Assembly: GCA_025449115.1 (NCBI GenBank)
Contig: JAHLKC010000173.1
Location: forward strand, 1 to 64,000
Length of the DNA stretch: 64,000 bases
Direction of reading: 5' to 3'
DNA from: Chytridium lagenaria
Taxonomy: Eukaryota > Chytridiomycota > Chytridiomycetes > Chytridiales > Chytridiaceae
Within the stretch, counting starts at the first letter, position 1. Every line of letters begins with the position of its first letter. Below, in pieces: positions 1 to 64,000 of this stretch. A model generated the notes under the pieces. The model was not told where the DNA came from. It saw only the letters and a program-made list of their open reading frames with translations, and made no database searches. The position numbers and the translations under genes are program-made.

Positions 1-1258
1 ACGGTCTGAGGGTTTTGTGGTCATGATGGCCTTTAACCTTGCACGAATGTCGGATTTGACTTCAGGAGTGGATGACCCAGAGTCTGGCGCAGACTTTGAC
101 TTTATCTTGGAATCGGTAGATGTCGGCGTCTCCTCTATGACCACGTCACGGGCTATAGAATGTACACCCCACCCAACATGATTTCTAGCCTAAAATGAAA
201 TCAGCACAATTCAATATAAATGAGGTAATACCCTGACGCGGAAAGAAATGATCCCAGAAACGTTAGGCGTGAACTCGCATGAGGTTTCGGGGCAAACCCA
301 TGCTACACGCCAGCTTCCCTCCGCTGACCGCATCGACACCTCATACTCTAGAACCTTCCGAGTGTCCGAAAAAGCACAAGACCATGATGCGCAGACTTTC
401 TTGGTGGCGGATTTGTATTCAACATCTGGAATAGTTGGCTGAGCAGCTACAACAAGTGTCAATCAAGCAATCATAATATCTCAACACTCACGAAGCTCCG
501 CAAGTGCATGTTTCTTTCCGTTGGACGACCGTCTTTCGTCTTCCAAACCAAAGTCAGCAACAAATCAAAAACGAATGAATATACCTTTCACTGGCTCCTC
601 AATCCTAACTGACTTGCCACCAAGCTTTGGATACGCTCCAACAAACTTATTCAACGTCTTTGCATTCCCAAACACCCTTTTAGCTTCCTCCAACTCCCGC
701 GCTTCACCCTGAAACTCCCCCATAACACTCTCCGCAGTCTTCTGAATCTCCTGATCCATCTTTAATATGATCTCGTCCAGAAACCCATATTCTCGTTCAA
801 GCGCTCGCGCTTTCGCCCAAAGCTGTTCGGGTGTGTCCTGAACCAAAACATGAACAAAAACGTTGGAGGAAGGGTTTATTCTTACATTATATGTACTGAC
901 ATGCCTAACGTCTTCTTTTGACATGATGTAGTCGGTTTCAGCCTTTTCGGCGAGTTTGACGGCTTCTGTGAAGGAGGTTTGGAGTTGACGGCGCTTGGTG
1001 AGGGTTTCTTGGAGTTTGATGACGGTTGGGTTGGTTTTTAGGTTAAGGAGGGAGAGAACGTCTATCGATGGGACCTTTTGTGAATGTTAGAAGCCAGTCA
1101 TGAAGATGGGGTTGGGGGGTTACCGTTCTATGATGGTCTGGGGGTTGCTTGAGTGATGAGGTGGAGCGTTTGGTTGACATGGGGGTGGTGGTTGGGAGAG
1201 GGTCTGGGGAAGGAGGGATGTCGAGGGAGAGTTCTTCGACTTCTGTGATGATGACCAT
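1..1258 (-). CDS. coiled-coil plus fibronectin type III protein, C-terminus cut by window edge
   Basis: Five exons read on the minus strand: 1258-1124, 1074-886, 837-585, 446-232 and 189-1. All have GT-AG borders and keep one frame, which is still open at base 1. The start MVIITEVEEL follows no earlier in-frame ATG. Residues ~45-190 are charged and heptad-like (LTKRRQLQTSFTEAVKLAEK, then ALEREYGFLDEI), so a coiled coil is likely. Exons 4-5 encode one FN3-like beta sandwich: PTIPDVEY, then a central Trp (ASWSC), LEYEVSMR, and FRVRARNHVGWG, which is the typical FN3 G-strand region. No signal peptide is seen, so a cytoplasmic scaffold is more likely than a surface protein. The FN3 call is by pattern only and the cellular role is unknown. 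Confidence 0.6.
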
Positions 1259-1731
1259 GGTATCGTTTTGAGGTCCTTTAGTGTGATGACGTGTTTGATG
1301 TGGTTGATGATAGATTGCAATGCTGCTTGATGTGTAATGTCTTTGACGGACAAGTTCCTTAAGCTTTTTTGGACGCGGAGTTTTTTTTGGGCGTAGTTTT
1401 CGGTGTGGTGCTTTATTTTGTTTTGGCCCCTGGTAATGTTGAACTGTTGGATCGAGGATGGGGGTTTTGGGAAGATGTTTACGGCGATTGAAATGCCGCA
1501 CAGTTCGTGTTCGTTAGCAGGTGCATTATGGGTTTATTATCGGTAGAAGAGCAAGTCTGCGGGGAGTTCGTGATCATCGCTTTATTTTGATTGTAATTTT
1601 TTCATTCCATCCACACCCTTATCATGACTGCAAAGCTCATGCCTCCAGTTTTCTCTTAACGCTTCCTGACTCGCCATCAAACGTCACCTCCTCCAACACC
1701 GTCCTTAAAAAATCAATCCTCCCAGAAAAAA
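1259..1731. promoter_or_regulatory. divergent intergenic region
   Basis: These 473 bases separate two genes transcribed away from each other, so they must hold both promoters. The right part is pyrimidine-rich (about 1590-1725), like other 5' leaders in this window. I see no clear TATA box or operator. The antisense reading frames here are low-complexity. Confidence 0.4.
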
Positions 1732-2473
1732 ATGTCATCCATCCTCTTCCCACCCGACGCCTTTGGTCAAGTCCAAAAAGGCATCTACCGCACCAACATC
1801 CCCGACCCCCACTCCATCTCCTTCATCCGCACCCTCCATCTCCGTTCCGTCCTCATCCTCTCCCCCGAAGCCCCCACCCGCGCCTTTACAAGCTTTCTAG
1901 ACGAACACAACATCAAGCTGGTGACTCGACATTATAAGAAGGGTGTTTTTTAATCGGGAATAGAATCATTTAGGATTGAAATGCTGGAAACCGAATCAAG
2001 GATGGAGACCTGTTAGTGAGGAGCTTGTGAAGGAGGGGTTGGAGTTTGTGTTGAATGTGGAGAATCATCCGGTACTTGTGATGTGCACGTAAAGGATCCC
2101 TCGCATCCCTATTCTCTAAACCCTCTCAGCTCAGGTATTCATGAAACTGGTACATTCATAGGCTGTCTACGCCGTCTTCAAGGATGGAACTTTAACTCTG
2201 TAGTAGTAGAGGTAGATAAGCCAGATCCCTTTTTTTTTTCAGAAGAAAACGCTGAATGAACATTGTGTTTGTTTTGTTGTTTGTTTTTTTTTGCAGTATC
2301 AGTTTTACGCAGGAAGTAAAAGCCGACATATGAATGAACAGTTTATCGAGTTGTTTGATCTAGATCTTGTGACTGTGCCGACGAATGTTCCGAGTTGGTT
2401 TGCAGATGCGCAGAGGATGTTGAAGGAGGAGGAGGAGGAGTTGGATGCGGAGACACAGTTGCTGGATAGATAG
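1732..2473 (+). CDS. OCA4: OCA4-like atypical dual-specificity phosphatase family protein, probably catalytically dead
   Basis: Four exons (1732-1920, 1964-2088, 2130-2211, 2297-2473) give about 190 residues. The order of motifs is that of the fungal Siw14/Oca family: FPPDAFGQVQKGIYRTNIP, then LRSVLILSPE, then GLKCWKPNQGWRPVSEELV, then the active-site loop, then GCLRRLQGWN and NEQFIELFDLDLVTVP. The NEQFIELFD...DLV ending is what I associate with the Oca4 branch. The P-loop reads C-T-S-G-I-H-E-T-G. The arginine of the canonical C-x5-R is glutamate, so phosphate binding and catalysis should be lost. In yeast the Oca proteins work together in inositol-pyrophosphate-linked stress signalling, and catalytically dead members are known. 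Intron 1 (43 nt, gtgact donor) was placed by matching the family sequence. Confidence 0.78.
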
Positions 2474-2976
2474 AGCTGGAGATGAGGATGTTGATATTCT
2501 GGTCGGTAAACCTATGCGGTTGCTCGATGGATGGATGGAATTGGATGATAATTTAGATGCCATGCAGCAAGGCGAATGATAATTAATGTATTTACAGCAC
2601 CAGTGGAAAGAAATAGAATGTTCTTTTTGTTTATACCCATATATAATTGTAGAGATGGAATATGATTTTATTTATGTCATTTGGTACTATCTAGTACAAG
2701 GTATATACCTTGTTTGGAATATACCTACCAGTTACTAAGGGTTTGTCAGAAATGTCATGAAGGGAGAAGGCACCCTCCCTTCATTCACACCCCGACAAAT
2801 CTACCTATATTTAAATAGACCACAAACCTCACAAAAAAGCTCACGTCCTTCATTTCAAAAAAAAAAGAGAACGTCTCTTTCTCTCCACAACCACACTACA
2901 GCATACCACAACCACCCACCTAACCATCTACATACGCATACCCCATTCCAGCACTATCTTATACCCCTCCTCCATC
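2474..2976. other. intergenic region with a TATA-like leader
   Basis: It holds the 3' end of the OCA4-like gene and the promoter of the SH3 gene. A tatatttaaatag element lies near 2808, followed by a CA/CT-rich leader. The only plus-strand reading frame in it (2757-3053) is low-complexity and overlaps the next gene out of frame. Confidence 0.35.
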
Positions 2977-4906
2977 ATGTCATCCTGTTTTGCCCTTGCC
3001 GACTCTTCCATCTGCCAGATTCAACCTATCGCAACTGTCGCGCCTTTCCGTAGATCCCTCCAGCTGCCTCCATCATCATCACCATCACCATCACCATCAT
3101 CGTCTCTTCCAAGACCTTACATCAATCCAAGCTTTCTCACAACACTAGCCCAAGATGACGCCTTTTCTGCATTCGCCAACACGCCAGTAACATCTGCCAA
3201 GGGTATGGATGTAGCTATCGTCAATTGGATGACATCCATCACAAGCGTCATCTCCTGTGTAAACGTAAATATCACATCCCCTTTGCCTTTCCTATTCTTA
3301 CTCTTTATCAGGTCAACGCCACGTACATGCTCAACCTCCCTCAAGTCCCTCCCCCCACCTACCTATCAACAAGCATGTGCACCTTCATCGCATCCCGTGG
3401 CTCCTGTCCAACTACCATCAACGACTCCCCCCTCCCCATCCTCAACTCCAACTCTATCCCTCCACCGTGTCCAGATGTCTGCACAAGCATGAAATCCACC
3501 ATCGACGCTCTCACGGCTTTACTCGCAAAGGCGGAATCGGTGGGTCTACGAGCTCTTGGATCAAGATGTTCGTCTCAAGATACGCAGAGGGCAGTGTCGG
3601 GACTTCGGATCCTGAGTTCTGCTTGTGAGGCGAGTGTCACGAGTGAAGGATCGTGTGTGATTGCGAGAGTGGATCAAGACACGTGCGGTATGTCTTTACA
3701 CGCGTCTTCATCATCATCCCTTTTATTTTGTAGCGTACAGAAAATTAATGACTGAATATGTTTATAATAGGTCTTGGACCATCTGCACTCGCGTCCGACG
3801 TGGAAGCCTTCTGTGCCATTCCCTCCAACGCCGCATCCCCTTGCTGTCGCGCCATCCCGTCCGCATCTCCCCGTCCCAACACAAACACATCACCTCGGAA
3901 CCCTTCAAATCCCTCCACATCGCAACGCCAAACATCCAACCTTCCAACCTCTACCACCATCACGCTGAAAAATCCCGTCCCAACCACCCTCACCGCCTCC
4001 GGTTCAAGCCTCACAACCCTTCCCCTGCCCTCCAACACCCCTTCCCCAAACCGCACCCTCGTCATAGCCGCCTGCATCGTCTCAGGCCTCTTCCTCATCG
4101 CCTGCATCATCGCCATCCTCCTCTACCGTCGCAATATCCGTAAAACGGCTTGCGAAGAAAAAGGTAAACCCAACTTCCCTCTCGATAAAAGCGTGAAACC
4201 GACATGGCATAAGTATTCCAAGGCGGATGTCGATCAAGTCAAGGATTCAAAGTGGCGACAATCCTTGTTTGTAGGAAAGGAACGGACTTCGTCGCTTCCT
4301 AGAATTGAGAGGAACGAGAGTACGAGAAAAGGGTTGTTTGTGAACCTTGGTCGGAATGCATCACCGCGTACACCCTTGTTGAAAAGTCCACCACCACCTA
4401 AAAACGCCCTTTCCAAAGACATGATGTTTGCCAACGCCCTTCAAGGTATTCCCAACGTCGACACCCTCCCCACTCCCACCGACATCAAACCCAAACCCCC
4501 TCGTCTATCCTCCATTGGCGGCTCCATGTCTCTCACACGCAACCTCTCCCGTCTCTCCAACCCCTCCGACGCCTTCACCACCCAAAAGCTCCGTCCCAAC
4601 AAACATCTTCTTGGCAGAGAATTTGAAGAATCCGATGACGACGATGTGGTCGATTTTGATGTCAAAGGAGGGTGGAAGTTGAATAAACCGGAACGCGCAG
4701 AGGTCACGAGAGATTTTATTGGGGAACGTGGGGATGAGCTTTCGGTGGATGCGGGGGATACGGTGATTGTGAGGGTTGTGTTTGATGATGGATGGGGGTT
4801 TGGAACGAATGTGAGGACAAAGAAGGTTGGAGTTTTCCCTGTGTTTTGGATTAGACCGTTGGAGGAGGATTCGATGATTGCTGGAGGATTCGATGATTGC
4901 TGTTGA
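2977..4906 (+). CDS. single-pass membrane protein with C-terminal SH3 domain (Fus1-like architecture)
   Basis: Three exons (2977-3264, 3312-3687, 3771-4906) join in frame into about 600 residues. The N-terminal half contains many cysteines (CTFIASRGSC, CPDVCTSM, FCAIPS, PCCRAIP) and then a Ser/Thr/Pro stretch, as in an O-glycosylated ectodomain. A hydrophobic segment follows (IAACIVSGLFLIACIIAILL) and is capped by YRRNIRK, so the C-terminal half should be cytoplasmic. Near the C-terminus are an acidic patch (EESDDDDVVDFD) and an SH3 fold: VTRDFIGERGDELSVDAGD, DDGWGFGTN and VGVFPVFWI. Yeast Fus1 has the same order of parts and acts in cell fusion, but orthology is not shown. No clear signal peptide precedes the ectodomain, so the start could lie upstream, or the TM may act as a signal anchor. 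Confidence 0.75.
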
Positions 4907-5514
4907 ATGATGCTGTTTTTCCATTTTTTTATTTGGTGAAGGTATGAGGTTGTGGTCTCGCTTTTCTATCTCCATTATCATGTTTCGTTTAGCCTATCTA
5001 TAGACCTGTTCTTTTCCACCTTTTTTTCTTTTTTACCTTTCTTGTTTTTACGTATCTTTTTCGCATGCTCTTTCCCTCAACAACAACAGAAACAAACAAA
5101 ACAAATAAATGCATCTATCCATCGATCAAACACACAAGAATTGTCACCGCAAGATGAGGTTTGTCAGATGTGATTGCACGTGCCCCAAAAGGAAATCGAT
5201 CTTTTGTGAACATGTCCAGACAGCTGGATGCAGCAGAAATCAGAGAGAAAGAAAGAAAGAAAGAAAAAGGGTAAGCCTCAAAAGTTGGAGCTTGACATTT
5301 GCTGCAAGAAGGGCTTCCCTTTTGTTGCATTTTATTTATTTCACTGAAACTCGTACTCGATACTTTCAAAGTCTCATCAGCGTCAATAGAAAACCTCCGC
5401 CTGATAAAAAGGATAAACATTTTCTCTCACCTTTACCTCAAACCCACCATCATCCTGATAAACAAACAATCCACCTACCTAACACTCGCTGTATAAAAAA
5501 GACCTTCACAAAAC
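4907..5514. other. intergenic region with GAAA microsatellite
   Basis: It contains the 3' end of the SH3 gene, T-rich stretches and a short (GAAA)n tract near 5246-5268, then the leader of the long pyruvate kinase exon. I see no gene that I would defend. Confidence 0.3.
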
Positions 5515-7917
5515 ATGCTCGGTGGCAACAACATTCCAATGACTTCTTCATCGTCAACCCTCAATGGTAGCTCAGACTCTATCAACATGGACCATGTTGC
5601 TATCTTGAAGACACTCAAGAATAAACCGTCGTTCAGTGGAGGGTTCATGTCTTCCCCTTCTCTCTCCCGTGGCGTGCTTTCGTCGCAGTTGTCATCGGCT
5701 GGAATTGTTGGTGCACCTATGGCTGCATCGGATCAGTATCTCTCTAATGAAGGTATGTCATTTTCCTCTAATTATTGTGATCCCACATGCATGCATTGAA
5801 TGAGTGAACGAAGGATCAGTGCCTGACGGATGATGGATGTTGATGGATGAGGATGGATGGATGGATACAATGTCTTTTGGCATTAAAGTAGAAGAGGACG
5901 TTCGCTCGTTAACGTGCCGTGGGCTTCCTTCTCAAAAACCGGCTCATCGTCCAATCGATGTGGAATTTGATCTTCCGGGCTTATCTAAAAATTTGCTCAT
6001 TTCATATTCTGCCTCCTGCTGCTTTCTCCCCTGTGACGCTTGCTTGCCAGAGAGATTGCGTTAAACTAAACCTCACCTTTTATCGTTCTCTCGTCGTATC
6101 CCATCGTGCTCCTTTCAAAAACAACATTCCATCTCTATCCCACACCGCATCCGTCACATCCAACATCATGGTTCAACCATCAAAAGTTAACATCAAGTCC
6201 AAGATTATCTGCACCATCGGTGAGCTATTCACAGTCATCCTCATCTTGTTTCTGTTGTTGTTTGCATGTAATTGTATTGCATCCTTCTAACATGTGCATG
6301 CAGGGCCAAAGACCCAATCGGTCGAGATGCTTGGGAAGCTCGTTGAAGCTGGTATGAACGTTGCAAGAATGAACTTTTCTCACGGCAGCCATGAGGTGAG
6401 GAGACACTCATTATCCATTCAGCCTTTCACATAGTCCATTATCTAACCATGGTTATTCTCAAAATGCATCCAGTACCACGCCCAAACCATTGCCAACCTC
6501 CGCACCTACATCAGCAGCTGCAAACACCCCCGCACCGTCGCCATCCTTCTAGACACCAAGGGTCCCGAGATCCGCACCGGCAAACTCGAGGGCGGCAAAG
6601 ACGTGCAACTTGTTGCCGGCTCCACGTTCACCTTCCACAACGACATGTCCCGTCTCGGTGATGCCAGCCAAGTCGCCACCACTTACAGCTCCCTCTTCTC
6701 TACCGTCAACGTTGGTGACCGTGTTCTCGTTGATGACGGTCTCATTGGTACCATTGTCACTGAGATCCGCCCCGAGACGGGTGAGGTCGTTACCAGGATT
6801 GAGAATGACGGTTGGCTTGGCGAAACCAAGGGTGTAAACCTTCCAGGGAACCCTGTTGACCTCCCCGCCATCACCGAGAAGGATGCCGCCGATATTCGCT
6901 TTGGTGTTGAGCAGGGTGTCGATTTTATCGCCGCATCGTTTATCCGTAAAGCCGCTGATGTTCTTGAGATCCGTAACCTTATCCCAAGCACCATCAAGAT
7001 CATCTCCAAGATTGAATCTCAGGAAGGTCTCGACAACTTTGAAGAGATCCTTCAAGTTTCTGATGGGATCATGGTGGCGCGTGGCGACCTTGGTGTTGAG
7101 ATTCCTGTGGAGCAGGTCGCGAGATATCAGAAAATGATGATTCGGATGTGTAATGCTGCTGGGAAGCCTGTTATCACTGCCACCCAGATGCTTGAGTCTA
7201 TGATTGTTAACCCAAGACCGACGCGTGCGGAGGCTACCGATGTGGCTAATGCTATTTTGGATGGGTCTGACTGTGTCATGTTGTCTGGAGAGACTGCAAA
7301 GGGATCCCACCCCATTGCTGCTGTGGAGATGATGGGGAAGATTTGTAGGGAGGCCGAGGCCGATATCAATTATTCTGAATTGTATCCGGCCTTGAGGAGG
7401 CAGATCAAGTTGCCCATTAGCGTTCCTGAAGCTATTGCGTCTAGTGCTGGTATGTTTTCATTGTCTTTTCTTTCCACGTGAACGTTCTCTTCTAACGTAT
7501 TTCATATTACAGTCAAGACATCATGGGACGTTCACGCCGCGCTCATCATTGTTCTCACTCAGACTGGTAACACTGCACAAGCTATCTGCAAATACCGCCC
7601 CATCGCCCCCGTCCTCGCTGTCACCTCCTCTGAACAGGTTGCGAGGCAATGTCAAGTGCTTCGTGGCATCTACCCGCTTCTTGTGGACAACATGGGTGGG
7701 ACTGAGAACATTATTCACAGGGCGATGCTTTGGGGCATTAAGATGGGGATGGCGCATAAGGGTGACCCTGTGAGTTTATTTTGTCAAGTCCCCTCCGTCA
7801 TTTTTACTAACGGACTTTTTTTTTTCTTAGGTTGTCGTCACCTCTGGTGTCATTGAATCCGTCGCTGGTAGCACCAACATCATGAGAGTTCTTTCTTGTG
7901 TCGGCTTTGAGGTTTAG
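5515..7917 (+). CDS. PYK: pyruvate kinase
   Basis: This is the last step of glycolysis (phosphoenolpyruvate + ADP to pyruvate + ATP), in the cytosol. The core is encoded by exons 6168-6219, 6304-6395, 6474-7449, 7513-7769 and 7831-7917, about 487 residues and close to the usual 500. Diagnostic motifs are [33 protein letters not shown], the catalytic-lysine segment [21 protein letters not shown] and the family signature [13 protein letters not shown]. The C-terminal domain ends in SCVGFEV. The simplest start is ATG 6168 (MVQPSK), behind a CT-rich leader typical of highly expressed genes. An upstream exon, 5515-5752, ends with a good donor (G|GTATGT) and joins in frame to an AG at 6186. That would replace the first six residues with a 79-residue Ser-rich extension. 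No frame problems occur in the core. Confidence 0.95.
5753..6186 (+). promoter_or_regulatory. probable internal promoter / alternative first intron of pyruvate kinase
   Basis: If the upstream exon is used, this is a 434-nt intron, far longer than any other in the gene (61-84 nt). If it is not used, this is the promoter and leader of the short form, ending in a pyrimidine-rich stretch (about 6070-6160). The AG at 6186 has no strong polypyrimidine tract before it, which argues for the promoter role, but both could be true. Confidence 0.4.
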
Positions 7918-8242
7918 ATTATACTTCTATACCTTTTCTACTCCGCTCCCCCTCCCCCACCCTTTATTCCTCGCATAGACATTTCCCCATCCACTTCCCC
8001 CACCTGTTTATTTCATGTTGATGCCTCCTTTTCAATGTAATCATTGCTCCCCCCGCTCTTGTCCGTTCGAGACTTTTTGTGATCTCACGCTGTTCAAACA
8101 TCCAATCTTGCTTTTTTTGTTGCTGCGTTTCCGTTTTTTTTTTTGTTTTTTTTTGTTCAAATAAATCACTTGAGAATTGTTTTTTTTTCTTGTCGAGTTT
8201 TTTTTTGTCGTTTCTAAAACTTTGGTTTTTAAATTGCAATAG
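7918..8242. other. pyruvate kinase 3' region
   Basis: This is T-rich sequence with several runs of eight or more T and a possible branch/acceptor end (ttgcaatag) at 8234-8242. Nothing else is recognisable. Confidence 0.3.
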
Positions 8243-8533
8243 GATCCTGTCCCTACCATTATCCCGTTACCTGATCGTGAGGATTTGTCGCGTGAGCCAC
8301 CGCTTCTGCCTGTCACGTCGATGTCTGATGTGATCGGTGAGGGTGACTCTCTTGTTGAGCCAAACGTGGAAATGGAACTTTTCCCCGCTACGTCGACGTC
8401 TGCTGTGATCGGTGAGGGTGACTCTCCTGTGGCGCCAAACGTGGAAATGGAGAGTGGGAATACTGTGTTGGCGTCCCCTGTCAAACAGTCATTCTTTACG
8501 AGAAAGTTTGGCAAACTGTTTGGGAGGAAGTGA
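8243..8533 (+). CDS. small ORF or terminal exon with a duplicated 25-residue unit
   Basis: An open frame begins just after an AG at 8242 (a TAG stop occupies 8240-8242) and runs to the stop at 8531-8533. It reads DPVPTIIPLPDRED at the start and FFTRKFGKLFGRK at the end. The middle is two copies of a 75-bp unit (VIGEGDS..PNVEME), which keeps the frame. There is no in-frame ATG near the beginning, so if real it is a last exon whose first exon I cannot place, or an alternative 3' exon. The basic C-terminus is the only functional hint. I do not recognise the protein. Confidence 0.3.
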   Translation, partial: DPVPTIIPLPDREDLSREPPLLPVTSMSDVIGEGDSLVEPNVEMELFPATSTSAVIGEGDSPVAPNVEMESGNTVLASPVKQSFFTRKFGKLFGRK

Positions 8534-9098
8534 AAGGATGATTTTGTTGGTTATGGCGTGTATTTAGTTGGGTTTATAATAGCATTTTTTGCGCGTGTTT
8601 TTGGTGGGTTCCTGAATTGGAAGGGGTTCAAAATGGTGTATTGTAATGAAATGTTTTTTTATTTATTGTTGAGAATGACGTATACACTTTATAAGCTTTA
8701 CAGATCATTCGGCTTTTCACGAAAATGATGGCTTTCATTGTCGAAAAAGAGACTGGAACCAACAGACGGTGCCTATTTATTGACTTGTTGATATCAAACA
8801 CAACGTGTTATTACAATCCAGATGCAATATTCAGTAACTTTCCAGTAGTTGAACTAACCGTTGAGGTACAACAGAGGCGGTAAAAAGACTAAGATTTAAC
8901 GGCTGGCATCAAGAAAACATTTGGCAAAAAAGCTATCGTGATATAAGTTTTTTCAGAGTAACAACTTTCCTCACAAAAAAAAGAAACCGAGAATGATTGC
9001 AAAACATAGAGACAAAGCAGAGAAAAACAGAGGTCGAAAACTAGACAATTGTAGAAATAAAGAAAAAAGAAACAGTCATTTCAAAGGAATGGAATAGC
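8534..9098. other. convergent 3' intergenic region
   Basis: This AT-rich sequence lies between converging transcripts. I see no gene, repeat or structured RNA. Confidence 0.4.
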
Positions 9099-11963
9099 TC
9101 AGTTCTTTGGCTTAATCAAATCCTTGGGGTTGATACAGTACCCAAGTCCCTTGACGGGCTCCAAACCCCTAGCAGGCACATTCTTGGCAACAAGGTTCAA
9201 CACCTTCTCCTTGCTTCCACCAAACGACGCTCCACCCTTCACATTCAATCCCGAATCCTCCCAAGCATCATTCACAGCCGCGCAAACCCTGCACCCTTCC
9301 TGTGGCGACAAGACCTTAACCTCTGGCGCCAAAGTGTAGCTCAAACCACCCTTCACGTCCATGGTCCCCTTGAGAAGCCAGAGCTTGGCGGTTCCAAAGC
9401 CACTCACGGATGCTCCAACGGTGGGACGGAACATGGCGGTGTTGGCGGCGGTGCTGGGGCCACATTGGGGTTTCGCTTCCACGTCGGCCTTGAGAGATGC
9501 TGATGCGGTGATGTCAACGGTGATTTTGGCAACGTAGATGGGGAGGTCGATCTTGTAGGTGGCGACTTGAGTGCGCAAGTTGGCGACCGGACGTAAAAGA
9601 GGGCTGCAGGTGACGCCGTTTGCGATTTCCTGAGACACGACGGTCTTTCCGTTGAATCGAACGTGAACGCGACCGGTGGCGGTGATGCGGTTGTTGGAGG
9701 TGGATTTTGTGAGGACGGTTTCGGCGTCGAGGATGTCGAAACGACGGTTGAAGGCTTCGGCGTTGGCTTTGGCTGATGCGTAGAGTTTAAAGTCTGGGAC
9801 GAGACAGGTGGTGGAGGTGTAGCCTGCGAAGACACCGCCTGCTGCTGTGAGACCGAGTTGGGGGAATCCAGCGCGGAGACCAACGAGTCCTGCGGCGTGG
9901 GCGGGGTAGGTTGATGTGTCTGCGCGACGAGACGCGATGGGGAGGAGGGTTTCGTAGGTGGGGTGGAGGGTGGAGGCCCAGTTTTTGTCGGTGACGGGGA
10001 GCCAATCTTTTGGGATGGCGTCTTGGATAGCGCGACGGGTGATGATGGGGGTTGTGATGGATTGGATGGTTGGGGTGAGAGACGGGGAGTTTTGGGAGAT
10101 GAGGGAGAGTTCGTTGATGATGATGGGGAGGTGGGAGAAGGGTTTGAGGGATTTTATGGCGGCAATGCGGACTTGGAGGGGACGACGAACGTCGGAAGCT
10201 GTGGTGAGGAGAGCGTCGACAGCGAGGAGGGAGTTGGAGCCCATGTTGTCGATGGCGTGGATGGTTTGGAGGGCTTGGGCGTCGGTGGTGTTGGTAAGAG
10301 AGGTGATGTAAGGGGACATGGTCTCGTGGGCAAAATCAGCTTCGTGCGAGGAGACGAGGGAGCCGAGGAGAAGAACGTTGGGGGATCCCATGGTTGAGCC
10401 GAGGGAGATACGCTGAACGACGGCTTTACTGGGACGGCTGGCAAACGTAAGCGCCATACGAGCAAGATCTTGGTCGGCCTCTGTTTCCTCTTTAGAGAGA
10501 GCGAGCTCGGCAAGGTGCATGTGAGCCTCCTCGCTCTCGGATGCAGCGAGAGCAGAGAAGATCAAAGCCTTGGGGAGGGAGTGGAATCCGGATCTGCGGT
10601 TGAGACCGTTGGCGTCCCTCTTGGCATTGTGGCGACGAGACATGCTGATGAGAATGCTTGCGGCTTCGGGTTCCCTTTTAGCAAGGTTAAGAACGGCGTC
10701 CGCAGCGGCGTCGTTGGAGGGCTCCCTAGCAAGAATGTGGACGTGGGAAAGAAGCTCATCGTGGACTTCGGCAGTGGAACGACGCTCAAGAGTCTTCTTG
10801 GAAATCTCATCCGCCTTGATGGACTGGAGCTTGGTAGCGGGAACCTTGCCATAGGAAGGAACACGGGGCACTTCTGAGACGAGGGTGATATCGGAGGAAG
10901 CGTAAACCTTGATATCAGCGATGCCATCACCATCCTTGTCTTGAGCGGAAACTTGGGTACGGTCGTAACTCGAGTGAATAACGCCGTTTTTGTCGACAAT
11001 GCAGTCAGTGTGGGCCTTGTATTTGGAGGGGTCGTTGGATTCGGTGCCGGGGACGTAGCTCTTGATGGAGGCGTCGTCGTATTTGGCTTCGATAGAGTAG
11101 AGGGTGTTGTTGTAGTTGACGGCAGCGTAGCTGGCGGTACGGTCGGAAGTGACACCGGTCTCCTCAACCTTGGCCTTACCATTGGTGTAGTTGAAGTTGG
11201 TGTTGAAAGACTACATATAGACATTGTTAATACAACGAACAAGTGAGAATGTGATCACTGCAGAAGGAACAAATTAAAATACCAACCTCAGTGATACCCT
11301 TCTTGAGCGCAGCAGCCTCGGTACCCTCGTCTTCAGAAATATAAGCACCAAGAACCTGTCCATCGATTGACCTCACAAAGTAGTAAGGCTTAGCAAGCTC
11401 CTTGTCCTTAATCTCCGTAGCCTCATCACCCTTCTCATCAGCGTAAAGCTTAACGTTCTTGACCTGAAGCTCATACATGTGCGATCCATCTTCAACTCCA
11501 GTGCAGCTAAGGTGAACAGTGCAAGCAACACGAGTGGTCTGGTTACCCTCATCTCCAGAGATGATGACTGAAGATCCGTAGTTGTAAACTTGGGTAGTGT
11601 TGGTCTATCACCAAGTCAGCACAACGATCACCCACATATGAAACTCACCGAACAAGACGGCTTGATCGCCTCCGTCACCGGCTTGACATTCTCCGGTGCC
11701 TTTTCATACCCCCCAACAACAGCCGCCGGCGACACATCCTTGATGGCTTCCGGTACCTTGACGTAGGTCTCATCAGGCTTTGGGATCGCACCGTAACAGT
11801 TTGTAGGAGCAGGTGCCGTCGTAGCGACAACAGCCGCCGCAGTGGTAGCGGTAGGCTCAACGGTGGTCACCTTCTTGTGGTATTTTGCACACTTTTTGCC
11901 GGCATCGACTCCGGATGCAGCGACGAGGAGGACAGCAGTGAGGATGGTTTTGAGGGAGACCAT
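9099..11963 (-). CDS. secreted large-lipid-transfer-protein-like (vitellogenin N-terminal domain type) protein 1
   Basis: Three exons (11963-11649, 11604-11287, 11210-9099) give about 914 residues without any break. A signal peptide (LKTILTAVLLVAASGVDA) and a Lys/Cys start (GKKC) are followed by a Thr/Ala linker. Residues ~105-320 follow the plan of the LLTP beta barrel: VYNYGSSVII, a disulfide-like VACTVHLSC, KPYYFVRSIDGQVLGAY, then ALKKGITESF and VEETGVTSDRTASYAAV. Animal vitellogenins have K-R-G-I and E-x-G-x-C-x-T-x-Y at these places. Residues ~350-650 form paired helices ending in VRIAAIKSL, like the LLTP helical domain, and then a Cys-poor beta-rich region. DKDGDGIAD is a calcium-loop-like insert. 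Lipid binding is inferred, not shown. A paralogue lies directly upstream on the same strand. Confidence 0.65.
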
Positions 11964-13430
11964 GATGTTGTTTGTATATGTCTATAAAGTGGGTGTATCT
12001 ACAGAGCCGTCTATGAAATGAGAGAAAGTCTAACAACGGATCTCTTATATTTTATCACAGTTTCTCTTTTATCAAATGTAACAAAACGAAAAGAGAAGGA
12101 AGGAAAGCGGGGGTGCAAAGGGCAAAACCCTCTTATTGTTTTTTCAGGATTTGGTCCGCAAAAGTAGATGAAATGGACTTGTCAGTTTATGCATGTTTGA
12201 GAACACACCAGCCACCTGGTTACACCGTACTACCCTCGTGTAGCATGACATCACTCAAATTCTCACCGGTACAACTGAACAAATTTTAACCCAGTCTTTG
12301 GCTATTGGTCCAACCATGTTTCACAGTGTCTTTTCACTTTTACCGCTATTTGATTGGCTGGTTGAATATTAAGAGTAAAAGCGAAGAGGAAGGAGAAAGG
12401 CCCGTCTCCAAAAACGGCTTTTTTTATCTTTTTCCCTTTTGGAACACTTCAAAGCGCATAAAAACCTGAAAAAGGAATCTTTTTTATTTTTTATTGTTTT
12501 ATCTTTGCGGTGGGTCTCGTGGTTGTTGTGGAAGTGGCTCAAGTCAATATGTGCAAAGTAAAGAATCTCGAAAAAGACAAAAGGGGCTATGTAGCCTACA
12601 TGAAGTGATCATTTCAAGTTCCTGATGATCCATTGCCAACACGATGCCGTCTGTGCCTCACGTTTTTGATTCCTTACGAGAAGGGTTGCCACGACCAATA
12701 TTGGATTAAAATGTGTCGATGCTACAAGTTAATGGCAATGCATTGGAAGAAATACCAGAGCATAGAGAACCTTTAGAACTTCTTGACCACATTCTCGAAA
12801 ACAGAAGTTCTCGTTCTCGTCAATTAAAATGATAAAATACGAGCTCAAAGGCTCGAATGGTCCTTCCACTCGCCAAGAGAACGCTTGGATGGTCGAAATA
12901 TGAAAGTCCGTCCTTGAGCAATGACGTAGGTCAAAAGCCCACACCAAAAAAAAAAATTCCAACCGACGGCGAGGATAAGAACCTTGATGGAAGATCCCGC
13001 CAGGATCTATACCTAGATAAGCCATTCGGCCTTCGGCTCACTGTTCGGCAGTTTATCCTTTAAAGATTGGTAGATACTAAATAACGCTTCAAAAAAAGAT
13101 TAAAATAAACAAACATAAACTCTTTCAACGACACAAAAATCTTCATAAGCCTTCATAATCTCATGAAAAAAATGACGGTACACGAAATCCCTAACAGCTT
13201 TCAAAGTAAAATTCAGGAAAAGCATGCATTTAAACACGCAAACTTATATTCTCAACACATACAAATTGAACTTTTACAAACATACAAAAAAATCAAAATA
13301 ACGGTTGCAAAAAACTTGATTCAAAAACATAACACTTCTTTTGGTGGAAATCATCTCAAACAAAAAGGCATTTGACGAACATCATGATATTCCCCGATAA
13401 AACAAAAAACACGAAGGGAGAGGGCATTCT
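11964..13430. other. 1.5-kb intergenic region
   Basis: The left end is the promoter of the first lipid-transfer-like gene; a TATA-like gataaaatataag lies on the minus strand near 12044-12058. The rest is AT-rich with A and T runs. Reading frames here are short, have no family features and overlap each other on opposite strands, so I annotate no gene. Confidence 0.35.
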
Positions 13431-16400
13431 TTAGTAACTACCATAGTAGCCACCTCCGTAGACGGGGAGGGCTTCAGTGGGAGGTCCGTACACGGGGGCG
13501 GCCTCGGTGGTGGTAGTGGTGGAGGTGGTGGTTGTTGTAGTGGTGTAAATGGCTGTGGTGGTGGTTAAAGAAGGTGGAGGGGCGGTGTAAACAGGTTCTT
13601 CGGTGGTTGTAGTAGTGGTAGGGATGATGATGGTTGTGGTGGTGGTGGCTGTGTAGACAGGGCCATCAGTGGTGGTGGTGGTGGTGGTGGAGGTTAAAAC
13701 CGTCTTGGTAGTTAACGTGGTGATTGTGCTAGTGGTAGTTGTGGCCTTATGAGTAGTAGCCGGCACGGCAATAGTCGTGGTACTCTTTGGCTTTGTCTCC
13801 TCCGTCACAGCTTTCTCTGGCAACTCCTTCTTTGGCTTCTTCTTAAAGATCTCCGCCGGGTCCGCACAATAAGTCAACCCAGGGATAGGCGTGAACGGCT
13901 GACCAGCAAAGTTATACGAAAACAAGTCCCAGTTCTTCGCGTTCCTCCATTTACCAATGAAGAAGCGGTAATCCACCGACGCTGCAATCTTGATGTTGGC
14001 GGGATCCCAACCTTGGTTGAGGGAGATGCAGACCTTGCAACCATCCGACGGGACGAGGGCGCGGATTTCAGGACCAAGGGTGTAAGAGAGGGATCCTGAG
14101 ACGTGGATGGCACGCGGACGACGACGAGGGCGACGCCACCGGTTCCCGTGAGGACGGCAGAGATGGTAGGTTTGAATTGAACAGTCGCGGAAGGTTCCGC
14201 GCAAACCGTCAAATCAACCTGCGCGCGAAAGTTCCCGGAAAGGTTGACGCCGACGCTGATGCTGGCAATGTAGATGGGGATTTCGTAGCTGAAGTCAAGG
14301 ATGGTGAAAGGGAGGTTGGTGATGGGGAACACCCAGGTCTTGCAGGTGAACGTCAAGTCTTCGCTGAGAATGCTTTTGTTCATCAGGACGAGAGATGCAC
14401 CGGCTGAGGCGAGGGGTGGGGTGATACGATGGATGACGTGGAGTTTGGCGTCAAGGACTTCGACGACACGTCCGAATGCAGAGAAACTTGCGCGAGCGCG
14501 AGAGTAAGCTTTGAATTCAGGGACAATGCAGCCCTGCTTGCCGAGGCCTCCAAATGCACCACCGGCGACTTGGAGGTTGAGTTTGTCCCAACCAAGGTAG
14601 ATACCTGCGAGACCGGCGCCGTTGGTGGGGAAATCGAGGTTGTCTTGTTGACGTTCGCCGAGGGGTTGGACGAGATCAAAGGTACGGGATTTGGTCGAGT
14701 TCCATTGAGTGTCTGAGAGAAGTTTCCAGGAATCACCGGCACGACGAGTGAGATGGTTGGTGGGGAGGATGACGGACGCGGAACCACCAGTGCGAAGGAG
14801 AAGGTATTCTTCCACGGCGGAAGCAACGTCTGGGCTGTAAGTCTTGTGGGTTTCGTCGACAGCAGCTGCGAGGATGGACATGTCGAGAGAGTCTGCGGGT
14901 GCTGTACGGAGTGAACGAGTTTGACGGACAGCGGCGGTGGCAACTTCAATGATGGCGACTTTAAGGTCAATATCGAATGGGGAGATGTTGGAGAGGAGGG
15001 TAGCGAGTTCGTTCCTGACCATGGTGACGTCCATGACATCTCGGAGGGCTTTGACGGCTTCAACGCGGACACGCATGGAACGTCTGACATCGGCTGCGAC
15101 GGTGATCATGGCATCGACGGCGGTGAGTGCGTTTTTTCCCATGTTGCCGACACCCAACATGACGTTCATGGATTGACGGTCGTCTTCAATGTTGGCGATG
15201 GCGGCGTCGATGTGCGGGGTCATGAGGATGGAGGCGTGGGAGGCGGGGCGGGAGGAGAGGAGGGATCCGAGGACAACAACGTTGGCGTGACCGGGGGTGG
15301 TCATGTTGGAGACACGGTTGACGACATCCTCAGAAGGGTTCTTTGCGAAGGTGAGGACAGCACGAGCGAGACCTTGGATGTCGTTGGTGGCGTCTCCCAC
15401 GATATCCACAATATGCATATGGGCGTCTTCAATGGAGGATGCGGCGAGGGCAGAGAGGATGGCGTGTGGGGGCACGTGCGCGTGGGTTCTAGCGTCACGG
15501 GAACGACGGGCAACAAGGGAGATGGAACCGGAGGTAGAGGAGAGTTGACGACGGGCTTGCATGAGAACCAACGTGGCTGCTTCGGTGGAACGTTGGGAGA
15601 GGAGCATGAGTTGACGTGTGGCGTCCTCGTTTGTGGGGTCTTTGATGAGAGTACGGAAAAGAGCGTTGACTTGCTCTGTGTCTTCAGCGGTGGACCTACG
15701 GGTAAGGGTTGAGGCGCCAGCGTTGATTTTACCCAACAAGGCTTCGTCTTTCAAATTCTCGCCTTCAGGGATCGCAATACGGGGTTTCTGGGCGACAAGG
15801 ATACAGTCGGAGGCAGCGTGGACACGCATATCGGGACCGTTGGTTTCGTCGGTGGTGTACCCGGATTCGTCACCGGGGAGAACGTGGGTACGGTCGTAGC
15901 TGGATTGGAGGATACCGTTGGCATCGACGACGGCGTTGGTGTGGGCAGTGTATTGGGCATTCTCTTTGACGTGGGAGCCGGGAGCGTAGCGTTGAACTTG
16001 GGAGCCGTCGTATTTTGCTTCGATGGCGGTGTGGTTGAGGTAGTTGACTGCAGAGTACTCGGTGAGACGCTCAGAGGAGACTCCGGTTTCCGCGACCTTG
16101 GCCTGGCCCGTGGTGTACTTAAGGTAGGTGCTGAAGGACTAAGAAGTATATTAGGATAAAGGCTTACATAATAACGTAAATACGTTCAAAGTAATGATCG
16201 AATTGCTTACCTCAGTAATACCCTTCTTGATGGCAGCAATATCATCACTCTCAGTCTCTGCAACCTTACATCCAAGAACCTGACCCTCAGTGCTCTTGAT
16301 GAACCTGTAAGGCTTTGAGACATCCGTATCAGGGATGACGGTGACATTGGCAGCTTCAGTGGCATGGTAACCATCATCGGCCGCAGTGTTGGCCTGGGTG

Positions 16401-17052
16401 GTGATGACAAGGTTGGTGATTTGAAGATCGTAGAGATGGGCGGCAGTGGTTCCATTCTTTTTACCATCTTCAGATCCGAGACAGGTCACTGAGGCGTCGG
16501 CGGTCACATTGGTCGTGTGGTCTCCTCCGTTTCCTCCTGCAAGGATGATGCGGGAGCTGTACTTGTACACGTATGTGACATTGGTCTAGATAAGTGGAAT
16601 GGAATAGGTTAGAGAATTAAGTAGCGTTTTGCCATATGCGAGTAGTAATAAAAGATAAACAGAAGTATGCCTTTGGCGAGCACAATAAATAAAAGAAAAA
16701 AAAATATAACAGAAGATGCTGTGTCAATACTCACAAAACAAAAAGGATCAATGGGAACATCCTGTGGCTTGCATCCCTCTGGCGACTTTTCCTTTCCAGC
16801 AATAATCCTAGCGGGGTTCACCTTTTCAACGGCGGGCGGCACATTGTAAGGTCCATCCTCTGAAGGTTCGACAGGAGCCGGCCTTGCGATGACACCATAG
16901 GGTTTAGGAGCCGGGAGAGGAGAAGCGGTAGGAAAAGCAGCAGGTCCAGCTACACTTGTGGTGATCTTTGGTTTACACTTTTTTGCTTGGATGGTTGAGG
17001 AGGTAGAGAGGAGAATAAGGGCGAAGGATGCCCATGAGTGGATGTTGACCAT
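13431..17052 (-). CDS. secreted large-lipid-transfer-protein-like protein 2 with Thr-rich tail; one frame break near 14118
   Basis: This is a tandem paralogue of the gene at 9099-11963, with the same intron positions: exons 17052-16735, 16585-16211 and 16138-13431. It has a signal peptide (FALILLSTSSTIQA|KKC), the barrel (YVYKYSSRIILAGG, KPYRFIKSTEGQVLG, IKKGITESFSTYLKY, AETGVSSERLTEYSAV) and the helical part (VRVEAVKALRDV). The frame leaves phase near 14118, inside a GTC/CGC-rich stretch. The homologous continuation (IHVSGSLSYTLGPEIRAL, SDGCKVCISLNQGWD) is in another frame and stays open to 13431, and exon 3 is 2708 nt, not a multiple of three. Past the shared C-terminus (GLTYCADP) the gene adds about 110 residues of Thr-rich tail with repeated PVYTA/PVYG motifs, probably O-glycosylated. 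A TATATAC lies about 60 nt before the start. Sequence error or true lesion cannot be told apart here. Confidence 0.6.
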
Positions 17053-18976
17053 CGTTTTGGTGTCGTAGAGTAGACAACGCTGTAACTAGGTGATGGGAGA
17101 TGTATGTGTATATAGAATGGGAATATGGATATGGGGTACGAGGTGTGAAATCCTCGTTAGCGATACCCCTTTTATCTACGCAACTTCCCTTCAATATACA
17201 AAAGAAGGTTTATCTAGTTTATCTATCTAGGCTTTCTAGGGGAATGGTGGGTGGGATGTGGATGGGGATGGGATGGGGAATGAAGGATCGAGTGGGGAAG
17301 GGTGAGCAGCCAGTAGTCCGTTGAAAGAACAGAAAACAAAGGGGAAAACGAATGTCCTTGGATAACGTCACCCTCGTCTTTTTTAATGTCGTTTTTTCCG
17401 TCTGTTTCAAGAAATGCCGCATGGTCTCAATTTGTCTCTTTTCTTGTCTTATCTTCTCTTCTCTCTCCTCCTCTCTCTTTCTTGCTGCGCATTGTACTAC
17501 TATTAGTTGTACAGATGACAAGTCTACCGCATGAATCAACGCCATCCAATCTCTGATTCATCTGTTTTAACAGATAACAACGTACAGGAGAGTGGACTCG
17601 AGCGATACCTTCACCTTCCCCGCACCCTCACTCTTATATACACACCAGCCCTTTACCAAAGCATCAACGTCTCAGTAACCATACGAACCTACCTAATGTA
17701 CACCCTCACACCATCAAGCAATGAAGCAAGCACACAACTGCGGCACTGCCCTCCACCTCTATAGCACTACCATCAATTCTCATCGCTAAATTTGTGTGCT
17801 GAAACTTCAAAGGGGCTGTCATAAATCAATGGAACGGCACTCACAGCCTCTGCCTCACGTTTCCCCCTCGTACTTTTGCACCTTCCTTGCCCAAGCACAT
17901 CAATCATTCGTTCAATATTAATATTAAAAGGGACCAAATGGAAATCACTAAAAAAGGAGGTGCTCGATTGAAACAGATAAATTAAAATGAAGGCTTCACT
18001 TAATCTCATCCCGTCGTTTGTAAGGAAAGAAGGAGTTTTGAGTTCTTGACGCCGTGCCGTGGTTCATGAAACGTCTTCATAACCCCCCTTCCTTTCATTC
18101 ACTGTTTGCAACACCTACCCTCCATCGTACCTAGATTGTTCCATGGAAGAGGGTCCCGCACCCCGCGAGCTCAATGGCTCAACGGCAATATACATAAACC
18201 TTAACATGAGACCATTTTTTGGAATTGATCCAAGAGGCTGTTTTTTAGTCAACGCAAACTCCATAAGCTGCTCGAAAGAACATACCAAAAAGTTATAAGA
18301 AAACACTCACATATGATTCTGACGTAATAAATATAAATACGATAAAAAAAAGTGTTGACAGCGAACCTGCTATATTTTCCGATTCTCAAGGCTTGATATA
18401 AAGAGCGGAACTGCCAAATTTCCCCAGATTAATAGAACCCGTTAAAACAAAGCAAATGGCTGAAGGGTAAAATGACCATTTGCCTTTAATGGCATCGAGA
18501 ATAGAGTCTGGTTTGAGAAACCTTGATAAGATGCGCAGTTGGGTAAAGCGGGGTTTATCAGTGAAAGAGCATGCTGCATGCATTCGGCCAAAACAAGAAT
18601 ATGGCCTGGATCGGAGTGGAAAAGTTTAAAGATAAGATATTTAACGTTAAGTAATAAATGAAGTTAGGCCATCAGTAGGGATCGGCTTTCTTATGACATT
18701 CCGTCAACTCGCACCTTCTCTCCGCCTTGTTCTTGAGGTAGCTGTTGACTTCTCCTCCATGATATAATGCTGAGCGTGCTATGTTTTTACTTGGCGTGCA
18801 GAGGACTCCAGTGAGAACAGGAACGTCTTGCCGTTCAACGAATGCCGATCTGGTCTCTAAGCCATTCAATCGGCAGTATGGACGGGCGATGTATACAAAG
18901 GGCTGTCGCGACAAAAGTCGGGATATACACGCTCGTAATGGACCGTGAGAACATTTCATAAAAAACACACCAACCC
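17053..18976. other. 1.9-kb intergenic region
   Basis: The left end holds the promoter of the second lipid-transfer-like gene. T/CT-rich sequence runs from 17370 to 17500. Several short frames occur but none has a start context, splice structure or family signal I can defend. A GTGTCTGAGCGGTT-like stretch seen elsewhere in the window is not present here, and I see no tRNA. Confidence 0.3.
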
Positions 18977-19409
18977 ATGCCCAAGATCCGCACATCCATC
19001 AAACCTTCATCAAAAGACACCCGCCGTCGTCGTCGTCCACTCTCTCTTAGACCCTCCAGCATCACGGACAACACGACCGTCACTCTTCCAGACCCACCCG
19101 CAGTTCCCTTCGTTGAAACCCTACCTCTGAGGTCTGAATATTAGCAATACTTTATTCTTATTCATTAGACTCTGCAACACGGGTGATGTTACGACGGATA
19201 GAACTATTGTAAATACGACGGAAACCACGGTGACGAATGCAGCGATGCTGTATGATGAAGTTGCGAGGATTGTGTCGTTCAAGGTGTGGGATAGGTTGAG
19301 GAAATGGATGATGAAGATGGGATTGTGGGAGATGATTATGATGAGAGGTGGGAGGATAGATTCCTGGAGAGTTTCTTTGGGTCGCGATGACTGTGGTGTT
19401 GGCGTGTAG
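18977..19409 (+). CDS. small basic protein of unknown function, two exons (tentative)
   Basis: Exon 1 (18977-19131) begins MPKIRTSIKPSSK and contains an arginine run. A 37-nt GT-AG intron then leads in frame to exon 2 (19169-19409), giving about 131 residues. Exon 2 has NTTETTVTNAAMLYDEVARI and a basic/hydrophobic end (WDRLRKWMMKMGLWEMI) that could be an amphipathic helix. The opposite strand carries an unspliced 138-codon frame (19121-19537) with hydrophobic stretches, so the coding strand is not certain. I do not recognise the family. Confidence 0.3.
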
Positions 19410-19615
19410 TGCGAGTAAAATCTGTATATAAGTGTTGTACCTGAGTAAAATAAAGGGACAGAGTAAAAATCAACTCTTCTGACCCCGTATGCATCTCCAC
19501 AACACTGCAAACGTCCTGTGTTGCGTTTCTTTCCCACTTATTTTATTGCACACTGACCAGCCGCAACATCAACAAAAACGTTTCTGCAACAAGCTATCCT
19601 CAAAAAGCCGCGTAT

Positions 19616-19929
19616 CTAAAAGAACGGAAAACAGCAAACCCCACACACAACATTCCAACAACACATCCAAGCCAAAAACGTCAAGCAAGCCGTGAAACAA
19701 CCCGACAGGAACCCCATGAATCCTGTCGTGCGTTGTGGTGGCGCATACATGCTATCCCAGTACGGATCGTTCATTTGAACGTAGATGACTTGAGGTTGGG
19801 GTTGCCGTTGTGATGGGTGGGTGGCGGTTGTGAGGTTTTGGATGGAGCTGGAGGAGGTGGGGTGTGGGGGAGTGATGGTGGGGATGGCGCGAGCGAGGAT
19901 GCGTAGGGTGGTGGTTGTTGGTTTTGCAT
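19616..19929 (-). pseudogene. proline-rich, tail-anchored Cys-rich membrane protein (CYSTM-like), frame broken
   Basis: The start reads MQNQQPPPYASS and the end reads VIYVQMNDPYWDSMY, then GFMGFLSGCFTACLTFLAWM and CCWNVVCGVCC. This matches the intact gene at 28117-28551 (MEKPAPPPYSTC ... PRVIYIQYPSDDPFWS ... LAWTCCWNIFC). The two halves are in different frames, so a small indel lies in the Pro-rich middle (about 19800-19870). A Pro-rich PPPY head, VIY(V/I)Q and one Cys-rich C-terminal membrane helix resemble CYSTM stress proteins. That link is by architecture only. The type is given as pseudogene because of the break, but a sequence error is equally possible. Confidence 0.5.
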
Positions 19930-20258
19930 GATGTGGGCAGATGATAGGTAAAGCGACGGAACTTATGCAGCCGCGATTGAGCCGTGATTTCCGAAAGTAT
20001 AAGTCGACGAAGGGTTTTTATAAGTCTTTTATAATGGAAAATAGTCGAGGCGACGAGGGAGAGATAGATGGGTTCGATGCAAACGATGCTTTATTAATTA
20101 AGATTATGAAAAGGCAGGAAGGAAAAGAAACGGAATAGCGTAAAGGAAATGTTTAAATGAAATTGTAGCTCGTCTACGTCATGCGGGAGATGAGGCACCT
20201 CAAAAAAAATGCCTCCCATTCTAATCTACTACACAAGTTTATGTCAATGAGGCCAAAG
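19930..20258. other. short intergenic region
   Basis: It is the promoter side of the CYSTM-like gene and the 3' end of the arrestin-like gene. Nothing else is recognisable. Confidence 0.3.
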
Positions 20259-22110
20259 TTACTCCACCTCCTCGACCACTCCCGTCCCTCCTCTCTGCAC
20301 AACGACAACCGGCACCACAACCTCCACAACACGATCACACCGATGTCCCGCAAAGAAAGCCGCCAAATCCGATTTCTGTGGTTTCGGCACCCAATACGAT
20401 ACTCTGACGACAACGTGATGAAGACGTCGGAGTTCCTTGAGTCGAGATGTTGGTGGAACTCTTTAGCGGAGATGCGGTTTCGAGGGGTTAATGGGACGAG
20501 GAGGGAGAGCTTTTTGGTTGACGTTGGGGTTGCGATGTGGGTGTCGCCTGAGAGCGGATCGTGGGTTGGACGGATGTGGAGTGTTGGACGGGAGGTAGGG
20601 GAGGGAGGTTGGGAGCGGAGGGAAGGTGTTGGAGAGGGTGTTGGGGTGGAGAGTTGACGGATGGGGGTTGGACGGTGGGTTGAACGTTTTCGACGGGACA
20701 TGAAGAAGCGACGTGGGGTTGTTGGGGATGTTGGGCTGCGTGGGGATCGTGGGCTTGAAGGGGGTGCTTCGATGGCGAGGGTGAGGGGTTTACCGATTTT
20801 GACGCGATGAACGACGGCGGCGTTGAGTCGGGTCTGTTGTTATAAGGGAGATATAGGTTAGAAGTTGTGCCTTTGAGGAATGGAATGGAAGAAGACTTGT
20901 TGAGACTTTGAAAGGTACATATTCAGGATAGTGGTTAAATTACCCATTAAGGTTCTCCTAATAATTTTTTTGGGGGGGGGGTTGGGGGGAAGTAACTCAC
21001 CACTTCTCTCGTCTCAAGATCCTCCTGTAACGCCACAATCCTAAACTGCGTCGTCTGTTTAAACACAGCTTCAACCCCCCTCACCCAACATTTCCCACCC
21101 ACACTTTTCACCCTCAACTTGACGGGCAACGCCCGTCTCATCCTCAAACACCTCCACGGGTGCCGACACCAAGTATTTCATCATCCCATCGTCGCTTGTT
21201 CCCTGAAATTCTTGACGTTCACGAATGTAAGGACCTGGTGGGAGTTGACGAATGCGACGGACGGTGAGTGGGAGGAGGGTGGATGAGAGAGGGTCTATGG
21301 AGAGATCGCGGGGGACGGCGTTGGGGAGGACGGCCGCGGCGAGAGTGTAGGAGATGGAGTAGAATTCTGTTTTGATGGAGGAAGGGGATTGGTGGGGGAG
21401 TTTGAGGGTGAATGGGATGACGTGCTGTTGAAAATGGGGTTAGGTTGTATAAAATGAATTAAAAGATTACGTAAAAGGGTGTTTATACTTACGTCTCCGG
21501 CTTTCATGCCTGAGTTTCTGGGATAAAGGAATGATGGTACAGTGGTTACAGAGTCTCCTGTCAATGGGCTCTGCGGCGCTATCACCCGTTCTCATCTGAA
21601 CGGCACCACCACGAACCCAACTCATGGCCACTTTATCGGTATTCACGTTCAACCACCCTACCAAAAACCAAACAAGGAAAAACCACCGTTAGACTTCAAA
21701 TTAAACAATGCAAGGAAATTGCAAAGACTCACCCTCTAACTTCACAGCAAGAAACCCCACATCCTCAAAATCCTGATTCAACGACACCACAGCCCGCCCT
21801 CCTACAACCCTCCACCTCCCCTCCCCCTTTCGCCACAGCATCCGCAAGTCGTTCCCCATAGCTCCGTGGACTCGTTGGGCTCGCCACCGCGTCATCCATG
21901 TCTAGCTCGATGACGGTGTCAACGTCAAGCCGGATATCCATACGTGGAGGTGGGGCTTCGAGACGGAGGTTTGGGGAGATGATGGTGGTGAGGAGAGGTC
22001 GAGACGGCCGGGTGTGTGTTTGAGGAGATGTTTTGTGAGGGTGTGGAGGGTGTGGAGGTGGGGTTGGGGAGAGGGCGTTGTGGAGTGGGTGTCGGTGGTG
22101 AAGGGGGGCA
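20259..22110 (-). pseudogene. arrestin-like gene with several frame breaks
   Basis: Fragments in successive frames on the minus strand look like an arrestin-domain protein. The N-terminal part includes RLDVDTVIELD and FEDVGFLAVKLEG, then GWLNVNTDKVAMSW. A 64-nt intron precedes HVIPFTLKLPHQSPSSIKTE and FYSISYTLAA, which is the typical arrestin 'FPF..LP...P.SF....' centre followed by a Y-strand. Next come LPVKLRVKSVGGKCW and VFKQTTQFRIVAL, and finally VVVRVSYWVPKPQK near the stop at 20259. At least four joins need a 1- or 2-nt shift (about 21995, 21590, 21130 and 20425). Arrestin-related proteins usually link ubiquitin ligases to membrane transporters in fungi. The family call is moderate; the exact exon chain cannot be settled by eye. 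Confidence 0.45.
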
Positions 22111-22878
22111 TGGTTTGAGGGTATAGGTTATACTAAATGGTTGGATGTGGTGATGCGATGGATGAAAGTGTGGAGGGAGGGGAGGGGTGGATAATGACTG
22201 ATTTATATATCGCCTTTGGGTTGATGTGTTTTTGAAGGAGGAATGGCTTTTGGATGGGAGGTGCTTACTGTGGACCTTTGAAGGGAAGTGACATGTTTTG
22301 AGCCGAGGCCATGTGTCAGATTCCCCTTCATGAAAACAAACATTGACAATTCCAACTTTCAGCCAACTAAAAGAAAATAAAAATGATGCGCCAAAGTACA
22401 TATTAAAGATTGAATCACAAGAACAAGTTCTTCGCTCATTATTATTCCGATAAAGTAGTTTAAATTCAAAGAGAGAAATAAAAAGTTCCGCATTTCCCCC
22501 TTCTTTCAGAGCAGGAAAATTAAAATTAAAACAAAGGGAAAAGTGGAAAAGATGGAAGGAACAGAAAATGAAGGGAGCCCGTAAGAAAAAGAGTCGCGAT
22601 GGCAGACAAACATTGTTAGTCAATTGGAAAGGATGAAAAACGACATAATTTCAGAACATAGTGCGCGTATTAAAAGCTGACTAAATATGGCGTCAAGTAA
22701 GCGAATCAGCTTCACAAACGGGTTTAACGTAACTTTCCGGCAATACCCCAAGCCCTCCATCTGCACTTTCATCCCCAACTCTCCCTTCAACCGTAAACGC
22801 CACCCAAACCTCTCACCAATTCTAATCCATTTTAACGTTTCCATCCTCTAACGCCACCCCAGGCCTCGCACCAGCATT
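22111..22878. other. intergenic region
   Basis: It holds the upstream region of the arrestin-like gene and the 3' end of the broken NAT gene. One long minus-strand frame here (21925-22623) is low-complexity, without family features. I see no gene. Confidence 0.35.
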
Positions 22879-23967
22879 CTAATCCATTTCAATCCCAAAC
22901 CTCTCCCTCAACAACTCTCTACACTCCCTCCAAGCCTTCTCCCTCCCCTCCCTCTCCTCTCCACCCCCCTCAATAACCCTCTCCTCCACCACCACCCCCT
23001 CCCGATCCCTCACACTAAACCGATACCCCCCCCCAACACTCCCCATAACCATAACCCCCTCCCCCATTTCCCCAGGCATCGCCGCCAACTCAATAAACCC
23101 AGGCAACGGCGGACAATACAACGGTTGCGCGACCCCACCCTAATATCTTTTCTGCCGTCGTCGTCATCTCCACATCCTCGAAAAAACAAAAATGCTCCAT
23201 ATCTCGACCTGGAAGCTGAATGTTGTACTTGTACCCCCGTTTATCCAGCCATTGAGACGGGTACCTTAGACTTGTACGTATCCCACCTGCCGCGTAGCTT
23301 TGTGCGCCGTCCAGCAATGGGATGGGTTCAAGGGATACCCGTGTGCTTCCGGCATCGCATAACCAACGACCTGTATGTTGTGAGAGTCTCGTGAACCTGT
23401 CGTCAGGAGATTCTGTTAACGGGTTGATCGGGTCTGTGACGGATGAAGGGGATGGTGTGGATGGGGTGTTGGGGAGGGTGACGAGGAGGATGATGTGGAA
23501 GTCGGGTTTATTGGCGGTGGGGTTTTCGGTGAGGTTGTCTGTTGGGATGCCGAGGATGACTTTAGCGCTGCGGAGGACGACGGTGTATCCGAGTTCTTGG
23601 AGCGCCCAATGGTATCTACATCCATCGTTTGTGTTAACATCATTGTTTCAACGGGTGTACAGTTACATTGCGTTGAGTTCTAGGCAGAAGCCGCCGCGTT
23701 TTCCGAGGACGATTTTCTCGTAGATGCCGGGGACGTCGATCCGGATTGGGTGGGTGTGGGTTGAGTTGAACCAGGGGGGAGGATGGTAGATGGAGAGGTT
23801 TTCGTAGGGGAAGGTGAGTTGCATGCGGCGTTGGAGGGTGAAGAGGGTTTTGATGGTGGGAGCCGGGAGGGGTTGGATGGAGAGGGAAGGGTTGTAGGGG
23901 ATAAGGGGTCGTAGAATGTGGGGTAGTGGATGCGGTGGAGGAAGATGCGGATGTCGGGGATGGTCAT
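22879..23967 (-). pseudogene. NAT: arylamine N-acetyltransferase paralogue 1, two frame breaks
   Basis: It is homologous to the intact copies at 28987-30081 and 30270-31373. The start MTIPDIRIFLHRIHYP is in one frame, but LFTLQRRMQLTFPYENLSIY and the active-site segment KRGGFCLELN are in another. A 1-nt shift therefore lies near 23880-23895. A 51-nt intron (23616-23666) sits at the position shared by all three copies. The second exon shows the His and Asp segments (DFHIILLVTL, WLCDAGS). It then shifts again at the GGGTGGGG run near 23139-23146 before the conserved end (YCPPLPGFIELAAM ... LLRERFGIEMD). NATs move acetyl groups from acetyl- or malonyl-CoA to arylamines through a Cys-His-Asp triad. 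All three triad segments survive, but as written no full protein is made. Confidence 0.75.
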
Positions 23968-24895
23968 GGTGAAGGTGGGATGGAGTTGTAGAGGGGGAGA
24001 CGCTTTTGAAAGCAAGTGAGAAGTTTTTTTTGGGGGTGATTTGTTTTGGTGACAAGGGGTGTCCACCAACAAGATCAACCAGATTGACAAAAGTGGTAAT
24101 GATGTTGACGCGTGTCAAAGTACGGAATGGTTTTCTTCAAGGAACGTGTTCTGAAAGAAAAAAAAGTCGTTACTACCGAATGGCATCGCAATCCTTTACA
24201 ACTTCCTCATTAACCGCTTTCCTCAAGTCTTACACGATACTTGCAACTCTGGCAGCATCATCATACAAGATGGTTGTACTATTTTCTTATTACGTATAGT
24301 CTAAGGAAAGAGAGAAAGCTTTTTTTTAATGATCTGAATGATGTCGGGTTCTTTGACAAATTGAGGATGACGGCGATGAGGGTTTTCGCGAAGGGTTGTT
24401 CAGATGGGGCCAGGAGTTGGAAATCTTCACCACAGTACTGTTTTTATTTTCATTGTATTTTTCATTGAGGTTTTGTTATCGTCATGTCGTTTGTTTATTA
24501 TACGCTAGATTATTGCAAGAAAAGAATGAGGGGAGTTTGTTTTAAGGTTTGGCTGACTATGTGTCGTTGCATGGCAATTATAGTAAGAACTCTTTTTTTG
24601 GAGGCACTAGGTGTTTTTGAAGTGAAAGGACATATTGCTTAATTTGCGATAATTACCCTATCTGTTAAGCCTGCCGTATGGATGTCTACGTCGTCATCAA
24701 AGACATTGTTCATTTATATCGGTACAAATTGGAAAAATACGGAAACTATTTAGCTTAAACAAAATATGTTTTATTGGGTATTGAAGTTCAACGACACGGT
24801 TGATGGCCGCTTGAACGCTGGGCGTGGGCCTTCGGAGACGAAAAGGTTGAAACGAAAACGATATGGATCTTGATATGTCAAGAAGGCTTGCAGAT
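23968..24895. other. intergenic region
   Basis: The left end is the promoter of NAT paralogue 1. The rest is AT-rich with short frames on both strands. I see no gene or repeat. Confidence 0.35.
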
Positions 24896-25018
24896 TTACT
24901 GGTTGGAAGCAACGGTGGTGTTTGCGGGCTTGGTGGCTGGAGTGCGCTTGCTCGAGATGGTCTTGACGGCACCGGCGGCGACGATGGTGGTCATGGGGAC
25001 GTTGGAGAAGGAAGGCAT
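24896..25018 (-). CDS. 40-codon micro-gene, intact member of an inverted pair
   Basis: The frame reads MPSFSNVPMTTIVAAG at the start and ASNQ before the stop. It is rich in Thr, Ala and Lys and has no membrane segment. It is annotated because a near-identical copy lies in inverted orientation at 25559-25680. The two agree over almost the whole reading frame with only a handful of differences, while the flanks do not match. A TATAAAAA lies about 100 nt upstream (near 25118-25125). Conservation limited to the frame, plus a core promoter, argues for a real short gene. Function is unknown. Confidence 0.5.
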   Translation of the reverse strand: MPSFSNVPMTTIVAAGAVKTISSKRTPATKPANTTVASNQ

Positions 25019-25558
25019 TTCTTGAGAATTGGTTGAGTGCGAAGAAGACTTTGGGAGGTGTGTTTGGCTTTGGATGTTGCTGTTGTGAATGAGGAACTTT
25101 TAGGGAAATGAATGTGCGTTTTTATAGATTCTTTATTAACCCTAAGTCCACGTTTTAGAGAATACGATGGAATAAAATGTGTAGGGTTGTTGACAAATCA
25201 TATGGCTGAGTTTGTCAGAATCCCTGCAAAAACCCTGGTTTAAAGTTTTTGAGCATCCGTTCCCGACACCCATTATTAAAACATGAAAAAATCATCCATC
25301 GTGGCGATGTCGTCGTGGCGATGTCTTCGTGGACTCGTGGCGATGCCTTACCCTTGAAGCGAATCCACGTAATGCCGTGACTTGTGAGCCGTGACGGTAA
25401 TTTAATCTCCACTACTCATCGTGATTAGGGTTTATTCTAACTTTCATTCTGCGGATATAAAAGCCCCAACCCTCACTTCAACTGCGATCATTCAATTCAC
25501 AACCTCTCATTGCAAAAACACCAAAGTTTCAACCCAACCTCTTAACATATCATCGAAA
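25019..25558. promoter_or_regulatory. divergent promoter between the two micro-gene copies
   Basis: Both copies point away from this 540-bp region, and each has a TATA element about 100 nt before its ATG (minus strand near 25118-25125; plus strand tataaaag at 25456-25463). A short direct repeat (gtcgtggcgatgtc / cttcgtggactcgtggcgatgcc) lies near 25300-25345. Confidence 0.45.
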
Positions 25559-25680
25559 ATGCCTTCCTTCTCCAACGTCCCATGACCACCATCGTCGCCG
25601 CCGGTGCCGTCAAGACCATCTCTAACAAGCGCACTCCAGCCACCAAGCCCGCAAACACCACCGCTGCTTCCAACCAATAA
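25559..25680 (+). pseudogene. second, inverted copy of the micro-gene with a 1-nt deletion
   Basis: It matches the copy at 24896-25018 base for base except for a few substitutions, and it has one C fewer in the CCC(C)ATG run after codon 7. The frame from the first ATG therefore stops after MPSFSNVP. An internal ATG would still give the last 32 residues in the original frame, so the deletion may not abolish the product. A TATA element lies at 25456-25463. Confidence 0.5.
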
Positions 25681-26574
25681 ATCCTTAACAAGAGTACTCT
25701 GGCTGTGCAAGCCTGCAACCACCACCCCTGGCTCGCTCTAAACATCACCGATGGATCAAGGCTGGCATTTCGCAAGCGTTTTTCTTATCGATTTCAAGGG
25801 CATCGATGTACCTATTTGTCTATCTCTCCTGTATAATGTTCGCGTAATCATACCCAATAATAAATAAATCATTGATCAATTATTGTTTTGAAACTTTGTT
25901 CATTTTCTGTCGTTAAGAAAAAAAGTATGATAACAACTCGTCTCATTTTATAACCGTCACGTTTGGATCTTGAATGGATGTTGGCGTGTTGTTTTTTTTG
26001 CGTGGAGGCAAAGTCGAGCGCAGAAGACAGAATCATTGTTGGTTGCATGGGGTTTGTCAAATCCATGAAAACAAAAGCTCTGAACAATTGTCTCCTTCAA
26101 GTGCTGGTGGCGTTTAGCGTAAAACTTATACTAAATATGGCCACCAGAATAACAAATCTAGAGAAACTTTTCTTTTCAAGCACACTAAGTGCATCGCTTC
26201 AGAAGGACTTACACAACGGACAAACGAGAACGAACGAGAAACGTTAAACGAAAAATGGATACGCACACACGCAGACACATATAATGATAGTGAATATGGC
26301 ATAACCAAAAACAAAGAAAGGTACACCGAGAAAAGACAAACTTTTGGAATCAACTTCCATCTAAAAAAAGCGCGGCGAAAAAAAAAACAAAAACGTACAC
26401 ATGATACAAACGGGATGAATCAATAAACTTTAACAAGCGGAGATGTTCAACTTGAGTTAACGAACAGATGGGGAGGGTTTAGAAGAGGGCAGCGGCAGCG
26501 ACAACGGCAAAGGGGCAGCACCGACGCCTTGGCGTTGGTGAGCACCGCTGTAGATGAGCTGGGTGGTGGTCTTC
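25681..26574. other. intergenic region
   Basis: AT-rich downstream region of the micro-gene and 3' part of the following minus-strand gene (one alternative frame of that gene reaches 26457). I see no other gene. Confidence 0.3.
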
Positions 26575-27367
26575 TTACAAGGCCTTGTAGGTGAGGGGGA
26601 GGCTGGTGGTGACGCCGTCAACCTGCACTGGTCAACGCCGAACACTTGGCGCCAGCGGGCAGAAGGTGGCACCGAAAGCAGCACCGGTACGCAGAGACTG
26701 GCGGCGGGCTGTTTAGGAGAGAAGGATGGAGGAGAGAAGGGTGGTTAGCGTATGTGGTGAAGGGTATGATAAAAAGGGGTAAAAATTGTCGTGTTGCTTG
26801 TGTTTGGCAGAGGATTGTCACCCATTGACCGCAATTTGGTGTGTCGTACACACTTGACACACAAGGAAAGAGGGATGAAAGCTGTTGACGTCTTTTCGTA
26901 AGTCAAGGGAGGGGCTGGCTGGATCAAAGACGGCGCCTCAACCTTTCGTCCTTCATCATCTTCATCCCCTCCTCATTCTCAACTCATAGATTCACATCCC
27001 TCTCCCATGCACACACCCCTCTCCCATGCACACACACCACACCGAAACATCAACAGAAAACAAGGCGAAACACTCACCACACAGTAGTCACCGCAAGATT
27101 GGGGGTTAGCCGCATCCGCGCATCCGTATTCAGCGCCATACTCAGCAGGAGGGGTGTAAGCGCCGCAGCGGCGGTGGTGGTGGTGGTCATGGTAGACGCA
27201 AGGACGGTGCTGCTGGCCACAGGGAGGGTGGCAGGGATATCGATAGTGGCAACATCGTCGATAGCGGCGGTGGTGGTAGTAGAGAAGGTGATGGAAGAAG
27301 AAACTTCAGCGTCTTGAGCAGAGACGAAGGCGGCGAGGGAGGCAACGAGGATGGCGATGATCTGCAT
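26575..27367 (-). pseudogene. small secreted Cys-containing protein gene, frame uncertain
   Basis: Exon 1 (27367-27078) opens with a clear signal peptide (MQIIAILVASLAAFVSAQ) and then Thr/Ser-rich sequence. After an ACC repeat the first frame becomes unconvincing, while a frame shifted by one base reads YGAEYGCADAANPQSCGDYC up to a good donor (GTG|GTGAGT). Exon 2 starts at 26708; three frames each hold part of a plausible end (RTGAAFGATFC, PAGAKCSAL, VDGVTTSLPLTYKAL). The likeliest reading is a secreted Cys-rich protein broken by several small indels. The long intron (27077-26709) is also unusual here. I do not recognise the family. Confidence 0.35.
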
Positions 27368-28116
27368 TTTTGAGGGTGGTGTGTTGGTGGTGGTGGTGAG
27401 AAGGGAGGGTTGTTTCTAATAGGTTCTAAATGGGAGTAAAAAGGTTTGGATGACGAAGGGGGGAAGGGTGAGAAAGGGCTGTTGATTTTATACCTTTTGG
27501 ATTTGGTGTAACCTTCTGTAATATTTCTTATGGGAATTCTTGGGTATATGCAAATTTGCAGTATATAAAGAACACCATCCATCCCCTTTCCCTTTTTCCT
27601 CTTTGAAAAAGGGCGAGTCTTTGTGGTGGAGTCATGACCACAGTTGAGATGCCGTCCCTTCAAGCGGCCACCCCCTCCAGCACCATTCCGTCAACACCCA
27701 GCAGGGCTGTTCATACGGTAACGGTACCATCCTTGGTTAACCAGCCAGAGGTTGGGGTTTTTCTTGTGAAAACAAGGAAAAGGCAGAAAAGAACATACCA
27801 TGTGTTTTTTTCTGTTGAGCTGCCGGCAGTGAATGGCTATCAAGACCATTTACCTCGCATAATCTTTGAAACACTTTTTTTTACCTCAACACTTTCTCTT
27901 GTAGGGAGGGTGGGTCTGGCTCTTTTCGATAGACTTGGCTAAACGGTTGCAGCTGTCGTCGGAGAGGGTTGGGGGGGTATTTTTAGTCCTTTTTTTGAAT
28001 GTGAAAGTGAATGTGAAAAGATAGAGGTTGGAGCTGTTGCCGGAGAGAATTGGTCCTTTTTTTGAATGTGAAAGTGAATGTGAAAATGTGGGAGCAAGTC
28101 GCATGCGATTTATTTC
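27368..28116. other. intergenic region with tandem repeat
   Basis: It is the promoter side of the secreted-protein gene at left and the 3' side of the tail-anchored gene at right. The main structure is the tandem repeat annotated at 27945-28105. Confidence 0.4.
27945..28105. repeat. tandem repeat, two ~81-bp units
   Basis: The segment from agctgtcgtcggagag (27951) to gaatgtgaaagtgaatgtga recurs about 81 bp later (agctgttgccggagag at 28032, same end). Each unit itself contains a short internal duplication (gaatgtgaaa / gtgaatgtga). It lies just downstream of the minus-strand gene at 28117. Confidence 0.75.
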
Positions 28117-28551
28117 TTAAAAAAACCCGCCGATGCTTGAAAAGAGGGTACAGAAGATATTCCAGCAACATGTCCATGCGAGGATGGCGAGGAACATGCT
28201 TGTACAGGATGTGAGGATGGATTTCAAGTTTTCTTTGGAAAAGAATTTAGCGCGGGGATGAGGTTGTTGAGGTTGTTGAGGTTGTTGAGGTCCATGTGTC
28301 GACCAGAATGGATCATCGGACGGGTATTGAATGTAAATGACCCGTGGTTGGTCCTGAGGTGGTGGCACTTGACGTTGGTTTGAGGACGTCTTGATTTGGG
28401 TATGCGGTGGTTCTGTAATGCGGGGCGTCGCGGATGAAGTCGGGTAAGCCGTTGGAGGTGGGTTGGGTAGTTCCAGTTCCGCGGCTGACGGGCCCGTTGT
28501 TGGTTCTTGAGATTTGCAGGTGGAGTAAGGTGGAGGTGCTGGCTTTTCCAT
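28117..28551 (-). CDS. proline-rich, tail-anchored Cys-rich membrane protein (CYSTM-like)
   Basis: An intact single-exon frame of 144 residues. The head is MEKPAPPPYSTC with a PPxY-type motif, followed by Pro/Thr/Gln-rich sequence, PRVIYIQYPSDDPFWS, a PQQ repeat and a basic segment (RAKFFSKENLK). One C-terminal hydrophobic helix (CTSMFLAILAWTCCWNIFC) ends the protein, so the bulk should face the cytosol. The disrupted gene at 19616-19929 is a paralogue sharing head, VIY(V/I)Q and the LAW.CCWN.(F/V)C tail. Conservation between the two supports the gene call. The comparison with CYSTM stress-tolerance modules is by layout only. Confidence 0.65.
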   Translation of the reverse strand: MEKPAPPPYSTCKSQEPTTGPSAAELELPNPPPTAYPTSSATPRITEPPHTQIKTSSNQRQVPPPQDQPRVIYIQYPSDDPFWSTHGPQQPQQPQQPHPRAKFFSKENLKSILTSCTSMFLAILAWTCCWNIFCTLFSSIGGFF

Positions 28552-28986
28552 CTCTTGAATGAATTTAACCGTCGCGTGGAGATAGAAAGTGGAAGAAAGT
28601 GACCTGCTCTAAAAAAGAAAAAGTGGGTTGCCTCCCATTGGGATACGTCCACGAGCTAACACACAATAAAATACCGTCACTAGAAATTGGGGAATGAAAA
28701 AGAAAGAAAAAAGTAGGACCGGAGATGTTGGCAATTGAGAGGTAGAGTTGAAAACGGTGATCCCAGCACTTTTTACATGAAACAACATACTGTCGATGCC
28801 TGCCCAATGTATTCATGTTTCTCTTACAAGTTTTAACGACCTTTTCTTTTACGTAAATAATTTTTTTGAATATGGAGAAAGAAGTTTTACATCCCTATGG
28901 GATTTATTACTACATACATAGTATGTGTAATTAAAATTAAAGAAATAATGCCAGACTACACTCATAGAACTCCTCAAACATCTCCA
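28552..28986. other. intergenic region
   Basis: Promoter of the tail-anchored gene at left and 3' end of NAT paralogue 2 at right. No further feature seen. Confidence 0.35.
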
Positions 28987-30081
28987 TCAAACCCCCAAAT
29001 CCCAAACCTCTCCCCTCAAAACCTCCTGACACTTTTCCCAATCCTTCTCCGGCCCCTCCCCCCCAAACTCCACTCTCTCCACCTCAACCCCCTCCCCATC
29101 CTTCACCGTAAAACAATACCTCGTCCACCTCCCCGCATCCCCCTCCACCTCCTTCCCAATCAACATAATCTTCTCCCCCTCCTTCCCAGCCAACGTCGCA
29201 AACTCCCTCCCCCCATCAGCAGGACACACATAAGGTCCACAAATATGATCCGTGACCACCTCAAACCACTCCTCCTCCACATCCACGTCTTCAAAAAAAC
29301 AAAAATGCCGGTACCCCGCCTTCTCCATCGTTGACGTTGTCACCGCCGTGTTGAGGTACATCCATCCTTTGCGACCGCACCATGTGGATGGGTGGAGCGT
29401 GAGGAAGGCGCCGCCGCTGATTCGGGTGGTGGCGTTGGGGAGGAGGGGGAGGGGGGTGAGTGGACTTCGATCTGCTGCGCCTATATCGCAGATCCATCGA
29501 GATGAGAGGGGGAGGTGGGAGAGATGGGGGGGGGGAGGGGGTTGAGGGGTTGGGAGGGTGACGATGAGGAGGAGGTGGGAGTCGTGACGGTTTGCGGAGG
29601 GGAGGGAGTCGTCGTCAAAGCCGATGATGATTTTGCTGGTACGTTTTTGGACAGTGTAGCCGAGGGTTTGGAGGGACCATGTGTATCTAAACCAAACATA
29701 TGTAAATAAGTGATTGTAATGGGTTGAAAAAAAAAATGGAGAAACTTACAGCATGTTGAGTTCAAGACAGAATCCACCACGATGGTTCTCCACCATTTTT
29801 TTGTAAACCCCTTCAAAGTCAATCCGGATCGGTCTTGTCTTTCGTTTCGTTGGTCCTTCATTCTTCACCACCCATCCTTCTGACCACTTTGGGGGATGGT
29901 AGATGGAAAAGTTCTCATACGGGATCGTTGTTTGGAGACATGTGTCGAGAGTGAATAAAGTCTCGAGCGTTGGGGGTGGGAGAGGGAGGGATTCGGATGG
30001 AAGCGTTGAGGGTGAAGCGGGGTCGTGGAAGCCGGGGAAGCGGATGCGGTGGAGAAAGTGGCGGATGTTCATGGTGGACAT
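28987..30081 (-). CDS. NAT: arylamine N-acetyltransferase paralogue 2
   Basis: Two exons (30081-29750 and 29696-28987) keep one frame, including through the C10 run near 29526-29535, giving about 346 residues. The start is MSTMNIRHFLHRIRFPG. Family motifs are TIPYENFSIYHPP, IRIDFEGVYKKMVENHRGGF and the catalytic Cys in RGGFCLELN, at the end of exon 1. The second exon has YTVQKRTSKIIIGF, the catalytic His in RHDSHLLLIVTLP and the catalytic Asp in WICDIGAADRSPLTPLPL. A fungal C-terminal extension (GYRHFCFFEDVDVEE ... GKEGEKIMLIGKEV) makes it longer than bacterial NATs (~280). It lies head to head with paralogue 3 across 188 bp. Acceptor substrates cannot be read from the sequence. Confidence 0.88.
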
Positions 30082-30269
30082 GATGATATGTTGGTTGTGT
30101 GTTGAGGTTGGGGAATGGTATCTTTTTTATGTGTCGAACGGCCTTTGAGGTGATTCCCGTGATTCCAAATCAAAGTCCGAAATCCATCCTTTTTTGCAAA
30201 GACGCCATTCCCCAAAGCCTGCCGTCAAAAACGCTGACAAGCTAACATCCTGGAACCGATCCAGTAACC
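30082..30269. promoter_or_regulatory. bidirectional promoter of NAT paralogues 2 and 3
   Basis: Only 188 bp separate two divergent start codons of paralogous enzymes, so shared control is likely. No specific site is recognised. Confidence 0.45.
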
Positions 30270-31373
30270 ATGCATCTCTCCATCCTCGCCTTTCTCCAAC
30301 GCATCAACTACCCGCTCCCGCAATCGTCATCCTTACCTCCACCCACCCTCGACACCCTCTTTACCCTCCACAAATGCATCCAGACAACGATTCCATACGA
30401 GAACTTTTCCGTGTTTCATCCTCCAACATGGTCACTCAAGTCTGGGTGGTTTGATAAAGCCGATGGTCCGTCGTTGAGAGAGACACGACCAATTCGGATT
30501 GATGTTAAGAGCGTGTACAAGAAGATGGTGGAGAGACGGAGGGGAGGGTTTTGTTTGGAAATTAATATGATGTGAGTCGATCGCTGCTGCCATCTTTGCA
30601 TTTGCGATATCACACTGCTGTTCATCAATAGACTTGTAACAATACGTATGTTTAGCTATGCATGGGCTCTAGAATCCCTTGGCTACACTGTCCAAAAACG
30701 CAGCGGAAAGATTATCACTGGTTTTAACAACGACACCCTCCCCGGTGCCAACCGTCCCGACTCCCACCTCCTCCTCCTCATCACCCTCCCAACCCCTCAA
30801 CCCCCACTCCCTCCTCACCTCTCCCACTTTTCCCCTCCACCTCCACGCTGGCTCTGCGATACAGGCGCAGCAGATCGAAGTCCACTCACCCCTCTCCCCC
30901 TCCTAGACGGCCACACTGGCGGTATAAGCGGTGGCCTCTCCATCTCCCTTAAATCCAACACCACATGGTGTGATCGACAAGGATGGATGTATCTCAATTC
31001 CTCTGCAGACGAGACGAGCGAGAAAAGGGGGTACCGTCATTTCTGTTTTTTTGAAGACGTGGATGTGGAGGATGAGGTGTTTGAAGGTATGACGGATTTT
31101 GTGTGTCGGCCAGAGACTTGTCCGCCTGTTCCGGGGTCTACAGAGTTTGCGACTGTGACGGGGAGGGAGGGGGAGAAGGTGATGTTGATTGGGAAGGAGG
31201 TTGGGGTGGATGGCGGGAAGGGAGTATTGTATAAGGTGTTGGTAAGGGATGCTAAGGGAGTTGAGGTGGAGAGAGTGGAGTTTGGGGGGGAGGGGAGGGA
31301 GAAGGATTGGGTGAGATGTCAGGAGGTGTTGAAGGAGAGGTTTGGAATTTGGGGGTTTTCTGAAGATGTTTAA
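30270..31373 (+). CDS. NAT: arylamine N-acetyltransferase paralogue 3
   Basis: Two exons (30270-30571, 30656-31373) join in frame to about 339 residues. The start is MHLSILAFLQRINYP. Exon 1 ends with the catalytic Cys (RRGGFCLEIN). Exon 2 has the His (RPDSHLLLLITLP) and Asp (WLCDTGAADRSPLTPLPL) segments and the same C-terminal extension as its neighbours (GYRHFCFFEDVDVED, TGREGEKVMLIGKEV, CQEVLKERFGIWGF). The intron is at the same site as in paralogues 1 and 2 but longer (84 versus 51-53 nt). This copy and paralogue 2 share more with each other than with paralogue 1. All triad residues are present, so an active enzyme is expected. Confidence 0.9.
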
Positions 31374-31929
31374 AAAATAGAGACGCTTTTGTAATTATTA
31401 TTTTAAGACGATAGACTAATTCACGAACGCAAGTTTATTTATTAAATTGTAGTTTAAGTCTCTTGCATGTAGATGGTATGTGTGTAACAGACGGATCACA
31501 GGAGGCCGTCGTTGTCCTTGAAAGGATTGTAAAGCCCTACCGTCTCACTCGTTAGTGATGAGAAGAAGGGAAGAGTTGAATATGAGTCATGTGTTGAACT
31601 GTTCCAATGAGTCTAATTGACATTCTGAGATTCAATTTGAGTGATCATTAATTCAATTAATAATAAACTGACAATTTCTGTTGCATCATTGGATGGATGA
31701 CTGCTGACTGACTGACTCTCGATCATTAAATAAATACATAAATAAATATAAATAAATGAATATTCTGCTTCACCACCACCACCACAAACCATCCCATCAG
31801 CAACAGCTTTAAATAAGGCACTACTCCCCATTCAGCATTTTACATTATTCATTCATCCACTCTAAAGCACTCTACACCGCACACACTCACACACTCACTC
31901 ACTCACAAACACTCACACTCACACTCACA
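31374..31929. other. intergenic region with CTCACA and AAATA microsatellites
   Basis: The sequence has AAATA-type repeats (about 31728-31760), actg repeats near 31697-31715, and an imperfect CTCACA microsatellite (about 31878-31929) that runs directly into the next start codon and so forms its leader. Confidence 0.5.
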
Positions 31930-32980
31930 ATGTTCTGGCAACTCTTCAAGTCCGCTGCCCCCAGGCAACAACTCCTCATTGGCGCTGTAAGTGCTTCATC
32001 ATGTCATCACATTCTCTCTTGGACTGCTCGAAACAAGACTCATCCACCCCATCCTTCTTTCTTATCTCTAGATCACTGTCCCTGGGTTCGGTCTCGGATG
32101 GTACATGACAGAAGCACTCGTTGATCAAGAAGAGAACATGTGGGTATACCTCTCTTATACTTTTTATACTCGCATACACCTTTGCCATCCATCATTGATA
32201 CTGACCCCACTTTTCTATTTAGATTTACAAGAACGCACCAAGACAACATGCTCTCCCGTCTCAAACTCTATTCTGTCAGTAACCGCACGGTAAGCAAAAA
32301 AACACCTTCACCAACTCTTTCATCACGTTTCCTTCTTTCTTTATTTTGGTTCTTACCGGTCGACTCCCTATTTGCGCTATTGATAGGCAAAGGATGTTGC
32401 GGACGACAAGGCAGACGCAGAGTTCCTGTATGTTCTTGCCTGTTCATTTTAGAGCCTCACGTTCTTTTTCTTTTTCGTTTCTTTGTATATATGCATTGAT
32501 TCTTTGTATTCTTCTATTCATTGCTCGTCTTCATCCATTTCATGTCCTTTTTGCGTGTTGCATCTCGTTATTCATCCCACCCATCCTATTATGCCCGCAT
32601 TCTTTTTTATCTTGTTTTATCTGTACATATCTTTTCTTTTTATTTGTTTGGAGGCTGAGGATATGGAGATTCGGATGAAGACAGACCCTCCGTGTCGGTA
32701 ATCCTATTTAACATCCACTTTCTCCTTCCCCCTTTATGCCCATCCATCACTCTCCGCTACCTTCTCTTAACACTTTTCTTTCTTATTTCTCCAGGACACG
32801 GAAACCCAACTCCACCAATACCGTCAACAACTCGTTCAAGAACAGTCTACAAATCAACAGCAGCAACAAGAGCAACAGTTTGGAGGAAGATCGATGGACA
32901 ATATGGATGCTTTGGGCGATGCGTTGAGAGGGTCAAAGCATCTTGTGTTTGCGAGAAGGGGGAATGTGGAGGTTGCATGA
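31930..32980 (+). CDS. small single-TM protein, possibly mitochondrial; 3' exons uncertain
   Basis: Clear exons are 31930-31986, 32072-32139, 32223-32289 and 32387-32427. They read MFWQLFKSAAPRQQ, a membrane segment (LLIGAITVPGFGLGWYM), IFTRTHQDNMLSRLKLYSVS and AKDVADDKADAEF. The basic amphipathic start, one helix and a KLYSV motif recall the NDUFA4/B12D group, which is present more clearly at 34280-34638. The last exon is either 32795-32980 in a Gln-rich frame (ETQLHQYRQQLVQEQ, MDALGDALRGSKHL) or a shorter frame ending at 32927. A further exon near 32654-32697 is possible. I could not find one chain that satisfies every phase, so the end coordinate is provisional. Confidence 0.45.
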
Positions 32981-33360
32981 GCTTTCATCCTTTCCTTTTC
33001 CCCCACCTGTACTTTGTTCCATTCCATCACCACGACGAACCTCCTCCTCTCCATTCTCTTTGTACATAATACCGTTATACTGTTGTATTTTGATGAAAAG
33101 ATATCACATTTATAAAAAGGACATCATAATTTGAAATAATACAAAGTTTATCACATTGTGTTTAACCTCCCTTCACCCTGTCATTGCTTGGTTTGCAAGC
33201 TTTACACAAAAAGTCACATGACCAACAATGGTGGTTGAGACATTTCTAACTTGTTTTGCTGTGTTGCTGTGCCTCCCTCACCCATCCCACCTCTCACCTC
33301 ACACCTCACACCTCTCACCTCTCACCTACCCATCCCTTTCTTCACTCCCAACGACACACC
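32981..33360. other. intergenic region with CTCACC microsatellite
   Basis: The right half (about 33290-33330) is an imperfect CTCACC/CACCTCACA repeat in the leader of the next gene. Nothing else is seen. Confidence 0.4.
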
Positions 33361-33644
33361 ATGCGCAGACACACCTCCAAATCCCTCCCCGTCTCCTCTC
33401 ACCTCCACACCGCATACCTCGCCTCCATCCTCACCTTGGTAACGCCCATTCCACTCTCCCCCAACACTAACCCCAAAAGGCTGGAACCACAGGCATCCTC
33501 ACATCGAAACCCGACTTTCAGAAACCCCTCAACACCTATCTTGTCAGCGAAAAGGTCAGTGCTGGTTTTTTTTGCGTACACTTAGTGTCTTAGAGGGAAG
33601 GTGGACTGTCGTTTACGAGACGGACGTACTTTTATCATCGGTGA
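33361..33644 (+). CDS. 67-residue single-TM protein, probably mitochondrial, unknown family
   Basis: Three exons (33361-33438, 33480-33554, 33594-33644) join in phase 0. The product begins MRRHTSKSLPVSSHLH, which is basic and Ser-rich like a matrix-targeting peptide. One membrane segment follows (AYLASILTLAGTTGIL), then KPDFQKPLNTYLVSEK and a basic aromatic end (TRRTYFYHR). Size, layout and the neighbouring small genes suggest an inner-membrane respiratory or ATP-synthase accessory subunit. I cannot name it. Confidence 0.45.
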
Positions 33645-34279
33645 AGTCTACGAGGTGGGAGGTGATGGTTGGAGTCGGGGGTCGGTTATGGCATCTGACG
33701 GTTCATTGGGGATAGATTCATTATGTATATACTTTTTATGACGGCGTTGTCGTCCGCGTTTTGTAAATAAACCATCCGTCTTGTGTGTTTCTGGGAACGC
33801 AGTGCACATTGTCGCGTTCCTTTAGCCATTCTTCAAAGTGTTTTCAAAAACAAACCATTACCGTTTTTTTCACCAGCCGCGCCACCGTAAACGGAAACCC
33901 CCCCTCCCCATTCCCATTTGCTATAAATCAAACCCAACATCGTTGCTTGGCGTTCTCCATAAACGCCGATACCACTTCCTCAATTTAAACGGTTCGTGAA
34001 GGTCCTCCCACTACAGCTTCCCCCAGTATCGCGAATTGCTACTCGAAAATAAACTACTCATCACCTTCACCACAGCTGAAACACCGAAAAACATGATAAT
34101 CCCAAAACCTACCATCGCCGATACTCTTAAAATCGATCCTAAATCCCCCCAATTTCCGATCTCCGACTTCCCCACCCACCTTATAAAACCCCATTTCGTT
34201 ATCATCACAATCCCAAAAACCGTCCTCAAAACTTTAAACAAACAACCCATCTTCCAAAACCGAAAAAACCGTGCCCCCA
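33645..34279. other. intergenic region
   Basis: Ordinary intergenic sequence with a C-rich plus strand near 33895-33915. The long plus-strand frame across 34036-34449 covers the first exon of the next gene out of frame and is not a gene. Confidence 0.3.
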
Positions 34280-34638
34280 ATGCCTCCCGCCGCAATCCCC
34301 ACCTACATCAAATCAACCCCTTACCTCACCTTCCTCGTCTCAGCGGTACACCCCCCCCTCCCCACCTCCCACTAACCCTCCAACCAGGTCAGCGTCGCCG
34401 CTCTCACAGGTGGATGGCTCATGTCCCATCGTATTCGGAACGACCCTAACGTTGTCATCTTCAATCGGAAAGAAAACCCGTACGTCTCCCACCCCCATAC
34501 ACGCTAACTTCACCCTAGGTTTCCGTGGCTTCAGGTTGATCAGGGGACGAATTTGAAATTGTACGCGGTTCATCGAAAGGTAGGGTGTGGTGTCTTGTGA
34601 ACGCTGATTTGGGGTAGTTTGAGAAGGAGAAGAAGTGA
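34280..34638 (+). CDS. NDUFA4/MLRQ-like respiratory chain subunit
   Basis: Four exons (34280-34345, 34388-34479, 34519-34579, 34618-34638) give 79 residues, close to the ~81 of NDUFA4. There is one N-terminal membrane helix (YLTFLVSAVSVAALTGGWLM). After it comes the family's diagnostic block: RNDPNVVIFNRKENPFPW, where animals have NPDVCWDRNNPEPW, then NLKLYAVHRKFEKEKK, where animals have QYKFYSVNVDYSKLKK. NDUFA4 is a subunit of cytochrome c oxidase or its supercomplexes in the mitochondrial inner membrane. The introns are 38-42 nt, near the lower limit used in this genome. I am fairly sure of the family, less of the complex it joins. Confidence 0.75.
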
Positions 34639-34887
34639 ATGACGTTACGGCTGACGGTGTGAACGCCTGCTAGGGGATGAGAGAAAGATATTTTTGTATA
34701 TAGGGTGGAAGGACTCTCGTATATTTATGTCAGGGATTCCTTGTGAATAAAATTGTATAAACATATTCCAACGTTTTAGTTCTACACACTTCAATATACC
34801 CTCTACACAAACATATCCCTCCCGCCTCCCCCGTCTCAGTCCCTATACCCTCTACACAACACATCAATCCCCCACACAAAAACACCT

Positions 34888-37512
34888 TCACACCCCCACA
34901 TCCTCAACACCTCCCCCCAAATACCCTGGAAACTCCACCTCCCCTCTAAGCACCTTCTCCGCCTCACAAAAACCTTCCGGCGTCTCTGCAACACATGCCG
35001 GAGCCGACGATGGGGGCGCCGGTGATGAGGTGAATGGTTTTTGACGCGCACGTTCGTTCCAGTGGAGACAGCGACGGAGAGATTCAAACCAGTCCGTGTT
35101 CTGGATGGGTTAGTATCTTGGAATTAAATGGGGATGTTATGAAAGGTGGGTTCCGTTATATAGGGAAAACAAGGGTGGGGAGGTTCCATTATAGGGGGAA
35201 AAAGGGGTGTGGGGGGGGTGTGTGTTCAAATCCCAAAGATAAAAAGCGAACAAAGAGAGTTATGACATTACGAAAAGGGGACCCAGAGGGATAAGGGAGT
35301 GGTTCAATCCCAATGATAAAAACGCGACAAAAAAAAAAGTAGTGACCAACAACCAAAAAAAAAAAACACGAAAAAACAAAAATCCCAACACAAAAAAAAA
35401 AACCGGACAAAAAAAACCCCCACATACCTGATCCACATCACACACCGTCGGCATAGGAAACCTACTCAAACTCACCACAATACTATCCCCCTGTCTCAAC
35501 TCAATCCTATGCCGTCCATCAAAACTCGCCCAAGCCGTTGACCTCGAATCCCGGGGTACTTGCACCCGCAATTCAATGCTGTCGGGTAATAACATGGGAC
35601 GGAAGGATAGCGTGTGGGGGCAGATTGGGGTGACTAGGATGGATGGGACTTCGGGATGCGTGATGGAACCACCGGCGGAGAGCTGTGGAGGGATGTGGGG
35701 GGAGGGGATGTTAGGGGGACGTGTTAGGAGGGGAGATTGTGGGAGGGGACATGTGTAAGAGGGGAGATTGTGGGGAACGTGTGGGACGTTAGGAAGGGAG
35801 ATTGTGGAGGGAAATGTGTTAGAAAGGGAGATTTTGTGGAGGGGCGTGTGTAAGAGAGGAGATTGTGGGGGGAAACGTGTTACGAAGGGAGATGGGAACG
35901 GTGACTTACAGAATACGCTGTAGATCCAGTAGGTGTTCCAACGACCAACCCATCAGCTTGCACAGTGGTAAGATGCCGATCATCAACATACAACTCAAGT
36001 TGACTCATAAACGCGCTAGGTCCACGATCGACCACCAAGTCATTGATGATCTGGAAAGTTTCGGTAGGGACTGGTCGATGTTTTTGCGGGACGCCGGATG
36101 ATCCGGTTTGAGGGGGACGTCGTCTAACCCGTGATCGTAGTGTGGGTGAGCGCGGGAAGTGAGGGAGGGACAGACGGCGTCGAGGAGGGAGGGGTCGTCG
36201 ACGTGACGGAAGGGGGAGAGACGGGAACCTGGGGAAGATGGACCGAGGTCGTCAAAGTTTGTTGGGGGGGAGGTGGTGATGGAGGGGTTGGGGCGTGGTT
36301 GGGGTGGGCGTTTTAAAGGCTTAGGAATCTGCGTGGGGTCGGTGAGGTCTGGTAGACTTGTGGAGAAGCTTGGTCGTCGATTTGATGGTGGGAAGACGAT
36401 GCCTTCCGCGTCTGTTGAACCACGGTCTTGTGGTGTTGAGGAGGGGAAATGACCTTGAGTTGCGGATGACGCGGTGGAGGGTGGTTTTGAAACCGAGACG
36501 CCGCTTCCGCTGTTGACGCTGATATCTCCTCCACGGATTCGAGAGCCGTATCGCCAGACTGTACAGGATAATCGCATTCGCATGTTGACGCGGACACCGT
36601 CACTTGCGCAGCCAAGGATACGTTCAAAGACGCTTCGGATGTCGGCAATGTTGAAGTTGGTAAGGAAGCCGAGGGAGCCGAGATGGAAGGGGATGACGGG
36701 TGGGACTTGGGAGTTCTACGATAATCAGCCTTTTAAAATAGGGGGACGTTTACCTGGAATAACCATGATGTGTATAATACCGTTCCATCCCCACCAAGGG
36801 TCACGATAAAGTCAATCACATCACTGTTCTGCGCGCAAAACCCTGCCGTCCAAAACTTCATCTTCTCATTATAATGTGGATGACTTGCGACAAGGCTTGG
36901 GAAATCAAATGCAACGTGATTCTTGAACTTGGAATCAACGTATCTTCCAAAAGCGTTAATGGGGGCAGGATACGAGGGGGAGGGGAGGCTTACACTGTTA
37001 ACCCTTCTGGGGATCCACAGACTCTAGGGGTGTCGACTAAATGACAGGCGAGAAGACGGGTAAAGTGGATGATTTTGGGATCGTAGGCTTTGGCGACTAG
37101 CATGACTGTGGAGGGACGTTCGAGCTTGACCAAGATTCGACCTGGATGATAATGATCAAATCAATGTGAATACAGCGGTATCTCCAACGCAACGCCTTAA
37201 GCACTTTGATAAACATGAAATTCGCTGACATCCTTCCAGCGCATCTATCCCCATCCACTTTTCTCCAATTTCGCATCATGAACAACCCACTTTACTGTTA
37301 AAAACGCAACATCTCTCACCTATGTTCTTTGCAGCCTCCCTCACACCCACCGACGTCTCTGCAAGCTTCTGCGGCGTTTGGTTCAACCGTCCATTTGAAT
37401 TCACGCCCCCTGAAACCATGGTTGTTAGCGTTGGCACTGAACGTGTGGAATGGAGGGAGGATGCACCGAGGCTTTGGGTGTCGCTGAGGTCGTCGTCGTT
37501 GGTGGAAGCCAT
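34888..37512 (-). CDS. NADK: NAD kinase
   Basis: It phosphorylates NAD to NADP with ATP. Exons are 37512-37320, 37141-36994, 36943-36754, 36715-35910, 35682-35428 and 35100-34888. The catalytic GGDGT is in DFIVTLGGDGTVLYTSWLF, followed by PPVIPFHLGSLGFLTNF. The NAD-binding block is FQIINDLVVDRGPSAFM, DGLVVGTPTGSTAYSLSAGG, HPEVPSILVTPICPHTLSFRP and the C-terminal WASFDGR. A ~170-residue Ser/Pro-rich insert after RMRLSCTVWR is typical of eukaryotic NADKs only in position. Exon 4 is 806 nt, so two bases do not fit: the insert leaves the frame before FQIIN (somewhere in 36050-36560), by an indel or a small intron I could not place. The 228-nt intron before exon 5 is largely a minisatellite. Confidence 0.9.
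35713..35893. repeat. G-rich minisatellite inside a NAD kinase intron
   Basis: About six degenerate ~30-bp units share gtgt(t/a)agaaaggGAGATTgtgg on the plus strand. The core gggagatt(g/t)tgg recurs at near-regular spacing. The array fills most of the intron 35683-35909. On the transcribed strand it is C/T-rich. Confidence 0.7.
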
Positions 37513-37988
37513 TTTACGTTTGTTGAAGCCGGATTTGAAATTTCTGCGGCGGTGACAATTATTTGGGTTTTGGTCCGCATCCGATGGTGGAGTCCGCGTT
37601 ACTGTGTTCTGTAAAACGGGGTTTCGGGGGAATGGGTTGAAGAGGTGTTATGGGATGCTTCGGCTATCAGGTGGAAATAGAATTGCGTATGGAAATAACA
37701 AGAGTCCTCGGCACTAGCGAGTGAAACAAGGAAGTGTGTCTGAGCGGTTGCTTTGAGAGCTGTTGCAGCACAGTCCGCCTTTCTGTATTATGATCCGTAG
37801 TTGTAGATATTTTTTTTGCTAATTAATCTCGAGAGTATTGAATTGGGACATGAAAATCGACTGCGTACTCTTCTATTATTGTATGCGACTCATATCCTTA
37901 TCATCACTCCGGCTTTAGATAAAAGAAAATCACCCAAAGTAACTAAAAAATATCATGCGAAAACCACTCATACACCGATTTCACCACA
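37513..37988. other. intergenic region
   Basis: Promoter side of NAD kinase and 3' side of the following minus-strand gene. A gtgtctgagcggtt stretch near 37736 recalls a tRNA A box, but no B box or cloverleaf follows. I see no gene. Confidence 0.35.
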
Positions 37989-39214
37989 TCACTTCATCTC
38001 TACCAAAAACGCATGCCTCTCCTCCTCACAATCCTCCCCAACCCCGACATGCAACGGCACCTCAAACAAAAGACACGCCGTCCCCGCATAATCATCGCCA
38101 TTCCATGAACCCACCCAGAACTTGCCAGTGATGTTGGCAGATTGAAGAGCGTTGGAGAGAGGGAGGATGTTGGTGTAAGTCAAGGCAGCGGAGGTCAGGT
38201 TGAGCAGAGTTGTGGAACTTGTAGTGATGTTTGTTGGGGTGTCGGTCGAGTTTGTTGAGTTTGAAGTGGCGAGAGGTGTCGTAAGAGCTTTGTATTGGGG
38301 CCAAGTGATAGAATCTGGATTGATGCGTGTTAGAATGGCGTTTGAAAGGTCTGTTGTTACCGTTGATGTACCCGTACGTCACCGTCTCGTTCCCTTCCCC
38401 GATCGTTACCTTCACCACAGCTGTCTCGTTCCAGCCATACCACACTTCCTCAAAGTCGTATGGTGGGGCTTTTGGGTCTGCCTCGGTCTCGACGGCAGGT
38501 GTTTGAGTTGGTTTAACGATAGCGGTCTCGACCGTTGGCGATAAAATCGGAGTTTCGATGGGCGATTCACCTCCTGGTGACTGTGCGGGTGCTTCTATGG
38601 ATGAGTCAACGAGTGCAGGTGACTCTTTTGAGTCTGACGCCGGACTTTCAGCAGTTGGTGATGCAACAGGTTCCTCTGCTGCAGGTGAAGAACTTTCGGC
38701 AGCCGGTGATGCGGCGGGCTCCTCCGTGACAGCTGTTGGACTTTCTGCGACAGGCTCTTCGGTCGCATTCTCCGTAACGGTAACGCTCCTTAACCCAGGG
38801 ACCGTTCCCTTCTCATCGCAATCCTCAAATGCGTTAATCGCTCTTGCTTCGACGGTGAGTTGGAGACAAGTTTTGGAGGCGACGTAGCGGTCACCGTTCC
38901 AAGAATCGATCCAAAGTGGACCAGAGATGTTTGCGGACAGGAGGGCGTCGGTGACGGGTTTGATATTGAGAGATGTGATGTCGGCGCCGACCCAGATGGA
39001 GGTGGTGTTGGTTGTGACGTTGAGGGAGGTTTGGTAGGTGGTCCAGGTTTCAGTTTTAGCTATCGAAAAGAGGAGTCAGCAAGAAGTAGAGAGTGGTGAA
39101 ATTGAACTTACCGGTATCGACAGTGAAGGTTTTGTCACCAACTGTCACTGTCACCGCTTCAGTATGAGCAAGGGGTGCGGCAGCAAGTACAGCGATCAGG
39201 AGAGGTACGAACAT
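37989..39214 (-). CDS. secreted protein with a duplicated domain and Ser/Pro/Glu-rich linker
   Basis: Three exons (39214-39112, 39059-38361, 38314-37989) keep one frame, about 375 residues. The signal peptide is MFVPLLIAVLAAAPLAHTEA. Two similar ~100-residue domains follow. Each starts with a short beta segment split by an intron in phase 1 (VTVTVGDKTFTVDT / VVKVTIGEGNETVTYGYING), then W..Y...L, an Asn/Thr-rich sequon region, DALLSANISGPLWIDSWNGD / NALQSANITGKFWVGSWNGD and a Cys pair (CLQL...EDCDEK / CLLFEV...EDCEEE). They are joined by repeats such as EEPVASPTAESP. The matching intron positions show that the domain and its intron were duplicated together. Probably N-glycosylated and extracellular. 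I do not recognise the domain. Confidence 0.7.
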
Positions 39215-39820
39215 GGTTGTCGGTGAAGGGCGCAAGCAGTGACAAAGTAAAGAAAAGTGACCTGTCAGCCTAGCTTTATACCATTCAGTGCAGATGACTT
39301 TAATGTTTGTTTACGCTTGTAGATCGCACGTGTTTTTTTTTTTGTTTGTTAGACGCGATTTACGTGTACAGCCATGCGATGCGCCACTGGGACGTGAGGC
39401 TGTGGTGGTGGTGGTTTTTCGTGGGCTTTGCATTCGACTTTCAATAAGATGTTGATGAAGGCTCAATGTGTAGATTACGTCGCGGCTTACTTCTCATTGC
39501 GGAGTTTGATTCCAGCCATAGCCAAATAACAGTGTAGGTTAGACTGCTATGCCCACATACGCCTTTTTTCATCTCTGTTTCTGTAAGGACGCATGGCCAA
39601 ACCAAGACAAAAAAAAGCTTCCTCCATTTCTTTTTTTTTTTTCTCTTCATCTTAGGGCTTGAGATTCCAATGAAACCACGTCAGAATTCCGTATTTTCAT
39701 TTTAGCCAAATTTGTCTGTATGACTCCACACACTTGGCTTCAAGAACTGCCACGAGAATTAGAGAGTCTTTTTTTTTTTTTTTTTTTTTTTGCGCCTATT
39801 TTTTTTCTCTAACCTGCACC
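39215..39820. other. divergent promoter region with a T23 run
   Basis: It lies between divergent genes. Two T tracts occur (39332-39343 and the 23-T run 39769-39791); the second ends 29 nt before the peroxidase ATG. An A-rich/T-rich palindromic look near 39608-39645 is low-complexity only. Confidence 0.4.
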
Positions 39821-42191
39821 ATGGTCTCTCCTACCCTCATCCTCGCTGTTGCTGCAGCGCTCCATGCTGCTGCTGGTGTCGATGCCGTCGGAACGGCAGA
39901 CTACCAGCCGAATCGTCATGCTCTGCGTCTCATGATGACAGACCCAACTTTCTTGGGACTCGTTTCGTAAGTTCAATATTCTCGGACGATCGTGACGATC
40001 ACCTCTGAAATAGCGATCATCAACTTTATAGCTCACATTTTATCCCTACCACGCTCTAATGAAATAGCCCTTGCCCGACTCTCAGCACTCGTCGTAATGT
40101 CCCCGCAGAGTGGATCCGTACAGTCTTCCACGACGCCGCTACCTTTGACATCTCAACCGGAAAAGGTGGAATCGACGGTAGTCTTAAATACGAGATTAAA
40201 CGACCCGAAAATGGTGGTCTCGCCATCCCTGAAAGTTTAAAGCAATTTGAGAGTTACAAGGCTGACGGTCTCTCCATCGCTGATCTAACGGTCTTGGGTG
40301 GAATCACGGCCACGTTGGTGAGTTCCTTTCGTTTTGGCTGTAATCGCTGACTCCTTGTAAAAGTCTTGTGGAGGCCCCGAGATTCCGTTCCGTTACGGTC
40401 GTGCCGACGTATCCGCTGCAAATCTCGAAAACCTCACCCCACTTCCTGATCAAGGTGCTCACGCCCACGCTGGCATGTTCCGTCGTATGGGCTTCAACAC
40501 TGCTGAAATGATCAAGCTTGTTGCATGCGGTCATACGCTTGGTGGAGTTCATGCGGATACTCACCCAGAGTTTACAAAGAACGTTACTGCAACGTTTGAT
40601 TCCACAAAATCGGGATTTGATAACGCTATCGCGGTGGAGTTTTTGAATGGGTCGTCAAAGAATGTGCTGGCCTTGCCCAAGGGGGAGGGAGTGCCTGGGT
40701 CGAGAACGGATGCGGATATTTATGAGATTGATGGAAACAAAACTATGATAGAGTGAGTCTGGCCACTTTTTAGAGTTATTCATTGACTGACTATTATGTC
40801 TATAATAGACTTGCCTCTTCGAAAAAGAACTTTGACGATGCTTGCGGCCAAGTCTTTCAGCGGTTGTTTGATGAAGCGATTCCACGAGAGACTGTGCTTT
40901 CTGAGCCAGTTGAGCCATACCGCGTCAGTGTTGGCCTTGAAGTCAGAAGACGCAAGGAGACATTACAACTTCGAATTGGTTCAGCTAGGGTAAGTCAATA
41001 AGTCTTTTCGTATTTGATGGTTTATTCAGTCTTGGTCTAACGTGCGTATTTTTGCTGTGCCAGCTTTGGAAGATGGCCGGCACATTTAAACAGGTAAACA
41101 TTGATTACTATCGTCGCGATGGAACTCTTGGAAACCGCTCCGACCTCACGATCAGAGCGATGCGTTCGTCTATGAATGGCCAAGTCAACGTCTTTGATTT
41201 CTTGACTAACAAGCCTGTCGATCCCGTCACAGGGTAAGTTATAGACGTTCCTTTTTTTTACTTTGCGAAGGCAAACTAATATATTATTCCACATAGTATC
41301 TCCGCCGTCAAAGTCTCAGTTATCATGAACGATGGCACCGAGTTCATCGACACAGAAGGAGCTAATACTTTCCCCATCGACGACACCATCGGTATCGACA
41401 CCGACACTGCCTTCACCTGCGAATACAAGCCTTCCACAGGTGGAAATTCTGGTCTTAACATCACTGTCGGAGTTCTCGGTGACGAAACCCAAAACGTCTT
41501 CATCATGACCAAATACGCTGACGGTACGCTCGGCCCCCGTGTCAAAACCTACTTCCGTCGTTCTCGTTACAACACTCCTTACTCCTATTACGGTGTCTTC
41601 CTTCCCGATCTCATGGCTTTCGATGGCGGTCGTGGACTTTCTGCGTTTGGAGCGGTTGTTGTGAGATTGGATAGAAGCGAGAGCAAGGATTATAATTATG
41701 GTGCTTGGTATTCGCTCCTTTCTTTAGGCGCTGCGTGTAATGTCAACTCGATTTTGCCAAATGATCCTATAGTGTTTGATACGAACCCCACCGCTTCGAC
41801 CACGACTACATTCATGTCAACGACGACTGTGGCGACATCTTCCACGATGACTTCAACCACCACTACTGCAACCTCTTTAACCTCAACCTCATATGAAACC
41901 ACCACCTCTTTTGCAACGTCCAGCATCACGTCAACCAGCTCCACTTCAGTGATTATCTCATCGGCCTCTTCCTCGACTTCCCTCATTGCTTCAGCTTCCA
42001 CTACACCATCAACCCAAACCTCTACCTCAACTGCTCTTGTTTACTCCAAACCTGGTGATGCAAGCAGCATCCCACCCAAGCCTACTGCGACTGTGAAGCC
42101 TGACGGAAACATTGTCGTTAGCGGTGCGTCTTCCCTCACAATGGCAAAGTGGGCGATGGTATTGGGTTTGTTGGGATGGATTGCCCTCTAA
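39821..42191 (+). CDS. secreted haem peroxidase 1, probably GPI-anchored
   Basis: Six exons (39821-39966, 40086-40317, 40364-40752, 40809-40989, 41064-41233, 41297-42191) keep frame, about 670 residues. The signal peptide is MVSPTLILAVAAALHAAAG. Residues 49-300 are a plant/fungal-type peroxidase: the distal Arg and His in EWIRTVFHDAATFD, then GGIDGSLKYEI and DLTVLGGITATLSCGGPEIP, and the proximal His in LVACGHTLGGVHAD. A beta-rich region follows (YYRRDGTLGNRSDLTIRAMR, KYADGTLGPRVKTYFRR, YSYYGVFLPD). A Ser/Thr stalk leads to a C-terminal hydrophobic tail (SSLTMAKWAMVLGLLGW), as in GPI anchoring. Ligninolytic Mn-binding residues are not evident. The role is probably H2O2-dependent oxidation at the cell surface. 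Confidence 0.85.
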
Positions 42192-42532
42192 TAGACAAAG
42201 AAAAAACCTCTTTTATTTATATTAACTTATCATTTTTAATCTAATAAAATAATTACACGACATTAAAGTCGTATTCGTAATAATGCTAATGGAGATAGAA
42301 AAATGACGAATATTTGTCGTTAGGGTAAGGCAGTGCAGGCGTCATGGAAATACGGTGGCGCGAGGTTACAAGTGGCTTAGACTCTGGACACATAAGTCCG
42401 GCCGTTCGGGTGGAGCGAATATCGGAACGAAAGCCTCCAATTGATGAAAGGAAATGAAGGAAAAAAAAAGCTTAGGCCTAAGAAAAGGTGAGACCAAAAG
42501 ACGTCCATCCATTCCTCGTAAGCCCGTCCATC
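42192..42532. other. intergenic region between tandem peroxidases
   Basis: 341 bp with poly(A)-type signals on the left and the promoter of the second peroxidase on the right. No separate gene. Confidence 0.4.
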
Positions 42533-45204
42533 ATGCTATACCCTCGCGATCTCCTCATAGCAGCTGCCATCGTCATCGCCGGCACTCATGCTGCCGGGAC
42601 CGCCAACTACACCCCAAATCATCATGCCCTTCGTATCCTCATGACGGATTCCACTTTCCTCAGTTTGGTAACGTGAGTATCTCAATCCCTCAATTTTCAT
42701 CATCTCATTTGCATCCTACCCAGTCCCTGCCCTCCCGTGCCCTCCCAAGAACGCCGCAACGTCCCCGCAGAATGGATCCGCACAGCGTTTCACGACGCCG
42801 CCACCTACGACGCTTCAACGGGAATCGGTGGAATCGATGGTAGTCTTAAATACGAGCTCACACGTCCGGAGAATGGGGGTGTGGCTATCCCTGAAACGTT
42901 GAAACAGCTTGAGACTTATAAGATGGATGGTGTTTCTGTTGCGGATTTGACGGTTTTAGGTGCTATTGCAGCAACGTTGGTGAGTATTCTGGATACTAGT
43001 TTTTTTCGTTTTGCGTCAAAGGTGTTGAAGCTTTGATAGTCTTGCGGTGGTCCCGAAATTCCTTTCCGCTACGGTCGTGCCGACATCACCTCCGCCAACG
43101 CTGAAAACCTCACCCCTCTTCCCTTCCAAGGTGCCCACGCCCACGCTGGTCTCTTCCGTCGCATGGGTTTCAACACAGCTGAGATGATCCAGCTCGTCGC
43201 CTGTGGTCACACTCTTGGAGGTGTCCATGCAGACGTTCATCCCAACCTCACGAATAAAGTGACGGCGACGTTCGATTCCACAAAGTTTGGGTTTGATAAT
43301 GCGGTTGCAGTGGAGTTTGTGAATGGGACTTCGGCGAATCCATTGGCGGTACCGGTCAATGGAGATGGAAATGTCCCGGGATCGAGGAGTGATGCGGAGA
43401 TTTATGGGTTGGATGGGAATAAGACGATTTCAGAGTGAGTGAGTGTCCTTTCTATCTGTATCGTCTTGATCAGGAACTTATAATTTATCTATTTCGCAAC
43501 AGTCTTGCTTCATCCAAAAAATCATTCGATGACGCATGTTCCCGCGTCTTTTCCCGGATGTTTGATGAGACGGTACCAAGAGGAACAATCCTTTCTGATC
43601 CCATCCAACCTTATCCCGTCAGCGTTGGTTTCGAGATCAGGCGTCGTAGAGAAACTTTCCATCTTCGCATCGGTGCTGCCAGGGTAATTAACTTTATTGT
43701 TGTATTGCGTTGTTAATAAGACGGTATTCTTTAGGTTTGGAAAATGAACGGCCTCTTCAAATCCATCAACATCGACTATTACCGCCGAGACGGAACACTT
43801 GGACCACGAACTGACCTTACCATCAGACCCATGCGTACCGTCATGCAAGGTCTTCTCAATGTCGTTGACTTTCAAACGCTCAAGTCAATCGATCCCGTAA
43901 CAGGGTACTTTTCTTTTCTTTTTTTTTGCTCTCGTTTTTCCTCTAAGAAATTCTTTTTTTTATCGTTTTATAACTTTTTAAATTACGGATTTACTGTAGT
44001 ATCTCGGCAGTTAAAGTTAGCGTCATTCTCAACGATGGTAGCGAATACGTCGACACTGAAGGCGCAGGAACGTTCCTCATCGATGACTCTGTCGCTATTG
44101 ATACCGATTCTACATTCACTTGCGAATATAAGCCTGTCGGCGGTGGAAACTCTGGTCTCAACATCACCGCTGGTGTAAGCATATTCACCTCAACCACTCT
44201 CTGTTTCCCCATTTAAAACGCTAATCCCCGTTTAGGTTCTCGGTGATTCTGCTCAACGCGTCTACATTAAAACCAAACACCTGGACGGTACCCTTGGTCC
44301 ACTCATTAAAACCTATTACCGACGTCCCCGCCACAACACGCCATACTCCTACTACGGTGTTTTTATTCCCGATATTCTTTCTTTCAACAACAATAAGGGA
44401 ATAAGTGCATTTGCGGCTGTTTTCGTTAGAGAGGATGGAAGGGAAAGCGTGGATGTCAATAACGGATTCTGGTTCACATTGAATTCGTTGGGGTTGCCGT
44501 GTGGAGCTGCCGCCATTGTGCCGAATGACACTGTTGTGCTTGTTGGTGGGACGACGACGACGATTGCTTTGCCAACCGTCACGACTACTTTGACGACGGC
44601 AAGTGATGCTGAGACTTTAACGACGTCTTCGTTTACCACTACGACGACTGATGCTGTGACCACGTCGACGACGACCTCTGCCGTGACTACTTTGAGTGAG
44701 ACCGAGACTTCGACAACTTCTTTTGCGGCAACGACTACTACTCTTGCTGCGACTATTTCAAGTTCGAGTGAGGTCAAGAGCTCAACAACCACATCGGGGA
44801 CTAGTGCAACCTCATTTATTTCCTCCTCCACCATTACCACCACCGCCACGTCTACCACTTCGACAACTCTATGTTCTTCTATAAACGCGTCCACCACTTC
44901 GATCACCTCTCCCACCACGTCTACAACCGCTGTTTCCTCCACCCCCACCTCTTCCGCCACCGCATTCGCCTCATCGTTTACAAAAGACCCAGCGACAACG
45001 CCTACAACATCATCGACATTCACCACATCACCTTCTCTATCATCCGCCTCCCCCAATTACACAAAACCGATTGACGTCCCCACAAAACCTCATGTCACGA
45101 AACCTGCCGGAAACGCCGGTGATATTGTTGTGAGCGGAGGCCTGAGGAACGGAGGTTGGGGATGGGTTTTGGGAGTCGTGGCGATTATGGTGATGTCGTT
45201 TTAG
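42533..45204 (+). CDS. secreted haem peroxidase 2, tandem paralogue
   Basis: Seven exons: 42533-42672, 42724-42979, 43040-43434, 43503-43683, 43735-43904, 44000-44174 and 44236-45204. It has the same plan as the upstream gene: signal peptide (LLIAAAIVIAGTHAAG), distal Arg/His (EWIRTAFHDAATYD), CGGPEIPFRYGRADI, proximal His (LVACGHTLGGVHADVH), the beta-rich region and a longer Ser/Thr stalk ending in a hydrophobic tail (GWGWVLGVVAIMVMSF). Five introns are shared in position and phase. The sixth (44175-44235) is present only here, inside the conserved N-I-T-x-G|V-L-G sequence that is continuous in paralogue 1. Exon 2 starts ~20 nt further upstream than in paralogue 1, adding a short Pro-rich insert. 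The duplication is old enough for intron gain or loss. Confidence 0.85.
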
Positions 45205-46322
45205 ATGGTTTTTTTCTTTTTCTTTTTATTCGTTTCTGTTGTGGCTTTTCGTTTCCGGTAATGAGTTAGTTACGTTTAATGCCGTTGTAGACTTTTTTCT
45301 TTATACTCTTTTTTCGTTTCTGTTGCTTTGACTTTTTTCGTTTCCGATATACCGAGTTAGAAAAAAGGTTCTTTATTTATAATAAAGTAGCTTTTGTTGA
45401 ATGTTTGGTGTGTACACCGATATACATTGTAGTGAACCGACGATATGTGGAACCGACGATATGTGGAATGTATTTAATCTGCGGTAAAAAGCTATCGCTT
45501 ATAAGAATATCACGCTAAAATAGAAGGCATTTATTATTTGAATCCCATCACTTTAGAACAAAGATTCGTCACTCTGAAACCATCAAAGCAGTAAAATCAT
45601 CCATGACAAATGCAAGCCCCATCATCAACCCTCTATAAACACAAATTAACGGTATAATCTATCCCAAATAAAGCTATCCTCAATCGCCAGCACATCTTCA
45701 TCTCCCATAATATTTTACAATCGTCCAAAAAGCTTATCCATTGAAATCATAGCCATAAATAAATTTCCGCGTCTAATTAGATAGTTTGAAACCACAAATG
45801 CTATCCGACCTTCTCCTAGTCGGCGCAGCTTGCTGGCAGGGGTAAGAGTAAGAAAGACGGTCCGTCAACTTGAAGACGACGATGGAATCCCTTCATCCAC
45901 AGTGTGTTGATCCTAGCGAGAGTACGAAAAGATAGTTGGTAGTTCGCGTATTCTTTAGAGAAAACGGCAATGGCAGGAAATGGACGAGACCATGATTGCT
46001 ATCAAGACTTTAAGCTTCACCAGATTTTCTAATGTGATGACCTATATGAGGTAATAACGGTAAAATCACGGCTATTCGTTCTGGTCCAGAGTTGCAGACC
46101 TCATAACTTGCTATTCCATCACTCCGAAAAAATAATTTAAGCTACGCATTGGCCCAAATGTAATGCTAAACTCCGTAAGAACTTTTTCAAACATAAAGAC
46201 GGAAACGGAATAGAGGAAATAATAACATGTATCGATATTAGGTGTTGACAAGAAAACTTTAAACAGGTCCCAACTTAAACACTATTAGGGTACAACATCA
46301 CCCAACCGAGAAAAGAAACCTC
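45205..46322. other. 1.1-kb convergent intergenic region
   Basis: This is AT-rich 3' sequence between converging genes. A short direct repeat (ttttttcgtttc / gaaccgacgatatgtgg twice near 45433-45467) is present. I see no gene. Confidence 0.4.
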
Positions 46323-47289
46323 TTATGCGTACGTCACCTTCTGATCAGAAGGAGGAGCGTAAGCAGGAGCCGCGTATTGGCCAGGGGGAGGTCCAGAGGG
46401 GGGAGCGTAGCCACCTTGCGGGGGTGCACCAGTAGGGGTAGCGTAAGTTCCTTGAGGAGGAGGATAGCTTTGAGCAGCGTAGGTGGGTTGGTTGGCGACG
46501 TAGGTGGAGCCAGCGCCGTATTGAGAGGCACCGTAAGTGGCTGTAGGAGCGGTGTAGACGACGGGAGCGGCGGCACCGTTGCTGAGAGAAAAAATATGTT
46601 AGCTTGGGATTTAAAAGGACAAGTGATATCGTCCAATGCGGCTTACTTGTAAACTGCACCGTCCATAGCGTAAACAGTGTTTTCCTCCCTAGCCCTTTTC
46701 CTGTACCTGCAGTACCAGATACTGACGACGATAATAACGACGATGAAAATAATTCCACCAACAGCCACACCGATAAGCGTTCCAATAGGGTTGATGAATC
46801 TGGCGTTCACAAAGTAGATGCTTGAGCAGCGGGAAAAATTACGGTAGGCGGACCAACTGTCATTTTCGTTAACAACAATAAAATGGAAGTGGGTACTTAC
46901 CAGTTGAAGTCATTGCAGTAGCCCGCGATAGTGCCGACTGAGATGCCGGCGCAATAACCTGGAAATGAGGTTGGGTTAAATGACTGAAAGAGAAAAAAAG
47001 GTCCGATCTCTGGGAGCATCAATGGTTGAGACTATCCATCCATCTCAGTGATCCATTTTTCCATAACATAGTCCGCAAGCCATAATTCAAACCGTCATGC
47101 CCCCATCTTTTCAAGATCATTCCATAAAGCCATCCTTCAATCCATCCACACACTCTGGCCACTTCCAGATTTCAAAGGATTGGGTTCAAGAGACGTACAT
47201 TCACAACGAGTCGTAAATTGAGCAAGCGCAGGGGAGACGTTGAGGGCAAGGCCGACAAGAGCCAGCAACAGGAATGAGGCTAGCGACAT
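46323..47289 (-). CDS. P1: small single-pass membrane protein with Cys-rich ectodomain and Pro/Tyr-rich tail
   Basis: Exons are 47289-47199, 46958-46901, 46856-46647 and 46581-46323, in frame, about 205 residues. It has a signal peptide (SFLLLALVGLALNVSPALA), then a CxCYCAG start, C-N-D-F-N-C and one more Cys (SRCSSIY). The membrane helix is IGVAVGGIIFIVVIIVVSIW, followed by the stop-transfer YCRYRKRAREE. The cytoplasmic tail is rich in Tyr, Pro and Ala (PVVYTAPTATYGASQYG, SYPPPQG). The overall layout recalls animal Shisa-type adaptors, but no homology is claimed. In this copy the 12-nt microexon of its paralogues is fused to exon 2 (TGACTTCAACTG at its end). Confidence 0.75.
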
Positions 47290-47753
47290 GATGATGTGTT
47301 GATGTGATGAGGTTTGGATGCAGAGATCGCTCTGTGAGTCCTGACAGAAGAAGAGAAGAAAAATAACACTTCGATAAGGTTATACCACCCGGATACCAAT
47401 GAACCCAGGGACTTATCAAATCAAATTTGTCGCATTTCGAACCTGACGCTGGTCAATTCTATTAACGGAGGATCTCTCTCAAGGGCTTTATTACGAGTAA
47501 AAAAGTAATCATCTAACTGCGGAATTACTTTCAACGTTACGGGCCCAGTCGTAGATACTGGACAACCCATTACTGATATTCTATAAAGTTACTGCTGCGA
47601 AGCTTTACCTTTGACGCGGTGGTGGCGAGGTTCTCCATGGGGAGTTCCGCAGGGGATGGAGTGGGCTCTGAGTAGTCTCCTCTGGGGCGGCTTCAGTGGT
47701 AGCTTCGACAATCGCGGCGGGTGCTTCGGGTTCGCTCTCCTTGGTGACTTCCA
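47290..47753. other. intergenic region
   Basis: Promoter of P1 plus the 3' side of P2. The sequence next to the annotated P2 stop remains open in another frame (VVEVTKESEPEAPAAIVEA) down to about 47600, so the true P2 end may lie here. Confidence 0.4.
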
Positions 47754-48822
47754 CTACGGGGGCAATAGATTCTCAACAGCCGCTAAAACGGGCATAGTCT
47801 CCACAGCAGTGGCTACAGCAACGGGTGTTGCCGTCTCAGAGTAAGCGGGGGTGTATACGGGGACAGATTCAGCTTCAACAGCGGCCTTGGGTTGCTCGCT
47901 TCGGATACTAAAGCCAAAGCATTAACATGAAAGAAAGAAAGGCAAGGCGATGTTCCTTACACTTGTAAAGGCTCCCGTGGATTAAAGAACCATCATCTCC
48001 ACCCATCTTCCGACGCCTGTACCATGCAAATGCGACAGCAACGCATGTGATCGTGAGGAGAGTTCCAACAACAATGCTTGCGGCGAGACCAGGTTTGTTG
48101 AGGTTCTCAGATGCTTTGGGGCTGGTGAAAATGACCTTGACGTTGGTGGAGTTGCACCGAGTGTCGTTGGCGTATGTTTCGAGACTATAAGAGTTCAGAA
48201 CAGAGATTAGAAATGAAAAAAGATTTAGACGGTACTATCAGCTGAGATGTTGAGAAAATACATACCACGAAGGAGCCCTATCGATAATTCAGAATATTAC
48301 GGCGCATATAAAAAAATACGAATGCATATGCATAGACAATAATAAGTATCTCTAGATTTGAGTATGAAGTAAAGAAACTGCATAACAAGAAGGTTGAAAA
48401 TACCAACACGCAGGTCTTGTCGGTGGGTCCAACCAAGACTTCGCCGCAGTAGCCTGTTAACAAAAGAAATGATCAATCGTCAACATATAATGACAAGATA
48501 ATGGTCGCTATGGTATCATCGAGGCTTCATTGATGCAGCTTCGTTCCAATCTAATGCCAGGTGGCAATATTTGATGACTTCACACCATATCAAACTATCA
48601 CCAGCGCAATATCCTCCACACTTTAGACAGAATTGTTTCCGTCTAGTTCGAATCGTCCTTCACTCCCGTCAATCCCGAACTCTTGAGCTTACTAAAGCAA
48701 TTCCATTTCCTTTAATACATACAATCACACTTATTCTGCGCAAAGACGGGCGCCACAAGCATGGTTACTTGCAATAAGATTGCAGGCAGCAACATCGAAA
48801 TGAGGTTCTTTGGCGATGCCAT
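47754..48822 (-). CDS. P2: member of the same small membrane protein family
   Basis: Exons are 48822-48723, 48453-48408, 48277-48266 (a 12-nt microexon), 48184-47963 and 47907-47754. The signal peptide is SMLLPAILLQVTMLVAPVFA, followed by QNKCDCYCGEV, CVAPSC and TRCNST. The membrane helix is GLAASIVVGTLLTITCVAVA, then the stop-transfer WYRRRKM. The tail ends NLLPP in the annotated frame. One base earlier another frame runs on with PVVEVTKESEPEAPAAIVEA and similar Pro/Glu/Ala sequence, which looks like the natural tail, so a 1-nt deletion near 47774 is likely. Exon sizes 46 and 12 equal those of P3 and P4. Confidence 0.65.
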
Positions 48823-49493
48823 CCAAGAGATGGAGGTTGACGACGATGTCATCCTCAGATTTGGTTGATGAAGAGAGAAAGAGGTATTTTTTTTTTAGTT
48901 CATCAATTGCGTCGTATTTTTTTTCTTCTTTGGCGCGAACGGTGTCGTACGCACTTTAACTTGTCAAACCTCTGTGTAGCCATACTTTAAATCTTATTTC
49001 CCATCGTTTATCATTTCTAAGCGATAAAACGTGCACGATGCCTCATTATTCGCAACAGAGAGCCGACACGGAAAGTCGTTTCAAAGGTTAGGTCTCAACG
49101 CTTTAAGTCATAAAGACGCCATAGATAAATTGGCAGTGCATCTAGGAGTGAACGGCTTTTTAACAACGTTGGTCTCGTATCGTTGAAAATTAGAGCCGCC
49201 TGCGAGCACCTCCAGATCAAATGTTAAAGTAAAAGATGATAGAGGGAATAGAGTATAGTGGTATGGGATAAAAATATCAGTGGTTGTCTGTATTAAACTA
49301 TGGGAAGAAAAGAAAAGAGGCATTACAGGGATGAACAGCGAAAGAGATACTATACTTCAGGAGGTTTTCAGAGGAAATAGACGTGATTATATTCCATCTC
49401 TGGCGTATCAATTAAAGTAAAAGAGAAAGATAGCAATTCAAACAAAGTACATGTTGAAAACAGATGTGTGATGATGATAAGTCTGCGAAACGT
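48823..49493. other. intergenic region
   Basis: Promoter of P2 and 3' region of P3. A few T runs; nothing else recognised. Confidence 0.35.
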
Positions 49494-50704
49494 TTACTTG
49501 TATACGACAGTGCTGGAAGGTGGCGGGTAGGCTGGGGCAGCATAGTTTTGTGCTCCATAGGCGGGGACGCCAGGTGCAGCGTAGGTTGGAGCACCACCAA
49601 CGGGTGCACCAGCGTAGACGGTACTGGGTTGGTTGTAAACAACGGGTGCAGTTTGGGCAGTGGTGACATACGCGGTGCTACAAATGGAATACGTTACGTT
49701 AATATCAAGCCGTATGGACGTATATAAACCGTATATAAAAACTCATCAATAATACACTTACTTGTACATAGGTCCAGAGTCGTACATCATCACATCATCT
49801 CTGGAGCCTCTACGCCTCCAATACACACAGAGAATGACTATCAGTGAAATCAAAATGATCCCACCAACAACAGCACCGGCAATGACAGCAACCAAGTTAT
49901 AAGGGCGAGTGTAGTAATAGGTACCACCGATAAGACGAGAGTTCACGCGGGAAATGGGGTTGCAGAAAGCGTTGAACGAAAAGGTTTGGTAGCTGTGTAA
50001 ATCATTAGAATGGCATTGCTGAAGAAATATGAATTAAAAGTAAACATGAAGGGAATGTAGTCCTTACCAATTGAAGTCGCTAAAATATGAGAGTTAAAAG
50101 AAAGGGTTAGGTATGCAGTATAGAAAGTAGAAGTCAGGGAAGTCTTGACACTCACGAGCAGGAGCCCAAAACGACCCCAACGTACGATCCGCTGCAATAG
50201 CCTACAAATAAATGCAAGATAAGACTTTTTTCAACAGGTCGATTTTTTTTCAAGCCAAAGGTATCCATGCAGAAAGACGCTACACTCCTGATCCCCGGTC
50301 AACTCATTCTTATCCTAATTCTACAACCACTTGAATGCTCTTGACTCTTTCGACATCGTCAACGTCCAGTCCAACACTCGCCCTTTTGCAGCCAAGACAA
50401 CATTTTATGGATGCCGGTGGCTTGGACCTCTCTCTTCCCCACACTCAACCAACATCCACAGCAATCCATTTAATCAGCGCATAAGCAAATGGCCATGCCT
50501 GACCAATTTTCCTTAGGAAGACCTTGTCCAAGCCCTCTCTGTCCGATGGTCATCCCTTCACTCCAGAAATCCAACGGCATCAATGCCAGCAACTCCACGC
50601 CGATGAACCCATGAATTCAACATACATTCACACCGAGCTTGCGCAGCGACACTCTCCACCAGCAGCACCAACGCTAACACAGCAAACAGAGCGAGACGGG
50701 ACAT
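49494..50704 (-). CDS. P3: member of the same small membrane protein family
   Basis: Exons are 50704-50626, 50201-50156, 50079-50068 (a 12-nt microexon), 49992-49762 and 49677-49494, all in phase, about 183 residues. The signal peptide is LALFAVLALVLLVESVAAQ, then ARCECYCSGSYVGVV, C-S-D-F-N-C and FNAFCNP. The membrane helix is LVAVIAGAVVGGIILISLIV, then the stop-transfer WRRRGSRDD. The tail is Tyr/Pro/Ala-rich with YAAPAYPPPSSTVVYK at the end. Intron phases equal those of P2 and P4. Intact as written. Confidence 0.75.
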
Positions 50705-51159
50705 TGACGACGGCATTCACTCGTGGAGAAGTTGTAAAACAAAAAAAGAGGTTTTGAGCTGATTGGGGATGCTGACTGGCCTTTTAACGTTTGCAGAACC
50801 TTGTTTTTTTTTTTTTGTGGTCAGTGTGACGTGAGAGTGATGATGGGACCCGAGGTGGTTCTTCCTGTCTTTGAACCCTGAGTGATGATGAGGGATCAGC
50901 CCAAATTTGATAATGTACGTGCTGATGAATGATCGTTGGTGATCTGGCAAGGACTGTAACTGGTTTGGCTGACACTGTCGGGATGGAGGAAGTTAGCTAT
51001 GGTTATGGGTATCCAATATCCTATCCTCCTTTATTTCCATCACCAGTTTTATTGGAATAAAATATCCCCAATATTAAAAAATCCTTCAGAGTTGCTTTCT
51101 CTAAACTTTGAAAAAGACCTGCTTCGTCAACTGCCACTGGAAAGCTCTGCTAAAACGGT
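50705..51159. other. intergenic region
   Basis: It lies between P3 (promoter side) and the 3' end of T1. Poly(A)/poly(T) runs near 50742 and 50804-50816. No gene. Confidence 0.35.
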
Positions 51160-53629
51160 TTAATTGATATCGTACTTGACTTGTAGCGGCCCGAAAGCAA
51201 ATAATCCACGCGCTCCCGCAAAAATATAAACGAGCATGATAGTGATAGCCGTCACGATGGTGAAGTAGACGCGAGGTTGAAACTTTGATCGAACTGTATA
51301 CATCGGAAATCCTAATTTCCTGTTAACATTATGCATATCATATCGTTTGGGAAATAAAGAAGGGATAATATTTGACGTACGCATACCTTGACTTTTCTCC
51401 CACATCACCACAACTCTTTCAATAACTCCAGCATACAGCAAAGATACGACCGTCGTCAACACCACAGCGGCCAACGGTCGTCCTCCCAACATCAACACCA
51501 GATCATTCGTCCCAAGTAAATATTCACGTCCAGAATCATCTCCAACTCCATTCACCCCATAAAACTCTTGCCTCACAACCCCCATGTCATGTCCAGGAAG
51601 CGCTAAAAAATCCCCCGGCGACACGCAAACCAGCGCCAGGCTGATCAACATGCTCGCGTATTCTGCTGTACAGTGATCCCGTCTTATGATGTCATGGGAT
51701 ACTGGGAACTGGATGTCGCCAACTTCCATGATTTTTTTCACGACACGGACGGTTGCTGTATGGATAACGTTGGTTTGAAGACTACCGTGGGATGTGGTGA
51801 AAGTTCTTTGGCGCCGTAATGTGCTACGCTGACGGTGTGGACCTAAAACCGAAAGGTGGCGGTTCATTGCGGATGGAACGCCGCTATCGAAATTCTTGGG
51901 GCTGTCGCTGTTTGTGGTATTGGATCGAAGAAGCGTGTTGGACCGCGTTGGTAACCCATCAATATAATCTTCTTCTTCTAGAAAAGATGTCGTTCTTTGT
52001 GACGATTGATATTGTATGGACACTCGATGCTCCCCGTCGCTCCCTCGCGGTATAGATGCTACTCGCTGAATTTGATCTCCTTGAATGGAAACATCCTCTT
52101 CATGAATGTATGCAATCTCATTCGGTAATTGACCCTTCATCGATACCCTATGCTCTACAGGAATTCTTTTAGGGTATGATGGTACCCATCGATCTGAAAG
52201 AAACTCCATAGAATTTGTCGGAGGTGGCAAATCGCCTAATAGTTGGGAGGCGTTGAAGGCCGGGGCAGTGATTGCTCATTCTCACTTAATAAAAGATCAG
52301 GCTCGTTGTAGTCTCCATCAAGAGATATTGCCGCTTCGGCGGCTTCTTTCAGTTTCTTAGCTTTTGCCATCGCTTGACGACCAAATAGGAGACGAGGTAG
52401 GGCTCGGTCAAATATTTGCGATAAAAACAAAAGTGGCCAGAATGTATCTATAAAAAAAAACAGTTTTACTCATCATGCATCACTGGAGCAAAAGCTTACA
52501 AGCGGGATTTCGTATAGCTTGCATGAGTCTGAAAAGTTTAATGGGTATCAAGAACATTGCGAAAGCTGGCATGAAAAACTGTTCAGTGGATTTTACGAGT
52601 TTATGTTTCTCTTCTCCATTGAGCTCGTTTGCCTTTTATAATCATCAAAATGAAATGGTTTAAGAGAAAGTACACAAAGAAAAACAAAATAATGCTTACT
52701 TGTGCTGATGTTAGAAAAAATAGGTTTTGCAAAAGTGAGAAGATTGCAAAGAGGGTAAACGTGACCAGCAAATTCCCTGTATACAATCTTGACACTTGGA
52801 CGCAAATTGAAATCCCCATATACCCCACTACCACCAAAACGACCGTGACTGTTGTCTATTTTCTCAGTATTTAATATTTGAACAAAAACTTACAGTCACA
52901 AAGCCTTCTAAAAAACAACTTTAACGAGCTTTTTGGAGCCTCCGTAGGTACCGTGGTCTTTTCTTCATCGGCAACGCCAGACTCATCTTCAACTCTACGC
53001 GGCGTACAGCGCTGGAGAAGTTTGTCCAGAACTTTGCCGAAAAAGCAGAAACGCCATACGAATCCAGCTAAAAAGCCTTCAGTGGATGATGTGTAAGTTT
53101 CTTATAAATATACCAATCCAGTGAAATATAAGATATCCAGTGATAAACCCTGCTCTGACCTGAACACGATCTTGATAGATCCTTTGAAAAAATTCAATAA
53201 GTGTATAGCTGAAAGTGCTTACCTTTCCACAGCCACAGCTGTTGCGATGGATCCGCCAACCGTTACCGTGGCAGAAGGAAGGCTCTTTACAATAGCCCAT
53301 TTCGGATCCTTTTGAATGTCAATTGTAAAAACAAGACCATGTAGTTTCTCATATAATAATCTTACAAGTTCTGTAGCGATTGACAACATCGTCATCACCT
53401 CTGATATTAACAGCCCTAAAATGACTGAAAATATCCCAGGATCCACGAACGACCCCTTCGCCGCAATACCGTCGAGAAAAAAGATCAGCAACGAGACCAA
53501 CATGACAGCCGGCACAGCAAACGCGACAGCCCTTCCAACAACAATGATTTGATCCGCTGCAAACTTGTATTCTCCTTCCCACACGCCTATGGGTGCCGGA
53601 TCTGATGTCGGCTCAATGAAGGAGGACAT
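51160..53629 (-). CDS. T1: polytopic membrane protein of an unrecognised family
   Basis: Eight exons: 53629-53366, 53308-53223, 53181-53114, 53076-52894, 52848-52700, 52632-52500, 52447-51387 and 51311-51160. About ten hydrophobic segments are visible, e.g. VVGRAVAFAVPAVMLVSLLI, LVVVGYMGISICVQVSR, FTLFAIFSLLQNLFFL and VYFTIVTAITIMLVYIF. A large Ser/Arg-rich cytoplasmic loop separates FDRALPRLLFGRQ from RRDHCTAEYASMLISLALVC and SPGDFLALP. The C-terminus carries the family signature AGARGLFAFGPL. Exon 7 is one base short of phase: the frame leaves at the CCCCGGCC run near 52258-52265. T2, T3 and T4 share exon structure and motifs. Function is unknown. Confidence 0.6.
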
Positions 53630-53968
53630 GCCGAGGAACCTGCAGGTGGGCGTTGCATGCGGTTCCCACTTTCGTGTGCGGCGGTGAGATGTACGTAAAT
53701 CTTAATTATTGACCCACGCGTTTGTTATGTAATTCGCGAGAATTACGGAAAATCCGTTCAGATCGGATACCAACAGATGAGTTTGTAGTAAAGTTTTGGA
53801 CGGCCTTTTCCGATCTTACCTAGAGCATAAATTTCTATAATTGGTGGCTTGGTGCATGGCGTTGAATAGCTCAAGCGCGTGCGTACTTTTAGGATAGCTT
53901 CAAAAAATCACCAAACAACTCCAGAAGTGTTCTAGCGCTGGTAAAATAAAAGAGCACATGGGCGACAG
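53630..53968. other. intergenic region
   Basis: Promoter of T1 and 3' end of T2. Nothing specific. Confidence 0.35.
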
Positions 53969-56174
53969 TCAGCTCTCAACGGCATTCATTTGAAATTTTA
54001 GTGGTCCATATGACCACAGACCGCGACACCCCGCGAAGATATAGAACAAAGGCATGGATAGCCCCAACACAATATATACATTAGTTATAAACTGATATTT
54101 GAAATTTGCGTCGTATCTTGAAAGACCTATTGCTCATAGTCAACATAAGAGGCAAGGCACAAGATATTCACCTTTATATGTTTCCCACATAACTATAGCT
54201 CGCTCAATGATTCCAGAAAACACCATCGACACGATCGCAACAAAAATTACGGCAAGCCAAGGACGTTGCTTAAATCCTTTTGATAGATCGTACGATCCAA
54301 TCGCATCATGCCTAAACCCACCATCAAAGCTTGACCTCCCGTAAAATTGATCTCTAGCTGATCTCGCTCCTTCTTCCGACACGGCAAAAAAATCTCCAGG
54401 CGATAAACACACCAACCCCAAACTTATCAGAATAGAATTATACTCCCCAATGCATTGAGATTTTCTTAATAAATCATGAGGCAGAAACGAGGGGCTTGTC
54501 GAGTTCTGAACTTCGGCCAGTAATTCTTTTACCACTTTCTCTGTAGTTCTTATAATGTGAATTGTGGTGGCGGATCTCGCGAGGGCTTTAGGGGTCGTGG
54601 TGATGGTGTTTTGGCGAGAAGCATTGGGTTGGGTGTGAATTTGCTTTGGAGGTGAAAGAGTTGAATGTCGGCGAAGGTCTTTCTCGCTGGCGGTAGAAAA
54701 GTGGACAATATCACGAGAGTTGCTGTTTCCGATCGCGTCTGTGCTGCCATAACTGCGTGCGTCGTCTACATCTAAAGCATGAATTTGCTGTCTCAAGCCT
54801 CCAATTTGAGTGCCAATATGACCTGAAAGAAGTTCGGAAAGAGGCGGTAGATCGCATGAGGGATCGAGATCATCTTTACGTTGTAATAGCTCCACATCGT
54901 CTAATACAGGATCAACATAATTAAGCTTATTTGAAGAATGGCGAGATAGGAGGAAACGAGGAAGAGCTCGGTCCAGCACCTGAAATATAAATAGCACGGG
55001 CCAAAATTTATCTTTGAAAGTCAGGTAACGTAATTCGTTTAGGGAAGCATATGAGGTAAACTTACAAAAAGGGGATCGAGTTACTTGAATATATCGTAAT
55101 ATTTTGATGGGTATACTGAATAGGACACAAAGCGGGATGGCAAATTTCTCGAGTGCCTTGTAGTGGAGTTCTTCCTCTTCTTTTGTCCGGGCGTGTCCTT
55201 TCAATCAAATAAGGATAAGTAAAACTGCAACATTGCTGTACATAATATAGAGTACACGGGAATCTTACCTTTGCCATTAAAAAAAAGAAAATAGATTGGC
55301 TCATAGAGAAGACGGCAAAAAGGATGGTAGTGACGAGAACGTTCTCAGCGTAAAATCGAGATGCTTGGACGCAGATTGATATCATAAATTCACTGGAAAC
55401 AGTCATTGCTACCATCGAAAATGACTGCACAATATAATAAGGCAACAATTGATTAGCCAATTAAAATTAATAATTCGGTATACCGATATCATGCTTTCAA
55501 CAAGTCGTTTTAAGGCCTCTGTCCTCGGTTTAGTCACCTCCGGATTATTTCTCTGGGTCAAAGACTTCCATGTTTCTTCAAAAAAGTTGTGATAAAATAC
55601 GGATCTCCAAACAATTCCTGCTATAAACAGAAAGTACAATGATTACAATGCAAAGCAAAAGGTACTCTTTTTCTTACCAAGCCATGAGCAAATAAGGAAT
55701 CCAACAATAAACGTAATTCGCACATGAAAGCGATCATCTAGGTAACTTCGCGGTCCAGAATCTCAGTTATGCCAGCTTTGTGGAAGAGAAATATACCGAT
55801 CCGCTACAAATGCAATCAAAGGCGCACCTCCCATAGTGACCATCGCAGATGGAAGACTTTTCGGATATGCCCATTTCACCTTCTTTCTTGAATATTACTA
55901 TAACATTAATAACAATCTTTCCTCCTACCTGTTCCGCAACAGATAACAGTGCCATTGCTTCCCAAATCCCCTGACCCAACATGGTACTATAAATTGCTTG
56001 ATCCAAACCAGGTTGTCGTAATATCGGTACATCCAAGAATGCTACATGGATCCCGACAAGGACGACAGGAAACACGGATAATGCAAACGCGACTGCCACC
56101 ATCGTAAGTTGGTATTTTACGAAGAGTAATTCATTGTGAATAACACTTTCTTTGGCAAACGAAGGCTGGTCCAT
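53969..56174 (-). CDS. T2: polytopic membrane protein, paralogue of T1
   Basis: Nine exons: 56174-55929, 55882-55797, 55745-55678, 55620-55484, 55424-55269, 55197-55066, 55011-54172, 54126-53969 (the T1 exon sizes 86 and 68 recur exactly; counting as eight coding blocks). Shared motifs are KWAYPKSLPSAMVTMGG, EFMISICVQASRFYAENVLV, FSIPIKILRYIQVTR, FDRALPR-like LDRALPRFLL, EYNSILISLGLVCLSPGDFF, SGIIERAIVMWETYKG and the signature AGCRGLWSYGPL. Exon 6 is 132 nt where 133 is needed (T1), so one base is missing at its start or the acceptor is atypical. The rest is open. Function is unknown. Confidence 0.6.
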
Positions 56175-56520
56175 CGATAGCTTTGCTGCCGAGACAAATA
56201 ACCACGCTGGTAATGTACTTTAGTACGATCAATGGACCAGGTAAATCTCCTTGTAAATCCTATTAATATTTTCAAACATACTTGACTGGTAAGTCGTATC
56301 AACTCACTAGATCAATAGAGTAGCGGTAGCTGCGAAAATAGCCTGATCAAGCACATAAATATCTCTAGTTTATGAAGAAGAGGCCAGATTGAAATAACGC
56401 GTGGTATACTGGCCATGAACAGATGACTGGTAAGTCATGGATAGTAGACTGCAAATTAACCAAACAAAAGAAAAAAGGACCTCATCGTGCAGGTAGTATT
56501 TTTATTATTTACATAGTCCA
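56175..56520. other. intergenic region
   Basis: Promoter of T2 and 3' end of T3. Nothing specific. Confidence 0.35.
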
Positions 56521-58754
56521 CTAAGTATAGCCGGCGTTCAACGGGCCATAGGCAAATAATCCCCTCGCTCCTGCCATTATCCAACAAGTTGCGAACAAAA
56601 GGAAGAAATTTATAATCACAGACACCCGAAAACCTCGAAATTGAAAGACGCAATTGTACAGCGGGAATCCTAGTATATTTGATTAAAAACATGTTAAAGC
56701 TAATTTAAGAAAGTACAAGGCATTAAAAAAAATGGTTATACTCACCAACTCGTTTCTCCCATATAACAATTGAGCCTTCAATGAAGAATGCAAAAAGAAA
56801 GGATATACAAGCTACAAGCATCATAGTCCTCCATAATTTAGATCCCGTTATCAATACCAAATCGCTATTAATAACGTCCACATCCACATCAGTGACATTG
56901 ATATAGGATCCGTCATCATAAAACCCACGAAATAGACAGATGCCGAAGCAGGCTTCAGTAAAAAATCTGATGGCGTCGCAAGGATCAATCCGAGGCTAAG
57001 GAAGAGGGAAAGATACTCCGCAAAGCATAAATCTCGCCTCAAACACTCGTATGGTAGCCGCGTCCTTATTTGCTTCTCTACCCCTGGAAATGACGTGTGA
57101 GCGTCTTCCCTAACTTTTGCTCCGCGCGGCTCGAGAACACCACCCCCATCGTATTTTGTTACCAAACGCGGAATATTGAGATAATAATGCGGATTGTAAT
57201 TGAGGGCGAATTGCTGTCGGAAGCATGTCCAATGATGTTGCAGCCTCAAGATTTGTTTGAGTTTGGGACGACGCCTGCTGTATGTCCGCTTTCACTTCAG
57301 AAGAGGCGTTGATAGAATTTTGAGGCGCAAAAGATTCTATGCCTTGCAGAAATTCCTTTGTATGCACCGTCGCTACATCGCCATTTTTTCGAAAAAGATC
57401 GTTTGAAGCAAGACACCATCCACATTCAGAGGTGGTTTCCAAGAGTCTAGATCATTCATACTTTGTGAATCCACAATATCGACATGGTCGTCGTCTCCTC
57501 CCTCACGAGATTGATCCACGATTGATAGCCTCTTCACCTCATAGCGAGCGGCGAAATATCTGGTTACAATTTGTCAAATATTTGAGACCCAAGAAGAAGG
57601 AGAAAAAATATGTCTACTCATGGATATTCAGTAACAGCTAACATCTTTCGGGCTACCTCACATGATTTAGCTCGAGTGGCCTGCATAAAGCGGAAAAGTT
57701 TTAATGGCACGTTAAACATAGCTACGCCCGGCGAGCTGTATCCTTCTTCCGCTTTTTTTTGAAAGCTCTCTTTATTTGACGGATTTATCTGTCAACAATT
57801 AACTTCAAGTGTAAACGTAAAAACTATTACCTTAATCGCTAAAACAGTGCAGGCATACTGAGCAAAAGATAACAGAACAAATAAAACGAATGACACTACG
57901 AAAATTATCGCCATAAATTTCTCGCGACTTGAACGCAAGCAGAAACTCCAATAAGCCCAATAACTACCATACACATGGTTATCGTGGTCTAGTTATACTA
58001 TTAGCCTAGTAAAGAAATAAAATCTCTGACCATAACAACATGCATAGCCAGTTTTTTGAGAAAATTAGCTGGATTTAATGACGATTTGGGAGGCTGGCTC
58101 GGTTTTGGATCTTGTTCTACAGCAATAACACCGAATCCGTAAGATAATGCACGCCAAATGAACGTTCCTGAAAGATTTAATTTAGCAGATAAAATCTAAG
58201 CAATACCAATCCAATGCAAACTCAAGTAACCACAAATGAAAACAGTCCGGTACTGAGAAGGATCGAACCTTTGAGAAAAGTTAATAATGACCATTCATAA
58301 ATCGATGTCGTCCTGATTTTTAAATATTTTGCAGATTAATATCTACCTGCACGCAATTATTCCTGTTCCAATTGATCCGACCACGATGATGAGGAGAGAA
58401 GGTAACTGTACAATGAGACTTCTCTTCCCATGCTGCAAGTAAAAACGAGTTGGAAGTTGAACCATAAGTTAGCTAAAGACGGTGAGCAGCACGAGCGGCA
58501 ACCAAGGAAACTGACAATTTCAAACCCCATCGAAATACATATTGTCACTTCCAAGAAGAACACGGCCAAAACTGCAAAGAGTATTGCTCCATCGTATGAA
58601 GAGGGGACTCTGAAAGAAAATGGAGTAGCCGAGTGATCCCGAGCACAAACAAAACTGTCGGTGTAGCAAATGCAAGAGCGAGTATGATGAGGTAGAGTTG
58701 CGATTTCGCAAATGCTTTAAAGTCAAGCGGTGCCTCGGCCACCTCGGCCTTCAT
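56521..58754 (-). pseudogene. T3: decayed paralogue of the polytopic family
   Basis: All blocks of the family are present in order. They include KSQLYLIILALAFATPTVLF, VTICISMGFEI, GKRSLIVQLPSLLIIVVGS, YRTVFICGYLSLHWIG, CMVVIGLIGVSACVQVAR, VAMFNVPLKLFRFMQATR, RRDLCFAEYLSLFLSLGLIL, FFIEGSIVIWEKRVG and AGARGLFAYGPLNAGY. The frame breaks at least five times: near 58585 (exon 1), 57915 (after CVQVAR), 57568 (AAA run before IVTRYF), within the cytoplasmic loop (57120-57430), and near 56880. This many lesions, beside an intact T4 only 371 bp away, makes a true pseudogene likelier than sequencing error. Confidence 0.65.
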
Positions 58755-59125
58755 GTGGGTTGGGGAGCCGACGGAAATGCTGCAAAGATAGTATGAAGAT
58801 ATTGTAGATCGCCCACAGCGGCGGCAATATTCTTATGCAATTCAGTAAATCCTTTCTGGTACCATATCTTTCATCCTGTAAAGCATTCCGCAGCTTCAAC
58901 CAAGCGAGTGATAGGCCTTCAATATGCGAAGGCGTCGTCCAGCAAAGAGGATTCTCCCTATATCGATGCCAAGAGGATAATCTGCAGCTTGAGACTTTTC
59001 ATTATAAACCTTGAAAGAAGGATATGTCCAATACATCTTCGTCCCAACCCAGAGTGAACTCTTTGGTTTCGAAGGATCGCCAAAGCGTAGTAAATCAGAG
59101 CGACACCTAAGGATTTTTTGGAGGG
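58755..59125. promoter_or_regulatory. head-to-head promoter region of T3 and T4
   Basis: 371 bp between the divergent starts of two paralogues, the axis of the mirror-like arrangement. A minus-strand frame here (58896-59135) overlaps the T4 start and has no family features, so I treat it as non-coding. Confidence 0.45.
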
Positions 59126-61353
59126 ATGCGGCCACAGCATCGTTTCAAGCGGTTTAACTCCTTCGAGTTCGTAAAGTCGCAGCTTTATCTCATAGTTCTC
59201 GCTCTTGCATTCTCGTTGCCAGCAGTGGCTAACGGTGTGGCATTGACCCGACTCCTCGATATTGTTAGAAATCCTCCATACAATGTGGATTCAGCGATAT
59301 TCTTTGCAATATGCGGGATGCTGACGCTGGAACTTGCCGTTGGGTTAGCCGCAGGTTATGAGCTGGTCAGTATTCTTTTAAATTGGAAGTAACTTCTGCA
59401 AAGATCGGTAAAAAAGCTCTGCTTAAGCAACTACCGTCATTCTTCGTCAATTTTTTTGGTTCTGTTGCCGTGGGGGTTTTTACGAGGTCATTGCAATTTA
59501 AAGGCGTTTATTTTAAGCGTTATTCAGAGGGTTAGAGAGATCTTACGGTCGACTCATATATATTGGTGGTTATATGTGTTGTCAATGGGTTGGTAAGCGT
59601 TTTAATTCTTTCGTTTTGTGCAGACTCCTAACAATATTGAAGCTGTCTTTATATGGCGCATCAACTTTGTGGGATTAGCGATTGAAAGGAAAGTTGACTC
59701 CTCGAACACATTTAGTGGTTCTGCCAATATAGTTGCTCAAGAAAGGTGGTCTAGCTTGGGGAGGAAAATATTGGTGCACATCTTGCTGGTAAAAGTCGGC
59801 ATAAACGATATGGATCCTTACATTTTCTTCTATGCAGACAACAGCGTCTCTTTTGTTAATTGATTCAGGGACATATGGTATTTCTGTCTGCGTTCAGGTA
59901 GCAAGGGTGTACGGGGATAGCTTTTTAGTATCCTTTAGTTTGTTCGCGCTCTTCTCTTTATTTCAATTCGTGTTCACCCTCAGCCTTGCAAAGGTGGTAA
60001 TCTAATTTTGATCATTTCGATGGCCTTAAATTAAACCTTTCTCAGACAAGCCCCATGAGTCAGGAGAGCATCATCGATGGCGTTGCGAAAGGCACCAATG
60101 TTGCCTTCTTTACGATGTTTAGCGTCCCTTTAAAGCTTTTTCGTTTTATGCAAGTCATCCGTACACCACCCTGTAAGTTAAACATATTTACGTTTTGCTC
60201 CAGTATTGATTATAAGTAAAAAAAGATTCCTTCTGGCCCCTACTATTTGTATCTCAGATTATGGACAAAGTTATACCTCGATATCTTTTGGTTCGGCATG
60301 AACAGAAAATGCGAAGACTCGCTACTTTATCTGATACGGTTTCGATTCACCACGGAAAAAAGGTCATTCCTGACGATTCTTCAGATCTGTCGCTCCCTTC
60401 TACGCAATTCGATACTTTGGGACCCAGGAGTTGTAACACGAAGGTGGAGCCTTTACGAAACGGATACTCAATGGTGAATGTCACGAATTCCCTAAACGAT
60501 ACCCCCCGCATTGTGCTATCTTCCAATATTTCTGGAAGCGTCGAAACGGAGGGATTAACAGCCGGAAATCAGGATGTTTCGAGCCCGTTAAGTGGGGATT
60601 TCACAGAATCTGCGTCGCAGCCCAGGGCTGATATTGATGTATATGCTTCTCAAATAGTCGAAGAAGCATCTAACTCTACGACGATTGCTTTGGCTTCAAA
60701 TGCGCTTAATTCAACTGGAGCAGGAAATCTTTGCAGAAGCCATAGTGTTATTGCGAAATCTGTGGGGATCACTGCAGTTGTCAATACTCTCGAAAGTGCT
60801 GAGAGGAAGGTCTGGTCGACAATGCCTTACGATTACACCAGGCGTGATTATGCCATTTCGGACTATATAGCCCTTTTCGTCAGCCTTGGTTTAATACTTG
60901 CATCCCCTTCCGACTTTTTGGTTAAACCAAACGCTTCTGGCGCATCCGGGTTTTATGAGGATGGGATAAACTTAAATTTGGAAAACAGCGCACTTGTGAG
61001 TGCTTCCCATAGTGACCTTTTTAAAGCTGTCGGGCGGCGCGGGTGGAGGGTTATTTCTTTGACGGCCATATCATCGGTTATTTTTTCATTCGCTTTGGAG
61101 TGGGCTTTAGTAGTATGGGAATATTTTCTTGGTAAGATTTCTCGCACTTTCATGATCATTCATTCTCATTTCGATGCCTTATCTTCTGTTTTTGCGAAAA
61201 GCAGGATCCCCGTTGTATAATCATGTGTACGAGCTTAGTGTTCGTTCTATAATGACCACGCTTCTCAGCATTGCTAGTATTGTATTCTGGATAATGGCTG
61301 GAAGTCGAGGTCTTTTTGCATACGGGCCATTAAATTTAGAATATGGAACTTAA
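59126..61353 (+). CDS. T4: intact polytopic membrane protein of the unrecognised family
   Basis: Eight exons (59126-59365, 59404-59486, 59528-59592, 59643-59788, 59838-59993, 60046-60172, 60226-61131, 61205-61353) splice in frame to about 620 residues. About ten or eleven membrane segments are visible, e.g. LYLIVLALAFSLPAVANGVA, SAIFFAICGMLTLELAVGLA, FLVSFSLFALFSLFQFVFTL, FTMFSVPLKLFRFM and LLSIASIVFWIM. The first six lie in exons 1-5. A ~200-residue Ser/Asn-rich hydrophilic loop separates IMDKVIPRYLLVRHEQK from RRDYAISDYIALFVSLGLIL-A-SPSDFL. The C-terminus has the signature AGSRGLFAYGPLN. No signal peptide; the N-terminus is basic and probably cytosolic. It is not recognised as a known transporter, channel or GPCR class. 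P4 follows on the same strand. Confidence 0.7.
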
Positions 61354-62071
61354 ACCATAGTGAAGAAACGGCCGTTCTATTCTTTTCGCCATGACCTCTA
61401 TAGAATCTTTGAATTTGTCTTGTTTCATATTATATGTAAGATTAGGCGCGAAGCGTCCGTCGCGTCGATGATGAACTCTAATAACCCGCATCGAGGTCCA
61501 TGAGCGAAGAGTGTTTTGAGACTACTACGATCCAAAATTAAAAAAACCTGCACATTCCAAAAACCAGAATCATGACAGCATGTAGGCACCGGAGAGTGTG
61601 ATGACATGGAGCCAGACCTACTCCAAGATTGAGAACCCAGATTTTCGGACTGACAAGAATATTAAAACATAGTCTACGGGCCGATCAAAATAATTAGTTA
61701 TTAAAATGTTGAATTTAAATATCACGCATACATTTATTGCATCAGAACGTAAATAAACGACAAAAGGTAATAAACAAAAAAGTAAACAGATTTGAATACA
61801 TACAACGGGCAATTCTGCAATCATCCACCTTAACGACCACGTTGAAGAACATCGACCACGCTGAAGAACGGTGATATCAGCCTGATCCTTTGCCGCTTTA
61901 TCAGGTCTCTCCCCTCTGCTTTGACCAGCACTCTGCAGAAGGCTGGGAATAATGGCTGTGCTGAATTTCAATAAATCTCGGGCAAAGACAAACCATCCTG
62001 GTTTTTGCCGCCCTTTCAGACTCACTCTTTCATCAACCTCACACCGCATTCCCCCACTTCACAAACCAAAG
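61354..62071. other. intergenic region
   Basis: 3' end of T4 and promoter of P4. A short duplication (cgaccacgttgaagaacatcg / cgaccacgctgaagaacgg) lies at 61833-61870. No gene seen. Confidence 0.4.
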
Positions 62072-62893
62072 ATGCCTTCCGTCGTCCATACTCCTATGAT
62101 CCTCGCCCTTTTGCTGTCATTTATGGCCGCATGCGTTCAGGCACAGTGCCAGGTCGGTATTTGAGGCTTTGTTTTGTGGGACCTGATGGTTGCTCTTGCT
62201 GTATGATTCTCTAATCTCTCTTCATATGAATCTACCTTTACCATTTACAACTGCTATCCGATTGTATGTTTTTAATACTACAGTGTAAGTACCATGCATT
62301 GCTTTACTCGGGGGGTTTCACTACGTCCATTACGTTAGCCTGATTTTCTTTCCAGGCTATTGCGCTGGGTATTATGTCGGTGATGTCTCAGGATCCTGCA
62401 CGTAAGTGTTCACACGCAGAGCTCTTTGTAGCTAGTCCTTTTGTAGTATATATACACTAATTAGCTTTTTAATCTCATTGCTTGGATAGTGTTGGAAATT
62501 GGTAAGTTTTCGCTTTCTCCTTCCAGAACTTTTTGCTTATGATACTGTACTTAACATTACACTTTCAGCTACAATCGTTACCGTTACCAGAGCAATTACA
62601 ACTGCTTGTACGGTCGAATCTCTGCACGTAATACCATCGGTACCATCGTTGGCGCCGTTATCGGAGGCATCACACTCCTTATCCTCTTGATCGTCCTCTC
62701 GGTCTACTTTTACCGAAGAGGACATACGTGTACTCCGCTCCCGTTGTTTACTCTGCTCCTGTCACATACACGTAGGCTTTGTATTGGATGATGTTTTTTA
62801 TACCTAACTCTTCTGGTTTATCCTTTTAGCGTCGTCACTGATACCCCCGCCAATGTCTACGCTGCAGAGCCTGTTACGTACGTGTACAAGTGA
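62072..62893 (+). CDS. P4: member of the small membrane protein family, tail shifted by one base
   Basis: Exons are 62072-62156, 62356-62401, 62490-62501 (a 12-nt microexon), 62569-62771 and 62830-62893. The signal peptide is MILALLLSFMAACVQAQ, then CQVGYCAGYYVGDVSGSC, GNCYNRYRYQ and NYNCLYG. The membrane helix is IVGAVIGGITLLILLIVLSV, then the stop-transfer YFYRRGH. The tail in the family style (YVYSAPVVYSAPVTY, then ANVYAAEPVTYVYK) is in another frame from the helix; exon 4 is 203 nt where 204 would fit. So a 1-nt deletion lies near 62720-62735. If the shift is real, the protein would end soon after the helix with an unrelated tail (stop at 62791). Confidence 0.65.
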
Positions 62894-62894
62894 A

Positions 62895-63648
62895 TGTTGA
62901 GCTCGGTTTTCGTGCATGTCACAGTCTTGTCCCTCTCAGTTTTTTTTTGCATGTCTTTATATCTACTTATGTATATCCATATTTGTAAACGAGTTTGGTT
63001 TTTACCCCGAAATGTGTTTTACCTCCATCCGTTAAATATTATTTTTATTTGTTGATTACTTATGTCAGCCGTTTCGTATGTCAGTCGTTTGCTAAAGAGG
63101 TTACTATGCGTTAGCACATTCTTGAGGAAGCTATTTACTCAGTAGCAATTGCGACTCCGCTGGATTAAAAATGAGAAGTGATGACGCGATAATACGATTA
63201 TGCATGTTGAATATCGATTCTCTGAATCCCAACTAATTAAAATCCTAATTTTATATAACTCGTCGCGCACTGGAGGCACTTCCAATCACAATCCTACTCA
63301 CATGCACGTCGTTAGTTTTTAAATTCAAGGTAAATGTAATCAGCAGCACGTTAGAATGAGAACAATGGGAACCACTTTCTTTTAATGCGTGAAGTTTAGC
63401 TTTTTTTTTTGGTTTTTTTGTGGGCAGTTACTTTTTCCCTACTTTTCTGTGGCTGTTGACATTTAAAGCTGTTGTTATTTGAGCCTTCACTCAGTGAGCA
63501 GCAGGAGCAGCTTTAAGAAACCGCGTCAAGCCCTTCTTACCCACAAAGAGGTTGGTTTGCAACGGCTTCCTTTCCTTCCAGTGATCCTGATGTTGACCGT
63601 GTGCATTCTTCTTCGCTAAAACACCACATCGTTAAGCTCCGGAAAAAC
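62895..63648. other. intergenic region
   Basis: T-rich 3' sequence of P4 and the leader of the next gene. A short repeat (tatgtcagccgtttcg / tatgtcagtcgtttgc) occurs at 63061-63092. No gene seen. Confidence 0.35.
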
Positions 63649-64000
63649 ATGGTACGCAACTCAAAGAAAACGAATCCTACCAGCACGTCAGGGTCTCAAC
63701 CTTGTGCCCGTCCTCCCAAGGTTGACAAAAAGTCACTTGAAATCGACAACTTCGATGTTATCGATTCCACCTCACCATCTCGAAGGTCCCTACCACCTCT
63801 CCCGACCGGTGTATCGGTGACCTCTCATGCAGAGCTTCGGAAGCTTCGGAGAAAGCAGGGAAAAGTGACAGTGGGTGGTATTCCCAGCTCCATCAACTTT
63901 GGTTTTTTGAAAAAGGGTCTTAAAGAGGAAAAGAAGGAGGATGCGAAGAAAGGAAAGAGCCCATCGACTGCGAAAGCGCTTAGTAAACCCTCAAGTCGCG
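63649..64000 (+). CDS. basic Lys/Ser-rich protein, cut by the right window edge
   Basis: The frame is open from ATG 63649 to the last base, 117 codons. It starts MVRNSKKTNPTSTSGSQP, continues with DKKSLEIDNFDVIDSTSPSR and a Pro-rich patch, and ends in a strongly basic stretch (GLKEEKKEDAKKGKSP). No membrane segment or signal peptide. The composition suggests a disordered nuclear or cytoskeletal protein. I do not recognise it. Confidence 0.5.
   Translation, partial: MVRNSKKTNPTSTSGSQPCARPPKVDKKSLEIDNFDVIDSTSPSRRSLPPLPTGVSVTSHAELRKLRRKQGKVTVGGIPSSINFGFLKKGLKEEKKEDAKKGKSPSTAKALSKPSSR

Follow-up and report, generated by a model that had tools for sequence, protein, structure and literature searches.

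Chytrids are likely to hold a highly diverged family of secreted proteins of the size of MTP, with a probable role in lipid transfer. Two members are encoded by neighbouring genes of Chytridium lagenaria (Chytridiomycota), and a third was found in Phlyctochytrium bullatum. This suggests that fungi have a very distant branch of the animal lipid-transport family. The large lipid transfer proteins (LLTPs), including MTP, apoB, vitellogenin and lipophorin, are described in PMC1783640 as machinery by which animals load and carry fat. No fungal LLTP was found in the literature at the level of titles and abstract openings. A fungal branch had been put forward in the first-pass annotation of this DNA, and it is supported here by matches to PF01347 (Vitellogenin_N) in two domains and by the ranking of the predicted folds.

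Gene structure and relatives

Gene 1 (BC829DRAFT_408211) and gene 2 (BC829DRAFT_408213) are tandem neighbours with three exons each, both on the minus strand, as are all coordinates given here. The tandem minus-strand arrangement, read at first pass from the sequence, is borne out by the joined exons and the annotation. The joined exons of gene 1 (11963-11649, 11604-11287 and 11210-9099) encode 914 residues without a stop, identical letter for letter to the annotated protein (P0001). Exon 1 (11649..11963) encodes a signal-like peptide and a Thr/Ala/Pro-rich pre-segment (residues 1-105), and exon 2 (11287..11604) the first half of a predicted beta barrel, with KKGITE at its end (residues 106-211). 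Exon 3 (9099..11210, residues 212-914) encodes the second half of the barrel, to about residue 342, followed by a helical part with 15 predicted helices (10020..10817, residues ~343-608) and a beta-rich C-terminal part (9102..10019, residues ~609-914) at the position of the MTP C and A sheets. The introns are 44 nt (11605..11648) and 76 nt (11211..11286), both GT..AG and phase 0.

Gene 2 is joined from 17052-16735, 16585-16211 and 16138 onward. Its exon 1 (16735..17052) encodes a signal-like peptide and pre-segment, exon 2 (16211..16585) the first half of the barrel, and exon 3 (13431..16138) the barrel end, the helical part, the beta-rich end and a Thr-rich tail (13431..13800) that is absent from gene 1. 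Exon 3 contains a frame break between approximately 14139 and 14096 that fits the loss of 1 base; past it the frame is open as far as 13431 and conserved residues are present. The introns, of 149 nt (16586..16734) and 72 nt (16139..16210), are again GT..AG and phase 0. The intron sites correspond in the two genes, one before TN... and the other between KKGITE and SF, in agreement with the matching positions originally proposed. Ancestral exon boundaries are given in PMC1783640 as a feature common to animal LLTPs.

A search for fungal orthologues, which had been recommended, identified one further relative, a P. bullatum protein (P0002) with 45% identity to gene 1; gene 2 has 38% identity to gene 1. 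At these identities the resemblance is not due to chance. The three proteins are 914, 975 and 1111 residues long. Only two chytrid genera were found to have the family when the best 7,990 to 7,994 word-sharing candidates were scored. With MTP added to the query, the search again gave these three chytrid proteins but no animal MTP, thus the searched collection cannot show the true spread of the family. Within its own genome, a search for relatives returned genes 1 and 2 only. Searches of this genome with PF01347 and PF19444 found nothing, with controls equally silent, and a human MTP search, which had no control, was likewise empty, so these are uninformative on absence. No match was found in a viral contig search, and no tRNA or Rfam family at gathering scores was found in the 64-kb window, the whole stretch of DNA analysed.

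N-termini, motifs and cysteines

The N-termini of all three proteins are signal-like, with best 12-residue Kyte-Doolittle means of 2.3 (gene 1), 1.8 (gene 2) and 3.0 (P. bullatum), which is consistent with the signal peptides claimed for the gene pair. That of gene 2 is the weakest, at 1.08 on the 19-residue scale versus 1.33 for its best inner window. The motifs first noted in the two genes were read directly in both and have counterparts in P. bullatum. KKGITESF is present in genes 1 and 2, and the P. bullatum version is KNGICETF. A further motif takes the forms ETGVTSDRTASY / ETGVSSERLTEY / ETGVASSRVVDY across the three proteins, and that of the helical part is VRIAAIKSL / VRVEAVKAL / VRSAALRAM.

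A barrel with a disulfide had also been proposed, of which the barrel stands as a prediction and the disulfide is not supported. Cys104 and Cys139 are invariant across the three chytrid proteins, but by alignment these have no counterpart of the MTP barrel disulfide, which we take to be Cys174-Cys194. At the position of Cys174 all three have Arg, and at that of Cys194 there is Cys in P0001 and P0002 and Ala in gene 2. The C-terminal part has five invariant cysteines (680, 746, 851, 854 and 903; gene 1 numbering). A spacing of these the same as that in MTP was rejected on recount.

Profile matches

The strongest profile match is that of the gene 2 barrel (exon 2 and the start of exon 3) to PF01347 (profile 4-149, 18.6 bits, E 7.8e-4). 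This is below the curated cut-off of 24 bits, which none of the chytrid proteins exceeded, and the human MTP control scored 294 bits. The barrel matches in one of the three proteins, gene 2. The helical part of all three matches PF01347 at one place in the profile, with E values of 0.03 to 0.22. Of six helical fragments, all matched the family and four had it as their first-ranked family, at profile 428-533; residues 515-567 of gene 1 correspond to profile 470-521. Not one of 10 decoys matched. The Pfam comparison suggested at first pass therefore finds the family in two separate domains, barrel and helical part, in the correct order, though below the cut-off.

PF19444 (MTP_lip_bd) had no match at E <= 10 in P0001, P0002, P0003 or two C-terminal fragments, with a human MTP control of 568 bits. 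At the same threshold the chytrid proteins had no Pfam match to VWD or further vitellogenin C-terminal domains, and their C-terminal part had no Pfam match. PDB sequence searches with gene 1, the gene 2 barrel and a three-protein profile found no LLTP; one PDB sequence search reached MTP solely owing to MTP being in the query. The best local stretch between the chytrid barrel profile and human MTP is in the right register, placing KKGITESF on KRGLASLF, and is not significant, being outscored by 3 of 200 shuffles. The full-length profile comparison with human MTP was also weak, and its global mode was meaningless.

Predicted fold and comparison with known LLTPs

The predicted secondary structure has a barrel, 15 helices and a beta-rich end in LLTP order. 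Two AlphaFold2 models were made from shallow alignments that had no animal sequences, and are of low confidence (mean pLDDT 41 and 39). The comparison with lipovitellin and MTP that had been called for was conducted by Foldseek against the PDB, where LLTPs hold ranks 1-5 for both of these models, with MTP at the top and lipovitellin and apoB next. The LLTP alignments cover 783 to 1083 columns, far more than the lower-ranked rows. In this ranking and in the order of their secondary structure, the models match the LLTP fold of N-terminal barrel, helical arch, and C and A sheets, without a resolved arrangement of the two sheets.

The likeness had been ascribed to the N-terminal LLTP module. It does hold for the barrel and helical part; however, it is not confined to the module and reaches the beta-rich end, which makes the layout of MTP the closest. 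The order of parts and the size of gene 1 (914 residues, versus 894 for the MTP large subunit; PDB 8eoj_B, 6i7s) are likewise those of MTP, a likeness that reaches past the module. Both proteins have a signal-like N-terminus and run from barrel through helical arch to a beta-rich C-terminal part with nothing further, MTP is the first Foldseek match for both models, and KRGL in MTP aligns with KKGI. Unlike MTP, the chytrid proteins have no PF19444 match and no counterpart of its barrel disulfide; they add an N-terminal pre-segment and also dibasic pairs where domains meet or close by, and gene 2 adds a Thr-rich tail.

Vitellogenins are longer than the chytrid proteins. Lipovitellin (1lsh_A) shares the Vitellogenin_N-type barrel and helical part, ranking third and second for the two models, but in the chytrid proteins Pfam found neither VWD nor any other vitellogenin C-terminal domain at E <= 10, and no polyserine stretch was seen by eye. 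The same module in the apoB N-terminus and insect apolipophorin II/I appears in the structure ranking (9e9r, 9ea7, 9bd1), although apoB runs on for thousands of residues where the chytrid proteins stop.

Dibasic sites

In each of the three proteins, Arg-Arg or Lys-Arg pairs lie at the domain junctions or close to them, which suggests that the proteins may be trimmed by a Kex2-like protease. Furin-type enzymes trim insect LLTPs at such pairs. Arg354-Arg355 (10779..10784) is at the barrel/helical junction and has a nearby pair in the other two proteins, that of P. bullatum being off by a few residues. Arg603-Arg604 (10032..10037) is at the helical/C-terminal junction with a comparable pair in the other two, that of gene 2 within an insertion. 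By eye, the P0001 pairs at 354, 403, 416 and 603 have counterparts at comparable places, and only Arg403-Arg404 (10632..10637), in the helical part, is strictly aligned in all three. By shuffling, pairs are enriched in P0001 only (p 0.0065; P0002 0.20, gene 2 0.29). A dibasic cleavage site separating barrel from helices is described for insect vitellogenins in PMC1783640, as is dibasic cleavage of apoLp-II/I. On our reading, motifs N6 and N7 of that paper flank the barrel/helix junction.

Function and alternative explanations

In the most likely mechanism, the chytrid proteins would fold in the endoplasmic reticulum (ER) and surround a lipid with their C-terminal beta part. The lipid is probably a phospholipid or a sterol, and it would be shuttled within the secretory pathway or extracellularly. 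The soluble form would be gene 1, and gene 2 would be a form associated with the wall through its Thr-rich stalk, with a Kex2-like protease presumably trimming both at the dibasic pairs by the domain junctions.

It is also possible, if rather unlikely, that the family is the same and the proteins are instead ER-resident assembly factors, held by protein disulfide isomerase (PDI), that lipidate another secreted protein, an explanation that overlaps with the preferred one. The size and three-part layout of MTP fit such a role, and animal MTPs bind PDI, taken in PMC3337244 as ER retention. However, the N-glycosylation sequons, dibasic pairs, Thr-rich pre-segment and, in gene 2, Thr-rich tail resemble those of travelling proteins, and neither gene 1 nor gene 2 ends in a KDEL/HDEL-type motif. 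In addition, the own-genome search found no relative besides the pair itself, and we know of no apoB-like client.

The convergent secreted fold, raised as an alternative at first pass, is much less likely than the LLTP branch. Such a protein would have HEAT/ARM-like helical repeats between two unrelated beta domains, and function in adhesion or protein/glycan binding with no lipid. In its favour, the helical parts reach equal scores with designed armadillo, alphaREP and other HEAT-type proteins, both models have pLDDT values mostly of 20-48 in their beta parts, and the C-terminal part is without a Pfam match. A small probability of convergence remains, given the low confidence of the models and a human MTP profile comparison that is not significant. 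Against it, the gene 2 barrel, which is outside the helical repeats, also matches PF01347, a family that the decoys failed to match, and LLTPs head the PDB for both models with much the longest alignments. Horizontal transfer from an animal into the ancestor of these chytrids would fit the two genera found among the best 7,990 to 7,994 candidates, in a collection that returned no animal MTP, but is unlikely, given that the genes have introns, that a second genus also has such a gene, and that the proteins have diverged so far that their sequences hardly reveal the likeness to LLTPs.

Implications

According to a review, MTP has been suggested to be the oldest LLTP, and phospholipid transfer the older activity (PMC3337244). 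A fungal branch of the LLTPs may, tentatively and with some doubt, mean that the superfamily predates animals. An MTP-like shuttle would then have been present in the animal-fungal ancestor, lost in most fungi, and kept by some chytrids in the form of a lipid carrier that is secreted, processed by a protease and partly tethered to the wall, a lipoprotein-like system without apoB. Chytrid zoospores contain a lipid globule, which is described as being used during development (PMC8887899). A fungal relative would supply an outgroup for the LLTP superfamily and date its origin, would make the cargo of the ancestral protein directly testable, and would indicate an unknown route of lipid handling in chytrids.

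Gene pair and relatives

Gene 1 (BC829DRAFT_408211; 11963-9099, minus strand) and gene 2 (annotated as BC829DRAFT_408213; 17052-13431, minus strand) of the chytrid Chytridium lagenaria (Chytridiaceae; genome 41.9 Mb) lie in tandem on a contig of 71,475 bases, separated by 1,467 bases. Both introns are at matching positions in the two genes, in phase 0 and GT..AG throughout, as the first-pass annotation of neighbouring genes with matching introns had it. The three exons of gene 1 join to 914 amino acids, identical to the hypothetical protein BC829DRAFT_408211. The sole relative found outside C. lagenaria is HDU96_007686 of Phlyctochytrium bullatum, with 45% identity over 96%. No fourth family protein was found by word-based protein searches, nor a further copy in the C. 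lagenaria genome among the best candidates for one protein query.

Local duplications are abundant in the window. These include an inverted pair of similar genes (28987-29745, minus; 30576-31373, plus) with weak matches to PF00797, arylamine N-acetyltransferase, that are under the cut-off (E 0.036 and 0.009). A tandem plus-strand pair (41280-42191 and 44236-45204) encodes similar Ser/Thr-rich proteins with a hydrophobic end, GPI-anchor-like by eye, for which no Pfam family above cut-off was found. Three putative membrane proteins (51160-52275 and 54140-55204, minus; 60216-61220, plus) are alike by eye and had no Pfam match at E <= 0.1. A pyruvate kinase gene (6447-7481, plus; PF00224, E 1.3e-117) is close to gene 1, and the gene at 3752-4906 (plus) encodes a putative single-pass membrane protein that has an SH3 domain at its C-terminus (PF00018, E 3.8e-5).

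The gene 2 model

Exon 3 of gene 2 is open from 16138; between 14139 and 14096 its frame shifts against that of its relatives, as though one base had been lost, and the downstream frame is open through 13431. The deposited protein is reproduced exactly by dropping two GT..AG stretches, one of 44 nt (14096-14139) and an in-frame one of 21 nt (16068-16048). The latter is implausibly short for an intron, and its omission from the model masks about half of the conserved ETGVxSERxxxY motif. The 44-nt stretch might be a tiny intron, gene 1 having a 44-nt intron at another place. Because it aligns to positions that are coding in gene 1 and P. bullatum, it is read here as a probable exon bearing a sequencing error or lesion.

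Matches to Vitellogenin_N

PF01347 (Vitellogenin_N) had been named ahead of any search, so it is a test fixed beforehand. Against a library of 24,736 families, the gene 2 exon translation, to the frame break, matches PF01347 at E 9e-4 and its barrel alone at E 7.8e-4 (profile 4-149 of 590). Taken as a single named family, the gene 2 match would be at roughly 3e-8 (E divided by family number), before any correction for the few sequences tried. Neither the gene 1 barrel nor the P. bullatum barrel matched PF01347, and nor did the full-length proteins of gene 1, P. bullatum and gene 2 (P0001, P0002 and P0003); for gene 2, the Pfam match is present in the plain exon translation and absent from the deposited protein.

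Helical fragments, picked once the first match was known, gave E 0.088 and 0.045 for gene 1, 0.22 and 0.07 for gene 2, and 0.064 and 0.031 for P. bullatum, all six inside profile 428-533. PF01347 is the top family in 4 of the 6 and second to DUF5575_C in both gene 2 fragments. None of 10 decoys (four shuffles for each of two fragments, plus reversals) matched PF01347, and 2 matched other families (E 0.098 and 0.32). Since decoys do match other families, the weight lies on the named family recurring at one place in three proteins, not on a single E. The check suggested for the joined exons came out in favour of the family, through the gene 2 barrel and the helical fragments of all three proteins, with every score under the Pfam cut-off. 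The helical match contains GN-x-G (DN-x-G in gene 1) plus VRxxA[IVL][KR], a pattern typical of vitellogenins. Neither of two fragments of the C-terminal part matched anything in Pfam.

Domain organization

The predicted parts of gene 1 are a pre-segment to about residue 105, a barrel to about 342, 15 helices within 343-608, and a beta part at 609-914. The P. bullatum protein likewise has 15 predicted helices (422-671) flanked by beta parts, and the proposed order of barrel, helical part and beta-rich end is borne out by these predictions. The proposed barrel disulfide is not. Eight cysteines are invariant across the three proteins (25, 104, 139, 680, 746, 851, 854 and 903 in gene 1 numbering), and in the alignment none occupies the positions of MTP's barrel disulfide pair, where the three chytrid proteins have Arg at the first place and, at the second, Cys in gene 1 and P. 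bullatum and Ala in gene 2. MTP itself is described as a barrel (22-297), helices (298-603) and C-terminal sheets (604-894) (PMC3337244).

Gene 1 and the P. bullatum protein have 5 sequons each, and gene 2 has 10. No 19-residue window beyond the N-terminus exceeds 1.4 (Kyte-Doolittle), so nothing points to a membrane or GPI anchor; on the same scale the N-terminal segment of gene 2 is weak (1.08).

Dibasic pairs occur at comparable places in the three proteins, at the barrel/helix junction, twice in the helical part and at the helix/C-terminal junction, with 403-404 of gene 1 the only pair strictly aligned in all three. Dibasic cleavage is described between conserved motifs N6 and N7 in insect vitellogenins and between N19 and N20 in insect apolipophorins (PMC1783640). 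We take the former site to be the barrel/helix junction and the latter to lie further down.

Family status and possible function

The chytrid proteins fall below the cut-offs of PF01347 and PF19444 (MTP_lip_bd) and lack the barrel disulfide, and for these reasons the genes are not filed under MTP, vitellogenin or apoB. They are best called a divergent family of chytrids, like the large lipid transfer proteins (LLTPs), which are described from animals (PMC1783640, PMC3337244). No fungal LLTP was found in the literature searched; one may nevertheless be in print.

These three-part, secretion-type proteins resemble LLTPs in two domains and in the ranking of their overall fold, and they are very probably LLTP relatives. 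Transfer or carriage of lipid is a reasonably likely role, with action outside the cell somewhat favoured over the ER. Lipid may be held within the C-terminal beta part, in the way that bulky hydrophobic residues of the sheets serve in MTP (PMC10907164), and phospholipid would be the likelier cargo, its transfer having been argued to be MTP's older activity (PMC3337244, PMC10907164). Gene 1 may encode a soluble form and gene 2 a stalked one, with possible trimming by a Kex2-type protease. With good confidence, the best explanation is kinship together with a shared layout, in which these chytrid proteins would handle lipid at some point along the secretory route.
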